Shown piece after piece: positions 1-50,352 of a stretch of DNA of 50,352 nucleotides. Position 1 is the stretch's first letter; every line of letters begins with the position of its first letter. Below the pieces are notes generated by a model that saw nothing but the letters and a program-made list of their open reading frames with translations, was not told the origin of the DNA and made no database searches. The position numbers and the translations under genes are program-made. The stretch comes from a virus, in the IMG/VR virus record IMGVR_UViG_3300032323_000429, positions 1 through 50,352 of that record; one strand, written 5' to 3'.

Positions 1-785
1 CGGTATGACTCTTGCTTTGTGTATGTGAACTTCTTGTACAGTTGCAGGTAGTCTAGCTGAGAGATACCGTGGATGTCATAGTGGATTTCTTCGTTACCTT
101 TGATGAACGTCTTGCGCTCATTGATGTAACCCCAAGGAGAAAGTTTCTTGGCAAAGGACTCGCCCAACTCTCGCTCGATACGGCGAACAAGATAAGGCAC
201 GTCGAAGAAGTCAGTGTTCCAACCAGTGATTACGTCTGGGTAGTTTTGCTGCCACCAGATGCAGAACTCTTTGAGCAATTGCTGCTCATCACGACAGTTG
301 ATGTAGATGACATCGTCACGATTGTGAACAAATGCACCGACACCGAATGTGATAATCTTCTTGGACGCCAAGTCCTTGACTGTGATTAGCAATAGTTCTT
401 CGTTGGCTGCTTTGATGTCAGGGAAACCATATTCAGTTTTGGTTTCGATGTCAATCGTGAACACTTTGATTTGTTCCATGTCCCAGCGAATGTCACTCTC
501 GTAAGTGTCGCTGAGATATTGGCAAGCGTAGTTGGTGTTACCATAGATGTCAAAGCCACGTACATCTTCGTAACGCTTAACGAACTCACGTGTGTCTTTT
601 ACACCTCCAGGTTTCACTTCATCAACGACTTGTCCCTCAAGAGTACGCCACGGAGAGTCGTCTTTCTTTGAGGGAACATAAAGGGTTGGGTAAAAGTCTA
701 CCTTGTGCAAAAATGGTTGTCCGTCTTTATAACCACGGACACACATCTTGTCACCAAAGGGAAAGACATGCGTGTAAAAAATCAT
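1..785 (-). CDS. 43: DNA polymerase gp43, N-terminal part (runs off window)
   Basis: Family B replicative DNA polymerase of T4 type; the frame is open to the window edge, leaving about 261 N-terminal residues. Translation from the ATG at 785 gives the gp43 N-terminal domain followed by the 3'-5' proofreading exonuclease. Exo I reads IDIET at residues 111-115 (D112 and E114 match the T4 metal-binding pair), and ITGWNTDFFDVPYL at about 186-199 is the Exo II region. The polymerase domain lies outside the window. The start overlaps the stop of the DexA-like gene by ATGA. Identity is based on these motifs and on the T4-like neighbourhood (regA, 62, 44 and 45 upstream). Confidence 0.95.
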   Translation of the reverse strand, partial: MIFYTHVFPFGDKMCVRGYKDGQPFLHKVDFYPTLYVPSKKDDSPWRTLEGQVVDEVKPGGVKDTREFVKRYEDVRGFDIYGNTNYACQYLSDTYESDIRWDMEQIKVFTIDIETKTEYGFPDIKAANEELLLITVKDLASKKIITFGVGAFVHNRDDVIYINCRDEQQLLKEFCIWWQQNYPDVITGWNTDFFDVPYLVRRIERELGESFAKKLSPWGYINERKTFIKGNEEIHYDIHGISQLDYLQLYKKFTYTKQESY

Positions 786-1357
786 CGTTGTTGTTTTCCA
801 TACATTAGTTGCATTGCGTCAAGTGCGCAATCGTGAACAGGGTGATGCTTGATAACATTGTGACGGATAAAAGTAGGATGTTCAACTTCAACATAGCCGT
901 TGGAAGTACCGTACATAATATCAACTGCAGTTCTCACATCTCTCCACATATTATATCCTGTGATGGGTTGCATGTCAAGTTTGACTGCCAGTGAATCAAT
1001 AGCCATCTGGTCTAACGAACCACGTGCCCACATTGTTTGTTTCTGTGCATTTGGGAACTTGTTCATATAGTTATGCAACTGAGTCAGTGCATCTTCAGGA
1101 GACAAGTCAGTGCTTGAAGGATCGAATGAAACACTACGAACGTATTCGTGTTGGTTCTTCCACCACTCAAGTGTGCCAAGGTCAATGGTGCGCTTCAAAC
1201 GATCGATCTGATCTTTTGCTTTGATCTTAACAAAGCACGCATTGTCCAACATCTCTTGGTAAGTTGGTTGTTTCTCTGGGTCAAAATGAATCAAAGCTGC
1301 CGATAAAACGACAGCTGTTGACTCAACTCCAAGGGTTTCAATATCAAATAGGAACAT
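782..1357 (-). CDS. dexA: DexA-like DEDDh 3'-5' exonuclease
   Basis: 191 aa. The N-terminus FDIETLG (D5, E7) is an ExoI motif. A central WARGSLDQMAID segment fits ExoII, and HDCALD near the C-terminus (H175, D180) is the ExoIII histidine/aspartate pair of the DEDDh superfamily. T4 DexA is a non-essential exonuclease of this type. A role in trimming or degrading DNA 3' ends during phage replication is inferred. The gene is coupled by 4-bp overlap to the polymerase gene, and the upstream gene stops on its start codon (TAATG). Confidence 0.85.
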   Translation of the reverse strand: MFLFDIETLGVESTAVVLSAALIHFDPEKQPTYQEMLDNACFVKIKAKDQIDRLKRTIDLGTLEWWKNQHEYVRSVSFDPSSTDLSPEDALTQLHNYMNKFPNAQKQTMWARGSLDQMAIDSLAVKLDMQPITGYNMWRDVRTAVDIMYGTSNGYVEVEHPTFIRHNVIKHHPVHDCALDAMQLMYGKQQR

Positions 1358-1659
1358 TAGTAATCTCTCTTTTCGCCTTCTTTAGTGAAGAAGACATTTA
1401 GTTTCTGGTCATCTGCCCACTTCTTACAGTAGTCATTATCAATATCACAAATAGCCAGTGCTTCTTCTTGTGTAACAACTCGATGGCTTACGATCTGTTC
1501 ACCAAGTGGTGACTGCGAAAATTCTTTGGCAGTTTCCATAGTTACATCATCAAGTGCATACTCTGGATGGTCAGCTGGCGCTTCTACACAGTAGCGCATA
1601 CGATACGTGAAGATGGTGTCAACCATCACCCATACTTTATTGTTCGGGCTGTTTCTCAT
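1357..1659 (-). CDS. Conserved phage protein, 100 aa, unknown function
   Basis: Soluble acidic protein with no membrane segment and no recognised catalytic motif. The segment VWVMVDTIFTYRMRYCVEAP near the start resembles short conserved proteins of T4-like phages. I chose the ATG at 1659 because GGAGGT lies 8 bases before it; a TTG six bases further upstream is too close to that site. The start lies inside the end of the preceding gene (23-bp overlap), so the genes are translationally packed. Confidence 0.7.
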   Translation of the reverse strand: MRNSPNNKVWVMVDTIFTYRMRYCVEAPADHPEYALDDVTMETAKEFSQSPLGEQIVSHRVVTQEEALAICDIDNDYCKKWADDQKLNVFFTKEGEKRDY

Positions 1660-1963
1660 AATCAATTACCTCCATTTTAGCTTCACCGTTGGACTCTTCA
1701 ATCTGCTTAGTGAAACCAGCAAACACTTGCATTTGGTAGCCAGTCATACCTTCAGAGTTTTTGCGACAGATATAAGTCGAGCCAGACTGGTTCAAAAACT
1801 CATAGCGATCATCGAACTCTTTGGTTTCTGTAATGCCACTGGAAAGTTTCCAAGAAGCACCATGGGTGTAGCTACCACCCCAACCAGCAAAGACTTTATC
1901 AATGACGGTGCCATTGTAATCAAACCGCAGAACCTTCCAGCGATCTGGTGTATAATCACGCAT
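1637..1963 (-). CDS. Conserved phage protein, 108 aa, unknown function
   Basis: Starts MRDYTPDRWKVLRF, with AAGGTG a few bases before the ATG at 1963. A longer reading upstream would overlap the previous gene by about 77 bp and is less likely. The sequence is mixed alpha/beta with several Trp and Gly residues (FAGWGGSYTHGASWKLSSG). I do not recognise a fold. It overlaps its upstream neighbour by 8 bp. Confidence 0.7.
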   Translation of the reverse strand: MRDYTPDRWKVLRFDYNGTVIDKVFAGWGGSYTHGASWKLSSGITETKEFDDRYEFLNQSGSTYICRKNSEGMTGYQMQVFAGFTKQIEESNGEAKMEVIDYEKQPEQ

Positions 1964-2516
1964 TTCGTTCACCTTTCTTCTTTTGGTATTCAGCTTCGTG
2001 CTCATCGCACAGAGTACGAATCCAACCACCACCTCTTTGTTTACCTACATTACCGCACGTTTCGCATGAACGTGCAGCCCACGATTCAGCCATACGAACC
2101 ATGCCACTAATTTCGTTATCACCACCGTCGTAATAGAATCGAAGTCCACCAAACTTCTCTTTGATCTGAGCAACTCGAATGTATTCTAGCTTTGGAGTTA
2201 CATCAATATCATTCTGCATGGCTTCTTCAGCACGTTCGATATCCCAGTCAGATGGTTCTCTATCTCTCTTACCAACCATGAATTTGATCAGTGCTTCCAT
2301 ACCTTTATCTTTGGCACGTTGCTTACGCAATTCATTGGCACGCATGTTGCGCTTGTGTTTAGTATAGTGGTCAATGTTACCAATTAAAGATTCAATGATA
2401 GGATACCAACCTTCGCCAATAGCAAACCCACCGTAGCGTGCGCTTTCGCCAAAATAGCGTGGGAACTTCTCTGCCATTTTCTTGGCAAAGTTATCGTGTA
2501 CTTCTAATTCAGTCAT
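1956..2516 (-). CDS. Conserved phage protein with C-terminal CxxC zinc-binding motif
   Basis: 186 aa. The middle carries IKEKFGGLRFYYDGG, a signature I associate with a widespread phage hypothetical family, followed by CETCG and a later LCDEHE; these Cys/His residues could bind one zinc ion. The basic central helix (about residues 52-75) could contact nucleic acid, but this is inference. The start overlaps the stop of the 54-aa gene upstream (ATGA). Confidence 0.7.
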   Translation of the reverse strand: MTELEVHDNFAKKMAEKFPRYFGESARYGGFAIGEGWYPIIESLIGNIDHYTKHKRNMRANELRKQRAKDKGMEALIKFMVGKRDREPSDWDIERAEEAMQNDIDVTPKLEYIRVAQIKEKFGGLRFYYDGGDNEISGMVRMAESWAARSCETCGNVGKQRGGGWIRTLCDEHEAEYQKKKGERNA

Positions 2517-2677
2517 GATAGTTCTCGATCCATATGTTCTCGATAAAGAGCATTGAGCGCATGGTATTTTTGTCGCACTTCTTCTAAGTTTTCAGTAGTA
2601 TTTTCACGCAATAGATTATCAACGGCAATTGCCAATGCACGACTCAAACGAATCTCTACAAAAATGTCACTTGTCAT
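2513..2677 (-). CDS. Small phage protein, 54 aa
   Basis: Translated by eye: MTSDIFVEIRLSRALAIAVD and onward to REHMDRELS. It has GGTGAG just before the ATG, an ATGA overlap with the downstream gene and a 4-bp overlap with the upstream gene, so it fits the packed operon exactly. It is predicted to be mostly helical, with heptad-like Leu/Ile spacing. Function unknown. Confidence 0.65.
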   Translation of the reverse strand: MTSDIFVEIRLSRALAIAVDNLLRENTTENLEEVRQKYHALNALYREHMDRELS

Positions 2678-2874
2678 ACACTCACCTTTAAGAATTTACG
2701 AACCAGTTTATCTTTAATCATATCAGGAACTGTAAGGTATGGAAACTCCAAAACAAATGGACAGCTTCCAGTAATCTTCCAAGAGTTTGTCTCTAGAAAA
2801 GATTTGTAAATCTCTACATCAGCCTTACTGTTCATATCGAACTTGCGCTTCTTATTTGATTTGATTGCTTGCAT
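2674..2874 (-). CDS. Conserved phage protein, 66 aa
   Basis: The product begins MQAIKSNKKRKFDMNSKADV and continues with a compact domain (ITGSCPFVLEFPYLTVPDMI). I chose the ATG at 2874 because AAGGAA lies 8 bases upstream; an ATG at 2892 or a GTG at 2895 would lengthen the overlap with the ligase. It overlaps the ligase 3' end by 23 bp and the next gene by ATGA. Function unknown. Confidence 0.65.
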   Translation of the reverse strand: MQAIKSNKKRKFDMNSKADVEIYKSFLETNSWKITGSCPFVLEFPYLTVPDMIKDKLVRKFLKVSV

Positions 2875-4138
2875 CTGCGGTTTCCTTGTCATCACGAATT
2901 TCCAAAACGATTGGGAGGAACAAAGACTCTTCTCCCAATTTGTTCTTGATTCTCATATTATACTTGATTGCTGCGATCTTGTCAAGTATTTCTTCACCAA
3001 GATTCTTGCGTTGTTCGTCTGTAAAACCAGAGCCCACGCTAACCTTAATCACGCCATCAGCGGATTCGCAAAGAATTGCACCAAGCATTCCTGCATACTT
3101 ACCAGTACCTTCTTGAATACCAACAATCTTCAGATCACATTCCAGTTCGCCTTTGAATTTGATTTGTGTTTTGCTACGCTTGTCTTCCCAGATACCGTTC
3201 AAGTCTTTGAGAATGATACCTTCTTGACCCTCTGCAAGATATGCTTCGAAAATCTCTTTGGCTTCTTCGTAGGTTGCAACAACCTTGTGCTCAACCAGAT
3301 GAATCTTAGTTGGCAGATTCATAACTTGAAGAGAACCAAAACGAGTTTTGTATGGGGTTGGGCACTGACCATCGGTGAAGTAAGCATAAGGGATAAGATC
3401 CCATACAGTGGCATGAACTTTAGCTGCATCTACTGCAGAGATCGTACCTTTGTTTGCTTTGTTCAGAATACCATTGCCAGTCTGGCGATCAAACACTGAA
3501 CCATTATCAACAACAAGCAACTCACCATCAAACACACAATCAATACCATTGGCAAGAGTTACGAATTCTTCCTCTAGGTTGCCAAGCAATTGAATCTCTT
3601 TACCATTACGGCTGCGGAACTCACACTTACCATCTTTGACGATTGCGTTGAAGCGCATCCCGTCCATCTTTAGCTGAACTGCTGCTGGGAACTTTACCTT
3701 GTCCACGAGTTTCTGCTCGAATGGGCTGCACAACATGACTGGATATTCGTGCACCAAGCCAGTCCACACGCTGTTTGCTGTACTTACTTGCACTCCACAT
3801 TTGAGATCCTTTGCGATGATACGTTCGATAACTTTAGCGTCATCTTCAGACAGGTTGGTGAGGATATTGGTCAAGTGTTCAATGGCTGCATTGCCAGTGA
3901 CCAGACGATGAGAAAGATCGAACAGTGCATCAATACCTTCTTCAAGTTTGACTGTGTTCTCTGGAGCACCACGAGTGTACTTGGGGATCTTGCGTTGGTA
4001 GAATTGAGTGAAAGGATCGAGAGCCAAGCGCACAACTTCACGCAGGGTTTCGTTATCGCGATTCGCTTCGAGTTGTTCGATTTTGAAATTGCGAGATGAG
4101 TTGGCAGCAAGGCTCTCGAGAAAAACATTGATATTCAT
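2852..4138 (-). CDS. 30: ATP-dependent DNA ligase (gp30-like)
   Basis: 428 aa, slightly shorter than T4 gp30 (487). It seals nicks in duplex DNA through a lysine-AMP intermediate. The active-site KxDG is KMDG at residues 157-160, with the lysine in the expected position. Further nucleotidyltransferase motifs follow: FRSRNG, FDGELLV, EGIILKD and QIKFKG. The N-terminal ~130 residues form the DNA-binding domain seen in ATP ligases, and an OB-fold follows the catalytic domain. It joins Okazaki fragments with the polymerase encoded just downstream. Its start overlaps the preceding stop (ATGA). Confidence 0.95.
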   Translation of the reverse strand: MNINVFLESLAANSSRNFKIEQLEANRDNETLREVVRLALDPFTQFYQRKIPKYTRGAPENTVKLEEGIDALFDLSHRLVTGNAAIEHLTNILTNLSEDDAKVIERIIAKDLKCGVQVSTANSVWTGLVHEYPVMLCSPFEQKLVDKVKFPAAVQLKMDGMRFNAIVKDGKCEFRSRNGKEIQLLGNLEEEFVTLANGIDCVFDGELLVVDNGSVFDRQTGNGILNKANKGTISAVDAAKVHATVWDLIPYAYFTDGQCPTPYKTRFGSLQVMNLPTKIHLVEHKVVATYEEAKEIFEAYLAEGQEGIILKDLNGIWEDKRSKTQIKFKGELECDLKIVGIQEGTGKYAGMLGAILCESADGVIKVSVGSGFTDEQRKNLGEEILDKIAAIKYNMRIKNKLGEESLFLPIVLEIRDDKETADASNQIK

Positions 4139-4317
4139 TTCAATTCCTTAAAGGTGCGGTAGCGAGTGTCAAAGCGAATTGGCTTGGAGAACTTCGTAAC
4201 CTTCTTTGTGTCCACATTATAAAAAGCAACCATCTTAGACTTATCATCAGTCAAGTAGTAGATATGGTTGGGGCAAGGCACTGACCAGTCCTTGGTAGTT
4301 TCTTGGAAGGCTCTCAT
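4135..4317 (-). CDS. Small conserved phage protein, 60 aa
   Basis: Begins MRAFQETTKDWSVPCPNHIY and has a beta-rich pattern (YYLTDDKSKMVAFYNVDT). The start at 4317 follows the stop of the upstream gene by one base; the longer frame upstream reads through another gene and is a shadow. It ends in an ATGA overlap with the ligase. Function unknown. Confidence 0.65.
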   Translation of the reverse strand: MRAFQETTKDWSVPCPNHIYYLTDDKSKMVAFYNVDTKKVTKFSKPIRFDTRYRTFKELK

Positions 4318-4318
4318 C

Positions 4319-4693
4319 TTACCACCAGCTATCGTAGTAAACTTCGCCACCAGCAGCAAACACTTCACGTGCATCAGCGATAAACTTCTTAGTCGCTTCG
4401 ATGTCTTCAGGGTAGATGTCCTGAGAACCAAAGAAGAAACCTTCTCGTGGCTGCAGTGCCCGCACTGCGATGTCATGTTCTAGCTGATCAATAACGACAG
4501 GTGACAGCTGAACAGGAACGCAATTGAACTCACCAGAAAAACCATTGGCACGAGCAAAGTCTTCCATCCAGCCGTGCAGTGCGTTGAACTTTCTCCAGTA
4601 AGCCAACTCGGTACGATCAGTACCTTCAGCGATAGCGAACTGTTCATTAGCGTCATTTTTAGCGACTGACCACGCAAACATATCCAGACCCAT
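4319..4693 (-). CDS. Conserved phage protein, MGLDMFAW family, 124 aa
   Basis: AAGGAG lies 6 bases before the ATG at 4693, which fixes the start. The MGLDMFA N-terminus and the YWRKFNALHGWME segment mark a small family common in phages and sometimes mislabelled as an enzyme in databases. The Trp-rich ends (GW, YYDSWW) suggest a packed or protein-binding surface. No catalytic motif is visible. Confidence 0.75.
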   Translation of the reverse strand: MGLDMFAWSVAKNDANEQFAIAEGTDRTELAYWRKFNALHGWMEDFARANGFSGEFNCVPVQLSPVVIDQLEHDIAVRALQPREGFFFGSQDIYPEDIEATKKFIADAREVFAAGGEVYYDSWW

Positions 4694-4703
4694 GATTTTC
4701 TCC

Positions 4704-4907
4704 TTAGATGCCAGAACGAACGTAACCCATGGCAAAGCCATTGGTAGAACCAGACGAGTTGCGAGTGGTTTTACCAGACATAGTAGACTTAGGTGCTTTG
4801 CGAGGTTTCACTTGTTCAATCGTGCCACCACGTGCAAGGAATTCTTGCAGAGCCTCAGAAGTCTCAGTACGAACTTGGGATTTGGTTTTGTAGATAGTTG
4901 CTTGCAT
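4704..4907 (-). CDS. Small basic phage protein, 67 aa
   Basis: AGAGGAA precedes the ATG at 4907. It has a short helical head (TSEALQEFLARGGTIEQV) with an FLxxGG(T/K)I pattern found in small phage proteins, then a basic, probably flexible tail (KPRKAPKSTMSGKTTRNSSG). Nucleic-acid contact is possible but unproven. Confidence 0.65.
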   Translation of the reverse strand: MQATIYKTKSQVRTETSEALQEFLARGGTIEQVKPRKAPKSTMSGKTTRNSSGSTNGFAMGYVRSGI

Positions 4908-4926
4908 GATATATTCCTCTTTCAAA

Positions 4927-5127
4927 TTAAACAAAGTCGTAGGCAGTTTCGGCACCAACACGGGAGATGATGATACCACACTTCAATTTCTTCAACAAAG
5001 CAGTCTCCAGTTTCACAGCATCAGGAACCGAACACTCAACAAACAGCGAACCATTGGTGAACGCTGCTGTAACATCAGAACCCAAAACCACTGCCACTTC
5101 AACCAACACGTCTTTTTCGAAGCTCAT
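4927..5127 (-). CDS. Small phage protein, 66 aa, first gene after an early promoter
   Basis: Reads MSFEKDVLVEVAVVLGSD at the start. Three ATG codons in a row occur (5133, 5130, 5127). The last is best spaced from AAGGAA at 5134-5139; an ATG at 5151 lacks a ribosome site. Alternating beta/helix pattern, unknown function. It is the first gene downstream of promoter P1 (5159-5187), so it is likely made early. Confidence 0.65.
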   Translation of the reverse strand: MSFEKDVLVEVAVVLGSDVTAAFTNGSLFVECSVPDAVKLETALLKKLKCGIIISRVGAETAYDFV

Positions 5128-5158
5128 CATCATTTCCTTTTTCTCATTCATTACAGTT

Positions 5159-5187
5159 ATTATACATCAGGTACGAATAAAAGTAAA
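5159..5187 (-). promoter_or_regulatory. Early sigma70-like promoter P1
   Basis: On the minus strand -35 TTTACT (5182-5187) and -10 TATAAT (5159-5164) are separated by 17 bp. The spacer and the AACTGTA after the -10 are almost the same as in P2 to P4. It lies directly after a stem-loop terminator and before the 66-aa gene. Confidence 0.85.
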
Positions 5188-5200
5188 CACCTAAATGAGA

Positions 5201-5229
5201 AAAACCCTACACTCGGTAGGGTTATTTTT
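5201..5229 (-). terminator. Intrinsic terminator, stem-loop of promoter cassette 1
   Basis: 8-bp perfect stem AACCCTAC/GTAGGGTT with loop CGAGT, followed on the minus strand by TTTTTC. It ends transcription from the Lsm-like gene just before promoter P1. The A-rich other flank could let it work on both strands. Confidence 0.8.
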
Positions 5230-5235
5230 GCCTTA

Positions 5236-5275
5236 CTCTGTAAGGGTTTGCAGGGAGCTAAGACCCTTACCAGAG
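5236..5275 (-). terminator. Additional hairpin downstream of the Lsm-like gene
   Basis: Arms CTCTGGTAAGGGT and ACCCTTACAGAG (one bulged base) enclose about 15 bases. There is no strong T-run; it lies just after the stop of the 106-aa gene and upstream of the stronger terminator. Probably mRNA 3'-end protection or weak termination. Confidence 0.5.
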
Positions 5276-5284
5276 AAGGGTTTC

Positions 5285-5605
5285 TTAGGGCATTTGTAGC
5301 CCTGAGAGAGCCGATGCAGGGGCGATCTGGATGCCTACACCGAAAAGACGGTTGTATTCGTTCTTCATCTGGTCTACTGGGTCACCTTCGGCTGCAATAG
5401 CGGATCGATAGATGCTTACGTTGCCTTCTACGTAGGGCATGTATGGAGCAAGTCCAACACCCATTTGACCTTGTGCATTCTGTTGCACCATAATTTGCGC
5501 AGGTTTCTTCAACACGATCGTTTGGTCGTAGTGATTGAACACTTCACCAATAAGTTCTTCACCGTTGATCATCTTAAAAACCACAACGCTTCCAGCTTTT
5601 GCCAT
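5285..5605 (-). CDS. Sm/Lsm-like phage protein, 106 aa
   Basis: Starts MAKAGSVVVFKMINGEELIG with GAGG before the ATG at 5605. The VVFKMINGEELIGEV strand-turn-strand, the VLKKPAQIMV strand, and the GQMGVGLAPYMPY segment resemble the small Sm-like (Hfq/Lsm-fold) proteins seen in T4-like marine phages. An RNA-binding role is inference from the fold resemblance only. Residues EYNRLFGVGIQ form a C-terminal helix extension. It is followed by two hairpins. Confidence 0.65.
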   Translation of the reverse strand: MAKAGSVVVFKMINGEELIGEVFNHYDQTIVLKKPAQIMVQQNAQGQMGVGLAPYMPYVEGNVSIYRSAIAAEGDPVDQMKNEYNRLFGVGIQIAPASALSGLQMP

Positions 5606-5606
5606 A

Positions 5607-5813
5607 CTAATCCTCACTTATTAAAAAATCTATAAAATCAGCTGCTTCGTTATGAGTGGCAAACTGACGCATATGAAATCTATCTTCGTCAAAATAATGA
5701 CTGGCTATAACCATAACCCACTTTGACTTGAATACGGATATCTTCATCACCCAGTTGCCACGACGTATGGCAACAAAGGATATTAAGTTGGGAGATATCT
5801 TTGCTTTCATCAT
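5607..5813 (-). CDS. Small phage protein, 68 aa, start codon inside a hairpin
   Basis: MMKAKISPNLISFVAIRRGN at the start, with the ATG at 5813 (or the next at 5810). A compact alpha/beta sequence; the end HNEAADFIDFLISED is an amphipathic helix. No ribosome site is visible before the start. The first ATG lies in one arm of a 10-bp inverted repeat (5809-5818 with 5845-5854) that also encloses a late-promoter-like CCTAAATAC. Expression may therefore be late-specific (see findings). Function unknown. Confidence 0.7.
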   Translation of the reverse strand: MMKAKISPNLISFVAIRRGNWVMKISVFKSKWVMVIASHYFDEDRFHMRQFATHNEAADFIDFLISED

Positions 5814-5854
5814 ACAAGTATTTAGGGAGACCGAAGTCTCCCTGCTTGTATGAT
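5809..5854 (-). promoter_or_regulatory. Composite hairpin with internal late-promoter-like motif
   Basis: Outer arms of 10 bp (ATCATACAAG/CTTGTATGAT) and an inner 7-bp stem GGGAGAC/GTCTCCC with a UUCG tetraloop on the minus-strand RNA. CCTAAATAC (5818-5826) sits between inner and outer 3' arms. The outer arms include the stop of a 25-aa reading frame and the start codon of the 68-aa gene. Confidence 0.6.
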
Positions 5855-5931
5855 TACTTCTTGGTAGGTTGCGGTGCTTTACCGTTTACCCAATCCCAAT
5901 CGTCATCAGTCATTGGAATCCAGTTATTCAT
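5854..5931 (-). CDS. Possible 25-aa peptide
   Basis: ATG at 5931 opens MNNWIPMTDDDWDWVNGKAP followed by five more residues to a TAA. AGGTAGG lies about 9 bases before the ATG but is partly inside a small hairpin (CCTAC/GTAGG). It is acidic and Trp-rich. It is the only frame in the gap between hsp20 and the hairpin. Coding status is uncertain because of its length. Confidence 0.4.
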   Translation of the reverse strand: MNNWIPMTDDDWDWVNGKAPQPTKK

Positions 5932-5997
5932 TTTACTTTACCTACCTTGTAGGTTCTGAATGCTTGGATACCCTCAGCTAATCCTAGGACAATATTC

Positions 5998-6504
5998 TTA
6001 CAGTTTTTCAGCAGCTTGATCATATGCGTCTTCCTGTAAAAGTTGTTTGCTCTTTCCAGCCTTAACTGGAACCTTCTTAGCTTTCTTTTCTTCTGGCACG
6101 AGTTGATCAAGAGCGATCTTAAGAACACCATTGAACAGTTCTGCATCCTTGACTTCATACTGGTCGCCGATAGCCCAAGCACGTGTGAACGCACGAGTGG
6201 CGATACCTTTGAACAAGTAATCAGTATCTGGTGGTTCAACTGATTCAGAGTTGCCTTTAACGATTAGCTTGCCACCGTCGATAGTAATGTCAATTTCGTT
6301 TTGTGCGAAACCAGCTACAGCGATTTCAATCGTGTAGGTATTACCGTTCTTGCGAACATTGAATGGTGGGTAGTTAGGGATGTTTTTGGTCAAGTCGTCG
6401 TGCAACGCTTGCATCTTCGAGAATTGCTCATCGAAGCCCACAAAGACCTTATCGAAGTCTTTGAAGTGTTCACCAAAAATAGTTGGGATGAATTTTGATA
6501 CCAT
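5998..6504 (-). CDS. hsp20: Small heat-shock protein, Hsp20/alpha-crystallin
   Basis: 168 aa. The alpha-crystallin domain spans about residues 45-135: YPPFNVRKNGNTYTIEIAVA opens it, and FNGVLKIAL holds the conserved G-x-L strand. ATP-independent holdase chaperones of this type are common in T4-like phages of marine bacteria. The C-terminus is Lys-rich (EEKKAKKVPVKAGKSKQ). AGGAGAA stands ahead of the ATG. It is preceded by a 160-bp structured non-coding leader, and likely helps fold or protect virion or replication proteins (inference). Confidence 0.9.
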   Translation of the reverse strand: MVSKFIPTIFGEHFKDFDKVFVGFDEQFSKMQALHDDLTKNIPNYPPFNVRKNGNTYTIEIAVAGFAQNEIDITIDGGKLIVKGNSESVEPPDTDYLFKGIATRAFTRAWAIGDQYEVKDAELFNGVLKIALDQLVPEEKKAKKVPVKAGKSKQLLQEDAYDQAAEKL

Positions 6505-6664
6505 AGTTTGTTTCTCCTATTAAGCGAGTTAGTGATAAAAGTGTCTCCCCGAAGGCAAGACATTGCTGGTTACTTTATCCAGCGGCAATTAACGAATGCC
6601 AGTGAAATCTCTCGGACGCCTATAACCGTGACGACTAACGTGCCCTAAGGTGGGTTCTTTTTAT
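6505..6664 (-). other. Structured non-coding leader before hsp20
   Basis: 160 bp without a plausible gene. On the minus-strand RNA I see four candidate hairpins: CCCACCTTAGGG, a GGCA/TGCC stem, GCTGG/CCAGC around 9 bases, and TGTCT/AGACA enclosing CC-TTCG-GG. A late-promoter-like CCTAAATAA lies at its upstream edge, at about 6662-6670. No tRNA arms (no GGTTCGAATCC-like T arm). Confidence 0.45.
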
Positions 6665-6823
6665 TTAGGCAGCTGCTTGTTGCTGCTTAACTAATTCATC
6701 TACTTGTGGGTCGCCTTGCTCTTTGATCTTACCAATCAAAGCTGCAATCTCAGCGAATGGGTGTTGACCCAAAGAGCGTAGAATAGTATTTACTTCGTCA
6801 ATCGTCAATTCAAGTTTAATCAT
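6665..6823 (-). CDS. Small conserved T4-like protein, 52 aa
   Basis: Reads MIKLELTIDEVNTILRSLGQ at the start and ends in a Gln/Ala tail. The pattern LTIDEVNTILRSLGQHPF..IAALIGKIKEQ matches a short protein that I recall as recurrent in T4-like phages, with a helical hairpin. The start overlaps the end of regA by 8 bp, so translation is probably coupled to regA. Confidence 0.7.
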   Translation of the reverse strand: MIKLELTIDEVNTILRSLGQHPFAEIAALIGKIKEQGDPQVDELVKQQQAAA

Positions 6824-7238
6824 TTCTCTTTTTTCCTATGTTATATTTTGGAACAAGTTCCCACTGGTCTTTCTCTTTGAAAGATACGACCTTAATTTGA
6901 GACAACGATGCTTTTGGCTCAGCCTTAGTTGCAGTAACGATCTTTAATAGATCCCAGTCTGCTAATAGGGAAGCGATAGCGTTGCGTCTCTCGACATCAC
7001 CTGAAGTGATATTCGATTCTTTACCATCCAATGCAAAGAGTTCTTTGAAATGGACGATGAAGTATCTGCCTTGCTTATGTAAAATATGGCAAGACTGATA
7101 TAGTTTTTGTTCTTTTCTGGAGGCGATGCCGATGCGAGTTAGCGTCTCACGAACCTTAAGAAAGTTATCTGGTTCTGGCAAGGTCACTTCAAGCATGGAC
7201 TCGGGAGTCCAGTCGTAGTAAATCATTTCGACGGTCAT
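6816..7238 (-). CDS. regA: RegA translational repressor
   Basis: 140 aa against 122 in T4. Closely recognisable segments: FLKVRETLTRIGIA, LYQSCHILHKQGRYFIVHFK, RRNAIASLLADWDLL and WELVPKYNIG. In T4, RegA binds the start regions of early mRNAs and stops their translation. The position directly after gene 62 is conserved with T4. The start overlaps the stop of 62 (TAATG). Confidence 0.95.
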   Translation of the reverse strand: MTVEMIYYDWTPESMLEVTLPEPDNFLKVRETLTRIGIASRKEQKLYQSCHILHKQGRYFIVHFKELFALDGKESNITSGDVERRNAIASLLADWDLLKIVTATKAEPKASLSQIKVVSFKEKDQWELVPKYNIGKKRND

Positions 7239-7615
7239 TATTTTCCACCTTTTTGTAATTTTTCTTCAATTATATTCAACTGTTCTTCCGATAAGACGCT
7301 CAATGCTTCTTTCGCCTTCTCGTTAGAATATCCGAAATACTCTTTTACCAATTGAAGCGACTTAGTCTCTTTGTCTTTTTTAGACCATTTGCTAAAACGC
7401 TTTTTCTTTGGTATAGTATTTAGGAAAAAGAAAAATTGCCAGTCATTTGGGATGGTGGCATAACGATTCATCTCGTTGGCATACAACACTGTATCAGGGA
7501 AGTACGACAACCCACGATTCACCATGAATGGGGAGTACTCTTTGAAAGAGGCTTGGTCTTCAAAGACGTTCTCTTTCGTAAAGTTAATGGCATTTATTAC
7601 ATCAAACGGATTCAT
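7238..7615 (-). CDS. 62: Clamp loader small subunit gp62
   Basis: 125 aa (T4: 187), so a short version. The YSPFMVNRGLSYFPDTVLYA segment and the following IPKKKRFSKWSKK match the gp62 family. It forms the clamp loader with gp44 and opens the gp45 ring. I set the start at MNPFDVINAI (7615) with a GGGGTGG upstream; six residues more are possible from 7633. It overlaps the membrane gene before it and is coupled to regA. Confidence 0.85.
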   Translation of the reverse strand: MNPFDVINAINFTKENVFEDQASFKEYSPFMVNRGLSYFPDTVLYANEMNRYATIPNDWQFFFFLNTIPKKKRFSKWSKKDKETKSLQLVKEYFGYSNEKAKEALSVLSEEQLNIIEEKLQKGGK

Positions 7616-7934
7616 TCGCCCACCCCATCTCAACTAGATTCTTATGGGCAGCTGCAAAGGTCTTTCCTGGAAACTTAGAAGCCAATACTTCTTCTAATTC
7701 TTTTCGAGTCTTACCCTGTCCCATGAAAGAGTTATCATCCATATTGTGCACATAGTAAACTCCATTGTGTTGTTCAATGGTAATACGAATAGAACTAGCG
7801 TTGGCTTCTTCAATGTCTTCACCAATATGCTTTAGCAACTCGTCAATCTTACGCACAGCTGCTTGCTCACGTGCATGCCATCCAGAGAAGAATCCAAGTA
7901 TACCTACAACGGCAACAGCAATAATCTCAACCAT
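7602..7934 (-). CDS. Single-pass membrane protein, 110 aa
   Basis: One N-terminal hydrophobic segment (VEIIAVAVVGILGFFSGW, residues 2-19) is followed by a charged soluble domain with a beta pattern (ITIEQHNGVYYVHNMDDNSF) and a C-terminal helix. Unknown function. It sits between 44 and 62, as small membrane genes do in some T4-like relatives. GAGG lies before the ATG, immediately after the gp44 stop. Confidence 0.75.
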   Translation of the reverse strand: MVEIIAVAVVGILGFFSGWHAREQAAVRKIDELLKHIGEDIEEANASSIRITIEQHNGVYYVHNMDDNSFMGQGKTRKELEEVLASKFPGKTFAAAHKNLVEMGWANESV

Positions 7935-7941
7935 ATCAACC

Positions 7942-8889
7942 TCACTTGAACTTGCAGTTAGCCATGATCTCAGTCAAAGCAGCCATGATATTTAGCTCAT
8001 GGTCAGCGACGAATGCAGCTTTGTACTGATAGTCGGCAAGGATAAGAATCAACTGAGGGATGCTTGCTGGTTCCATATTGGCAGTTGCAGTATCGTACAA
8101 TTGACGGAACAAAGAAACAGAATCTGCATCAGAGTTTTTACCAACCCAAGTACGCACAGCAGTAAAGTCTTTGTCCTTCATAGACTTGACTAGGGCTTTG
8201 TATGATTCTTCGCTTACGTTGACCAGAATACCAGTATCAATCTTACCTGATACAGAGTAACGCTGAAGTTCGTTCAAGATACGGCGATAGTCAGGGAAGT
8301 GTTTGCCAATCAATTCAGCAACGACTTGTGGGTCGAACTCAACACCTTCGGTCTTAAGAATCTGAGCAACACGCTTGTAGAACGACACGATAATGTCTTT
8401 CTTTTCGGCAGTGTCAATCTTGAATTCAATAACAGCGCATCGGCTGTGGAGAGGTTCAATGATACGGTTTTTGAAGTTACATGTCAGAATGAAACGACAG
8501 TTCTGGCTGAACTCTTCAATGAACGCACGCAACGCTGGTTGAGTAGAGTTGGGGTTCAGGTAATCAGCTTCGTCTAGGATGACGACTTTCTTAGCATCAG
8601 TCAGCGATACGCTGGACGCAAAAGACTTGATCTTGGTGCGCAGAACGTCAATACCAGATTCTTCCGAACCGTTAATGAACATGTACTCAGCGCCAATCTC
8701 ATTGCACAGTGCTTTGGCAATGGTAGTCTTACCAGTACCTGCAGTACCACACAAGAGGAAGTTAGGCAACTCACCCTTGCTAACGTATTCCTTGAAAGTC
8801 TTCTTCAAAGACTCAGGCAATACACAATCATCAATCTTCTGTGGACGGTACTTCTCAACCCACAAAAACATTTCATCACGAACTTCCAT
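7942..8889 (-). CDS. 44: Clamp loader large subunit gp44 (AAA+ ATPase)
   Basis: 315 aa, as in T4 (319). P-loop GTAGTGKT at 48-55, Walker B DEAD at 106-109, and the SRC arginine-finger motif at 149-151 all match clamp-loader ATPases. It assembles with gp62 to load gp45 on primer-template ends. I chose the ATG at 8889 because GGAG lies 6 bases before it; the ATG at 8901 follows the terminator T-run and has no ribosome site. Confidence 0.95.
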   Translation of the reverse strand: MEVRDEMFLWVEKYRPQKIDDCVLPESLKKTFKEYVSKGELPNFLLCGTAGTGKTTIAKALCNEIGAEYMFINGSEESGIDVLRTKIKSFASSVSLTDAKKVVILDEADYLNPNSTQPALRAFIEEFSQNCRFILTCNFKNRIIEPLHSRCAVIEFKIDTAEKKDIIVSFYKRVAQILKTEGVEFDPQVVAELIGKHFPDYRRILNELQRYSVSGKIDTGILVNVSEESYKALVKSMKDKDFTAVRTWVGKNSDADSVSLFRQLYDTATANMEPASIPQLILILADYQYKAAFVADHELNIMAALTEIMANCKFK

Positions 8890-8903
8890 AGCATTCTCCA
8901 TAA

Positions 8904-8937
8904 TAAAAAAGGACAGGGGTAATTATACCACCTGTCC
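8904..8937 (-). terminator. Intrinsic terminator between genes 45 and 44
   Basis: GGACAGG/CCTGTCC stem around 13 bases, followed on the minus strand by TTTTTTATT. It probably lowers read-through, so that the clamp is made in excess of the loader. This is inference from position. Confidence 0.75.
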
Positions 8938-8951
8938 GAACACAAAGCAAA

Positions 8952-9614
8952 TTAGAAACTGAAGGTGGAATCAGCTTCAACTGCTACATAATAAACCAGT
9001 TCGCTAGTGCTAGCTTTGAAACGAGAGATCTTCTTGCTAGAGATGCTAACGATGTAATCACCTGGAAGCATCTTCATGTTTTCAACTTTCAAGTTCGCTT
9101 GGAAAGTTTTGTCAGTAGAACCAACATGAGCATTGTAGCTGTTGCCAGTCAGGTTCTTTTTATCACCAACTTGAACAACGATCTTATCACCATCACCGAT
9201 AATCTGCAAGTCAGTTGCACGAAGGACTGATGCAGTGCGGTGAATCATGTTCAACATAGTTGATGTCAAAGTGAATTCAATTTCTGCTTCTGGGAAAGAG
9301 ATCTTGCGAGTAGGAACAGTCAACACAGATGCGTCAGCTGCAAAATACTTGATGGAGTTGCCACCTTCTTTGATGGTCACAAACTTCTCACTGAACTCCA
9401 ACTCTGGGTCATTGAACAAAGACATTGCGCCGAGGAATTCGTTCAAGTCATAGATACCAAAGTCACGTGGGAAGGTTTCAGTTACAGTAGTGTCAGACAT
9501 GACATTCTTTTGTGCACTGATTGTTGAGATCTCGTTGCCTGACTTCAAGAGGATGTTGCTGTTAATGCCAGCGAAGTTCTTGAACAGGTTTACGGTTTCT
9601 TTGCTTAGTTTCAT
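8952..9614 (-). CDS. 45: Sliding clamp gp45
   Basis: 220 aa (T4: 228). Begins MKLSKETVNLFKNFAGINSN, typical of gp45; two-domain clamp fold expected with a trimeric ring. It tethers gp43 to DNA and, in T4, also activates late transcription with gp55 and gp33. AGGAG precedes the ATG. It is driven by its own consensus promoter (9659-9687) and followed by a terminator. Confidence 0.95.
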   Translation of the reverse strand: MKLSKETVNLFKNFAGINSNILLKSGNEISTISAQKNVMSDTTVTETFPRDFGIYDLNEFLGAMSLFNDPELEFSEKFVTIKEGGNSIKYFAADASVLTVPTRKISFPEAEIEFTLTSTMLNMIHRTASVLRATDLQIIGDGDKIVVQVGDKKNLTGNSYNAHVGSTDKTFQANLKVENMKMLPGDYIVSISSKKISRFKASTSELVYYVAVEADSTFSF

Positions 9615-9658
9615 ATATTTCTCCTATAATTAAGTAGTGTACCTACTATGTATAACAA

Positions 9659-9687
9659 ATTATACGGTAATAGGCACATTTTGTCAA
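9659..9687 (-). promoter_or_regulatory. Consensus sigma70 promoter of gene 45 (P7)
   Basis: -35 TTGACA (9682-9687) and -10 TATAAT (9659-9664), 17-bp spacer, both perfect consensus on the minus strand. The gene 45 start lies 45 bases downstream. Its spacer differs from the repeated P1-P6 family. Confidence 0.85.
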
Positions 9688-9694
9688 ATTTATT

Positions 9695-10054
9695 TTAGAT
9701 GGTTTTGTACATTGCAGACTGCGCAACGAACTGTTGTTTCCAACCCCACTCATCAAGCACTAACTGATTGAAGATGTGTTCTTCAACTTCGATGATACTC
9801 TCTACCGACAACTCCAACATGCGGATTGCACGAGTGTAGTTATCTGCATAGTTGGTTGGGCTCTGAGGTAAAGACTTAATCTTTCGGAACTCATTCAAGT
9901 CTCCAGTATTTGCCAACTTCAAATTAGCTTTAGCCAACTTGGCAACTGCGACTTTATAGTCAGCGACTGCTTCATCATACTCAGCAACGTGTTTGGTTGC
10001 ATTCTCTTTGACGATCTTCAGCAATTCCTTGCGATCCATCTTTACACTTTGCAT
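9695..10054 (-). CDS. Conserved phage protein, 119 aa, helical
   Basis: Starts MQSVKMDRKELLKIVKENAT, with AAGGA six bases before the ATG. Almost wholly helical, Lys/Ala-rich, with heptads in residues 20-60 and a segment FRKIKSLPQSPTNYADNYTR that recurs in T4-like phages. Possible coiled coil. Function unknown. Confidence 0.75.
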   Translation of the reverse strand: MQSVKMDRKELLKIVKENATKHVAEYDEAVADYKVAVAKLAKANLKLANTGDLNEFRKIKSLPQSPTNYADNYTRAIRMLELSVESIIEVEEHIFNQLVLDEWGWKQQFVAQSAMYKTI

Positions 10055-10080
10055 AACATTCCTTTTAATATCTAACATAA

Positions 10081-10623
10081 TTACCAATCTGAACTTGGAC
10101 CAGAGTCTGACGAACTAGAACTCCAGCTTGAAGAACTATCACTGGAACTAAATGAAGATGATGCAGACTTACGGCTGTCATCATCATCGAATCCCCACGA
10201 ACTTGAACTTGAGGATTCTGTTTTTGGAAAGTCAATTGGACTTGACCCACCAGACTTGTGCGTGATTGAATCAACAACACTATCAATTAACATTCCAGTC
10301 AACATGCCAGTAACAAAACCATCATCTGACGAGGCAGTAGTTGTAGTTGTGCTTTTAGCGTTTGACGTGGAGTAGGTTGGGGTGTATTTCTTTGTGGTTT
10401 CTTTTCCACGTGGAGGAACAGAACTTGTGTTCTTGACAGCTGACTCCAGAGATTTGGCACGCATAGATTGACGCCAAATACGAGTCTGTTCAATTTGACG
10501 ATCTCGTTCTTGCGCTTCCAGTGCAGCTTTCTCGGCTGAACGACGAAGGAACCAACGAACTGCCAGAGTGACAAAAGTCACCCCAGCAAGTACTGCAATA
10601 ATTGCTAGGATATCTTCCATCAT
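10081..10623 (-). CDS. Membrane-anchored protein with Ser/Asp/Trp-rich tail
   Basis: 180 aa. The N-terminal segment (ILAIIAVLAGVTFVTLAVRW, about residues 5-24) is a likely membrane anchor, followed by a basic helix and a Thr/Ser-rich linker. The last ~45 residues are mostly Ser with Asp and Trp, ending SDSGPSSDW. The Ser-Asp-Trp tail is reminiscent of tails on some bacterial inner-membrane proteins. No enzyme motif. The start overlaps the stop of the 56-aa gene. Confidence 0.7.
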   Translation of the reverse strand: MMEDILAIIAVLAGVTFVTLAVRWFLRRSAEKAALEAQERDRQIEQTRIWRQSMRAKSLESAVKNTSSVPPRGKETTKKYTPTYSTSNAKSTTTTTASSDDGFVTGMLTGMLIDSVVDSITHKSGGSSPIDFPKTESSSSSSWGFDDDDSRKSASSSFSSSDSSSSWSSSSSDSGPSSDW

Positions 10624-10790
10624 TCGCCAATCTTATCGAAGGCATCAGCTACCTTGTCAACTGCCTTCTCGGCAACTTCAGGGATAGCTTCTGCAGTTTT
10701 GATTGTAACATCAATAGCCTTAGCTGTCAATGTCAGAGGGGATGCAACAACTTCTGCTGCAAGGTCGGTTAGAGAATCAAAGATACCCAT
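10620..10790 (-). CDS. Small amphipathic protein, 56 aa
   Basis: By-eye translation starts MGIFDSLTDLAAEVVASPLT and ends VADAFDKIGE. It is mostly amphipathic helix with a hydrophobic face (LTLTAKAIDVTIKTAEAI), compatible with lying on a membrane. It has GGA-type sequence ahead of the ATG and overlaps the next start. Between two membrane-related genes. Function unknown. Confidence 0.6.
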   Translation of the reverse strand: MGIFDSLTDLAAEVVASPLTLTAKAIDVTIKTAEAIPEVAEKAVDKVADAFDKIGE

Positions 10791-10792
10791 GA

Positions 10793-11608
10793 TTATTTTC
10801 CTACATTCAGAACAGGAGTTTGACCATTCAACACCAGAGTGCCACCTTTGAACTGAGCAATAGATTGAGCAGTGATTTTAGCAGCTTCAGCTTGCATCAT
10901 TCGAGTTTGGGCATCCATATATTGGATAGCACCTTGGTTCTGAGCCAGTGCTTGAATACGTTCAGCTTCAAGTTTAGCAGTACGAACTTCAGCTTCTTTC
11001 TGTTTGGTTTCGTTCTTGGCACGAACCAACTCATTGGCACTTGCTACAACAGAATCAGCAGGAACGATTTGACGAATCAAAACTTGGGTAATGCTAATAG
11101 TACCATCCAACTTCTCATCGGCAAGAGTTTTAGTGACAAGTTCTCGCACTTCAGCTTCCATTGCGGCACGATTGTCGCCCATGTTCAGCGCTTCGTACTT
11201 ACGAGCAGATTTGTAAACAGCGTTACGAGTTGCGTTGAAGATGTAGTTATACATCAAGTAAGTATCACCGTTGTGTGTAGCATGGAACGATTTGTTCTTA
11301 GTGTTATACAACTCAGCGATTTGGCTTTGATTGATGTTGTAGATAACAGTCAAGTCAAAGTCTTTCATTGTGGAGTTATCGCTGGCTTGTGGAGCGAGGT
11401 CATCAACCTTCACAGCAACTTCTTTGACAGGGAAAGTCATAACCGAACCGATAAGAGTTTGGTTAAAAGAACCTGGAAGCAATTCCTCATTCTTAACTTG
11501 TTTGTCGAAACCAACACGGAGACCAACTTCACCAGTCTCGATTCGAGTACATGCTTGAAGAGCAGCAACAGCCAAGATCAAAGCACCAATTTTCATAAAC
11601 GATTTCAT
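10793..11608 (-). CDS. SPFH/prohibitin-like lipoprotein
   Basis: 271 aa. The N-terminus has a signal peptide with lipobox LQAC (C20), so the mature protein is probably a lipid-anchored periplasmic or outer-face protein. The TRIETGEVGLRVGFDKQV segment, followed by a beta-rich core and a long Ala/Glu-rich helix (about 175-250), matches the SPFH (stomatin/prohibitin) family. Prohibitin-like genes are known in T4-like marine phages. AAGGA supports the ATG at 11608; a TTG two codons upstream is less likely. A role at the host envelope is inferred. Confidence 0.8.
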   Translation of the reverse strand: MKSFMKIGALILAVAALQACTRIETGEVGLRVGFDKQVKNEELLPGSFNQTLIGSVMTFPVKEVAVKVDDLAPQASDNSTMKDFDLTVIYNINQSQIAELYNTKNKSFHATHNGDTYLMYNYIFNATRNAVYKSARKYEALNMGDNRAAMEAEVRELVTKTLADEKLDGTISITQVLIRQIVPADSVVASANELVRAKNETKQKEAEVRTAKLEAERIQALAQNQGAIQYMDAQTRMMQAEAAKITAQSIAQFKGGTLVLNGQTPVLNVGK

Positions 11609-11617
11609 AATCAATCC

Positions 11618-11794
11618 TTAAAATAAAACAACTAACACGGTCAAGAAAACAATAACAGCAAGCGAGATTGCTAAACTGTACGAGAAGGTCTTCGCAAATT
11701 CCCATTTTTCTTTACCAGACATCTTGCGAAAAATCTCGATGCCAGTATAGAAAATGATAAACGTGAAGAAGAAAGTACTGAGCATCTTAATCAT
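11618..11794 (-). CDS. Small two-helix membrane protein, 58 aa
   Basis: Starts MIKMLSTFFFTFIIFYTGIE. Two hydrophobic segments (about 4-20 and 38-58) are separated by a basic loop RKMSGKEKWEF. A holin- or antiholin-like topology is conceivable, but the conserved position next to the SPFH gene points instead to a partner of that protein. Start overlaps upstream stop (ATGA). Confidence 0.65.
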   Translation of the reverse strand: MIKMLSTFFFTFIIFYTGIEIFRKMSGKEKWEFAKTFSYSLAISLAVIVFLTVLVVLF

Positions 11795-12165
11795 TTCTTA
11801 CCTTTCCAAGCAATAAACTCTTTAACAAGACCTTCGTGTTTCTCAGCAGAGCAATAGAGTGTCCACTCACGAACGATATCTTTGTAGGTAACACGCTGTT
11901 CATTCTCACCTTCTGTGGTAATCACAGGTTCGGATAGCATGTAACCAAGAATGGTTTTGGGTAGACCATTTTCCCAAAGTCGCTCAACAGAGAATACCTT
12001 CATAGCATCCCAATCGATAGCAACAGAGGCATTTGCCATTTCTGTTTCAAGTCGTTTCTTGTATGCATCAACTGCATATGTCAACTTCTCATTTTCTTTT
12101 TTCAGATCTTCAATTTTAACTTTAAGATCTGAGACTTCAACAGGGCTTTTAAAACCAAACATCAT
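11791..12165 (-). CDS. Coiled-coil phage protein, 124 aa
   Basis: Residues 10-45 (VSDLKVKIEDLKKENEKLTY) form a clear heptad coiled coil; the C-terminal half is a compact domain ending EFIAWKGKK. No catalytic motif. GGAG lies ahead of the ATG, and the gene overlaps both neighbours by 4 bp. Unknown function. Confidence 0.7.
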   Translation of the reverse strand: MMFGFKSPVEVSDLKVKIEDLKKENEKLTYAVDAYKKRLETEMANASVAIDWDAMKVFSVERLWENGLPKTILGYMLSEPVITTEGENEQRVTYKDIVREWTLYCSAEKHEGLVKEFIAWKGKK

Positions 12166-12503
12166 TTATTCTCCAAAGAGTATTTCATATCATGCTCATA
12201 CAAAAACATCAAGCAACACATCGCATGTGCCAGATGCGGCAGTCCAGATTCTTTGTCGATTTGCTCACCGTCTTTCCACTGCCATAAGTGGCGCTGAAGT
12301 GCGTCGAAGTAACGACGCTTAGAGTCAGGAACAAACTTCCAATTATCAGGTTCATACTTTTCTGCACCAAAGGTTAGTACATCTACAGTTGCACGTAACG
12401 CCAGCGGAGGCAACAGACCATACTGAGGTTTGCCACCATCAAACTTTCTTCCACCAGTCGTAGCATTTTGACTTGCTTTTACTACATCTTTTTTCGTAGC
12501 CAT
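12162..12503 (-). CDS. dATP/dGTP diphosphohydrolase-like protein (MazG-like, DUF5664 type)
   Basis: 113 aa. The pattern GRKFDGGKPQYGLLPPLALR, then FGAEKYEPDNWKFV, RHLWQWKDGEQIDKESG and LPHLAHAMCCLMFL, matches phage proteins related to MazG-type nucleotide pyrophosphohydrolases. Acidic side chains on the central helices would bind magnesium. It would hydrolyse purine dNTPs to dNMPs; substrate is inferred. In Z-genome phages a related enzyme (MazZ) supplies aminoadenine, but no PurZ is in this window. GGAGG is present before the ATG. Confidence 0.75.
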   Translation of the reverse strand: MATKKDVVKASQNATTGGRKFDGGKPQYGLLPPLALRATVDVLTFGAEKYEPDNWKFVPDSKRRYFDALQRHLWQWKDGEQIDKESGLPHLAHAMCCLMFLYEHDMKYSLENK

Positions 12504-12523
12504 TTTTCCTCCAACAAAATCGA

Positions 12524-12551
12524 GTAAGGATACTCTCTCGAATATCCTTAC
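12524..12551 (-). terminator. Hairpin between 86-aa and pyrophosphohydrolase genes
   Basis: Perfect 9-bp inverted repeat GTAAGGATA/TATCCTTAC with a 10-base loop. The following TCGATTTTGTTGG is a weak T-run, so termination may be partial. Confidence 0.55.
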
Positions 12552-12563
12552 GCAACCTACTGA

Positions 12564-12824
12564 TTAGGTACGAGTGAACGCTTGTGCGCCCATAACTGCA
12601 TTGGCAATTTGAACCATCTTGCGAGAAGGTTTGCCAATACGGTACTTAGTAGTTTCAGTACCATCAGCGAGAACTGCCTTGTTGCTGTATACACAATGAC
12701 CTTGATTGCGCAACTGGTGAATAGCATCATGTGGGTTCTTCAAACCAAATGAGCCAGCGATCTGCTTTGCAGTAACTTCAGCACCAGTGCTTAGGTAATT
12801 GAGTAGTTTAGCTTGCTTGGACAT
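12564..12824 (-). CDS. Winged helix-turn-helix protein, 86 aa
   Basis: The segment AEVTAKQIAGSFGLKNPHDA followed by IHQLRNQGHCVYSN reads as helix-turn-helix plus wing. A basic tail KPSRKMVQIANAVMG follows. It would bind DNA; whether it regulates phage or host genes is unknown. GGAG before the ATG. It is flanked by a strong terminator upstream and a hairpin downstream. Confidence 0.7.
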   Translation of the reverse strand: MSKQAKLLNYLSTGAEVTAKQIAGSFGLKNPHDAIHQLRNQGHCVYSNKAVLADGTETTKYRIGKPSRKMVQIANAVMGAQAFTRT

Positions 12825-12855
12825 AATATCTCCATTATTAAAAAGACCATCTACG

Positions 12856-12896
12856 TGAAAAAGCCGACTAGAAGGATGGCGTCTTCTAGTCAGCGG
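12856..12896 (-). terminator. Strong intrinsic terminator after the 150-aa basic protein
   Basis: 12-bp stem GCTGACTAGAAG/CTTCTAGTCGGC (one G-T pair) with 8-base loop, followed by TTTTTC on the minus strand. Confidence 0.8.
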
Positions 12897-12902
12897 AACG
12901 GA

Positions 12903-13355
12903 TTAAACTTCGATACCGTTGGCACGTAGAATGTCGTTGAAGTCCTCGACGTCTTCATCAACGTATTCGCTCTCGTCGATGATACGTTGCAGTCGGGATT
13001 CACCGTTATCTTTAGTGACAGCAGTCTTTGAAGTCACCTTAGGAGTCTTGGCTTTTACAGCCTTCACTTTTGCAACCTTAGCTTTAGGCGCAGACGCTTG
13101 AGCAAAGTCGCTCAGTTCTTGCGCAGTAGGCAAAGGCAGTTGGTAAACACCCTTCTCGACTTTGTTGGCTTTGAACAACCAGTTAGGATAACCGATCTTC
13201 ACGCCACCCGCAGTACGCTTTGCAGCGAGATCTTGGGTGATGGCAACAACTTCTTTCAGAGTGATTCGACCATCCTTAGTCAAAGAGGGAGTGTGCTCGA
13301 TAAGAGCCACAACGCATTTTTGCTGGGAGAGGGTCAGGTTTGCAAATTTCAACAT
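12903..13355 (-). CDS. Small protein sharing an N-terminal domain with the adjacent MoxR-like ATPase
   Basis: 150 aa, starting MLKFANLTLSQQKCVVALIE with AAAGGA ahead. Residues 1-75 look like a winged-helix domain; PNWLFKANKVEKGVYQL (57-73) is very similar to PKWLMQNRVGRGLYAI in the ATPase encoded just upstream. Residues 85-115 are a Lys/Ala-rich histone-like linker; the C-terminus is acidic (YVDEDVEDFND). DNA or ATPase binding is inferred. It is driven by promoter P2. Confidence 0.75.
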   Translation of the reverse strand: MLKFANLTLSQQKCVVALIEHTPSLTKDGRITLKEVVAITQDLAAKRTAGGVKIGYPNWLFKANKVEKGVYQLPLPTAQELSDFAQASAPKAKVAKVKAVKAKTPKVTSKTAVTKDNGESRLQRIIDESEYVDEDVEDFNDILRANGIEV

Positions 13356-13392
13356 AATAAAGTCCTTTCGGTTTCTCAATTTCAATACAGTT

Positions 13393-13421
13393 ATTATACA
13401 TCAGATGCGAATAAAAGTCAA
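13393..13421 (-). promoter_or_regulatory. Early promoter P2
   Basis: -35 TTGACT (13416-13421), -10 TATAAT (13393-13398), 17-bp spacer nearly identical to P1 and P3. Upstream is an imperfect CCCC/AGGG hairpin at about 13436-13456. It drives the 150-aa gene. Confidence 0.85.
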
Positions 13422-13445
13422 CATCTTTTTGTAATAACCCTACAC

Positions 13446-14591
13446 TTAGAAGGGGATTTCTTCGTCAGGAGTAGGGGCTACAGGAGGCACAGGTGCAACA
13501 GCCTCTGGCTCGGGGTTAGAAACCTTCTCGAAGAGGTCGATGAATGCAGCCTTGGTAGCCGTGTCGAAACGGTTACAGCAAAGTTCTACAGCCTTCTCAC
13601 GCTTCTTAAAGATTGCAAACGCACGAACAATGTGGATCATACGACGAGTTGTAATGGTCTCGTCGACGCCACCGTCTTCAAAAGTACGACGGATAGCTTC
13701 AGCCCACTTCACCAATGTCTCGGCGAATTCTTCATCAACGCAGCCGTAAGTCTCCATGAGATTCTTGATGATCTTCACTTCAACTTTAGCGTTGGGATAT
13801 TCTTGTTCAAAGGTTACAGCGAAACGCTCGAGGAACGCTTCGTTCAGCACGTTGGTACCGATGTAACGACCATCGTCTGAGCCTTTGCCCTTAGTGTTTG
13901 CAGTGGCAAGGATGTTGAAGCCAGCTGCAGGAACGATCATTTCGTTCTTGAGTTTGAAGTAGTATGGCTTACCTTCAAGAATTGGTTGCAAGCACAACAG
14001 AGTGTTAGCGGAGCCAGCATCGATCTCGTCCAACAGGAGAGTCGTACCATTGCGCATTGCAATCAGCACTGGACCTTCTACCACTTCCACGTTACCATCT
14101 TCCAGAGTCTTGGAGCCGATGAGTTGTTCTTCGTCAGTCATCATGTTCAGGTTAACACGAATGAGTGGCTTCTTGTGCTTGGCACAAATTTGTTCGACCA
14201 TGGTAGACTTACCATTACCAGTCGGACCAGAGATGTATGCAGGATAGAAAATACCTGACTTGATAATCTGTTCAACTTCGGGGTGGTTGCCGAATGGAAC
14301 GTAGTTGTCATCTTTCTTAGGGATGAGCGACTCAACATTTGAGTAGTCAACAGCGAATGACTGCATTGCTTCTTCTTTCGTAACAGCGTTGGACTTGGTG
14401 CCAGAGATGGCATACAAGCCACGACCGACTCGGTTTTGCATCAACCACTTCGGGGATGTCTTCGTGCCGAGCACACGCATGGTTTCCAGAAGCTGGGAAT
14501 TTTGGACAGTGCCAGTGGTGGCAACATCAGGGAACATCTCGTGAAGTTTCGATTCAAACTGCTCACGGAACACGGTATCAACTTTACTCAT
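13446..14591 (-). CDS. cobS: MoxR/CobS-like AAA+ ATPase
   Basis: 381 aa. P-loop GPTGNGKS at 122-129, Walker B LLLDEID at 185-191, ATANTKGKG sensor-1-like segment, and an LERF box typical of MoxR/CobS AAA+ proteins. The N-terminal ~65 residues form an extra domain shared with the 150-aa protein. CobS proper drives cobalt insertion into cobalamin with CobT; phage homologues are common in T4-like phages and their role is not settled. Its likely partner, a VWA protein, is encoded one gene upstream. The tail is Pro-rich. GGAG supports the ATG at 14591, and promoter P5 lies 30 bases before it. Confidence 0.85.
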   Translation of the reverse strand: MSKVDTVFREQFESKLHEMFPDVATTGTVQNSQLLETMRVLGTKTSPKWLMQNRVGRGLYAISGTKSNAVTKEEAMQSFAVDYSNVESLIPKKDDNYVPFGNHPEVEQIIKSGIFYPAYISGPTGNGKSTMVEQICAKHKKPLIRVNLNMMTDEEQLIGSKTLEDGNVEVVEGPVLIAMRNGTTLLLDEIDAGSANTLLCLQPILEGKPYYFKLKNEMIVPAAGFNILATANTKGKGSDDGRYIGTNVLNEAFLERFAVTFEQEYPNAKVEVKIIKNLMETYGCVDEEFAETLVKWAEAIRRTFEDGGVDETITTRRMIHIVRAFAIFKKREKAVELCCNRFDTATKAAFIDLFEKVSNPEPEAVAPVPPVAPTPDEEIPF

Positions 14592-14620
14592 CACATTTCT
14601 CCATAATAAATCATACAACT

Positions 14621-14649
14621 ATTATACTGCAAGACCGAATTAAAGTCAA
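14621..14649 (-). promoter_or_regulatory. Early promoter P5 of the MoxR-like ATPase
   Basis: -35 TTGACT (14644-14649), -10 TATAAT (14621-14626), 17-bp spacer. The -35 overlaps the stop codon of the 69-aa gene, so no stem-loop stands in front. Confidence 0.8.
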
Positions 14650-14855
14650 GCACCTTCGTGCAATCTTTCGATACGTTCTTGGAACAGACGCATCATCTCG
14701 TTCTGCTTGTGTGCAGGAAGGTCAGCAATCAGCTGGACCAGAGTGGATTCGTAGTATCCAGCAACGTATGCATGGCTGCCGTAGACTTTGTTAGCTACAG
14801 AGGACAGGTTTCCCAGCTTTGCCGAGATATCGCAGTAAGGTACTTTCTTAGCCAT
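14646..14855 (-). CDS. Small helical phage protein, 69 aa
   Basis: MAKKVPYCDISAKLGNLSSV at the start with AGGAG ahead. Helical throughout, ending in LFQERIERLHEGA. It sits between promoters P3 (upstream) and P5 (overlapping its stop), separating the ATPase from the VWA gene. Unknown function. Confidence 0.7.
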   Translation of the reverse strand: MAKKVPYCDISAKLGNLSSVANKVYGSHAYVAGYYESTLVQLIADLPAHKQNEMMRLFQERIERLHEGA

Positions 14856-14879
14856 TCTTTTCTCCTAATCAATACAGTT

Positions 14880-14908
14880 ATTATACATCAGGTAGGAATA
14901 AAAGTAAA
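14880..14908 (-). promoter_or_regulatory. Early promoter P3
   Basis: -35 TTTACT (14903-14908), -10 TATAAT (14880-14885), 17-bp spacer almost the same as in P1. The stem-loop at 14911-14927 directly abuts the -35. Confidence 0.85.
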
Positions 14909-14910
14909 CA

Positions 14911-14927
14911 CCCTACTTGCAGTAGGG
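14911..14927 (-). terminator. Stem-loop of promoter cassette 3
   Basis: CCCTAC/GTAGGG stem with a 5-base loop, immediately upstream of P3 and downstream of the VWA gene stop. The T-rich P3 -35 region follows. Same sequence family as the stem-loops at 5201 and 17385. Confidence 0.7.
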
Positions 14928-14945
14928 TTATTCGTTTACTTTCGT

Positions 14946-16598
14946 TTACGCAATATAACCGATAAATTGGTTCAGGAGAACCCGAGAAGTCTTACGACCA
15001 CTCATTTGCTTGGTGAACATACGTGCAATCTGGCGAGCATTTTGCTTTTCGTCAACCACCAACTCACCTTCATCAACACTCAGACGGTTTTGAGGAACGA
15101 TAAACAAGTCGTCACGACCAGTGTTCTTGATAGAGGCAAAGCCACTCTCACGGAACTCACGACGAATCGACTCGATCATCTGATCACTTGACTTGACGCC
15201 AGCAAGGTTGTTTTCGATAGCGCAACTCAACTCACGTCGAGCATTGCGGCAGATATAGAAACCAACAGTCTTGACATCGAAACGATCCTTCATCATACGC
15301 AGCAGGGCTTCGGTTTGAGTCGTACCCATGCGAGTGATAGGATAGTCTTTCTTCGTGACTGGATCTTTCAAGAAGTTCTTGACTTGAACAGTGGTATGAG
15401 TATTGTAGTCATACTTGCGATCTTCAAGATAACGACCAGAAGAAACTGGCAACGAACCACCCTCACCATCGGTCAAAGTGATCAGAGACATTTTCTCCAC
15501 GTTGTGGCTCTTGGCAAACTTAGGCAAGTAACCCAACAAGTACGACAAGGATTCATTCAGCGGAGTGCCACCCATCTCGTAACCATCACAACGCATGAGG
15601 TAGTGACTACGGAAAGTGCGACGAACCATTGTATTGAATTCCATGTTGCTCATCTTAGACGAGAACAATTCAAGCAAGCCAAACGAACTGTTAACAGCGT
15701 TGCCAAGGACATTCTCTTTTGACATCACTTCCAACTGTTTTGCACGCAGCTTCTCACGTTCGTACTCACCTTTGAAGATGTCGTACTGAGTGGTGAATGC
15801 AAACACTTGGTAAGGGATCTGAGCGCGTTGGCAGAACATCGCCAAGTTGATCACTTGTTGCATAGTGTCGTCGATGACGTACTGCATTGAGCCAGACCAG
15901 TCAAGCAAGAAAATCATGCCATGGTTCTTACCCTTTGGAATCATCGTAACACGTTTGAACAAGTCGTCATTGAGTTTGTATGACCACACCTTACCCATGT
16001 CCAGAGAACCAATCTTAGAAGTCTGAGCACGTTTGTACAGCTGAGCAGACTTACGCATCTCGAATTCTTTGATCAGGTAGTTTACAACACGACCAGATTC
16101 GACTTTGAATTGTTCCAGTGCTTTCTTGTCAGAAGAACTGAACATCTCTTCATCAATGATTTTGGTTTCTTCGATGATAGTCTTGTAAGAAACTACAGGA
16201 TCGATAAAGTGGTTTTCATCAAGAGTGAAATAGTTGTATTCGGTTTTGCCATCAGCAAGTTCTTCCAGCTTCTCCGAGAAGGTTTTCTCAGTGGTGGCTT
16301 CAACTTCTTTCTCAACGTCTTCAGCGATCTGTTCTTCAACAGTCTTCTTTTGATCGTAGTGACGACCAGCCATGTACTTGCGTACATCAGCGTCTTCAAG
16401 TTCATCGTTTTCGTCTTGAGTTTCCTCGACAGAAGGCACTTCAGAACCATCAGTCCATTCGTCTTGCTCATCCATGCTAGCCTCAGCCAACATTTCTTCC
16501 ATATCTTCCAAGTCTTCTTTGTTGAGTTTCAGAGACTCTTTCTTACGTTGAGTGGCTTGTTCCTTAGAGTATTGGTATACTTCAGCTGCCAACGCCAC
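14946..16598 (-). CDS. cobT: VWA-domain (CobT-like) protein, C-terminal part after a frameshift
   Basis: 550-residue reading frame. After an acidic linker (residues 30-115), a von Willebrand A domain follows, with the metal-ion site DWSGSM at 233-238 and later TDGEGG. It continues, with a -1 shift, the protein begun at 17107: no ribosome site precedes 16598, and the reading frame upstream of it (EFVNRVEKTETVEDVVALAA) is an in-frame extension. Together the two parts would give a protein of about 720 aa. VWA proteins work with MoxR/CobS ATPases, one of which is encoded downstream. Confidence 0.75.
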   Translation of the reverse strand: MALAAEVYQYSKEQATQRKKESLKLNKEDLEDMEEMLAEASMDEQDEWTDGSEVPSVEETQDENDELEDADVRKYMAGRHYDQKKTVEEQIAEDVEKEVEATTEKTFSEKLEELADGKTEYNYFTLDENHFIDPVVSYKTIIEETKIIDEEMFSSSDKKALEQFKVESGRVVNYLIKEFEMRKSAQLYKRAQTSKIGSLDMGKVWSYKLNDDLFKRVTMIPKGKNHGMIFLLDWSGSMQYVIDDTMQQVINLAMFCQRAQIPYQVFAFTTQYDIFKGEYEREKLRAKQLEVMSKENVLGNAVNSSFGLLELFSSKMSNMEFNTMVRRTFRSHYLMRCDGYEMGGTPLNESLSYLLGYLPKFAKSHNVEKMSLITLTDGEGGSLPVSSGRYLEDRKYDYNTHTTVQVKNFLKDPVTKKDYPITRMGTTQTEALLRMMKDRFDVKTVGFYICRNARRELSCAIENNLAGVKSSDQMIESIRREFRESGFASIKNTGRDDLFIVPQNRLSVDEGELVVDEKQNARQIARMFTKQMSGRKTSRVLLNQFIGYIA

Positions 16599-17107
16599 AA
16601 CGTCTTCAACAGTCTCAGTCTTTTCAACACGGTTGACAAACTCTTTTTCTTCAGGTGTAATTTAACACCACAGCTGAAACCAGCTTTGAAGTAAAGATTG
16701 ATACGGTCGATAAGGTTGAGTGTGGAAAGGTCTTGAACCTTCTTAACACCAAAGAAGTCTCGCTCATTCAACTCTTGGTAGCCAAGAGTCATGGTCTTGC
16801 GAATCCCTGGATACTTGCGCTTCATTAGCTTTTCAATACGCACGTCTTCGATGACGTTCATATAGCTACGCAGTTTCGGGTCTTCTTTGATTGGGTCAAT
16901 GTAACCATCGGTGGTGTACAATGCGTGACCCACTTCGTGTCCGATTAGCATGCCCTCTACGATAGGGGACATATCCTTCCATTGCGGTAAGGTCAAGACA
17001 CGGTTCTTGATGTCAAACGATGCAGTGCTGACACGTGCACGGATGACAGCAATGTTCTCGGTAGCCAATAGTTTGGCATAAATTTCTGCAGCATTCACGT
17101 TGCTCAT
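16529..17107 (-). CDS. cobT: CobT-like metallopeptidase/VWA protein, N-terminal part, frameshifted
   Basis: 192-residue frame. Residues 1-148 are the genuine start: MSNVNAAEIYAKLLATENIA, a zinc-peptidase-like HEVGH at 57-61, then NVIEDVRIEKLMKRKYPG, a combination found in CobT-like proteins. After GFSCGVK the frame turns into basic nonsense, while the -1 frame continues sensibly (ITPEEKEFVNRVEK) into the VWA part. The shift site is near 16659-16664. A sequencing or assembly indel at AAAA is as likely as a real split. It has its own early promoter P6. Confidence 0.75.
   Translation of the reverse strand: MSNVNAAEIYAKLLATENIAVIRARVSTASFDIKNRVLTLPQWKDMSPIVEGMLIGHEVGHALYTTDGYIDPIKEDPKLRSYMNVIEDVRIEKLMKRKYPGIRKTMTLGYQELNERDFFGVKKVQDLSTLNLIDRINLYFKAGFSCGVKLHLKKKSLSTVLKRLRLLKTLWRWQLKYTNTLRNKPLNVRKSL
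16659..16665 (-). other. Frameshift site in the CobT-like gene
   Basis: Minus-strand TTAAATT: one extra A (AAAA) would join both halves in one frame. The sequence is not a standard X-XXY-YYZ slippery heptamer in the reading phase used. Confidence 0.6.
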
Positions 17108-17131
17108 AGTATATTCCTCAATCTCAATACT

Positions 17132-17317
17132 TTAATTATACTCTAGTTCGGAATTAAAGTCAACAGGGAATGCAAGGCTGTACTCGTATTCCTCGATCAT
17201 GGTTTCGACTTCTTCACGGTTTGCAAGTTGCAAACTTTCGTTGAAGATGATATAGTCTTGCAAACCATAGCTGCCAGCGAGGGTAGCGAGTTCGTAGTCA
17301 GAAAAGTCATTCCACAT
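17132..17317 (-). CDS. Small conserved phage protein, 61 aa
   Basis: MWNDFSDYELATLAGSYGLQ at the start, with GGGAG six bases before the ATG at 17317. Acidic, helical; resembles short proteins in T4-like phages. It is placed between promoters P4 (upstream) and P6 (inside its 3' end), just like the 69-aa gene. Unknown function. Confidence 0.7.
   Translation of the reverse strand: MWNDFSDYELATLAGSYGLQDYIIFNESLQLANREEVETMIEEYEYSLAFPVDFNSELEYN
17136..17164 (-). promoter_or_regulatory. Early promoter P6 of the CobT-like gene
   Basis: -35 TTGACT (17159-17164), -10 TATAAT (17136-17141), 17-bp spacer. It lies within the coding end of the 61-aa gene. Closest to P5 (both have TTGACTTTAATTC). Confidence 0.8.
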
Positions 17318-17340
17318 AGTGTCTCCCATTCAATACATTG

Positions 17341-17369
17341 ATTATACATCAAGTACGAATAAAAGTAAA
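17341..17369 (-). promoter_or_regulatory. Early promoter P4
   Basis: -35 TTTACT (17364-17369), -10 TATAAT (17341-17346), 17-bp spacer nearly identical to P1. It follows the stem-loop after gene 46 and drives the 61-aa gene. Confidence 0.85.
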
Positions 17370-17384
17370 CACCTATGTGGAAAG

Positions 17385-17403
17385 ACCCTACAGGTCGTAG
17401 GGT
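17385..17403 (-). terminator. Stem-loop of promoter cassette 4, end of gene 46
   Basis: 7-bp stem ACCCTAC/GTAGGGT with a 5-base loop, overlapping the last base of gene 46; TCTTTCC follows. Same family as the other cassette stem-loops. Confidence 0.7.
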
Positions 17404-19121
17404 TATGGGGCAGCGATAACAGAGAAGTCGTTTCGCTTCTCAAATTTGATTACAGAGCGGAACTTGTCGAACAGCTGATCGCCTTTGTGAGAGATAACGA
17501 AGATGTTTGAGTTCTCACCGAAGCTGTTCATCAGGTTCAAGAAGTAATCAGTACCTGCCGTATCGAGAGAAGAGTCAAAGATTTCATCAAGCAACAGAAG
17601 GTTAGTGTTTACTGAGTTCTTCATCTTTGCCACTTGACGCCATGTGAACAAGATTGATAAGTCGATACGCATCTTCTCACCCTCAGAGAAACTTGCGTAA
17701 GTAAAGTCGTCACGGAAACGTGACTTAACTTTCTCATTGAATGATTCATCAAGTTCAAAGTGAATGTAAGCATCCATTGCTTGAAGGTACTTGTTGATCA
17801 ACTTGTTCATCACTGGTAGGTACTCACGAATGATAGCAGTCTTGATACCAGTGTCTTTCAAGAGAGCAGCAGCAACTTCTTCTAGATTACGTTGTTCTTG
17901 AAGAGTAGTCTTGACTTTGATTTTGTCAAGTGCATTCTGAGCAAGTTCTTTCAACTTACGTTTTTCTTCATCCACGTTAGTGGTATCAGATTTATGTTCT
18001 TCAATTTCGCTTTGAAGTTCAGCGTTCTGCTTGTTCAACAAAGTGATGGTACTATTGTGAGTAGACATCTCAATGTTCTTGTCAGTGATCACGTTGAGTA
18101 CTTCATTGATTTCAGACAACTGAGAGTTCAGCTTAGTGAGAACAGTTTCCAGTTCTTCAATCTTAGTGTTATTGTCGTCGATCTTAGAGTTCAAGTCCTT
18201 GAGAATACTTTGCTTGTGGGCATCAGGGATATCTTGCGAGCAGCTTGGGCATACATCGTTTTCAGTAAAGAACTCCGAGTGATGCGTGCAATGTTCAATC
18301 TTGGCATCGAGTTTTGAACGAATTGATTTCGCTTTTTCAATTTGCGTATCAACATCACTCTTTTTCGCAGATTGTGATTTGAGTGTGGTAATCTCAGCAA
18401 CCAGTTCAGCCACCTTTGCTTCGCTGGAGAGTATTTGTTCGTTATTAGTTTGGACTTTAGCCAGTAACGACTCAATAGCGTCTGACTTGGCAGCTGTAAG
18501 AGTCTTAATGAGTAGAGTCTGTCCTTCCACTTGAGTCTTCGCAGTCGCAACTTCCCCCTCAATCCTCTTGATATCGTCACGTGTCTCATTGGCTTTTTCT
18601 TTCAACAACTGATTCATGGTAGAGAAGATGCGGATATCAAGGATGTCCTCAATAACTTCTCGACGTTGGTAGCTGGTGAGCTGCATGAATGGAACAAACG
18701 AGGCTGAACCCAAGATAACCACTTGTGTGAATGTCTTGTAATTCAAACGCAGGATTTGTTGCTCAAGTGCTTTCTGATAATCTTTGGCAGCAGCATCTTG
18801 ATTCATCAGTTCATCGTTACACCAAATTTCAAAGATGTTTGGTTTGATACCACGAACAACTTTATACTCTTTGCCATTGGCAGAGAACTCAATGGTAACA
18901 AGTGTTCCCTTACCATTGATTGAATTGATCAGTTGGTTTTTATTGATGTTGCGGAAAGGCTTGCCGAATAAGGCAAAGCAAAGGGCATCCAGAATAGTGG
19001 ATTTACCCTCACCGTTCTTGCCGATGATTAGTGTGGTTGAGGACTTGTTTAGAAGAACCTTGTTCGCAGAGTTACCTGTTGATAAAAAGTTCTTCCATTC
19101 AATGCTCTTAAAAACGATCAT
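17403..19121 (-). CDS. 46: Recombination endonuclease subunit gp46 (SbcC/Rad50-like)
   Basis: 572 aa (T4: 560). Walker A GKNGEGKS at 34-41, long coiled-coil arms, zinc-hook CPSC at 291-294 in the middle, ABC signature FSEGEKMR, and Walker B LLLLDEIFDSS near the C-terminus. With gp47 it resects double-strand ends for recombination-dependent replication and helps degrade host DNA. Start overlaps the 110-aa gene (ATGA). Confidence 0.95.
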   Translation of the reverse strand: MIVFKSIEWKNFLSTGNSANKVLLNKSSTTLIIGKNGEGKSTILDALCFALFGKPFRNINKNQLINSINGKGTLVTIEFSANGKEYKVVRGIKPNIFEIWCNDELMNQDAAAKDYQKALEQQILRLNYKTFTQVVILGSASFVPFMQLTSYQRREVIEDILDIRIFSTMNQLLKEKANETRDDIKRIEGEVATAKTQVEGQTLLIKTLTAAKSDAIESLLAKVQTNNEQILSSEAKVAELVAEITTLKSQSAKKSDVDTQIEKAKSIRSKLDAKIEHCTHHSEFFTENDVCPSCSQDIPDAHKQSILKDLNSKIDDNNTKIEELETVLTKLNSQLSEINEVLNVITDKNIEMSTHNSTITLLNKQNAELQSEIEEHKSDTTNVDEEKRKLKELAQNALDKIKVKTTLQEQRNLEEVAAALLKDTGIKTAIIREYLPVMNKLINKYLQAMDAYIHFELDESFNEKVKSRFRDDFTYASFSEGEKMRIDLSILFTWRQVAKMKNSVNTNLLLLDEIFDSSLDTAGTDYFLNLMNSFGENSNIFVISHKGDQLFDKFRSVIKFEKRNDFSVIAAP

Positions 19122-19450
19122 TTATCTTTCCATTCCCAACCAAAGAATACTTTGGTCATTTTACGATGCAACCAGTTTGGTCGCTGTTCACGCCACACTT
19201 GAATATCTTTACCAATTGCCCAGTGACCGACTGCCTTTGGGTCTGGTTTGAATTGTAAAGATGCTGTAGTAGCCCAAGTTGTATCAGTAATCCCATTACC
19301 AGCAATCAAATACTGACCACTAGAGGTGATAGAATCAGTAAGCCACTTCTTACGCTTTGCTTCTTCAAATTCATTACAAGGTTTGTAATCTAAGTCAAGA
19401 TCAATCTGCTCAGTGAGCGGATAGAAATACTTAATCTCAAGTTGATGCAT
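19118..19450 (-). CDS. Conserved protein between 47 and 46, 110 aa
   Basis: Starts MHQLEIKYFYPLTEQIDLDL and ends in a Trp-rich stretch (WHRK-like: NWLHRKMTKVFFGWEWKDK). T4 also has small genes between 47 and 46. No motif. It overlaps gene 47's stop by one base and 46's start by four, so it is co-translated with the nuclease. Function unknown. Confidence 0.75.
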   Translation of the reverse strand: MHQLEIKYFYPLTEQIDLDLDYKPCNEFEEAKRKKWLTDSITSSGQYLIAGNGITDTTWATTASLQFKPDPKAVGHWAIGKDIQVWREQRPNWLHRKMTKVFFGWEWKDK

Positions 19451-20505
19451 CAGACAACCTCAATGTTGACAGCTTCCGTATAAAGAGACTTCATAAAAGT
19501 CTTTACCATTTCTTTATCAACGTCAGTCTCAACAGTATCAATGTAGTGAGAGAGAACAGACATCGTGTCTTCAAGATTGATTTCTTCGCCAATTTCACCA
19601 TCAGAAAACTCTGACATGTCTTCAACGATCTTAATCTCGTGACATCCTTTATTATACAACTTCTGAGTGAACTTGTCAAATTTATAATAGTCAGTCTTGT
19701 TTACAACAACCAGCTTGACGAAACAATTTTTCAGATCCAATGCGTCGAGGTCGATTGGATCTTTTTCTTTGTCGTCGTACTCGACTCGGGCAAACACCGA
19801 ATAAGGATTTCGGATGAAGTCAAGTTCTCTTGTTCCGAGATCGAACAAATGAAACCCTCTGGAATCGTTATAGTCCTGCCATGTAAGTTCGTAGGGGTTT
19901 CCAAGGTAGTAGATGTGTCCGTCATCAGACTTGTGATGATAATGCCCACTAAAAACAACGTCGAACTTATTAAAAAGATCTTTAGACAAACCCTCATGAC
20001 TTTCCATTCCTCGGTACATGGCAAACCCAGCAATTTCAAAGTGACCCATACAGATGTCTGCTTTGGTATCCTTCATCGTATCAATTGAATCTTGATAGTT
20101 CTCAGGACAAATCCAAGGCATCATACAGATCGGAGTTTCATCAACATAGATTGTCGCTGGGTGATCAATCACGTTGATGTTATCATACTCACGCAAGAGT
20201 AGATCGGGAGAGTTTACATCGTTAGTGTTTTTGTAATAAGTGTCGTGATTGCCAGCCAGCATATGAACAGTAATGTTACGCTGTGCTAACTTATCAAAGA
20301 ACATATCCTTGGCACGTTGCAGAGAATAGAAGTTTACATACTTGCGTCGATCAAAAGTGTCACCAAGGATAAGAACAGTATCAATATTGTTTTCATCCAA
20401 CGTAGGAAAGAACACGTTATCGTAAAACTTCTCAAAGAAGTCTAGGAAAACTAGACTGTCGTTACGAGCACCAAAGTGCTGGTCTGTGATGATTGCGACT
20501 TTCAA
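19450..20505 (-). CDS. 47: Recombination endonuclease subunit gp47 (SbcD/Mre11-like)
   Basis: 351 aa (T4: 339). Metallophosphoesterase motifs in order: D8-x-H10, GD at 48-49, GNHD at 85-88, GHFE and SGHYHH, which bind two manganese ions. It is the nuclease partner of gp46. The start is a TTG at 20505 overlapping the upstream stop (TTGA). An internal ATG would cut away the first metal motif, so the TTG is required. Confidence 0.95.
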   Translation of the reverse strand: MKVAIITDQHFGARNDSLVFLDFFEKFYDNVFFPTLDENNIDTVLILGDTFDRRKYVNFYSLQRAKDMFFDKLAQRNITVHMLAGNHDTYYKNTNDVNSPDLLLREYDNINVIDHPATIYVDETPICMMPWICPENYQDSIDTMKDTKADICMGHFEIAGFAMYRGMESHEGLSKDLFNKFDVVFSGHYHHKSDDGHIYYLGNPYELTWQDYNDSRGFHLFDLGTRELDFIRNPYSVFARVEYDDKEKDPIDLDALDLKNCFVKLVVVNKTDYYKFDKFTQKLYNKGCHEIKIVEDMSEFSDGEIGEEINLEDTMSVLSHYIDTVETDVDKEMVKTFMKSLYTEAVNIEVV

Positions 20506-21692
20506 ATGAATCCTACCTTTCGGTTAGTTGCGGCAACAGCAGCGTGAGTTTGTTTGTTGAAGATCTCAGCAATGCTCCAAGACTTTTGTTTACCGTCAAT
20601 AGTTACACCTAATTTAGTAGCCAGTGCTTCAGCTTCTTCTTGTGACAGCGGAGCAAAAGTCACAATGTCAAAACAACGTCCTGGACGAACCAGCGCAGAG
20701 TCAATGTCACGGATGCTTGGCAGGTTGGTAGAGAAGATCATCTTCTTACCCTTTGTAGTCACAAGTCCATCACCCACGTTCAAGAAACGGTGCATCATTG
20801 TGTTGCCATCGCTGCGTGACTTCAAGAATGCGTCAGAGTCTTCAAGAACCATAACGCCAGTGTCGTCTTCAATAAAGCGAGCAAAGAAACCATCCTTCTC
20901 AAGAATGCCTGCATCGTATGTGACGATGGCGCTTGAGTTTGTGTGTGATAGCAAACCACGAATGAACGTAGTCTTGCCTGTTCCTGGAGGTCCAATCAGG
21001 AGAAGGATGTTTGCGTTGGAGTTCATGTAGCGGTCGTAGTACGATTCCAGAGACTCACCGTTCAGGAATGGGTACATTTCTGCGCAGGGCAGACGCTCAC
21101 GGTTCAGTGGCACGTTGACAGAGTTGCCATCGCTAGAGTAGATCCACTCAATGTATGATGTAACTACGCTGAAGTTAGATTCAACGATCTGGAGAACACC
21201 TTCGCAAAAGTCAACATCACCAAAAACACGAACAGTGGTAGAGTTGGAGTTTACAGAGTATGTGATGTAGTTGTCAGAGAGTTCTTCAATGATAAAGCCA
21301 GAGGATGCATTACCTTGTACAAACAAGTCTCCCTTAAAGTTTTCTTCTGCCCAACTCGACCATTTTTGACGGTTTGCCAATACAGTAGTCTCACGGTGCA
21401 CTGTTTGTTTACCAGCGTCCACTCGACGCTTCAACAGTTCGCTAGTGATCAGGTCATCAAAGTCAGACACACCCAAGAAGATTTTGTTTTCAGTTTCATT
21501 GTTCATATATGTATTCATGTTTACCATGTTGTCTATTGCTTCATAGGTGAATCGCTTTAGAGTTCTTTTTGAACCCCTCGCTATCCTGCGCCTACGGTTG
21601 CGGTTAGTGCTGGCTCTTGGTGTATAAGATATTCCAGAACCATTACTGAGGTTCCGAATCATCTCCCGAACTGATTGATTCACCGTACTCAT
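20502..21692 (-). CDS. AAA+ ATPase with novel N-terminal region
   Basis: 396 aa. P-loop GPPGTGKT at 234-241, Walker B VMVLEDSD, sensor-1 FSTNLP and an arginine-finger LVRPGRCFD, an arrangement like BCS1/FtsH-type AAA proteins. The first 230 residues have an Arg-rich stretch (NRNRRRRIARGSKRT) and no fold I recognise. AGGTG precedes the ATG at 21692, which lies inside the end of gene 55 (50-bp overlap). A protein-remodelling role is inferred from the ATPase class. Confidence 0.8.
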   Translation of the reverse strand: MSTVNQSVREMIRNLSNGSGISYTPRASTNRNRRRRIARGSKRTLKRFTYEAIDNMVNMNTYMNNETENKIFLGVSDFDDLITSELLKRRVDAGKQTVHRETTVLANRQKWSSWAEENFKGDLFVQGNASSGFIIEELSDNYITYSVNSNSTTVRVFGDVDFCEGVLQIVESNFSVVTSYIEWIYSSDGNSVNVPLNRERLPCAEMYPFLNGESLESYYDRYMNSNANILLLIGPPGTGKTTFIRGLLSHTNSSAIVTYDAGILEKDGFFARFIEDDTGVMVLEDSDAFLKSRSDGNTMMHRFLNVGDGLVTTKGKKMIFSTNLPSIRDIDSALVRPGRCFDIVTFAPLSQEEAEALATKLGVTIDGKQKSWSIAEIFNKQTHAAVAATNRKVGFI

Positions 21693-22230
21693 TTTTGTCA
21701 CCTATAAATTCATCTAAGTTGCTTGTGGCTTTTTTGTTCTTTTTCTTGGCAGCTTTTGCAGCGTAGAATTCTTCGCCACTGTCAAGAGAAGTTGATTGCA
21801 TATAATCTATGTAAGCATTGTGATAAGTTCCATCTTCATCTTGTTCCTGCAACTCAAACATCTCGAACGGCATGTCTTTGATCAGCTTGTTCTTAATGTA
21901 TGATTGTTTCTTTTCTTTGGCAATACGTCTCAAGAACGCATAAAAGATAATCTGCGTGAAATAAGCAAAGGGATTATTTGACTTGTTGGGGTCAAAGTTG
22001 TCAATGTACTGAATGCAGTTTTCGATCCCGTCTAGGATCATGTCATCCTTGTACGAGTAGTTGATGAAGTTAGGCTTGTACGAAAGGTGAGTGGCGATCT
22101 TTAAGATGCACTCCCCGATGTAGTTGCTTACCTGCGGTTTCTCAGCACCACTTTCTTCTGCTTCTAAAACCTTTTGTTTGTATTCTTTGATAGCTGCTAA
22201 AAAGTCAGCGTTGTTAACGTAATGCGCCAT
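21643..22230 (-). CDS. 55: Late transcription sigma factor gp55
   Basis: 195 aa (T4: 185). The region NPFAYFTQIIFYAFLRRIAK with preceding YKDDMILDGIENCIQYI matches gp55, a minimal sigma factor that binds the host core polymerase and recognises the late -10 TATAAATA. The C-terminus is acidic and low complexity. A small CTGGT/ACCAG hairpin lies just before its AGGAAA ribosome site. Driven by its own promoter at 22267-22295. Confidence 0.9.
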   Translation of the reverse strand: MAHYVNNADFLAAIKEYKQKVLEAEESGAEKPQVSNYIGECILKIATHLSYKPNFINYSYKDDMILDGIENCIQYIDNFDPNKSNNPFAYFTQIIFYAFLRRIAKEKKQSYIKNKLIKDMPFEMFELQEQDEDGTYHNAYIDYMQSTSLDSGEEFYAAKAAKKKNKKATSNLDEFIGDKNEYGESISSGDDSEPQ

Positions 22231-22235
22231 ATTAT

Positions 22236-22251
22236 TATTTCCTGGTTATTT
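22236..22251 (-). promoter_or_regulatory. Hairpin adjacent to gene 55 ribosome site
   Basis: Minus-strand CTGGTCAAATAACCAG forms a 5-bp stem with 6-base loop and ends on the G of AGGAAA, the ribosome site of gene 55. A possible target for translational control such as by RegA; this is inference. Confidence 0.4.
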
Positions 22252-22266
22252 GACCAGCTAAAGAGA

Positions 22267-22295
22267 AGTATACAACAGAAATGAAAAAAAAGCAA
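22267..22295 (-). promoter_or_regulatory. Promoter of gene 55
   Basis: -35 TTGCTT (22290-22295), -10 TATACT (22267-22272), 17-bp spacer with a T-run. About 37 bases before the gene 55 start. Confidence 0.65.
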
Positions 22296-22342
22296 ACTTA
22301 TCTTGAAGTGCTATCTTTGCAGACTTGCAACCTCAGATATAT

Positions 22343-22371
22343 TTGCTTTTTATTTGACGAAGGGGTATACT
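22343..22371 (+). promoter_or_regulatory. Possible plus-strand antisense promoter
   Basis: On the plus strand TTGCTT (22343-22348), 17-bp spacer, TATACT (22366-22371), the same hexamers and spacing as the opposed gene 55 promoter. No plus-strand gene follows; transcripts would run antisense into the 153-aa gene. Confidence 0.35.
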
Positions 22372-22398
22372 AACGGTGTTAGGGTTGATGATGACTAC

Positions 22399-22860
22399 TT
22401 AGTGTAGTGTATCGTTTCCTTCAATGAAGACTCTCTTGTCTTCCTCTGGTTCTTCCGTCTCGGTCTTTCCAAAGATGTCCTCCAGCATGTCGATTCGCTT
22501 ACGAATCTCATCCAAGGTCATACCTTCTGGTTCATCCCACTCAAGTTCTTTTTGATTTTGTGGTTTGACGAGCACAGTCTTTTCGTAGTTGTTTACAATT
22601 CTTGTATAATGCGGAATCAAAGATTCATGCAGTTCTTTGTAGAACATGATGCACGATTTCGGTAGACGAAAGTATTTATCCGCTGAGAATTGACAGAACG
22701 GATGAGCAGTAACTTGCTCTTGGATACGATGTCCATCAGAAACAGCTGTAGCTTTAATCACCATTGGGAATGAAACTTCCAAGTAGTCACCTGCATCGTC
22801 TTCAAGAGAAGCCATTACTTGCTCTCCTGACATTAGTTTTATAACGATGTATGTAATCAT
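22399..22860 (-). CDS. Second Sm/Lsm-like protein, 153 aa
   Basis: MITYIVIKLMSGEQVMASLE at the start resembles the strand-loop-strand opening of Sm-like phage proteins (compare the 106-aa protein at 5285). A longer middle contains PFCQFSADKYFRLPKSCIMF, and the acidic C-terminus includes helix LDEIRKRIDMLEDIFG. RNA binding is inferred. The start overlaps the uvsW stop. Confidence 0.65.
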   Translation of the reverse strand: MITYIVIKLMSGEQVMASLEDDAGDYLEVSFPMVIKATAVSDGHRIQEQVTAHPFCQFSADKYFRLPKSCIMFYKELHESLIPHYTRIVNNYEKTVLVKPQNQKELEWDEPEGMTLDEIRKRIDMLEDIFGKTETEEPEEDKRVFIEGNDTLH

Positions 22861-24341
22861 AAATTCACTTCCACTAATTTCAAATCAAATTGTTCTTCGG
22901 CATACGTCTTGTAGCGTTCAGCTGCATGATTCAGCGTATGATTCTTCCAAGACTTCCAGTGCAAGTCGTCAGCAAGATCGTAAAGGTTACACGCTGCCTT
23001 ACCATCACTCAAACGCAAACCACGACCAATAGATTGTAAGTTACGAATCTTGGACTTGCTTGGTGATGCAAACACTACGTTCTCGATTGACGGAATGTTA
23101 ATACCTGTTGAGAATGTGCCGTACGACGCAATAATGATTGCATCAGTCTCACCTTCGCAGATGTGGCGAATGGCTTCACGATCTGCAGTATCAGTGCCAC
23201 CGTAAACAAAGAACACCTTGCGGTCTTCATGCACTTTTTCTTTAATCATATCGTAAAGAACCTTGCCGTGTTTCTCAACATATTGGAAAAGCACTAGCGT
23301 ATTACCTTTGCTCTTTACAGTAAGATTACGAATGAACTTATTACGAGGATAGTGGCTAACGATCCAGTCCATTTCTTCTTGGTAAGTATTGTTCTTACGT
23401 GCTTTGCGAATTTCTTCGCTGTACTTTAGCACAACACACATGATGTTTAGCTGCGCCAGCTTCTGTGTTTCCATCAATGCTTTGGTAGTTGTTACACGAT
23501 GCACTGAACCAAATACACCTTCAAGCACAAGACGGTGGATCTTTTTATTATCTAGCGTACCAGTTGTGCCAATACGATAACGGATCTCATCCATCTTTTC
23601 CATTACACCAATAAGCGACTTTGCTTTAAACTGGTGAGCCTCATCCCCAAAGATAACATCAAACTGACGGAACCAAGACTTAGGTTGCAGATAGACTGAT
23701 TGCCATGTGGTGATTAGAACTTCACGGGAAAGATCTTTGGTGAAACCAGAGTAGAGTTTTTGAACGTAATCCTTGACTACGAATCCATTTGCACTGGAGT
23801 AGTCTTCAAAGTCAGCATACAGCTGCTCAACCAATGATGTGGTTGGCACAATGATAATGCACTTACGATTCTGTTGCAAATGCCAACGCATTGTCGTGTA
23901 GATGATAAACGACTTGCCTGATGCAGTTGGGGAAAGAAGTAGGGTGCGTTCTTTATCAAGAGCAGTCTTAACTGCTTCTACTTGATAGTCACGGATTTCA
24001 ATCGGCTTGCCACGTCCATGTGGGTTTAGCCATTCAGCAAACTCTTGTACGAGTTCGTGAGTAATGCCATTGTCATGAGTGATTGGTGTTTTGTAAACCA
24101 ATTCATAACTATTGCGAACACAAAACTCTTCAACGTATTGAAGCAAACCAATGTACAGAGTTTTTCTTACTTGGTCGTAGAGACGCACTTTACCGTCCCA
24201 CAAACGTGCTTTGTATTGTGGGGTGAATCTTGCTCCTGGATATTCATACGTGAAGAAGTCTGCTAGTTCTTGCTCAATGCTTGCGTCACTGAACACACGC
24301 ATGTATACTTCATCAAGTTTCTCAATAGTTATAGTCGCCAA
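22857..24341 (-). CDS. uvsW: UvsW recombination helicase
   Basis: 494 aa (T4: 503). Superfamily 2 helicase: SPTASGKS at 137-144, DEAH at 233-236, and a C-terminal SIGRGLRLSDGK motif VI. The N-terminal ~90 residues correspond to the UvsW DNA-binding domain. It unwinds R-loops and branched recombination intermediates and switches initiation from origins to recombination. The start is a TTG immediately after the uvsY TAA, with AGG upstream; no ATG stands near enough to preserve the N-terminal domain. Confidence 0.93.
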   Translation of the reverse strand: MATITIEKLDEVYMRVFSDASIEQELADFFTYEYPGARFTPQYKARLWDGKVRLYDQVRKTLYIGLLQYVEEFCVRNSYELVYKTPITHDNGITHELVQEFAEWLNPHGRGKPIEIRDYQVEAVKTALDKERTLLLSPTASGKSFIIYTTMRWHLQQNRKCIIIVPTTSLVEQLYADFEDYSSANGFVVKDYVQKLYSGFTKDLSREVLITTWQSVYLQPKSWFRQFDVIFGDEAHQFKAKSLIGVMEKMDEIRYRIGTTGTLDNKKIHRLVLEGVFGSVHRVTTTKALMETQKLAQLNIMCVVLKYSEEIRKARKNNTYQEEMDWIVSHYPRNKFIRNLTVKSKGNTLVLFQYVEKHGKVLYDMIKEKVHEDRKVFFVYGGTDTADREAIRHICEGETDAIIIASYGTFSTGINIPSIENVVFASPSKSKIRNLQSIGRGLRLSDGKAACNLYDLADDLHWKSWKNHTLNHAAERYKTYAEEQFDLKLVEVNL

Positions 24342-24779
24342 TTACATGCCTGCTAAAAATTTCTTCCATTCTATCGCAGACTTCAATTGCCAGTCACGTG
24401 CCTTGATCTGAGTTAGAATAGACTCAAGTAAATAAATCATTGTTTCGAGGTAGTCAATCTTAACCCTCAATGTATTTAGCTCGGTGTCGCCTTGTAGGAA
24501 TTCGTCCATCTCATTCTTGAGTGGCTTAACACCTTGCCATTGAGACCAACCCAAGTCAGTAAGTTCTTCACGTGACAACTCTCCACGGTAATAGCGAAAC
24601 TTCGCTTTACGCAGCATGTTGTAATCAGAGGAGAGTTTGGTATGTTTGAGTTTTACGCCGACCAGTAGCTTGACGTACTTGGCGTGGAGTTTGGGAGTCT
24701 TTGTTGCATGTTCGCCGAGATAGTTGTCATCAATCTCAGCGTCAGCTTCCCACATGTCTTGTATCTGTTCAATATTCAT
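24342..24779 (-). CDS. uvsY: UvsY recombination mediator
   Basis: 145 aa (T4: 137). Helical protein with KLSSDYNMLRKAKFRYYRGE, a region equivalent to the T4 LKARLDYYSG segment, and C-terminal helices with LTQIKARDWQLKSAIEW. It helps UvsX displace single-strand binding protein gp32. Placed directly before uvsW as in T4. It has its own sigma70-like promoter. Confidence 0.9.
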   Translation of the reverse strand: MNIEQIQDMWEADAEIDDNYLGEHATKTPKLHAKYVKLLVGVKLKHTKLSSDYNMLRKAKFRYYRGELSREELTDLGWSQWQGVKPLKNEMDEFLQGDTELNTLRVKIDYLETMIYLLESILTQIKARDWQLKSAIEWKKFLAGM

Positions 24780-24804
24780 AATAACCTCAAGTTGTATTCT
24801 CTAC

Positions 24805-24833
24805 AGTATATCGTAGATTCACAAAAAAATCAA
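24805..24833 (-). promoter_or_regulatory. Promoter of uvsY
   Basis: -35 TTGATT (24828-24833), 17-bp spacer, -10 TATACT (24805-24810); the uvsY start is 26 bases downstream. It lets uvsY/uvsW be expressed apart from late capsid genes. Confidence 0.65.
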
Positions 24834-24840
24834 ATTTGTC

Positions 24841-25374
24841 TTACAAGAATTTATAGTAAGAATAACGGAATGTTGCGTTGCCTACAAGGTAGTTTACGTC
24901 TTGGTTTGTTGATTGGAACATTAGTGAGTCAAGCGCCATTGGGAACATGTCCACAATTTGCACAGTTTGAATCGCAGTGTTGTTTGCACCAAGGATTTGC
25001 AGCGTTGCGTCAGAGTAGTTCTTTGCAAGTTCGCTAGTGATTCCACGATCGTCTGCGTCAATGAATGTAATATATTCATCGTACGAGGTAGGGAAACCAA
25101 GAGCAACGATCCAGTTGTAGATCGCTTTGTAGTTACTCATGTTCTCATCAACTAGGAATTGAACAGTCAACTGATCGTAGGTTAGAGTTTCACCTGGAAC
25201 TGGAGTTGTTCTGAATGGGTTGCCAAATTCAGGAACACCTAGCATAATTCCTGGAAGGTTCACTTGCTGACAAAAGAAGTTCAGCGAAGGAAGTTTTTGA
25301 ATGCTAAACAAGAACCCATTCGGTGAGAGTGGATTGATGTTGCTTGGAACGGGACAGGTAAGAGTAGTAGCCAT
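24841..25374 (-). CDS. Tail-tube-like protein (gp19/gp54 family)
   Basis: 177 aa, starting MATTLTCPVPSNINPLSPNG. The segments FFCQQVNLPGIMLG and LTVQFLVDENMSNYKAIYNW are typical of the tail-tube fold used by gp19 and by the tube initiator gp54. A true gp19 is encoded at 31251, so this is a second tube-type protein, perhaps initiator, terminator (gp3 position in related phages) or baseplate component. ATAAATA lies 6 bases before the ATG; the longer start at 25392 lacks a ribosome site. Confidence 0.75.
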   Translation of the reverse strand: MATTLTCPVPSNINPLSPNGFLFSIQKLPSLNFFCQQVNLPGIMLGVPEFGNPFRTTPVPGETLTYDQLTVQFLVDENMSNYKAIYNWIVALGFPTSYDEYITFIDADDRGITSELAKNYSDATLQILGANNTAIQTVQIVDMFPMALDSLMFQSTNQDVNYLVGNATFRYSYYKFL

Positions 25375-25379
25375 GTATC

Positions 25380-25386
25380 TATTTAT
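25380..25386 (-). promoter_or_regulatory. Possible late promoter before the tube-like gene
   Basis: GATAAATAG on the minus strand, just after the gene 23 terminator. Very close to the start at 25374, so either a short leader or coincidence with the GGAGAT ribosome site. Confidence 0.4.
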
Positions 25387-25392
25387 CTCCAT

Positions 25393-25420
25393 GAAAAAAG
25401 GGAGACTCGAAAGTCTCCCT
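25393..25420 (-). terminator. Intrinsic terminator of gene 23
   Basis: Perfect 9-bp stem AGGGAGACT/AGTCTCCCT with UUCG tetraloop followed by TTTTTT on the minus strand. Confidence 0.9.
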
Positions 25421-25471
25421 CTAAATTACCGCTTCTATGTCGGCTTCATATCATAACGAAGCCGATTTCGA

Positions 25472-26764
25472 TTACATCAAGTTTGTAATCGCTACACGAC
25501 GGTAGTAGTAGTTAGCGTTGGCAGTGAAGTTGCCAGTAGTACCAGAACCATCGTCCAAGTCCACGAATGGGTTAGCAACTAGACCGTAACGAGTCTTGAA
25601 GCCAATCTTAGGTTGGAAGCTGTTTGGATCAACAGCACGAACCATTTGCAATGGAACGTATGGGCAGTAGAACAAGCCAGCGTCAAAAGCAGAAGTGCCT
25701 TTGTAACCAACAGTCATGAACTGAGTACCAGATTGGTTAGCAGAGTATGGATCAACATACACTTTGTACTTACCATTCAACACACCAGCGAAAGTAGTAG
25801 AAGCCTCATCCACGTTCAAACCAGTAGACAATGCAGGAGCATAGTCAAGCACGCCAGCCATTGCCAAAGCAGAAGCTACGTCAGAAGAACAGATGATGAA
25901 GTTACCACGACCACGACGAGTTTGTTGGGCGATAGCGTTAGCTTCACGTTCAACTTGGAACATCAAGCCCTTGAACTTTTCAACAGACCAACGACCGTTA
26001 GCATCAACGTCCAAGTCGAAAGTGCCAGCAGTAGCAGTACCAACTTGAGCACCAACCTTAGCAGTCTTGTACACAGTACGGATAACTTCACGGTTGATTT
26101 CTGCCAAGATTTCAGCAGAAAGGATGTTGCTTAGTTCGCCTTCAGCATCTAGACCGTGCACAGACTTCATGTCTTGTGCAAGTTCGATAGAGTACTCAGC
26201 CTTCAAAGCACGAGTCTTAGCAGTAACAGCAGTCTTTTCGATGCTGAATGCCATTTGACCGAAAGTACCGTCACCAGAACCACCCTGACCTAGACGCTCA
26301 GCGTCAGCAGTAGCGATACCAGTACCAGTAGTATAAGTACCAGTTGCTGGGTTAGAACCTTCGTGAGTACCAGTACCAGAGAAGTCAGTATCAGCTTCGT
26401 TGAACAAAGCCTCAGTACCACCCATAGAACCATAGCGAGACTTCATTGCGAAGATCAAGCCAGTTGGTTGAGTCATTGGTTGAACGCCAGCGATATCGTA
26501 AGCGATCAATTGTGGCATTGCACGGCGAACCAAGCTAATCAACACTGGGTCGAACTTAGCCATACCACCTGCGTCTGGGTAAGAACCAGCAGCGTTAGTT
26601 GGAGCAGCTTCGAAAAGTGCTTCAGATTGTTTGCGCATTTCGCGTTCTTGGTTTTCCAAAAGAACAGCAGTAACTTCCTTACGGTAGTTGTCTTTGATTG
26701 GTGCAGAACCTTCGTGTTCAAGGATCGGTGCCCACTTTTTAACTAAATCTTGACGAATTGTCAT
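25472..26764 (-). CDS. 23: Major capsid protein gp23
   Basis: 430 aa (T4 precursor: 521). HK97-fold capsid protein: VRRAMPQLIAYDIAGVQPMT near residue 95 and the C-terminal ANPFVDLDDG region are diagnostic. The N-terminal ~65 residues (helical, ending in EALFEAAPTNAAG) would be removed by the gp21 protease. Strongly translated, with AAAGGA ahead of the ATG, and closed by a strong terminator. Confidence 0.95.
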   Translation of the reverse strand: MTIRQDLVKKWAPILEHEGSAPIKDNYRKEVTAVLLENQEREMRKQSEALFEAAPTNAAGSYPDAGGMAKFDPVLISLVRRAMPQLIAYDIAGVQPMTQPTGLIFAMKSRYGSMGGTEALFNEADTDFSGTGTHEGSNPATGTYTTGTGIATADAERLGQGGSGDGTFGQMAFSIEKTAVTAKTRALKAEYSIELAQDMKSVHGLDAEGELSNILSAEILAEINREVIRTVYKTAKVGAQVGTATAGTFDLDVDANGRWSVEKFKGLMFQVEREANAIAQQTRRGRGNFIICSSDVASALAMAGVLDYAPALSTGLNVDEASTTFAGVLNGKYKVYVDPYSANQSGTQFMTVGYKGTSAFDAGLFYCPYVPLQMVRAVDPNSFQPKIGFKTRYGLVANPFVDLDDGSGTTGNFTANANYYYRRVAITNLM

Positions 26765-26792
26765 TTTATTTTCCTTTAGGATAGGGGATTAA

Positions 26793-27767
26793 TTATTTAC
26801 GGTTAAGCATGCTCAAGTAAGCGTTCATAGTTGGATCCAATTTCTTTTCTTCAACTAGGACATCTACAGGAGTGTCAGTAACCACAGATGCGACATCTGC
26901 TTGTGCTTTGGTAGAGAAATAATTCTCACGGATAGTCTGAACTTTAGACTTGAAAGATACAGCGTCTTCAAAAGACAACTCTTCAGCCAAGCCAGTGAAC
27001 TTCTCAACTTCAGTGTCAGTCAAACCAGCTGCAGCTTCTTGAACGATCTCAAGACGCTTTGCTTCTGCAAGAGATTTTTTCATCTCAACATTAGCAGCAA
27101 CAGTTTCGTCTAACTTAGCAGTTAGTTGCTCAACTTGTTCTTCCATAGAAGCCAACACATCGAACTTCTCTTCAGGGATGTCGATATAATGTTCTTCAAA
27201 TAGACCTTTCAGTCCAGATACAAAACCTTCAAGAATCTCAGATTTCATACCATGCTCAAGGGCAATTTCATTCTGTGCAATCCACTGCTCGACAACGTAG
27301 TCGAGGTATCCATCAACTTGTTCAACAAGACCCTCTTTAATCTGCTCAGTTGCTTCTTGCAACTTAACTTCATAACCTTCTTCGATACGAGCCAACTCAG
27401 CGTTGACACGAGTCATAACAGCAGCTTCATAAATGGTAGTTGCCTTAGCACGGAACTCTTCGGAAAGTTCTTCACCATTCATAAGTGCGTCAATATCTTC
27501 TTTGATGCCAGCGATGTTGCTTGCTTCTGGAGCAGCAGCACCTTTAGTGGCAGCGTTCGGCTTCTTAGAAGTACCGCCTTCGGCTTCCTTCTCGTCTTGC
27601 ACGTTATTTTTTGCGTTGTCTGGATTAGCGACTTCAGCAGCTGGTTTAACAGCTTCTTCTTCCACTACTTCTTCAGCAACAATTTCCTCTTCTTGTAGTT
27701 CAGCAGCAGCTTGTTCAGCAGCTTTTGACTCAGCAAGAATTTGGGCGATTTTTTGTTCGATAGACAT
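26793..27767 (-). CDS. 22: Prohead scaffold protein gp22
   Basis: 324 aa (T4: 269). Highly acidic helical protein with Glu/Ala-rich low-complexity start (EEEIVAEEVVEEEAVKPAAE) and coiled coils (EEQVEQLTAKLDETVAANVE). Forms the core that shapes the prohead and is degraded by gp21. Genes 21-22-23 keep the T4 order. An ATAAATA motif lies at 27796-27802. Confidence 0.88.
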   Translation of the reverse strand: MSIEQKIAQILAESKAAEQAAAELQEEEIVAEEVVEEEAVKPAAEVANPDNAKNNVQDEKEAEGGTSKKPNAATKGAAAPEASNIAGIKEDIDALMNGEELSEEFRAKATTIYEAAVMTRVNAELARIEEGYEVKLQEATEQIKEGLVEQVDGYLDYVVEQWIAQNEIALEHGMKSEILEGFVSGLKGLFEEHYIDIPEEKFDVLASMEEQVEQLTAKLDETVAANVEMKKSLAEAKRLEIVQEAAAGLTDTEVEKFTGLAEELSFEDAVSFKSKVQTIRENYFSTKAQADVASVVTDTPVDVLVEEKKLDPTMNAYLSMLNRK

Positions 27768-27794
27768 CTGGTTTCTCCTAACTGGATAAGTTCT

Positions 27795-27803
27795 ATATTT
27801 ATT
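27795..27803 (-). promoter_or_regulatory. Late promoter of gene 22
   Basis: AATAAATAT on the minus strand, in a run of TAAATAA repeats right after the gene 21 stop and about 30 bases before the gene 22 start. Matches the T4 late -10 TATAAATA in 7 of 8 positions. Confidence 0.6.
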
Positions 27804-27809
27804 TATTAT

Positions 27810-28463
27810 TTATTTGATTTTACTCAAAAAGTTTTGGAAAGCGAGGATCTTCGCTTCTTCTAAATTACGTGAAGAAGTTTGGCGAATTACACGCTTAACT
27901 TCATCAATGTGTTTTTCCACGAACTTTCCATCAACGAAAACCCACTCTTTGCTTTCCATGATACCACGGACGAATGCATCAGGAGCGGAAGGATCGGCAA
28001 CAATGTCAGCAGCTGTAGACAGCATGAAGTCATCTTGCACCACCTGAACACCCTCGTTGTTTGTTTTGAGAGATCCAAGTGCACGACTAGATACACCAAG
28101 GTTTGCGCCACCGTCTAGTAGACCTTTGGCAATTTGACCCATTGGAGTATTTAGAATCTTTGCCTTACCGATATAATTAGTACCTTCTTTACGCAACCCA
28201 ACGATCAAGTGTGAAACACGATCAAGGTTGATAGATGGAGTATCTGGGTGACCAAGTTCACCGTAGGCTTTATTCTTTTCTACATACTCTTTAACGTAAC
28301 GTCCAACTTCCTTGTCCATGATAGACTCAGGGTACATACGACCGTTACGGTTCTGTAGTTCTGATTGAAGGAACACACCTTCAATAAAATATTCTTTACC
28401 CTTGCCTAGTTTTTCTTCAACTACAAGGGATGTTGTATCGTAAACTTCTTTAATTAGACGCAT
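27810..28463 (-). CDS. 21: Prohead core protease gp21
   Basis: 217 aa (T4: 212). U35-type serine protease related to herpesvirus assemblin. The catalytic His is in GELGHPD (H72) and the Ser in GVSSRALGS (S125 or S126). It cleaves gp22, gp67, gp23 and itself in prohead maturation. NRNGRMYP near residue 38 is typical for the family. Confidence 0.93.
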   Translation of the reverse strand: MRLIKEVYDTTSLVVEEKLGKGKEYFIEGVFLQSELQNRNGRMYPESIMDKEVGRYVKEYVEKNKAYGELGHPDTPSINLDRVSHLIVGLRKEGTNYIGKAKILNTPMGQIAKGLLDGGANLGVSSRALGSLKTNNEGVQVVQDDFMLSTAADIVADPSAPDAFVRGIMESKEWVFVDGKFVEKHIDEVKRVIRQTSSRNLEEAKILAFQNFLSKIK

Positions 28464-28465
28464 GG

Positions 28466-28927
28466 TTATGCCTTATCAGGTGAGCCAGAGATAGTAGTGC
28501 TTGCGCCAACACGAGACTCATCTTCGTATGCGCCATAAGTAGCGTACTCAACCTTAGTCTTGTAGCCACTAACTTTCTTAACACGGATCCAACATTCAGC
28601 TTGAGCGCCAGAGATAGTAACAACGATGTCGCTAGTGTTCTGGATTGTTTCAGGGATCATTGCTTGACCACCAAACTCAAGAGCGCCAGCAGCGTTAGCT
28701 TGAAGTGTAGCAATGATAACGCTATTACGAGAAATTTGCACAACACCATTTGCATCACCAGTCCAAATTAGACCAACGATGTTAACAGTTTGTGTTGCGC
28801 CATCTAATTCTTGAGTAGACGCAAGAATGTCAGTTTGTAGATCGATGGTTGCTGCAGCAGCAGTACCAGCTACCTTGATAACTGTTTCTTGGTTTACGTT
28901 CTTTAGTACGGTCTTAACGACTGCCAT
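28466..28927 (-). CDS. Conserved structural-type protein, 153 aa
   Basis: Starts MAVVKTVLKNVNQETVIKVA. A beta-rich sequence with TATIDLQTDIL, DGATQTVNIVGLIWTG and ENTSDIVVTISGAQ-like strands resembles capsid-cluster proteins that I recall from T4-like marine phages. Possible head decoration protein (inference from composition and position between 21 and the core genes). AAAGGA precedes the ATG. Confidence 0.7.
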   Translation of the reverse strand: MAVVKTVLKNVNQETVIKVAGTAAAATIDLQTDILASTQELDGATQTVNIVGLIWTGDANGVVQISRNSVIIATLQANAAGALEFGGQAMIPETIQNTSDIVVTISGAQAECWIRVKKVSGYKTKVEYATYGAYEDESRVGASTTISGSPDKA

Positions 28928-28930
28928 TTA

Positions 28931-29476
28931 TTATTCCTTTATCTGTTCAATCACACGCATAAAGTTCTCTTTTGACTCACGCATGTATTCAACAACTTCT
29001 GTTTGAGAGTTCAATAGATTATTTAGGGACTCTTGCGTTGCAATGTCAATGGCAACAACACTCTTATCATTGAGTTCGTAGTGAATTTTATTCTCAACTA
29101 CAACATCCAACTTATTCATCTTGCGGATATCAAAGACAACAGGGTCAAGTGTGAAGATTTTAGATGAAGCGAGAGCGATATATGATTCGATTAAGGTATC
29201 TGTTACTTTAATGTCGTGGTGCTCTTTAATGATTTGTGCGATTCGATTCTCGGAAATCTCTTCGTAAATTTCATTAGATATTTGTGCTTCTAGTTTTTCA
29301 GAGAAAATTTTACTTTTGATATATTTTCTCGCTTCATCTAAAGTCTTGTGCTCAGTCGCATCACCATTGATTGTAACAGTACCATCCTGTTTCATCTCAA
29401 TTAGGTTGCCAAAAGATCTGACGCTTTCAACAACGTCAGACGCTTTTAAGGATTTAGTGAATTGACCGTAGTACAT
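28931..29476 (-). CDS. Prohead-core-region protein, 181 aa (gp68 position)
   Basis: MYYGQFTKSLKASDVVESVR opens a small alpha/beta head followed by long charged helices (AQISNEIYEEISENRIAQII). T4 encodes core protein gp68 at this place between 67 and 21, so a core role is plausible, but I see no decisive sequence match. The start directly follows the gene 67 stop. Confidence 0.65.
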   Translation of the reverse strand: MYYGQFTKSLKASDVVESVRSFGNLIEMKQDGTVTINGDATEHKTLDEARKYIKSKIFSEKLEAQISNEIYEEISENRIAQIIKEHHDIKVTDTLIESYIALASSKIFTLDPVVFDIRKMNKLDVVVENKIHYELNDKSVVAIDIATQESLNNLLNSQTEVVEYMRESKENFMRVIEQIKE

Positions 29477-29662
29477 TTATTCAGCAGCTGGAGTTTCTAC
29501 AGAGACAGCATCGGCTGTCTTGAACATGCTTTGCGCCACGTTCTGACGCATAACGTCTAATTGAACAGCAATCTTTTCAGCCATGGCTGTATTGAATGTA
29601 CTTTCGATGCCTTGTGCATCGCCAGTGGAAATTGCGTTGATCAAATCTTTAGTGCTTGACAT
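29477..29662 (-). CDS. 67: Prohead core protein gp67
   Basis: 61 aa (T4: 80). DLINAISTGDAQGIESTFNT followed by AMAEKIAVQL resembles the conserved gp67 N-terminus (EAIKSNDLVAARKLFAEAMA). The acidic tail of T4 gp67 is missing. Position after 20 is as in T4. A protease substrate inside the prohead. Confidence 0.8.
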   Translation of the reverse strand: MSSTKDLINAISTGDAQGIESTFNTAMAEKIAVQLDVMRQNVAQSMFKTADAVSVETPAAE

Positions 29663-29675
29663 AATATACTCCTAG

Positions 29676-31229
29676 TTACTGTTGTGTGTTGTCAGGTTCT
29701 TGTGGTGCAAACTGGTTAACGTAGTTCTGTTGAGAACTTTGTGTAATGCCAGCTGCAGTGCCATCGAACTCTGCTCTGCCGAGTTGGTCGTGTAGATCTT
29801 GTTGAATCTCACTATCCATCTCTCTGATTTCATCTTCACTGAGTTGAAGAACATTCTTCTTGACCCAATTTGAAGAGTAATACTTACCGATATACGGATC
29901 CATTTGTTGCAACATTTGAATGCGCTGCAATAGAATCTCGTTGTCCTTTAGCTCAGCAAAGTGGTTGTCCATGTCATAGACAAATTCCATGTCTTGACGT
30001 AGATCTTCCCATTCTTCTGCACGGATGATGTTCTTAGCTACAAGCTGAACACGTAGTGCTTCTGAGAAAAGATTATTGAAACGCTTACGTAGTCTAGCAA
30101 TAAACTTGCTGAACTTGATTTCGTCTCGAGTAATTTCAGTGGAACGACCAAGTGAGAAACCTTGTTGTTGCTGTAAGCGAGACAACGGCACGTTCAGTGC
30201 TTGATATAGTTTCTGTTGGAAGTATTGAATGTCTTGAATGTCGCCAAGATTCTGACCACCTGGAAGTGTAGTAATCTCAGTACCTTTACCACCTTCACGG
30301 CGAGGCATCCAGAAGTCTTCCATCATTGACAAGTGCTTACGGTCATCACGTACTTCGCCAGTAGTGGCATCATACACAACCTTGTTGCGGAACTTGTTCA
30401 TGATGTCATTGACGTATTGTTCTGCCTTCAACTTTGGAAGGTTACCAACGTCAACATAGAACACTCTACGTTCTGGGGCACGACTGATACGGTAAATAAC
30501 AACCGCATCTTCAATCATCTTTAATTGGTTAACTGGCTTAATTGCTTTGTGCAGATGACTCATCATCATGCCAGTATTTGCGTCAAGCAAACCAGAAGGT
30601 GCAAAGATAACTGAGTCTAATGTCAGTTTCACACCCTGAGTTGTTGACTCAGTGATTCCTTTGTCATTGTAGAGGTAATACTCTTCAACAACTTTTGTAA
30701 TATCAACACCAGTTGGTGTCTTACCTTTTTCTACGTTCTTGATACGACGAATCTTTCGTGGATCAACGTAGCGCAGTTCGGCAATACCTGCCTTTGGGTT
30801 TTTCTCGTCAATTAGGATATGATAGTACAAACGACCATCAATGTACCAACTGCGGAAGATATCATGACCACGATCGCTAAATTTGAAAAGACGCAAGACG
30901 TTTACGAATTCGTCTTGCATCTTTTTCTTGATAGCGTCTGATACTTTTACATCGTCAAGATTTAATTTGATCGAACCATCTTCAGAGATGATTGCTTCAT
31001 TAACAATATCTTCAATTGCGGCATCCGTATCGGCATATTGAGCAACTTCACGGTAACGACGGATTAGGTCGTTTTCGTTTTTGACAATACCTTCGATATC
31101 CATCACCATGCCATAATAGGCACCTGCGGTGGCAACTACAGTGGAGCCGTCCTCAACAGAGGGCGAGACCACGCTCGCCACTTCTTGTTGAAGTTCTTTC
31201 TTACGAATTTCAAAACCAAATAATTGCAT
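29676..31229 (-). CDS. 20: Portal protein gp20
   Basis: 517 aa (T4: 524). Twelve-subunit portal through which DNA is packaged and head assembly nucleated. Recognisable regions: YREVAQYADTDAAIEDIVNE, YRISRAPERRVFYVDVGNLP and DFWMPRREGGKGTEI with the following TLPGGQNLG, all characteristic for gp20. The C-terminus is Gln-rich. No clear ribosome site before the ATG, but the MQLFGFEI start is the family norm. Confidence 0.95.
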   Translation of the reverse strand: MQLFGFEIRKKELQQEVASVVSPSVEDGSTVVATAGAYYGMVMDIEGIVKNENDLIRRYREVAQYADTDAAIEDIVNEAIISEDGSIKLNLDDVKVSDAIKKKMQDEFVNVLRLFKFSDRGHDIFRSWYIDGRLYYHILIDEKNPKAGIAELRYVDPRKIRRIKNVEKGKTPTGVDITKVVEEYYLYNDKGITESTTQGVKLTLDSVIFAPSGLLDANTGMMMSHLHKAIKPVNQLKMIEDAVVIYRISRAPERRVFYVDVGNLPKLKAEQYVNDIMNKFRNKVVYDATTGEVRDDRKHLSMMEDFWMPRREGGKGTEITTLPGGQNLGDIQDIQYFQQKLYQALNVPLSRLQQQQGFSLGRSTEITRDEIKFSKFIARLRKRFNNLFSEALRVQLVAKNIIRAEEWEDLRQDMEFVYDMDNHFAELKDNEILLQRIQMLQQMDPYIGKYYSSNWVKKNVLQLSEDEIREMDSEIQQDLHDQLGRAEFDGTAAGITQSSQQNYVNQFAPQEPDNTQQ

Positions 31230-31250
31230 AATTTAATTAGTACCCGATGA

Positions 31251-31844
31251 TTAGAATGGGATTGGGAAAGTACCGATTGGAGTATCCACAGATACGTTCA
31301 CACCAGCAACAGCACCAGAAGTAGTGTTAGAAGTGAAGTAGTTGTAAGTGAATTCAACATCGAACTGTTCAATTTGGTTCTGTTGATCGAAGTCTAATTG
31401 GATTGGACCAATATTCACAGGCATTGCATCAATGAACTTATAGCTCTTGATGATAGCGCCAGAACGGTCAAGCTGATACACGCTTAGGTCAACTTGATAA
31501 TCACGTGGATTAGTTTTGCCCAAAGTAGTGTTGTAGTTCTGAATACCGTTTTGCCAAACTTCCAACGCATTGCGGATGTTGAAAGTAGTGTCGTTGTAGA
31601 TGCTTACAGTCCATGGTGCGAAAGTACGCTCACCAGCAAACTGAACAGGACGACCACGATATAGAGTGGTGATTGGTTCAATAGTAGATGCAGGTAGTTG
31701 AGCAGAACGGCACAAGAATTGTGCTTGTTGTCCAGCAACAACGCCAAGACCGACGTATGAAGGGAATGTTAGTTGCACATAGAATTGGTTAGGACGTGCA
31801 CCGCCACCAATCATCTGCGCTTTGAAGTCAGCAATATTTGCCAT
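31251..31844 (-). CDS. 19: Tail tube protein gp19
   Basis: 197 aa (T4: 163). The order ARPNQFYVQLTFPS, FLCRSAQLPAST, RPVQFAGERTFAPWTVSIYN, and a final QIEQFDVEFTYNYF corresponds to T4 gp19. Polymerises into the tube inside the gp18 sheath. The Thr/Ser/Gly extension at the C-terminus is extra. Late promoter AATAAATA and AGGAG lie upstream. Confidence 0.93.
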   Translation of the reverse strand: MANIADFKAQMIGGGARPNQFYVQLTFPSYVGLGVVAGQQAQFLCRSAQLPASTIEPITTLYRGRPVQFAGERTFAPWTVSIYNDTTFNIRNALEVWQNGIQNYNTTLGKTNPRDYQVDLSVYQLDRSGAIIKSYKFIDAMPVNIGPIQLDFDQQNQIEQFDVEFTYNYFTSNTTSGAVAGVNVSVDTPIGTFPIPF

Positions 31845-31868
31845 TTAATTTCTCCTAGTTCTTATCTT

Positions 31869-31876
31869 TATTTATT
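31869..31876 (-). promoter_or_regulatory. Late promoter of gene 19
   Basis: AATAAATA on the minus strand, 25 bases before the gene 19 start and just after the gene 18 hairpin. Confidence 0.65.
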
Positions 31877-31886
31877 AGATGTAGAC

Positions 31887-31906
31887 GGGGAGTTTTTCAA
31901 CTCCCC
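31887..31906 (-). terminator. Hairpin after gene 18
   Basis: Perfect 8-bp stem GGGGAGTT/AACTCCCC with 4-base loop, but no T-run after it; more likely a 3'-end stabiliser or weak terminator. Confidence 0.6.
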
Positions 31907-31913
31907 TATCCAA

Positions 31914-34340
31914 TTAACCGCCGATTTCGTTGAAGTTCACAGAAGAGCGAGCAGCAACGAAGTTCAGAGTAATAAAGTTGATAGAACGATTTGGCTTGAT
32001 GAAGATGTCAGCAACAAATTCGTTACGATCGATAACTTCACCAGTGTTGTTGGAGTCGTCACACTTGACTAGGAACTCAGTAACACCACGGCGACCTTGA
32101 ACATCACGCAAGAACGGCTCAACCAAGTTCTTGAATTGCGCACGAGTGAAACCATCGTTGAACTCGAACAATTGATACTTAGCGGCAGTAGCGATAGCTT
32201 TTTCCAACACGATGAACAAACGACGCACGTTGATACGGTCAAAGGCAGATGGCTTAGATAATAGAGTCTTATCGCCGAACAACACAGTACCTTGTCCTGG
32301 GAATGTTACAACTGGGTTGATACCATTCTTGTACAATTCGTCACGATCAGTCTTGTTTGGATTGATTGCCAACTTAACTACGTTCTTAACTTGACCACGG
32401 TTGTAACCAGATGGAGAGAACCATGGGTCATTAGTGTAGTCAGTACGAGCGCATAGACCAGCAACATCACCGTTCAATGGAATGTAACGGTACTTGTCGT
32501 TGTAACGGTCATATTGGTACTTGAAGCCAGAATCCAACACAGCATAAGAAGTGCTTGGAAGAGCATTGCGGTAAGCAATAACTTGGTTAGTAGCGTCAGA
32601 ACCAGTGCCGATGATGATGTCACCAGAAGTTACGTTCTGTGGAGATACAAACACAACGCAATCAAGACGCTCTTCAGCGATGTTGTTGATAACGTAAGTT
32701 GCAGTAGCAGCAGAAACTTTACCTAGTGGCAACAAGCTAATGTCGTATTGACCATCGTCACGGTAGATATCCCATGCAGATTGCAATTGACCATCAGTCA
32801 AAGTAAGAGCATCAACACCACCAGACATAGAACGAGTCACTGCAGTAGACAATGTCTTGTATGCAGCTGCAGCAGAAACAGTACCCCATGCAGCACCAGA
32901 AGCAGAGATAACTGGGTGGTCAGTCCACCATAGGTACTTAGATTGTGAGTTAATCACATTCTTGTAGTAGTTGTTTGCGCCATCAGACTTCTTAGCATCA
33001 GATGCTTTAGAAACAAATGCGAACTTTTCTAGAACAGCGTTGCGAGTACCAGTCCATGCACCATCTTCATCAATAACGATAACGTGTAGTTCGTCATTAG
33101 AAGCACCAGTTGAAGCAGCGTAAGCAGAAGTTCCTGGAGCAGCATCAAACTCAGCCTTGTAAGTCCAAGTACCGAAAGATGCAGAGTCAGCCATGGAAAT
33201 CTTTAGGGAGTTACCTAGAGCACCTGGATATTTTGCAGCGAATTCACCAACAAGAGCAGAACCGTCTTCGTAGTTGTCACGGTAGCTTTGTAGGTTATTG
33301 ATCTTAATACCAGTACCAGAAGTAACAGTGGCAGTAGCTGCAGCACCAGAACCAGAACCACCAGAGAAGGCGATAACTGGAGCAGTAGAATAACCAGAAC
33401 CAGCAGTAGTAACTGTTAGAGACTGGACAGCAGAAGTAGCGATAGTAACAGCACCGATAGTAGCAGCAGTAGATGGGCTACCACCAACTAGAGTAACAGT
33501 TGGAGCAGTACGGTAACCAGAACCAGCAGCAGTGATAGTGATACTAGTGATAGTAGAAGTACCGATTGTGGCAGAAGCAGTTGCACCGATACCAGCACCA
33601 GCGATAGTTACTGTTGGGGCAGAAGTGTAACCAGAACCTGGATTCACGATAGTCACTGCAGTGATAACACCAGACTCAACTGTCAAGCTACCAGTAGCAG
33701 TCACACCACCAGCAACTTGTGGTGCAGAGAATGTTACAGTAGGAGTACCAGTATAACCAGTACCACCAACCAAGTTAGTGATTCCAGTAACGCCAGCACC
33801 AGAAAGAACTGCAGTAGCTGCAGCGCCAGTACCAGTATCACCAGATTGTGGTACGATGTTCACAGAAGGAACAGAAGTATAACCAGCACCAGCAGATGCT
33901 AGAGTGATTGCAGTAACACCACCACCAGTGATTTGTGCACTGATAACAGCTTGAACACCACCGTCAGCATCAGGTGCAGAAACTGTAACAGTTGGAGCGC
34001 TAACGTAACCAGAACCAGCAGCGGTCAAGTTAACACCAGCAATGCTACCAGTAGTTGCAGCAACAGCGTTCAGTGCGCCAGTAGCATCACCACGCACAAC
34101 CAAAAGGTTGTTGGTATAAGAAAGAAAGTTAGCAGCAGTGAAGAAACTGTCAGCGTTAGCATCAGTTGGCTTACCGAAACGAGCGACTAGATCGTTTTCA
34201 GAAGAAATTCGTACTGGATCCAAAACTGGACCCCATTGGAATGCTCCAGCAAACGCACCAGTAGACGAAGCTACTGCAGGGACGATAGATGTGAAGTCTT
34301 TTTCTACGACTGCTACACCTGGACTAAGTTGAAAAGGCAT
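31914..34340 (-). CDS. 18: Tail sheath protein gp18 with GY-repeat insertion
   Basis: 808 aa against 659 in T4. The N-terminus FQLSPGVAVVEKDFTSIVPA and the C-terminal sheath core (FIVLEKAIATAAKYQLFEFN, FLVKCDDSNNTGEVID) identify the contractile sheath. Residues ~100-345 hold six repeats with GxGYxxxP, the tyrosines at 112, 154, 196, 238, 276 and 317, mostly 42 residues apart. These probably form beta domains decorating the outer sheath surface (inference). Late promoter upstream, AAGGAG before the ATG. Confidence 0.93.
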   Translation of the reverse strand: MPFQLSPGVAVVEKDFTSIVPAVASSTGAFAGAFQWGPVLDPVRISSENDLVARFGKPTDANADSFFTAANFLSYTNNLLVVRGDATGALNAVAATTGSIAGVNLTAAGSGYVSAPTVTVSAPDADGGVQAVISAQITGGGVTAITLASAGAGYTSVPSVNIVPQSGDTGTGAAATAVLSGAGVTGITNLVGGTGYTGTPTVTFSAPQVAGGVTATGSLTVESGVITAVTIVNPGSGYTSAPTVTIAGAGIGATASATIGTSTITSITITAAGSGYRTAPTVTLVGGSPSTAATIGAVTIATSAVQSLTVTTAGSGYSTAPVIAFSGGSGSGAAATATVTSGTGIKINNLQSYRDNYEDGSALVGEFAAKYPGALGNSLKISMADSASFGTWTYKAEFDAAPGTSAYAASTGASNDELHVIVIDEDGAWTGTRNAVLEKFAFVSKASDAKKSDGANNYYKNVINSQSKYLWWTDHPVISASGAAWGTVSAAAAYKTLSTAVTRSMSGGVDALTLTDGQLQSAWDIYRDDGQYDISLLPLGKVSAATATYVINNIAEERLDCVVFVSPQNVTSGDIIIGTGSDATNQVIAYRNALPSTSYAVLDSGFKYQYDRYNDKYRYIPLNGDVAGLCARTDYTNDPWFSPSGYNRGQVKNVVKLAINPNKTDRDELYKNGINPVVTFPGQGTVLFGDKTLLSKPSAFDRINVRRLFIVLEKAIATAAKYQLFEFNDGFTRAQFKNLVEPFLRDVQGRRGVTEFLVKCDDSNNTGEVIDRNEFVADIFIKPNRSINFITLNFVAARSSVNFNEIGG

Positions 34341-34400
34341 TGTAATTCTCCTTGATTACATTGTTTATTTTAGTTTTGCTACTAGGAGCACAACCTACTA

Positions 34401-34410
34401 ATTTATTTAT
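34401..34410 (-). promoter_or_regulatory. Late promoter of gene 18
   Basis: ATAAATAAAT on the minus strand directly after the gene 17 stop, about 60 bases before the gene 18 start. Confidence 0.6.
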
Positions 34411-34423
34411 GAAAAACCTATTT

Positions 34424-36004
34424 TCAAAAGTTTAGGGGTGGTTTTTCGTCATGGTTCCCATCATCAACAAACCCAAATGGAGTCAGCTCATTCTCAATAG
34501 CTTCGATACGTTGCTGATACATAATTTCACGAAGATTCACATTATTTAGGTCTTTGAAATATGGGTTAGTTGTTAGCCATGAAAACAGCACTAGACCCAT
34601 AACAAGGTCATCGTGGTATCCATCATCGGCTGCATAACTGCCCTTGACTTCGATAAACGTGGAAATCTCCGAGATGATTTCAGCATCTCGAACGAGCAAC
34701 TTCTGCTCTTCCATTAGGGACTTGAAGTTATGGCACCCGATACGTTTAACACGTTTATCGGTCATAACACCAAGTTGGGTCTTACCACCACCAAAACCAC
34801 CAGACACGGTTTGCATACCAGTAGTTCTATTAACAAACAACAGATTTTCGTACTCTAGTTCTGAATAAAGAATATATGGAACTTGCTCACTTGAGTTCAT
34901 TTCAATCAGAACATACGCTTCATTATATTGCGTACCCACTGTGTAAATCACGTTAGGGTAAAGAAGTGGGCTAATCGTATTATTTCGATACTTACCAACC
35001 AACTTATACGGCACTTCAGTGATATCAATAATCACGAAAGCAGAATAGTCGCCATCCACACCCTTAGCGGTATCAGCAACGATTACGTATGTGTGTCCAC
35101 GTTCTGGCTTCTCGTAGATGTCCAGACCGTCTTTGCTGTGAATAGGATTATCAAACGACATGTTTGCAATCGTATCAGCGTTAATTAGCGTTAGGCTAGA
35201 ACCAAGGAATTTACACAATACCTCTTGGTTGTACTTAAGATCGCCCAACATGCGCTTTTGTTCTTCAGCCCACTTTTCGTCACGTCCAGGAATTTTCCAG
35301 TATGGAATGAATAGTGGAACGAAACCATTGCGATCGTTCTCAGCGTCGTTCCAGAATTTCCAAAAGTGATTGTAACCTAGTGGTGTACTACTTAGTAGAA
35401 TCTTAGTCGTGTTACCCGCAGAAATAGTAGGGTAAACAGAAGTGAAGAACTGTTCGGCAACAGTGTTTGGAATGATGGCAGCTTCGTCAACGTATAGCAT
35501 GTTAACAGACTTACCACGAATACCAGAAGCAGTAGTTGCAGCAGTGAATACCTTGGAACCATTTTCCAGTTCAATGTCACCCTTGTTCCAAGTAGTGACA
35601 CCTTGTTGCAACCATTGCGGTAGGTTCTCATACATCGTTTGGTATCTGTTCAATACTTCACGTGCAGCAGTAGCCTTGTTGGCTAGAATCGCTACAGTTT
35701 TAGCTTCTTGGAACAGAGTGTACCAAAGGATGTACGCAGCTGAGGTAGTTGTCTTACCTTGCTGACGACCTTCCATAAGAATAACCTTACGGTTCTCATG
35801 GATAACTTTTACCTTTTCAATCTGACAGTCATATAGCTTGAACGGTACAAGACCATGGTCAAGCGAAACAATCATACAATAATTTTCAATAAAGTAGATC
35901 GGATCTCTTGCACACTTCAAGTATTCTTCAACCTGTTCAGGTTGGAACTGAATCGCAACACCAGCTGCCTTAAGGTTCTGGTTTGAATTATATATTTGAG
36001 CCAT
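34424..36004 (-). CDS. 17: Large terminase gp17
   Basis: 526 aa (T4: 610). ATPase motor: Walker A GRQQGKTT at 79-86, Walker B MLYVDE at 169-174, and coupling motif LLSSTPLG. C-terminal RNase H-like nuclease begins with IVADTAKGVDGDYSAFVIID and its acidic pair, later DDGYHDDLVMGL. Cuts and pumps DNA into the prohead via gp20. Directly follows gene 15 with three bases between; the small terminase gene 16 is not in front of it. Confidence 0.95.
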   Translation of the reverse strand: MAQIYNSNQNLKAAGVAIQFQPEQVEEYLKCARDPIYFIENYCMIVSLDHGLVPFKLYDCQIEKVKVIHENRKVILMEGRQQGKTTTSAAYILWYTLFQEAKTVAILANKATAAREVLNRYQTMYENLPQWLQQGVTTWNKGDIELENGSKVFTAATTASGIRGKSVNMLYVDEAAIIPNTVAEQFFTSVYPTISAGNTTKILLSSTPLGYNHFWKFWNDAENDRNGFVPLFIPYWKIPGRDEKWAEEQKRMLGDLKYNQEVLCKFLGSSLTLINADTIANMSFDNPIHSKDGLDIYEKPERGHTYVIVADTAKGVDGDYSAFVIIDITEVPYKLVGKYRNNTISPLLYPNVIYTVGTQYNEAYVLIEMNSSEQVPYILYSELEYENLLFVNRTTGMQTVSGGFGGGKTQLGVMTDKRVKRIGCHNFKSLMEEQKLLVRDAEIISEISTFIEVKGSYAADDGYHDDLVMGLVLFSWLTTNPYFKDLNNVNLREIMYQQRIEAIENELTPFGFVDDGNHDEKPPLNF

Positions 36005-36007
36005 GCT

Positions 36008-36751
36008 TTAGAAGTTATCTTCCCAATTCTCTGCACTTACAGTAGCAGTAGTTGTGTCACCTGTTGCAGTATAGATACGATTTGGTGTAGTGCTTTCAGG
36101 GAATCCAATATTTGCGTTGACCGTATTGATAACACCTTGACTGCTAACTGGACCAAACATGTTAGTCTTTAGAGTGAAGTTCAGTGTATGAGTAACGAAT
36201 CGACGAGTTTGGAAGTCACCATCATACTCATCGGAAACGCTAACGCTATTTAGAATAACTGGAACGTCTTGAATCACATTCATCTCTGGAACTACCTTAA
36301 CTGGCAAGTTATACTCAGGTGTGAATGTTGGAAGAATCTGCTCAAGGATTTGAAGACCGTCTTCTTGAGTCTTGGTTAAAATATACAGCGAGATTTCAAT
36401 GTTGTATGGCACAGGCGTATACATAAAACTCTTTGACGCAGTACCATCACCACACTCAATCTTTTGCATACGGTTCAGCTTGCGCTGAGCATCGTAGTTG
36501 TAGCTAAGAATCTCAAACGACATTCTTGGAAGAGATGTGTATGTTGAGTTCTCCAAATTTGGGTCTGAGTCGATACGAACGATCCACTTTTCTTTTGGAG
36601 CATACGCCAATGGAACTTGCAATCGTTGGATTGTTGTTCCATTTACAGAGTCACCTTGTTTACGGTCAATATAAACATCACTGAACAAACGACCAAACGA
36701 TACGATTGTCTTGCGGATTATGCCGTGGTAGTATACTTGTCCGTTAAGCAT
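36008..36751 (-). CDS. 15: Tail sheath stabiliser / completion protein gp15
   Basis: 247 aa (T4: 272). YHGIIRKTIVSFGRLFSDVY at the start, VPLAYAPKEKWIVRI, LPRMSFEILSYNYDAQRKLN and YNIEISLYILTKTQEDGLQI match the gp15 layout, as does the following ILPTFTPEYNL. It caps the tail end and joins the neck. Overlaps gene 14's stop (TAATG). Confidence 0.92.
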   Translation of the reverse strand: MLNGQVYYHGIIRKTIVSFGRLFSDVYIDRKQGDSVNGTTIQRLQVPLAYAPKEKWIVRIDSDPNLENSTYTSLPRMSFEILSYNYDAQRKLNRMQKIECGDGTASKSFMYTPVPYNIEISLYILTKTQEDGLQILEQILPTFTPEYNLPVKVVPEMNVIQDVPVILNSVSVSDEYDGDFQTRRFVTHTLNFTLKTNMFGPVSSQGVINTVNANIGFPESTTPNRIYTATGDTTTATVSAENWEDNF

Positions 36752-37665
36752 TATACAAGATCTCCGAATGGGTTATTGTCATTGAAGAGGATGTCAGCTG
36801 CTTCTTCTCTGAATGTATTGTTATCACCAAACGACTCAACCTTATCGATGTTCGCCTTAATAGTAGCTTCGGCAATAGCGCCAGTACCACCACCGCCAGT
36901 GATAACAACTGTTGGTGCAGTTTTATATCCAGTTCCTGGAGATGTTACGTTAATTGCCACAACTTTTCCTGCGTTGGTACCAGTGCCAAGAACAGCAACT
37001 GCTTCGGCTCCATAACCAGAGCCAGACTCAAACGTAATTGTAGGCGCAGTAGTGTATCCACTACCACGGTTTAGAAGCGCAACAGAAACAACTTCACCGT
37101 ATTGGTTTCTAGTTGTATTGGTAGAGAATGTCTTCAGTGATTCAAACGCATCAACTTCAGCAATACCAGTATCGATACGTTCTGAAGAGTATTGGAACAA
37201 TTCAACTTGTAGCTTATACACATACAGCTTACCAAGTTGATAGAATGGATCTTGATGTTGAACAAACTTGATCTCAAACAATGACTTAGTCAACGGGAAG
37301 TAAATCAAGTCACCCTCGTTTGGACGAGTAGGAACGGTTGTTACACCGTAGCGTCCAACAAACTGATCCCAACGGCGACGAGCAACAACTAGAGTTGCTG
37401 ATTGTTCAATCATCAAACCAAACTTCTGGATGAATGCTCCTTGCCCACCATAAGAGTCTACGTTCTCAAAGTACATCTCAATAGGGAATGACGCTTTGAA
37501 CTCGCTCAAACGATCTTCGCCCAGCACGTTATCTTTGGAAACTAATGTTCTTGGAATGTAGAAAAGTTCGTTGCCGTACATACGCAACGTCTCGATGATG
37601 AGATCCTCAACAAGCAACTGCTCATTGCGAGTCCCATTGGTAAAGTAAACATTAGTTGTTGTCAT
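36751..37665 (-). CDS. 14: Neck protein gp14 with two GY repeats
   Basis: 304 aa (T4: 256). EDLIIETLRMYGNELFYIPR and GDLIYFPLTKSLFEIKFVQH followed by DPFYQLGKLYVYK are gp14 hallmarks. Residues ~190-270 contain two GxGYxxAP repeats (Y204 and Y247, 43 apart) of the same type as in gp18, absent from T4 gp14. The C-terminal DNNPFGD is shared with T4. Forms the neck with gp13. Confidence 0.92.
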   Translation of the reverse strand: MTTTNVYFTNGTRNEQLLVEDLIIETLRMYGNELFYIPRTLVSKDNVLGEDRLSEFKASFPIEMYFENVDSYGGQGAFIQKFGLMIEQSATLVVARRRWDQFVGRYGVTTVPTRPNEGDLIYFPLTKSLFEIKFVQHQDPFYQLGKLYVYKLQVELFQYSSERIDTGIAEVDAFESLKTFSTNTTRNQYGEVVSVALLNRGSGYTTAPTITFESGSGYGAEAVAVLGTGTNAGKVVAINVTSPGTGYKTAPTVVITGGGGTGAIAEATIKANIDKVESFGDNNTFREEAADILFNDNNPFGDLV

Positions 37666-37667
37666 GC

Positions 37668-38627
37668 TTATCCTAAGAAGAAGTCCAACGGCGCAGACTT
37701 ATTCATCAATTCATCTTCAAGATCTTTAACTTCGCTAGTAGCCTCATCATACAACTTATCGCCATCCAATGTAACTCCACCCATTAGTTGGATGCCTTGG
37801 AATTTCTTGATATTAGTTGCCCACTGTTTCTTGAATAAAGCAGTTACATAGTGTTTTAACCATGAGTCATCCCACACTTTAGCGTTCTCTGAAGGATCAA
37901 GAGCACGGTAGCACTCAACCACAACAAAGTCACCAAGCATAACATCAGTTTCCCAGTTAATGTCTAGGAATAGTTTAGACTGACGACGGTTGAAACGGAA
38001 CATTGGATGACCGTTAAGTTCCAAGTCAAGCATAGCCAAGTGAGACATAACAGTCTTATAGTAAATGATGCTTGTAGAAGTTAGATCGTACAAGTCATTT
38101 AGGCGCAACTGATATTGTAAGTCGAAGATGTTCTTTGAAGATGATGCTTGACTGAATGGGAGAACACGTGTGATACCATAAACCAAGTCTGGAACTTCAA
38201 CGTATTTTTTATCATAAGAACCAAGTGATTGTGCTGGGGTGCCAAGAGTAGCAGTTACTCCTGTTGATGTGATTGTCTCTCCAGTAACGAATGTTCCAAC
38301 TACGTTTTTGACGAGCAGAGTATTGCCTGCAGAAACACGATTAGTTTCGCGAACAACGACAGCTCTTGCACCAGAAGTAGAGCCAGTCACAATTGCGCTA
38401 AGTGGAAAAGATTGTGCGTTGTTAGTTGTTAGAGTCAAAGTAGATGCAGTGATGTTGAACTTCATGTAAAGTTTCTCGACACCGTCTGGATGATACTGAC
38501 GCCAGTACTCTAGTGCTTCATCCATTCTGTCGTCTAGTTGATCATCGTCTACGTTGATTTCAACGACTGGTGCACCCAATGCTCTTAGAGCATATTGCTT
38601 TAGTTGTTCTTTAGTTGTGACAGCCAT
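37668..38627 (-). CDS. 13: Neck protein gp13
   Basis: 319 aa (T4: 309). LKQYALRALGAPVVEINVDD followed by QLDDRMDEALEYWRQYHPDG, and VMLGDFVVVECYRALDPSEN followed by KVWDDSWLKHYVTALFKKQW are gp13 signatures. An inserted beta stretch (about residues 58-135, ITASTLTLTTNNAQSFPLSA) is not typical for T4. It seals the portal after packaging. AAGGA before the ATG. Confidence 0.93.
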   Translation of the reverse strand: MAVTTKEQLKQYALRALGAPVVEINVDDDQLDDRMDEALEYWRQYHPDGVEKLYMKFNITASTLTLTTNNAQSFPLSAIVTGSTSGARAVVVRETNRVSAGNTLLVKNVVGTFVTGETITSTGVTATLGTPAQSLGSYDKKYVEVPDLVYGITRVLPFSQASSSKNIFDLQYQLRLNDLYDLTSTSIIYYKTVMSHLAMLDLELNGHPMFRFNRRQSKLFLDINWETDVMLGDFVVVECYRALDPSENAKVWDDSWLKHYVTALFKKQWATNIKKFQGIQLMGGVTLDGDKLYDEATSEVKDLEDELMNKSAPLDFFLG

Positions 38628-38636
38628 TTATTATCC

Positions 38637-40817
38637 TTATACGATTACCCAAGTAGAGCCAGTTGGGATTGTTACAGTTACACCGTTGGCAACTGTTACT
38701 GGTCCAGCAGATATTGCGTTGTTTCCGCTATTGATAGCATAGTTTGCAGAGATGGTATTTGAGTGCTCAAACATACCACCAGTTGCAGCAAAACCAGTTG
38801 CGTTAACTTCACCAGAAGCATCACGAACAGCAATAGTGTTGACACCGTTAGCCGTATCAGCATGATAACCATCCACCATTTCTACGTTAAGGTTTGCTAC
38901 CTTTGTAGTAGAAGAAACCACCAGTGGTGCAGTTCCAGTAGCAACAGTATTTGTTAGCTGTCCAGACATACTTAGCGTTGTAACGCTAGACAGTGCGCCT
39001 GTTACGTTTGCAGAACCGTTGAAGTTTTGACCCCACAAAGTTCTTGTGGTTGTTAGAGTAGCAGCAGAACCAGTAGTGTTTTGGTTTAGTGTTGGGAATG
39101 TGCAGTTCGCTAGGTTACCTGACGATGGAGTTCCCAGTGCTGGAGTTACCAGAGTCGGGCTATTTGACAATACATTAGATCCAGTGCCAGTTACTGTACT
39201 GAATGCAGTGAAGTCTGCATCCCAATCTGCAGCAGTTGTTAATGCGGTTCCGATACACATCACATGCGCAGTAGTTCCTGGAAGAACTGTTGCTACTAGG
39301 TTACCCCCAGATGAGTTTACTGTTACGTTGCCAGTTGAAAGGTTTTCAATCTCATAACCCATACCAGTAGTTAATGTACTGGTTACAGGAAGAACAACAG
39401 TTTGTGTGCTTGTGCCAGTGAATAATTGGTAGTAGTTACTTGATGCAGTTAATGTAGTTGAACCTGCAGCAGTAGCAGTAGTAGTATAACCAGTTCTAAT
39501 ATTATTAATAGTTGGTAGAGTCAGAGTCTTGTTTGTAAGAGTCTGTGTGCCTGTTAGAGTAGTAACAGTTGAATCGATGGCAATTGTTACGGCTGAACCA
39601 CCATTGAAGCTAGTGCCAGATAATCCAGTGCCAATAGTTAGTGCGTTAGTGGTATTAGCTGTAATAGTAATATTACCTGAACCATTGAACGACACGCCAT
39701 TAATAGTTCTTGCAGTTGTTAAGGTCGCTGCAGAACCAGTTGTATTCTGGTTAAGCGTAGGAATATCAGCAGCAACGATTGCACGCATTGTCGGCGCACC
39801 AGCTGACCCGTTTGGAGCAGCAAGGAAAGTATTTGCTGTCTGAGAAGCTAGAGTGGCAGTAAGAGTTCCAGATGTTGTTACTGGAGAACCTGATACTGTG
39901 AAAATACTTGGTAAAGATAACCCAACTGAAGTAACAGTACCAGTACTGCTAATCCACTGAAGACCAGTACCAGTTGAAGACAGAATTTGTCCAGAAGTGC
40001 CAGTGGACCCACCAGCACTAATCTGAGGTACGGCTAAAACACCAGAATCTGTTAGTGAAAAGATGTTTGTTGTATAAGCATTATTAATAATCTCTAATGC
40101 ACCAGTACTATTCAGACGGAAGAACTTGCTCGCATTAGTCGCTGTACTATATCCGTTTGTTACACTAAGAAAATCATGGTAACCAGTACCACCTTTGTTG
40201 GCATAACCAGCAATTTGCATAGCAACTGCATTAGTGCCAGTAACTGTACCAGAATCAACTTTGAACTGACCAGTTACTTGAAGTGGATTTGATCCAGTAC
40301 GACCAATGTAGTTTGTAGTGTTTGCGTTACCAAAAACTATGTAAGCATTTGCAGCATCTTGTAAGCCTCTAAGACCAAGAGTGTTTGCTGCATTAACATC
40401 ACCTAAAACCACATCATCGCCGATATAGACGTTAGTGCCACCACCATTATTAGTTAGACGAATCTGATCAGCGTAGATTGTACCAGCTACACCAAGACCG
40501 CCACCAATCTTCAGAGCACCAGTAGTGGTTGAAGTGGAAGCAGTTGTATCAGAAAGGGTAATTGCACCAGAGAAGGTGCCAGACAATGCACCGCTATTAA
40601 TAGTCGGTGATGTAAGTGTTTTGTTTGTTAGGGTTTGTGTGCCAGTTAAGGTTACAACGGCATCGTCAATTGTAAAACTCTTAATTACGTTTGATGCGTT
40701 CTTGAAGTAGAGTTTACCATCAGTGTAGTTTAATGCTAACTCACCGTAGTCTAAGTCCGTAGTTAACGGTACTTTAGCAGCCACTGAAGAATTCTTCAGC
40801 TTAATCTTATTTGCCAT
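38637..40817 (-). CDS. Fibre-like virion protein, 726 aa
   Basis: N-terminus IKLKNSSVAAKVPLTTDLDY followed by GELALNYTDGKLYFK is a common attachment domain of phage fibre-type proteins. The rest is Thr/Gly/Ser/Asn-rich beta repeats, including two TLTGTQTLTNKTLT units and repeated NQNTTGSAATLTT. Probably trimeric. The C-terminus SGNNAISAGPVTVANGVTVT ending in STWVIV resembles the 453-aa protein's end (TVTIPENSVWVIL). The receptor is unknown. A late-promoter motif and hairpin precede it. Confidence 0.75.
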   Translation of the reverse strand: MANKIKLKNSSVAAKVPLTTDLDYGELALNYTDGKLYFKNASNVIKSFTIDDAVVTLTGTQTLTNKTLTSPTINSGALSGTFSGAITLSDTTASTSTTTGALKIGGGLGVAGTIYADQIRLTNNGGGTNVYIGDDVVLGDVNAANTLGLRGLQDAANAYIVFGNANTTNYIGRTGSNPLQVTGQFKVDSGTVTGTNAVAMQIAGYANKGGTGYHDFLSVTNGYSTATNASKFFRLNSTGALEIINNAYTTNIFSLTDSGVLAVPQISAGGSTGTSGQILSSTGTGLQWISSTGTVTSVGLSLPSIFTVSGSPVTTSGTLTATLASQTANTFLAAPNGSAGAPTMRAIVAADIPTLNQNTTGSAATLTTARTINGVSFNGSGNITITANTTNALTIGTGLSGTSFNGGSAVTIAIDSTVTTLTGTQTLTNKTLTLPTINNIRTGYTTTATAAGSTTLTASSNYYQLFTGTSTQTVVLPVTSTLTTGMGYEIENLSTGNVTVNSSGGNLVATVLPGTTAHVMCIGTALTTAADWDADFTAFSTVTGTGSNVLSNSPTLVTPALGTPSSGNLANCTFPTLNQNTTGSAATLTTTRTLWGQNFNGSANVTGALSSVTTLSMSGQLTNTVATGTAPLVVSSTTKVANLNVEMVDGYHADTANGVNTIAVRDASGEVNATGFAATGGMFEHSNTISANYAINSGNNAISAGPVTVANGVTVTIPTGSTWVIV
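39508..39578. repeat. 71-bp near-identical repeat, copy 1
   Basis: Matches 42559-42629 in direct orientation with two mismatches. It encodes the TLTGTQTLTNKTLTLPTI unit in the 726-aa fibre gene. Confidence 0.8.
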
Positions 40818-40840
40818 TGCAATCCCTTAAAAAAGGTAAG

Positions 40841-40862
40841 AGGGGTAGTAAAAACTACCCCT
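40841..40862 (-). terminator. Hairpin between two fibre genes
   Basis: Perfect 9-bp stem AGGGGTAGT/ACTACCCCT with a 4-base loop; a T-run (TTTTTT) follows after CTTACC. Terminator for the 800-aa gene, or leader structure of the 726-aa gene. Confidence 0.65.
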
Positions 40863-40870
40863 TTACGTCA

Positions 40871-40884
40871 GTAGTATTTAGTAT
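40871..40884 (-). promoter_or_regulatory. Possible late promoter of the 726-aa fibre gene
   Basis: ACTAAATACTACTG on the minus strand fits the extended T4 late consensus TATAAATACTATT. It overlaps the stop codon of the 800-aa gene. Confidence 0.45.
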
Positions 40885-43280
40885 GTTCCACCGTCGATGT
40901 TGAAGCCATCGAGAGTAGAAGTAGCAGCGCCAGCGCCAGTAATATTCAAGCCGATGTACATTGTCTTGGCAACAGATAGACCACCAGACAACACCACAGC
41001 AGCAGTACCAACAGCAGAAGCGTCAGTAGTGTTAGTGAATGTTGCCAAACCAGAACCAGCAATAGTAGTACCAGAGAAGCTAGAAGAAGTGATCGTCTTG
41101 TTGCTTAGCGATTCAGTACCAGCAAGAGTTGCCAGAGTACCAGTAGTTGGCAGAGTTACAGAAGTAGTGCCAGTGGCAGTCAACGTAGTGGCATATGCGC
41201 CAGAAGTTGTAAGGTTGCCACCAAGAGTGATAGTCTTACCGCTATTGTTAACACCAGTACCACCGTATTGACCAGCAACAATAGTTGCGTTCCAAGTACC
41301 AGTAGTAACAGTACCAAGAGTAGTGATGCTTGACTGACCAACATAAGTTGAAGCAATATCAACCGCATCAGCAGTAACAGTAATACGGTTAGAAGTGCCA
41401 ACTACATCAAGAGTGTTACCAGTCTTAGTAAGACCAGCACCAGCAGTAACTTGACCCGCACCAGAGAACTGAACGAATGTCAGAGCAGTAGTGCCAACAG
41501 TAATTGGATCGTTAGTTGTTAGAATCCATCCAGAGTCTGCGTTTACTGTACCTTCTTCAACGAAAGTGAATAGACCAGAAGTAACTTCAGTTCCTGGAGT
41601 GTTATCGCAATCAGTTGAACGAGCCCAAGAGCCAGCGGCAACAACGTAAATACCGTTCTGAGAAGCAGTAGATTGGTCTTTAACCAAAACACGTTCGCCA
41701 GCAGTAACAGCAACACCGTCAATTGTTTGAGTGCCAGAAAGAGTAATGTTGGCAGTAGTTGCAACAACAACAGAATCCTTAACGTCAAGACCAGTCTTAA
41801 CTGCATCAACGTATGCTTTAGTGGCAGCGTCTTGCGCTTGAGTTGGATCACCAACAGAAGTGATACGCTTGCTGTTAACGTCAACAGTACCAGTGCCAGT
41901 AGGAACGATAGAAACGCTATTGTTACCAGCAGCTGCAGCAACAGTCAAGTTACCAGAAGTAGCAGTAATGCTAGTAGCCAATGCAGCACCAAGAGTTGGT
42001 GTTACAAGAGTTGGGCTAGAAGCGAATACCAGAGAACCAGAACCAGTCTCGTCGGAGATAACGCCAGCCAAAGTTGCAGAAGATGTTGCAGCGAATTGAC
42101 CTAAGTCAGTACCCTTATAAGCAACAGTACCACCACCACCGAATGCAGCAGTAGAGCCGTCAGTGCCAGTGAATGTTAGAGTATTGCTTGCAGTTAGAGT
42201 CTTACCGTCAGCAATGGTTAGAGTAGAACCAGTTGCTGGAGTAGTTAATGTAACCTTGTTGATTGTAGTTGCAGTGGCAACACCAAGAACTGGAGTAACA
42301 AGAGTTGGTGAGTTATTGAACACTACCAAGCCAGAACCAGTTTCATCAGTAATGGCAGCAGCCAACTGAGCAGAAGTAGCAACTAGAGTATTGCTTGTTA
42401 GGTTAATGGTCTTGTTAGTGAATGTATCAGTAGTTGCTTTACCAACTAGAGTATCAGTTGCAGCTGGTAGAGTAAGAGTTGTAGTTCCTGCAGCAGGAGA
42501 TGCAAGAACAGTAGTTGTACCAGAAGTAGAACCGTTAAATACAGCACCAGTACCACCAATAGTTGGTAGAGTCAGAGTCTTATTTGTAAGAGTCTGTGTG
42601 CCTGTTAGAGTAGTAACAGTTGAATCAATGTCGAACGTAACTGTATTACCAGCGGCAGAAACAGTAGAAGTGATACCAGTACCACCAACGAAGCCAAGAG
42701 TATCAGAAGCAAGCGCAATGGAATCTGTTCCAGTGTCGCCAGAGATGCTAAGTGAAGTAGTGATAGATGCAGTAGAAACTGCAGTGATCAAACCTTTACC
42801 GTTGACTGTGATAACGGGAATGGCAGTAGAACCACCGAACGAACCAGTGTTAGAGTTAACAGTTGCAAGAGTCAGCGCAGCAGATACGTTGGCAGTACCA
42901 TCAACAGACGATAGGGTTGCAGTACCGTCACCAGTCAATGAAAGGTTACGTGCAGTTGCCCATTTAGTTGCTGAAGAAGCATTACCGCTAAATGTACCAG
43001 TGATAGTACCAACGCTAATGTTACCAGAAGCATCACGCTTTACAAGAGTGCCAGCTGTGTTTGCATCAGTGGCAGCATCCACCATGTCTGTGTATCGCTT
43101 ACCACCAATGATAACGTGGTTCGCAGCGTTACCTGAAGTCTCTGTACCGATACCAACGTATAAGCGATCACCACCGTTCGAGCCGTTATCGGCTAGAGCA
43201 GAGTACGCTAATTCACCAGCTGCCAGCGTGGTTGGGTTACCAGATACTGACGATCTTTTAATTCTAATTATTGACGCCAT
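40878..43280 (-). CDS. Fibre-like virion protein, 800 aa
   Basis: N-terminus IIRIKRSSVSGNPTTLAAGE followed by LAYSALADNG.. DRLYVGIG is the phage fibre attachment signature. Then come repeated beta motifs: ETGSGxLVFxxSPTLVTPxLG occurs twice, TLTGTQTLTNKTLTLPTI once. A DVNSKRITSVGDPTQAQDAA segment followed by TKAYVDA is typical of tail-fibre shafts. GGAG before the ATG. The C-terminus has SKTMYIGLNITGAG-like strands and no chaperone motif. Confidence 0.78.
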   Translation of the reverse strand: MASIIRIKRSSVSGNPTTLAAGELAYSALADNGSNGGDRLYVGIGTETSGNAANHVIIGGKRYTDMVDAATDANTAGTLVKRDASGNISVGTITGTFSGNASSATKWATARNLSLTGDGTATLSSVDGTANVSAALTLATVNSNTGSFGGSTAIPVITVNGKGLITAVSTASITTSLSISGDTGTDSIALASDTLGFVGGTGITSTVSAAGNTVTFDIDSTVTTLTGTQTLTNKTLTLPTIGGTGAVFNGSTSGTTTVLASPAAGTTTLTLPAATDTLVGKATTDTFTNKTINLTSNTLVATSAQLAAAITDETGSGLVVFNNSPTLVTPVLGVATATTINKVTLTTPATGSTLTIADGKTLTASNTLTFTGTDGSTAAFGGGGTVAYKGTDLGQFAATSSATLAGVISDETGSGSLVFASSPTLVTPTLGAALATSITATSGNLTVAAAAGNNSVSIVPTGTGTVDVNSKRITSVGDPTQAQDAATKAYVDAVKTGLDVKDSVVVATTANITLSGTQTIDGVAVTAGERVLVKDQSTASQNGIYVVAAGSWARSTDCDNTPGTEVTSGLFTFVEEGTVNADSGWILTTNDPITVGTTALTFVQFSGAGQVTAGAGLTKTGNTLDVVGTSNRITVTADAVDIASTYVGQSSITTLGTVTTGTWNATIVAGQYGGTGVNNSGKTITLGGNLTTSGAYATTLTATGTTSVTLPTTGTLATLAGTESLSNKTITSSSFSGTTIAGSGLATFTNTTDASAVGTAAVVLSGGLSVAKTMYIGLNITGAGAATSTLDGFNIDGGTY
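42559..42629. repeat. 71-bp near-identical repeat, copy 2
   Basis: Matches 39508-39578 in direct orientation with two mismatches; the same protein unit in the 800-aa fibre gene. Confidence 0.8.
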
Positions 43281-43295
43281 CTTTTTATTTCTCCG

Positions 43296-43511
43296 TTAAA
43301 ATTCGCCAGCTTCAACGTACTGAGAATCCAGTAAAGTTGTCGAAGTCCATTTGTTTGTAGATGCTTTATACACCAGAACAGAGCCGTTCGCTAGTGTAGA
43401 AGTATCAACGTCACCAATTTGTGCCACTGATTCTACAACAGCTGGATTCGATAGATTCGTGCTGGTAGTGAATAAGTTTTCTTGGGTAACAACAGCTGTA
43501 ATATCTGCCAT
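43296..43511 (-). CDS. Small virion-type protein, 71 aa
   Basis: MADITAVVTQENLFTTSTNL then GSVLVYKASTNKWTSTTLLD, a pattern (LVYKASTxKWxxTTLL) found repeatedly in fibre proteins of marine T4-like phages. Perhaps a fibre linker. Between a beta-sandwich protein and the 800-aa fibre. Confidence 0.65.
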   Translation of the reverse strand: MADITAVVTQENLFTTSTNLSNPAVVESVAQIGDVDTSTLANGSVLVYKASTNKWTSTTLLDSQYVEAGEF

Positions 43512-43513
43512 AG

Positions 43514-43849
43514 TTATACCTGTGTGATTTGAGGTGTTATTGTTGCGATTCCTTCGACGACTCTGGTTTTTCCACCAGTCGAAGAACTAACCTCAACGTC
43601 GTAAAGGTATCTTCCTGGAGGGATCAACTCTGATTGCGATGCAGTTAGCTGTAGACGGACACGTCCACTAGCTGCAGAAAGAATAGATGCGCTGAAGTTA
43701 TACGCAGTGCTGGAAGTGAAAGACTTCCTCATTTGCGATGATACTGTATAACCAGTTAGGTTCAGTGGTTGACCGTTGGATGCAGTTACAGTAACGATGT
43801 TGCTGTAATCACTTCCTTGATCGATAAAAATGTTCGCTACCGTAGCCAT
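43514..43849 (-). CDS. Beta-sandwich structural protein, 111 aa
   Basis: MATVANIFIDQGSDYSNIVT followed by LNLTGYTVSSQMRKSFTSST and PPGRYLYDVEVSSSTGGKTR; resembles the BppU-type N-terminal domain of baseplate proteins. Probably attaches fibres to the baseplate (inference). It starts the downstream fibre transcription unit, with a late promoter at 43873-43880. Confidence 0.7.
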   Translation of the reverse strand: MATVANIFIDQGSDYSNIVTVTASNGQPLNLTGYTVSSQMRKSFTSSTAYNFSASILSAASGRVRLQLTASQSELIPPGRYLYDVEVSSSTGGKTRVVEGIATITPQITQV

Positions 43850-43872
43850 GTTAACTCCAAGATTTACTTACT

Positions 43873-43880
43873 TATTTATT
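43873..43880 (-). promoter_or_regulatory. Late promoter of the 111-aa gene
   Basis: AATAAATA on the minus strand, 24 bases before the ATG at 43849 and after a terminator. Confidence 0.6.
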
Positions 43881-43905
43881 CGTTTTGTAATCTTGGTCTG
43901 CAAAG

Positions 43906-43928
43906 AAAAATCCCTCCGAAGAGGGATT
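43906..43928 (-). terminator. Intrinsic terminator
   Basis: Perfect 8-bp stem AATCCCTC/GAGGGATT with UUCG tetraloop, followed by TTTC on the minus strand; just after the 53-aa gene stop. Confidence 0.88.
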
Positions 43929-43931
43929 GTT

Positions 43932-44093
43932 TTACTCATCTGCAGGTAAGGGTTCGTTACCTTCTTCGAGCCACTTTAAGTATGTCTGGTAGTCTGTATT
44001 ATTTTCATTGAATGGAATATATTTCTCGTTATCCCCATTAATTAGCAACACATTTCTAACTACGTTATCTCTATCTAAAATAAGTTTATACAT
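43932..44093 (-). CDS. Small fibre-companion protein, 53 aa
   Basis: MYKLILDRDNVVRNVLLING at the start, then YIPFNENNTDYQTYLKWLEE, a pattern shared with the short proteins that follow tail-fibre genes (PFDxxNxDYQxYLxWxxEGN). GGAG before the ATG. Possible chaperone or cap for the 360-aa fibre. Confidence 0.7.
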   Translation of the reverse strand: MYKLILDRDNVVRNVLLINGDNEKYIPFNENNTDYQTYLKWLEEGNEPLPADE

Positions 44094-44094
44094 T

Positions 44095-45177
44095 TTATAA
44101 CTCCGCTGATGCATCTAGCACTGTTGTATACAAATAAGAATCATTTGTAGTGCTTGATAACTGCCCTTGAACTTCAATACGATTAGCTGATCTTCCATAA
44201 ACGCCACTCGCCCCAATATTCACTAGCGTTCTTGTCCAAGATGGACTCGGTGTTGTTCTCATTGGTACAGGGAGAAAGATATCATGATAGCACCATGCAT
44301 TTGCATTTCCACCCATCATACCGATATACATTGGATTAGCGTGGGAATTATTCATTAAGTTAACATAGTATCGTTGACATAGAGCCAGTTCTACGCTATG
44401 TGGGCGATACTCAAACTGAGTCGCCGCACCACCAATTTCGAATTGAACCCCAGTGATTTGCCAAGTAGCACCTGCACTATAAACTAAGTTTACGCCAGTA
44501 GTGCTCTTAAAGAAGTCGCCAGATAACCACTGATTTGTACTAGAAGTGGTTAGTGTACTACCAGTTCCAAGGTTAAAGTCTAGACGAATACCAAGGTTAG
44601 TTGGATCATCATACCATGTTCCTGTTGTTGGTCCAGCAATAGTAATAGTTTTATATTCCCAAGTATTAGATGCAGAAACTGTATATGGTGCCAAATAAGT
44701 CATATAGGAACCAGATCTATCACTTCTAACAGCAAGATCATAGATCCCAGTAACAGAGGCTTTAACCCAGAAAGAAATAGTTACTGGTTTTGCAGCAGCA
44801 GTACCCCAACCAAGATCTAGTAAATTATTACCTTCAATAATATGACTTAATACCTGAATGTCACCTGCAGCCAATGCTGTAGACTGTACAGTAGATACAG
44901 TTATCTTTCCAGAGAATCTAAAATTTGATGGTGCATCTGCCACACGCTGAAACGTGAATCTTCCAGATGATAATGTATTACCACCAATTCTATAACGATC
45001 GGCTAAAAAATAAGTTGATCCCCCAGAAACACCTGTTTGAGCAGTACCATTCATTCGCTGATCAATTCTGAAATCGCCATTGATGATACGATTGCGGAAT
45101 CCATTTCCAGCAGCAGTACCTTGAATGGTGCCATCGCCGAATACTAATCCGCTTGTTCCGTTAACTGTTACACTCAT
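44095..45177 (-). CDS. Fibre/receptor-binding protein with carbohydrate-binding-like domain, 360 aa
   Basis: The first ~20 residues (VTVNGTSGLVFGDGTIQGTA) are a fibre attachment motif. Residues 27-290 follow the phage family starting RNRIINGDFRIDQRMNGT, with VTISFWVKASVTGIYDLAVR, YTVSASNTWEYKTITIAG, and the closing QITGVQFEIGGAATQFEYRP then ELALCQRYY. This beta-sandwich layout suggests a lectin-like, host-surface-binding domain. A paralogue follows at 45422. Confidence 0.75.
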   Translation of the reverse strand: MSVTVNGTSGLVFGDGTIQGTAAGNGFRNRIINGDFRIDQRMNGTAQTGVSGGSTYFLADRYRIGGNTLSSGRFTFQRVADAPSNFRFSGKITVSTVQSTALAAGDIQVLSHIIEGNNLLDLGWGTAAAKPVTISFWVKASVTGIYDLAVRSDRSGSYMTYLAPYTVSASNTWEYKTITIAGPTTGTWYDDPTNLGIRLDFNLGTGSTLTTSSTNQWLSGDFFKSTTGVNLVYSAGATWQITGVQFEIGGAATQFEYRPHSVELALCQRYYVNLMNNSHANPMYIGMMGGNANAWCYHDIFLPVPMRTTPSPSWTRTLVNIGASGVYGRSANRIEVQGQLSSTTNDSYLYTTVLDASAEL

Positions 45178-45419
45178 TATTCATTTCCTTCAGTTGAGTT
45201 GGTAGTTGGTTGAAACGGATCAGGCTCTTCGATAACTAAGTCGCCAGAATCAACCTGTCTCATGATCTCGTCATAATGACGATTTCCAGGTTCTAATGGT
45301 AAATACATTTCAACACCATCAATTATGGCTACCATTCCACGCCAGAATTCTATACCATTTGGTGCTCGTTTTACTCTATATTTGGCAAAAGTGATTTGCA
45401 TTTTGTTTAAATTTTCCAT
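45177..45419 (-). CDS. Small fibre-companion protein, 80 aa
   Basis: MENLNKMQITFAKYRVKRAP then GIEFWRGMVAIIDGVEMYLP; acidic Pro-rich tail. It lies directly after the 385-aa fibre and overlaps the start of the next fibre by one base, suggesting a fibre-specific partner. No clear family. Confidence 0.65.
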   Translation of the reverse strand: MENLNKMQITFAKYRVKRAPNGIEFWRGMVAIIDGVEMYLPLEPGNRHYDEIMRQVDSGDLVIEEPDPFQPTTNSTEGNE

Positions 45420-45421
45420 GA

Positions 45422-46579
45422 TTATAAATCCGCATCTGCAACAACAGTTGCAATATACCATTGTCCATAAGAACCATTAGTAGTTACAGCTTCTGGGGAA
45501 CAACCATACACAGTAATGTTGTTGAATACCATATCAGATGCAGAACCACCATCATTGCCACCTGACTTAGTTACAGTTGGTGCCGCTCTCATAGTAGTTG
45601 CCCACATCATTGCAGATCCAGTACCATCAGTACCAGCACCGTAACCATAACCTTGTACGTGCCATGAACCGCATTGTTGATAGTATCTCTGACATATAGC
45701 CAGTTCAGTTCCGTAATGTCTTTGTTCGAACGGTGTTGCAGCACCACCAGCCTCAAGTTGCACATCTGTTAACTGGAAATAATTATTAGTTGCTGCTGTA
45801 AGAGTATTTGATAGAGTAGTGGCAGCGATACCATCTGATGAAAATCTACCCCACTGATTCAAACAGTTATTGATACCACTACCTCCAGGAGAACTTTCAT
45901 TCTGACCAGAAACCAATGTCATGTATAACGTATATCCGTTACCATTACTGTACTGTGTAGTAGAAAGGTTTTGTGCTGGAATTGAAATAGTTTTATATTC
46001 CCAAGTATCAGCAGCGCTAACGGTGTATGTAGAAATAAAGTTTGGAGTTGAGAGACCATCTGTTGTACCAGTGGCTCTTAGCTGTACACCATAAGTTCCA
46101 ACTGTACTCGTTTTAACCCAAAAACTAAGAGTTAATTGTTTATTATAAAAGTGCGCCGTGTCAAATCCTTCAAGGTCTTGACGCAACACAAAAAAGTCTA
46201 CTCCAGAACCAACAGTATCTGCTGTGGTAACTAGAATTCGAAGGCACTTACCATTAGCGCCATAAACAGGATGATCATTATGTTGTTGTGTAGTTAAAAC
46301 TGCATCAAAGTTTCCAGTGGCATTATAACCATATGCTTTCCATCTATCTACTGTAACTGCACTCAAGCCGCCACCTGGAACCAAGTTTGTTGTAATAACA
46401 GTATTACGTTGATTGATACCCATACCACCATTGTGAATATGGTTTTTGAACCCCATAATTTGATTGGTAGTAGCTACTGTACCGTTACCCGCAGGTACGG
46501 TCATCGCAAAGTTTGATGCTGTTGATGGTGCGTTTAACTCGACACTACCACCAAGAGCGGATTGTAATTTAACACCCAT
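45422..46579 (-). CDS. Fibre/receptor-binding protein, 385 aa (paralogue of the 360-aa protein)
   Basis: N-terminus VKLQSALGGSVELNAPSTAS is an attachment motif; then IHNGGMGINQRNTV, LTLSFWVKTSTVGTYGVQLR, YTVSAADTWEYKTISIPAQN, VQLEAGGAATPFEQRHYGTE and LAICQRYYQQ parallel the 360-aa protein almost block for block. C-terminal ~70 residues differ, as expected if they touch different receptors. Confidence 0.75.
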   Translation of the reverse strand: MGVKLQSALGGSVELNAPSTASNFAMTVPAGNGTVATTNQIMGFKNHIHNGGMGINQRNTVITTNLVPGGGLSAVTVDRWKAYGYNATGNFDAVLTTQQHNDHPVYGANGKCLRILVTTADTVGSGVDFFVLRQDLEGFDTAHFYNKQLTLSFWVKTSTVGTYGVQLRATGTTDGLSTPNFISTYTVSAADTWEYKTISIPAQNLSTTQYSNGNGYTLYMTLVSGQNESSPGGSGINNCLNQWGRFSSDGIAATTLSNTLTAATNNYFQLTDVQLEAGGAATPFEQRHYGTELAICQRYYQQCGSWHVQGYGYGAGTDGTGSAMMWATTMRAAPTVTKSGGNDGGSASDMVFNNITVYGCSPEAVTTNGSYGQWYIATVVADADL

Positions 46580-46588
46580 CGTTATTCC

Positions 46589-46975
46589 TTATTCTTCATA
46601 ACTGTTAAAGTTTGCAATTCTAGTCTCAGGTTCTTCGAAAAGAAATTTCCACTTATTAATTAGTGATTCAGTAGCGAATTGTTCTACTTGTTCTTTATCT
46701 ATGACAGCAAAAACCCAATCTAAAATAATTTCATTAGTCAAAGAATTTATGTCAACGAAATTCTGTTCTTCTGGTGCTTCTAGAGTTAAGCGTTGCCCAA
46801 CACTCTCACCATAGGTAGTGTATGGGTCTAATCCTTCTTCGACGACACCCAATAGTTTACCTTGCGCAGTGCAAACTACTTCAACCCCAACAACGACGTT
46901 ATCCAAACCATTTACTGGTTTGTTGCTAATAGTCGCACTAATAATATTCCAATTACATGTAAGTTGTTCAAACAT
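46589..46975 (-). CDS. Fibre-companion protein, 128 aa
   Basis: MFEQLTCNWNIISATISNKP, then VDNVVVGV-like strands and a helical C-terminal half (SLTNEIILDWVFAVIDKEQV). This type of acidic protein recurs beside fibre genes of T4-like phages. Function unknown; chaperone or small virion protein. Confidence 0.65.
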   Translation of the reverse strand: MFEQLTCNWNIISATISNKPVNGLDNVVVGVEVVCTAQGKLLGVVEEGLDPYTTYGESVGQRLTLEAPEEQNFVDINSLTNEIILDWVFAVIDKEQVEQFATESLINKWKFLFEEPETRIANFNSYEE

Positions 46976-46985
46976 TGTTATTTCC

Positions 46986-47783
46986 TTAACCTAAGTTGAC
47001 GTAAGATGTATCAAACGTCAAAGAAGCTCCATCTCTACAAAAAGCCTCGACACTAATAACGTGAGTCCAGTAAGCTGTGGTAGTGTTTGTATATCTTAAA
47101 GTCCAATTAACACCGTTCTGAGACCATGAAATATTTCCAGGTACTCCCATATTATATTGGTAAACAGCAGTCATCTGCTGTGTAATTCCATAGTTAGCCA
47201 CTGTACCACTTGCAGCCACATATCTCACAAAAGCCCAACCAACATACTCACTAAAAGCATCAGAAACAGCACTAGTGACTTTGGCTGTAACTTTATAAGC
47301 AACAACTTGGTTACCTCCGCCAACGTGAGTGGCTAAATTTGCTGTTTGATTCGCTGCATATGTAGTGATAACTTTCTGATGCATCGCCCATGATGCTCCA
47401 GCATTCTGCACTACAAGAGGCGCAACATCAGCAGTGTAGATATTAAACTTTCCATTTTGAGGTGCTTGGAATGTTCTAATCGCACCAGTAGAATCAATAC
47501 TAAGCCTTGGAGCACTAGCTGTTTGATCATAGATGTTTAGTAATCCACCACCAAGCCCGTTAGCGTTGTCTGTCGAAGATAGTACATACTCTCGTCCACC
47601 AGTTCCTGTGGCACGCATGGAAATACCAGAAAACCCTGCTCCTGAAGTTTTTAGACCAAAGCCTGTAGTGTTTACGTTCACCAGTCCAGTGAAAGTATCA
47701 CCAGCTGTACTTGCTGAACGAGTTGTGTTTACTGATCCGTCTGGGTAGGTGATACCACCTGAACCGTTAATAGATACTGTCAT
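46986..47783 (-). CDS. Fibre-type protein, 265 aa
   Basis: VSINGSGGITYPDGSVNTTR is the same attachment motif as in the 360-aa protein. The middle (GFSGISMRATGTGGREYVLS, RLSIDSTGAIRTFQAPQNGK) is shared by many phage fibres, and the C-terminal half is a compact beta domain ending FDTSYVNLG. AGGAAA before the ATG. Confidence 0.72.
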   Translation of the reverse strand: MTVSINGSGGITYPDGSVNTTRSASTAGDTFTGLVNVNTTGFGLKTSGAGFSGISMRATGTGGREYVLSSTDNANGLGGGLLNIYDQTASAPRLSIDSTGAIRTFQAPQNGKFNIYTADVAPLVVQNAGASWAMHQKVITTYAANQTANLATHVGGGNQVVAYKVTAKVTSAVSDAFSEYVGWAFVRYVAASGTVANYGITQQMTAVYQYNMGVPGNISWSQNGVNWTLRYTNTTTAYWTHVISVEAFCRDGASLTFDTSYVNLG

Positions 47784-47801
47784 TTGTTTATTTTCCTGTC
47801 T

Positions 47802-49163
47802 TTATAGAATAACCCAAACACTGTTTTCTGGGATAGTCACAGTCACATCATTATTTATAGTGATTGGACCAGTGCTCATGGCATTCTTGCCAGTAGTGAT
47901 TGTGTAATCGTTTGTAACTGTTTGTTCATTCTCAATGAAGATCTGGTTACCTGCACCACCAGTGGCACCACCACCGATAGAACCCCAAGCAGAACCATCA
48001 TAACCTTCATACTGATTCGTAGTGCTATTGAAACGCAAGTCACCACGATTTGGAGTGACTGGACGCTGAGCAGTAGTACCAGCTGGAACCTTAACCGCAG
48101 AAGTAGTAGTAAACTGGTTGTACTGAGTTAGGGTGTTTGCAGTATCAGTTTTAACTACGTTTGCACCAACAGTAATTTGCGGGTGATCAGCAATACCATC
48201 ACCGTTAGTGATAACGATGTAACCGTTAGTGCCAAGAAGGTTACGTGAAGACGCAGAACCGTTGGCTAGACGAACATAGAAACCATTGGTAGAAACACCA
48301 GCAAGGGCAGTCAAGTCAGCATCGTATGCTTGAACATCAGTGCCAATTGCAAGACCCAAGTTAGTACGAGCAGTTGCAGCATTCGAAGCACCAGTACCAC
48401 CATCAGCAACAGCCAAGTCAGTGGTAAGAGTGGAAATAGTACCACCAGTGATGTTAACTGAGTTAGAGGCTTGCAGCGCCATAGAACTCAATCCAAGAGC
48501 AGTACGAGCAGAAGCTACATCAGTTGCTCCAGTACCACCGTTGGCAATAGCAACAACACCAGATACGTTTGTGGCATTACCAGTCAAAGTACCAGTTACG
48601 TTACCAGTTACGTTACCAACAAGGTTAGAGTAAGTAGTTAGAGCAACAAGTTCTGGAGTAGACAAACGACCATTGGCATCACGGTCTGGGATAGAAGCTG
48701 ATGTTACAGTTACGTAAGTCTTTGCACGAGTTTGGGCAGTAGAAGTTACGTTGGCAAGACCAGCTTGAGCATATGTAAAGGTAGTTGTATTTGGAACAGT
48801 AGCAATGGTGTATGTTCCATTAAAGCTAACATCCGAAACACCATATACTTTAACAGACTGACCAACAGTGAATCCGTGAGCCAGCGCAGTAGTGATTGTT
48901 GAAACAGCACTTGTTCGCAGTACGCTTGATACTACAAATACACCTGGAGTGATGACAAAGTATGATTGTCCATCAAGTGTATCTGCATCTAAACCAGAAC
49001 CTGCGCCATCTACAGTTTTTAGTTTAGTCAAAACGTCGGCAGCGTTATATTCCGTAGCCGTTAGCTTTGTTGCTATTTCGTTGTTTAATGCTGTAAAGTT
49101 ATTGTCCACCTCAGCGTTGGTTAGTGGACTGCCCTTTACCGATCTTAGCGTTAATGTCGCCAT
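47802..49163 (-). CDS. Fibre-like protein, 453 aa
   Basis: Starts TLRSVKGSPLTNAEVDNNFT, a typical phage fibre opening (KGSPLTxxEvDxNFxxL). Contains a small beta domain about residues 75-140 with HGFTVGQSVKVYGVSDVSFN, then two VADGGTGASNAATARTNLGL-type units and RPVTPNRGDLRFNSTTNQYE followed by GYDGSAWG near the C-terminus. Similar TVTIPENSVWVIL end in the 726-aa fibre. Confidence 0.78.
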   Translation of the reverse strand: MATLTLRSVKGSPLTNAEVDNNFTALNNEIATKLTATEYNAADVLTKLKTVDGAGSGLDADTLDGQSYFVITPGVFVVSSVLRTSAVSTITTALAHGFTVGQSVKVYGVSDVSFNGTYTIATVPNTTTFTYAQAGLANVTSTAQTRAKTYVTVTSASIPDRDANGRLSTPELVALTTYSNLVGNVTGNVTGTLTGNATNVSGVVAIANGGTGATDVASARTALGLSSMALQASNSVNITGGTISTLTTDLAVADGGTGASNAATARTNLGLAIGTDVQAYDADLTALAGVSTNGFYVRLANGSASSRNLLGTNGYIVITNGDGIADHPQITVGANVVKTDTANTLTQYNQFTTTSAVKVPAGTTAQRPVTPNRGDLRFNSTTNQYEGYDGSAWGSIGGGATGGAGNQIFIENEQTVTNDYTITTGKNAMSTGPITINNDVTVTIPENSVWVIL

Positions 49164-49172
49164 TGTTATCCC

Positions 49173-49403
49173 TTATCTTTCAGGTCTATTATTTATCAGT
49201 GCAAATAGCATCTGCTTTATTTCACTGAGTTCATTCTTAAGACTATTTATTTCTTCTGCTTGTTGAGCCATCTCTTGCTTGGCTTTTTTACTCTGCTCTC
49301 TACGACTCAGATAGTTTTCGTAGTCAGCACGGTTTGTGTTCAAGATAGCCCCAGAGGACATATCTCGAACCAAACCATCTTTATCTTGAATCTCAATCAA
49401 CAT
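49173..49403 (-). CDS. Small coiled-coil virion-associated protein, 76 aa
   Basis: Starts MLIEIQDKDGLVRDMSSGAI and continues LNTNRADYENYLSRREQSKK into a heptad coiled coil (EEINSLKNELSEIKQMLFAL). Comparable small proteins follow the large baseplate-type protein in related phages. Probably structural. Function unknown. Confidence 0.68.
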   Translation of the reverse strand: MLIEIQDKDGLVRDMSSGAILNTNRADYENYLSRREQSKKAKQEMAQQAEEINSLKNELSEIKQMLFALINNRPER

Positions 49404-49405
49404 AA

Positions 49406-50352
49406 TTAAGCGCAAGCAATAATACGCAGGTCTTTAATTCTAGGAACTGCAGAAGTGTTTGCAGATTTCATAACGATCTTAACTTGAACAGCATCAAAGT
49501 CAGCGATATCGCCAGTAGAGTAGTTCATATCAATAAACTGATTAGAACCAACCTGAACATAAGTTACTGGAGCATCTGGGTTCAATAGTGTGTAGTTAGT
49601 GTTGTCGAACACTGCAGTAGAACCAACAGTATTCACACGGTAGTAAACTTCGATTGCAGCTTCGGCAGGAATACTTGCAGCGAAACGTAGTCTCAAGAAG
49701 TTAGAGGCATTCGCCAGATTAACTCTCTTAGTTACGTACTTGCTGATGCTAGTGCTTTCGCTTGGCGCAATTTCAGAAACAAAGATCTCACGTTGCTTGA
49801 TAGTGATAGCAGTACCAGCAGTTTCAGTAGTGAACGTAGTATTTAGAGTAACTGTAGTAGTGCTTCCATTGTCGCTAACTGCAGTGATCAAGAAAGTGCC
49901 ATTGTTTGCTGCGTTAGAAGAACCAGAAGTAGTCAGGTACTTACCAACAGAAACTGTCTGTAGAATACCACGAGCAGTTGCGTTCACAGTAGTGATAGTG
50001 CTTCCGCTGAAAGCGATAGTAGTGTTGGCAGACAACAAAGTGTTTTCGTCCAAAGAACCCACGTTTACGTTAGTCTCAGTTGGGTTGTTAACTTTATTGT
50101 TTACAACAACCAAGCTAGTGCGCTGTGTATCCAAGATTGGAGAAACAGAGTCGTTGGTAGTCTTCATAGTCACGTTGAATGTCAACGACTTGGCACCACC
50201 AAGACCATCAGGAGCAGCTTGGTTCTCGTTCACTTCAGACGCAATCATCTTAGGTGCATAGAACTGGTTAGTTTCATTTGATAAGACATCAATGAAAGTG
50301 CTATCCTGAGCATAAGCAGTTTGAGTAGTGCTATCAACAGACTTACCAGAAG
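49406..50352 (-). CDS. Large virion/baseplate protein, C-terminal part (N-terminus outside window)
   Basis: The frame stays open to the right window edge, so about 314 C-terminal residues are seen; an ATG at 50248 is internal. SPILDTQRTSLVVVNNKVNN, an inserted beta domain around LTTSGSSNAANNGTFLITAV, EVYYRVNTVGSTAVFDNTNY and final VPRIKDLRIIACA fit large baseplate or fibre-network proteins of marine T4-like phages (perhaps a DUF4815 type). Exact T4 equivalent not identified. Confidence 0.75.
   Translation of the reverse strand, partial: SGKSVDSTTQTAYAQDSTFIDVLSNETNQFYAPKMIASEVNENQAAPDGLGGAKSLTFNVTMKTTNDSVSPILDTQRTSLVVVNNKVNNPTETNVNVGSLDENTLLSANTTIAFSGSTITTVNATARGILQTVSVGKYLTTSGSSNAANNGTFLITAVSDNGSTTTVTLNTTFTTETAGTAITIKQREIFVSEIAPSESTSISKYVTKRVNLANASNFLRLRFAASIPAEAAIEVYYRVNTVGSTAVFDNTNYTLLNPDAPVTYVQVGSNQFIDMNYSTGDIADFDAVQVKIVMKSANTSAVPRIKDLRIIACA

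Follow-up and report, generated by a model that had tools for sequence, protein, structure and literature searches.

Gene content of the cassette

The window is a 50,352-nucleotide stretch of IMG/VR record IMGVR_UViG_3300032323_000429, derived from a T4-like freshwater phage. It contains an adjoining ATPase/VWA gene pair and a gene for a small protein, all encoded on the minus strand; a plus-strand reading of the coordinates given in an earlier note on this DNA is filled with stops. Two further minus-strand ORFs accompany them, one of 65 aa upstream of the HEVGH-VWA gene (17132..17329, present in 80 clade loci) and one of 69 aa between the VWA and ATPase genes (14646..14855, with a similar ORF in 16 clade loci). 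Each of the five cassette genes is preceded by its own host-type (sigma-70-like) promoter on the minus strand, found at 17341..17369 for the 65-aa ORF, 17135..17163 for the HEVGH-VWA gene, 14880..14908 for the 69-aa ORF, 14621..14649 for the ATPase gene, and 13393..13421 (TTGACT-17-TATAAT) for the small protein gene. The gene order gp46 - cassette - gp45 - gp44 is common to the window and cyanophage P-HM2. The earlier note was silent on these common promoters, as it was on the frame break, the SSB-like tip and the prior description of the pair treated below.

The ATPase (13446..14591, minus strand, 381 aa, phrog_249) is a CobS/MoxR-like AAA+ protein, as the earlier note had described it. It carries Walker A (GPTGNGKS, 14205-14228, minus strand) and Walker B (LLLDEID, 14019-14039, minus strand) motifs and a CbbQ-type lid, and its motifs are invariant or almost so across 30 sequences. 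Pfam assigns it to PF07728 at 4.3e-17, and PF08406 (CbbQ_C lid) exceeds its cut-off. Profile matches in the PDB are to midasin (4.7e-38), CobS (2e-29) and CbbQ (3.9e-14); fold matches are to NorQ-NorD and CbbQ (1.8e-9). The predicted ATPase model is poor beyond the N-domain (mean pLDDT 58). The lid, profile, fold and neighboring VWA gene together support a MoxR-type AAA+ protein with a VWA partner bearing a HExxH domain. A single-sequence scan found no cellular relatives of the ATPase. The CobS-like ATPases of Staphylococcus K and Listeria were set aside as counterparts, their examined neighbor genes having neither HExxH nor DxSxS.

The HEVGH-VWA protein and its frame break

The partner had been described as one protein at 14946-17107 with HEVGH and DxSGS sites. 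Both motifs are present; however, the single ORF did not hold up, and the protein is split between two frames on the minus strand. The VWA half occupies 14946..16598 (phrog_459; MIDAS DWSGS 15888-15902) and the zincin-like half 16529..17107 (phrog_459; HEVGH 16925-16939), the latter frame being left near 16659. In the nearest relative (L003), whose proteins are 98-99% identical to those of the window, the sequence reads GTCAAATTCACACC where the window has GTTAAATTACACC, such that the window is one base shorter near 16,659. Other relatives have an uninterrupted ORF of 722 aa (L150) or 720 aa (L151). Only one further locus (L053) carries the two halves in separate ORFs, and its break is at another place, so the split in the window more likely reflects a private mutation or a mistake in sequencing or assembly than programmed frameshifting. 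As the likely cause, programmed frameshifting was also rejected on the extra base in the near-identical relative and the usual occurrence of single ORFs of ~720 aa.

Across 40 diverse family members, H56-E57-H60, N83, E86, D87 and R89 on the zincin side and D400/S402/S404, T512 and D544 of the MIDAS are invariant; the protein is a putative peptidase. Like the phage pair of Iyer et al. 2021, the family has a vWA domain fused to an N-terminal HExxH domain. Scanning with an alignment of the VWA family returned 29 loci, mostly on MAG contigs, with no clear host.

A small protein shares the ATPase N-terminal domain

The 150-aa protein that the earlier note had reported is present (12903..13355, minus strand). 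It consists of a winged-helix-like N-domain (residues ~1-77), a basic Lys/Ala-rich linker (78-118) and an acidic conserved C-terminus (SRLQ..IDES..VDEDVEDFN.ILR.NGIEV). Its claimed likeness to the ATPase N-terminus, residues 1-63 (14403..14591, minus strand), was confirmed by hhalign profile-profile comparison at 96.9% probability and E 1.5e-10, as against 1.5% for the best of 30 column-shuffled controls and 0.7% for the reversed control. The sole other CobS/VWA segment to score, CobS 31-110, overlaps the N-terminal segment and includes its motif. Judged from these profiles, the two N-termini are homologous, at a level above chance. Models of both N-domains have the same winged-helix-like topology, H-H-E-H-(turn)-E-E, with pLDDT mostly 77-91 for the small protein N-domain and block means of 63-85 for CobS residues 1-60.

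We found only chance-level matches for the small protein in Pfam, PHROG, NCBIfam and PDB sequences, and no assignment. The best Foldseek match is not significant (E 0.24), although most of the listed matches are to ORC winged-helix and forkhead domains. VIT matches occur in 12 members (best E 0.00036) and are probably composition driven. The adjoining 86-aa HTH protein (12564-12824) was considered as a further copy of the common domain and dropped for want of profile support.

Among the closest relatives the small protein co-occurs with the ATPase in 79 of 79 cases, and the VWA gene adjoins the ATPase gene in 45 of 45 clade loci with sufficient flank. Co-occurrence of the three genes, which the earlier note had suggested checking in other T4-like phages, is tight within this clade; beyond it the pair is also adjacent in cyanophages and pelagiphage HTVC008M, while the small protein was undetected in cyanophages and pelagiphages. 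In these phages the N-domain was observed solely as part of the ATPase itself, at its N-terminus. The small protein had no tblastn match in 50,697 sequenced-phage records, and none was found outside this uncultured clade. T4-GC 152, the cyanophage gene after cobS, was rejected as its counterpart, as the clade models do not match the P-HM2 copy. Two outcomes had been named that would count against the proposed trio, namely no profile similarity between the N-terminal domains and genes that never occur together, and neither came true.

The ATPase ends in an SSB-like tip

Bacterial SSB recruits DNA-repair enzymes through its C-terminal tip. The tip sequence is DDDIPF (PMC5872125). We observe an SSB-like tip, DEEIPF, at the C-terminus of the ATPase (13449..13466, minus strand), which fits the SSB-type pattern of acidic-(I/L/V)-P-F-COOH at the end of a flexible linker; its occurrence on the clade ATPases is new here. 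A [DE][IV]PF end is found in 85 of 87 unique clade ATPases and in none of the 7176 and 5317 other ORFs examined. In each of the nine large relatives a single gene ends in this way, and its position matches the end of cobS directly before the small gene. C-anchored entropy at the last four positions is 0.09/1.15/0/0 bits, as compared to ~1.6-2.8 in the preceding tail, and the tip codons for E, P and F vary synonymously. Beyond the clade the tip is absent or sporadic, occurring in 9 of 57 L380-like ATPases, 0 of 74 HTVC008M-like ATPases and 0 of 65 cyanophage ATPases (6 of which end PF). Since it is fixed in this clade only, the tip cannot account for the general role of the machine. The phage gp32 was considered as a bearer of the same tip and rejected, its tail being different and lacking it. 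In sequence terms, the SSB-like tail suggests that the ATPase works in DNA replication and not in vitamin B12 synthesis.

A proposed remodeling machine and its alternatives

The fold families, catalytic and MIDAS residues, common domain, tip, promoters and gene order are established by sequence; the neighboring replication genes do not prove a function. Tentatively, and with confidence a little short of even, we propose a MoxR-VWA remodeling machine for DNA metabolism that would act in replication or recombination, with the small protein as adaptor, competitor or tether and an SSB-mimicking tail. The CobS-like ATPase would form a ring with the HEVGH-VWA protein as its VWA co-factor, whose zincin-type peptidase domain may cleave the substrate or hold on to it. 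The winged-helix-like N-domain of the ATPase would be a docking module, and the small protein a paralogous free copy of this module with a basic linker. The small protein probably serves as an adaptor or competes for that dock; it could also be a nucleic-acid tether. The acidic ATPase tail with its [DE][IV]PF end would imitate the SSB tip, and may bring the ring to SSB-binding replication or repair proteins or displace host SSB from them. Complex formation, proteolysis, tip binding and the role of the small protein are what we infer here. A broader version is possible and on the doubtful side: the tip would tie the remodeling machine into the bacterial SSB network, the free docking-domain copy would steer it, and cyanophage 'cobS' would be a replication/repair remodeler and not a B12 gene.

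The tail could instead be an internal or partner ligand, for example of the VWA MIDAS or gp45, its SSB likeness being convergence without SSB-related binding. VWA domains bind acidic side chains through their MIDAS sites, and acidic tails occur in all surveyed phage CobS groups, with only some ending PF. However, the near-invariant terminal P-F specifically matches the SSB tip while the remaining tail has high entropy, and we consider this reading unlikely. Quite unlikely is a role in host takeover, in which the ATPase/peptidase would take apart or degrade complexes of the host (such as SSB-bound repair or defense enzymes) early in infection, the tip serving as a lure and the small protein as an adaptor. 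Host-type promoters, intact zincin residues and a tip in the style of host SSB, where the phage gp32 tail differs, are consistent with it; yet the pair is kept across cyanophages, which suggests a core and not a host-specific function. Equally improbable is a virion assembly chaperone-protease that assembles and trims structural proteins. This was proposed for group 2.2 jumbo phages by Iyer et al. 2021, who place a MoxR ATPase beside a vWA protein with an N-terminal metallopeptidase and describe an archaeal virus MoxR-vWA pair required for tail formation (PMC7824862). However, our cassette lies inside the replication module, has sigma-70-like and not T4-type late promoters, and offers no obvious use there for an SSB-like tip.

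Very improbable is that the two proteins are CobS/CobT cobalt chelatase subunits raising cobalamin synthesis together with host CobN, the cobalamin-boosting role that has been annotated and was proposed by Liu et al. 2021 (PMC8651126). CobS is the best NCBIfam match of the ATPase (3.3e-25), solved CobS matches its profile, and the HEVGH half has a weak CobT match (PF06213, E 0.24, 11.3 vs a 26.1-bit cut-off). However, the ATPase scores 88.9 bits against a TIGR01650 CobS equivalog cut-off of 558.55, no CobT match exceeds the Pfam cut-off or appears in 40 family members at E 0.01, and the VWA family profile has no PDB match. The earlier remark that no other cobalamin gene is present is borne out for CobN, encoded by none of the nine large relatives (phage genes only), eight of which have a class I (B12-independent) RNR small subunit. 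HExxH is also invariant in the phage VWA protein, and CobT is not known for this motif.

The preferred remodeling machine bears on how 'cobS' is counted. 'cobS' is a core gene in marine T4-like cyanophages (PMC3037559), and recent ecological work still assigns it to vitamin B12 metabolism (PMC9983427). Our evidence argues for a MoxR-VWA machine among replication genes; if true, many auxiliary genes now called 'cobalamin' genes in viromes will have to be reassigned. The SSB-like peptide tip and the stand-alone docking-domain copy provide two handles for testing 'cobS' function.

Comparison with known systems

The ATPase/VWA-zincin pair is already known as the cyanophage 'cobS' and 'peptidase', described as cobST and as MoxR-vWA-metallopeptidase. 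That pair (phrog_249/phrog_459; T4-GC 150, 146) likewise adjoins in the replication module and has a HEVGH-VWA protein and a homologous ATPase (~50% identity); in contrast, in the genomes examined the small protein was undetected, the SSB-like tip is mostly lacking and other short genes flank the pair. The group 2.2 jumbo phage pair, compared by description only, is similar in placing a MoxR ATPase beside a vWA protein with an N-terminal metallopeptidase, and differs in that the passage describing it (PMC7824862) mentions neither a stand-alone N-domain protein nor an SSB-like tip. The cobaltochelatase CobS shares a distantly related ATPase core (2e-29 to solved CobS), whereas the phage pair falls far under the equivalog cut-off, with neither CobN nor an above-threshold CobT match. 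NorQ-NorD, CbbQ-CbbO and RavA-ViaA share the AAA+ core, CbbQ-type lid and VWA partner, NorQ-NorD and CbbQ being the best structural matches; unlike these, the phage VWA protein has an N-terminal HExxH domain and the phage ATPase a winged-helix-like N-domain. Finally, although the tip and its putative binding belong here to an AAA+ ATPase and not to an ssDNA-binding protein, the ATPase ends as SSB does, with acidic residue(s), I/V, P and a terminal F after a variable linker.

Gene layout and promoters of the cassette

All genes considered here lie on the minus strand of the 50,352-base IMG/VR virus record, which derives from a T4-like phage. In transcription order they are a 65-aa ORF (17132-17329), the HEVGH-VWA gene (14946-17107), a 69-aa ORF (14646-14855), the CobS-like ATPase (13446-14591), the small 150-aa protein (12903-13355), and an 86-aa HTH protein. 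By names assigned from sequence and synteny, gp46 and gp47 lie at 17403-20505, gp44 and gp45 at 7942-9614, and head and tail genes beyond ~25,000. Prochlorococcus phage P-HM2, like the window, has the order gp46 - ORF - peptidase - cobS - ORF - gp45 - ORF - gp44. Between gp45 and the cassette we also observe a lipoprotein-family protein (phrog_200, 10793-11614, minus strand) and a Ser-rich protein without a PHROG match (10081-10623, minus strand). A second AAA+ protein of unknown function (phrog_14322, 20502-21701, minus strand) has the gp47-like gene on one side and, on the other, the gene at 21643-22230. Residues ~80-290 of the 808-aa tail sheath protein (31914-34340, minus strand) match structural families that include baseplate and fibre proteins, which suggests inserted domains.

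All five cassette genes are preceded by near-identical sigma-70-like promoters, 12-38 bases from their start codons, with the pattern TT[GT]ACTTT[AT]ATTC...GTATAAT, a 17-base spacer, and 10-11 of 12 consensus bases. Among relatives, such a promoter lies ≤110 bases from the small gene at 61 of 150 loci, from cobS at 84 of 145, and from the VWA gene at 23 of 98, against an overall sense-strand background of 2.8% per 110 bases. An 84-nt intergenic repeat, made up of a sigma-70-like promoter and a CCCTAC...GTAGGG-type hairpin sequence, occurs in four copies with 61-76% identity to the reference copy (5137-5220, 13371-13454, 14858-14941, and 17319-17402); one lies away from the cassette, upstream of the ORF at 4704-4979.

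A stand-alone N-terminal domain

The earlier note's proposal that the small protein shares the ATPase's N-terminal domain was borne out by profile comparison: hhalign gave a probability of 96.9% and E 1.5e-10 for an alignment of 54 columns, while 30 column-shuffled controls gave ≤1.5% and the reversed control 0.7%. Remaining CobS and VWA segments scored ≤1.1%, except CobS window 31-110, which overlaps the match and contains the same WL...VGRGLYAI motif. The small-protein profile by itself also picked out the N-termini of pelagiphage CobS (lowest E 9e-5; 97.2% by hhalign), cyanophage and pelagiphage CobS N-termini matched each other at 96.7%, and the profile's weaker hits fell at the cobS start in 4 of 9 large relatives (E 0.008-0.02). 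These matches make the small protein a stand-alone paralogue of the N-terminal domain found in phage CobS. Both domains have the order helix-helix-strand-helix-strand-strand in their AlphaFold2 models, a predicted winged-helix-like topology. Fold comparison of the small protein listed winged helices (ORC, forkhead, SSV1 F-112), none significant (best E 0.24). Beyond this domain the small protein continues as a basic Lys/Ala linker (pI 10.1) and a conserved acidic end (pI 4.1).

The ATPase and its partner

In the PDB, the ATPase profile matches midasin, CobS, and CbbQ, and the best structural matches of its model, which is weak outside the N-domain, are NorQ-NorD and CbbQ. In 40 diverse members of the partner family, HExxH, N83, E86, D87, and R89 are invariant, a pattern compatible with a zinc peptidase, and the complete MIDAS set is kept. 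CobT models gave zero matches to the partner above threshold.

HEVGH and the VWA domain are both present as described earlier, but not in one ORF, since in this record they sit in different frames. The break lies near 16,659, where L003, the nearest relative, reads GTCAAATTCACACC and the window GTTAAATTACACC, L003 being longer by one base. We attribute this break to an error in sequencing or assembly, or to a private mutation. A regulated frameshift is the less likely cause, because the near-identical L003 has the extra base and relatives encode a single protein (720-722 aa). Elsewhere among the clade loci, only L053 (3722-5871) has its HEVGH and VWA halves in different frames, at a different break point.

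An SSB-like C-terminal tip

The window ATPase ends in DEEIPF, and 85 of 87 unique ATPases of the clade of close, uncultured relatives end in [DE][IV]PF. Entropy at the last four C-anchored positions is 0.09, 1.15, 0, and 0 bits, compared with 1.6-2.8 over the preceding 20. Synonymous changes occur in the codons for Glu, Pro, and Phe, so it is the residues that are conserved rather than the DNA. None of the 7,176 and 5,317 other ORFs examined has this ending. With a degenerate DNA pattern for the tip, nine large relatives each gave a single proper site, always ~60-140 bases before the small gene and hence at the cobS end; a tenth match has TGG where the stop is expected. The tip is absent from HTVC008M-like (pelagiphage) ATPases, rare in cyanophages, and sporadic in distant lineages (DDEIPF in L358, DDQVPF in L380, DDNNVPF in L378), and is thus a feature of particular lineages, added to a tail that is acidic in general. 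Distant phage CobS proteins at L380-like loci (L462-L541) often end in acidic-EVAF or -NVPF, and an acidic tail with a terminal Phe seems to have recurred independently.

Co-occurrence

Where CobS-selected clade loci had enough sequence, the small protein lies downstream of CobS in 79/79 and the VWA protein upstream in 45/45; these loci are close relatives (identity ≥77%), and the counts therefore apply to a single lineage. The ATPase and VWA protein also go together in sequenced phages, where searches for each gave identical counts by name (365 Synechococcus, 61 Cyanophage, and 24 Prochlorococcus records), which are totals per name and not a record-by-record match. No recognisable small protein was found among the sequenced phages searched. 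All three genes of the trio suggested earlier thus co-occur in the clade, and in sequenced phages only the pair does.

Function and comparison with known systems

We prefer to view the pair as a machine, possibly proteolytic, that would remodel replication or recombination complexes. Its dock would be the winged-helix-like domain, joined in this clade by the SSB-like tip, with the small protein acting as an adaptor or competitor at the dock used by the ATPase N-domain; that a complex forms, that proteins are cut, that the tip binds, and that DNA is bound are all inferred. Iyer et al. 2021 (PMC7824862) suggest virion assembly for a MoxR-vWA-metallopeptidase pair in jumbo phages, against which the replication-module placement, host-type promoters, and SSB-like tip are weaker objections. 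Liu et al. 2021 (PMC8651126), who name the pair cobST and regard cyanophage 'peptidase' as a mistaken annotation of cobT, suggest that it makes cobalamin with host CobN; however, nine large relatives lack CobN, 8 of 9 have a class I ribonucleotide reductase, the ATPase scores far below the CobS equivalog cut-off, and the partner's HExxH is strictly conserved.

The finding, once corrected, is real and sound. The ATPase/VWA pair is already known; the additions are the small protein as a stand-alone N-domain, the SSB-like tip that is fixed in the clade, and five matched promoters, for which a non-exhaustive literature search found no description. The same pair, with HEVGH and DNSGS, also occurs in a distant Rhizobium phage, where its neighbours are a sigma factor and DNA polymerase III alpha. 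The ATPase tip has the same form as the bacterial SSB C-terminal tip, DDDIPF (PMC5872125). The phage's own gp32 ends differently.
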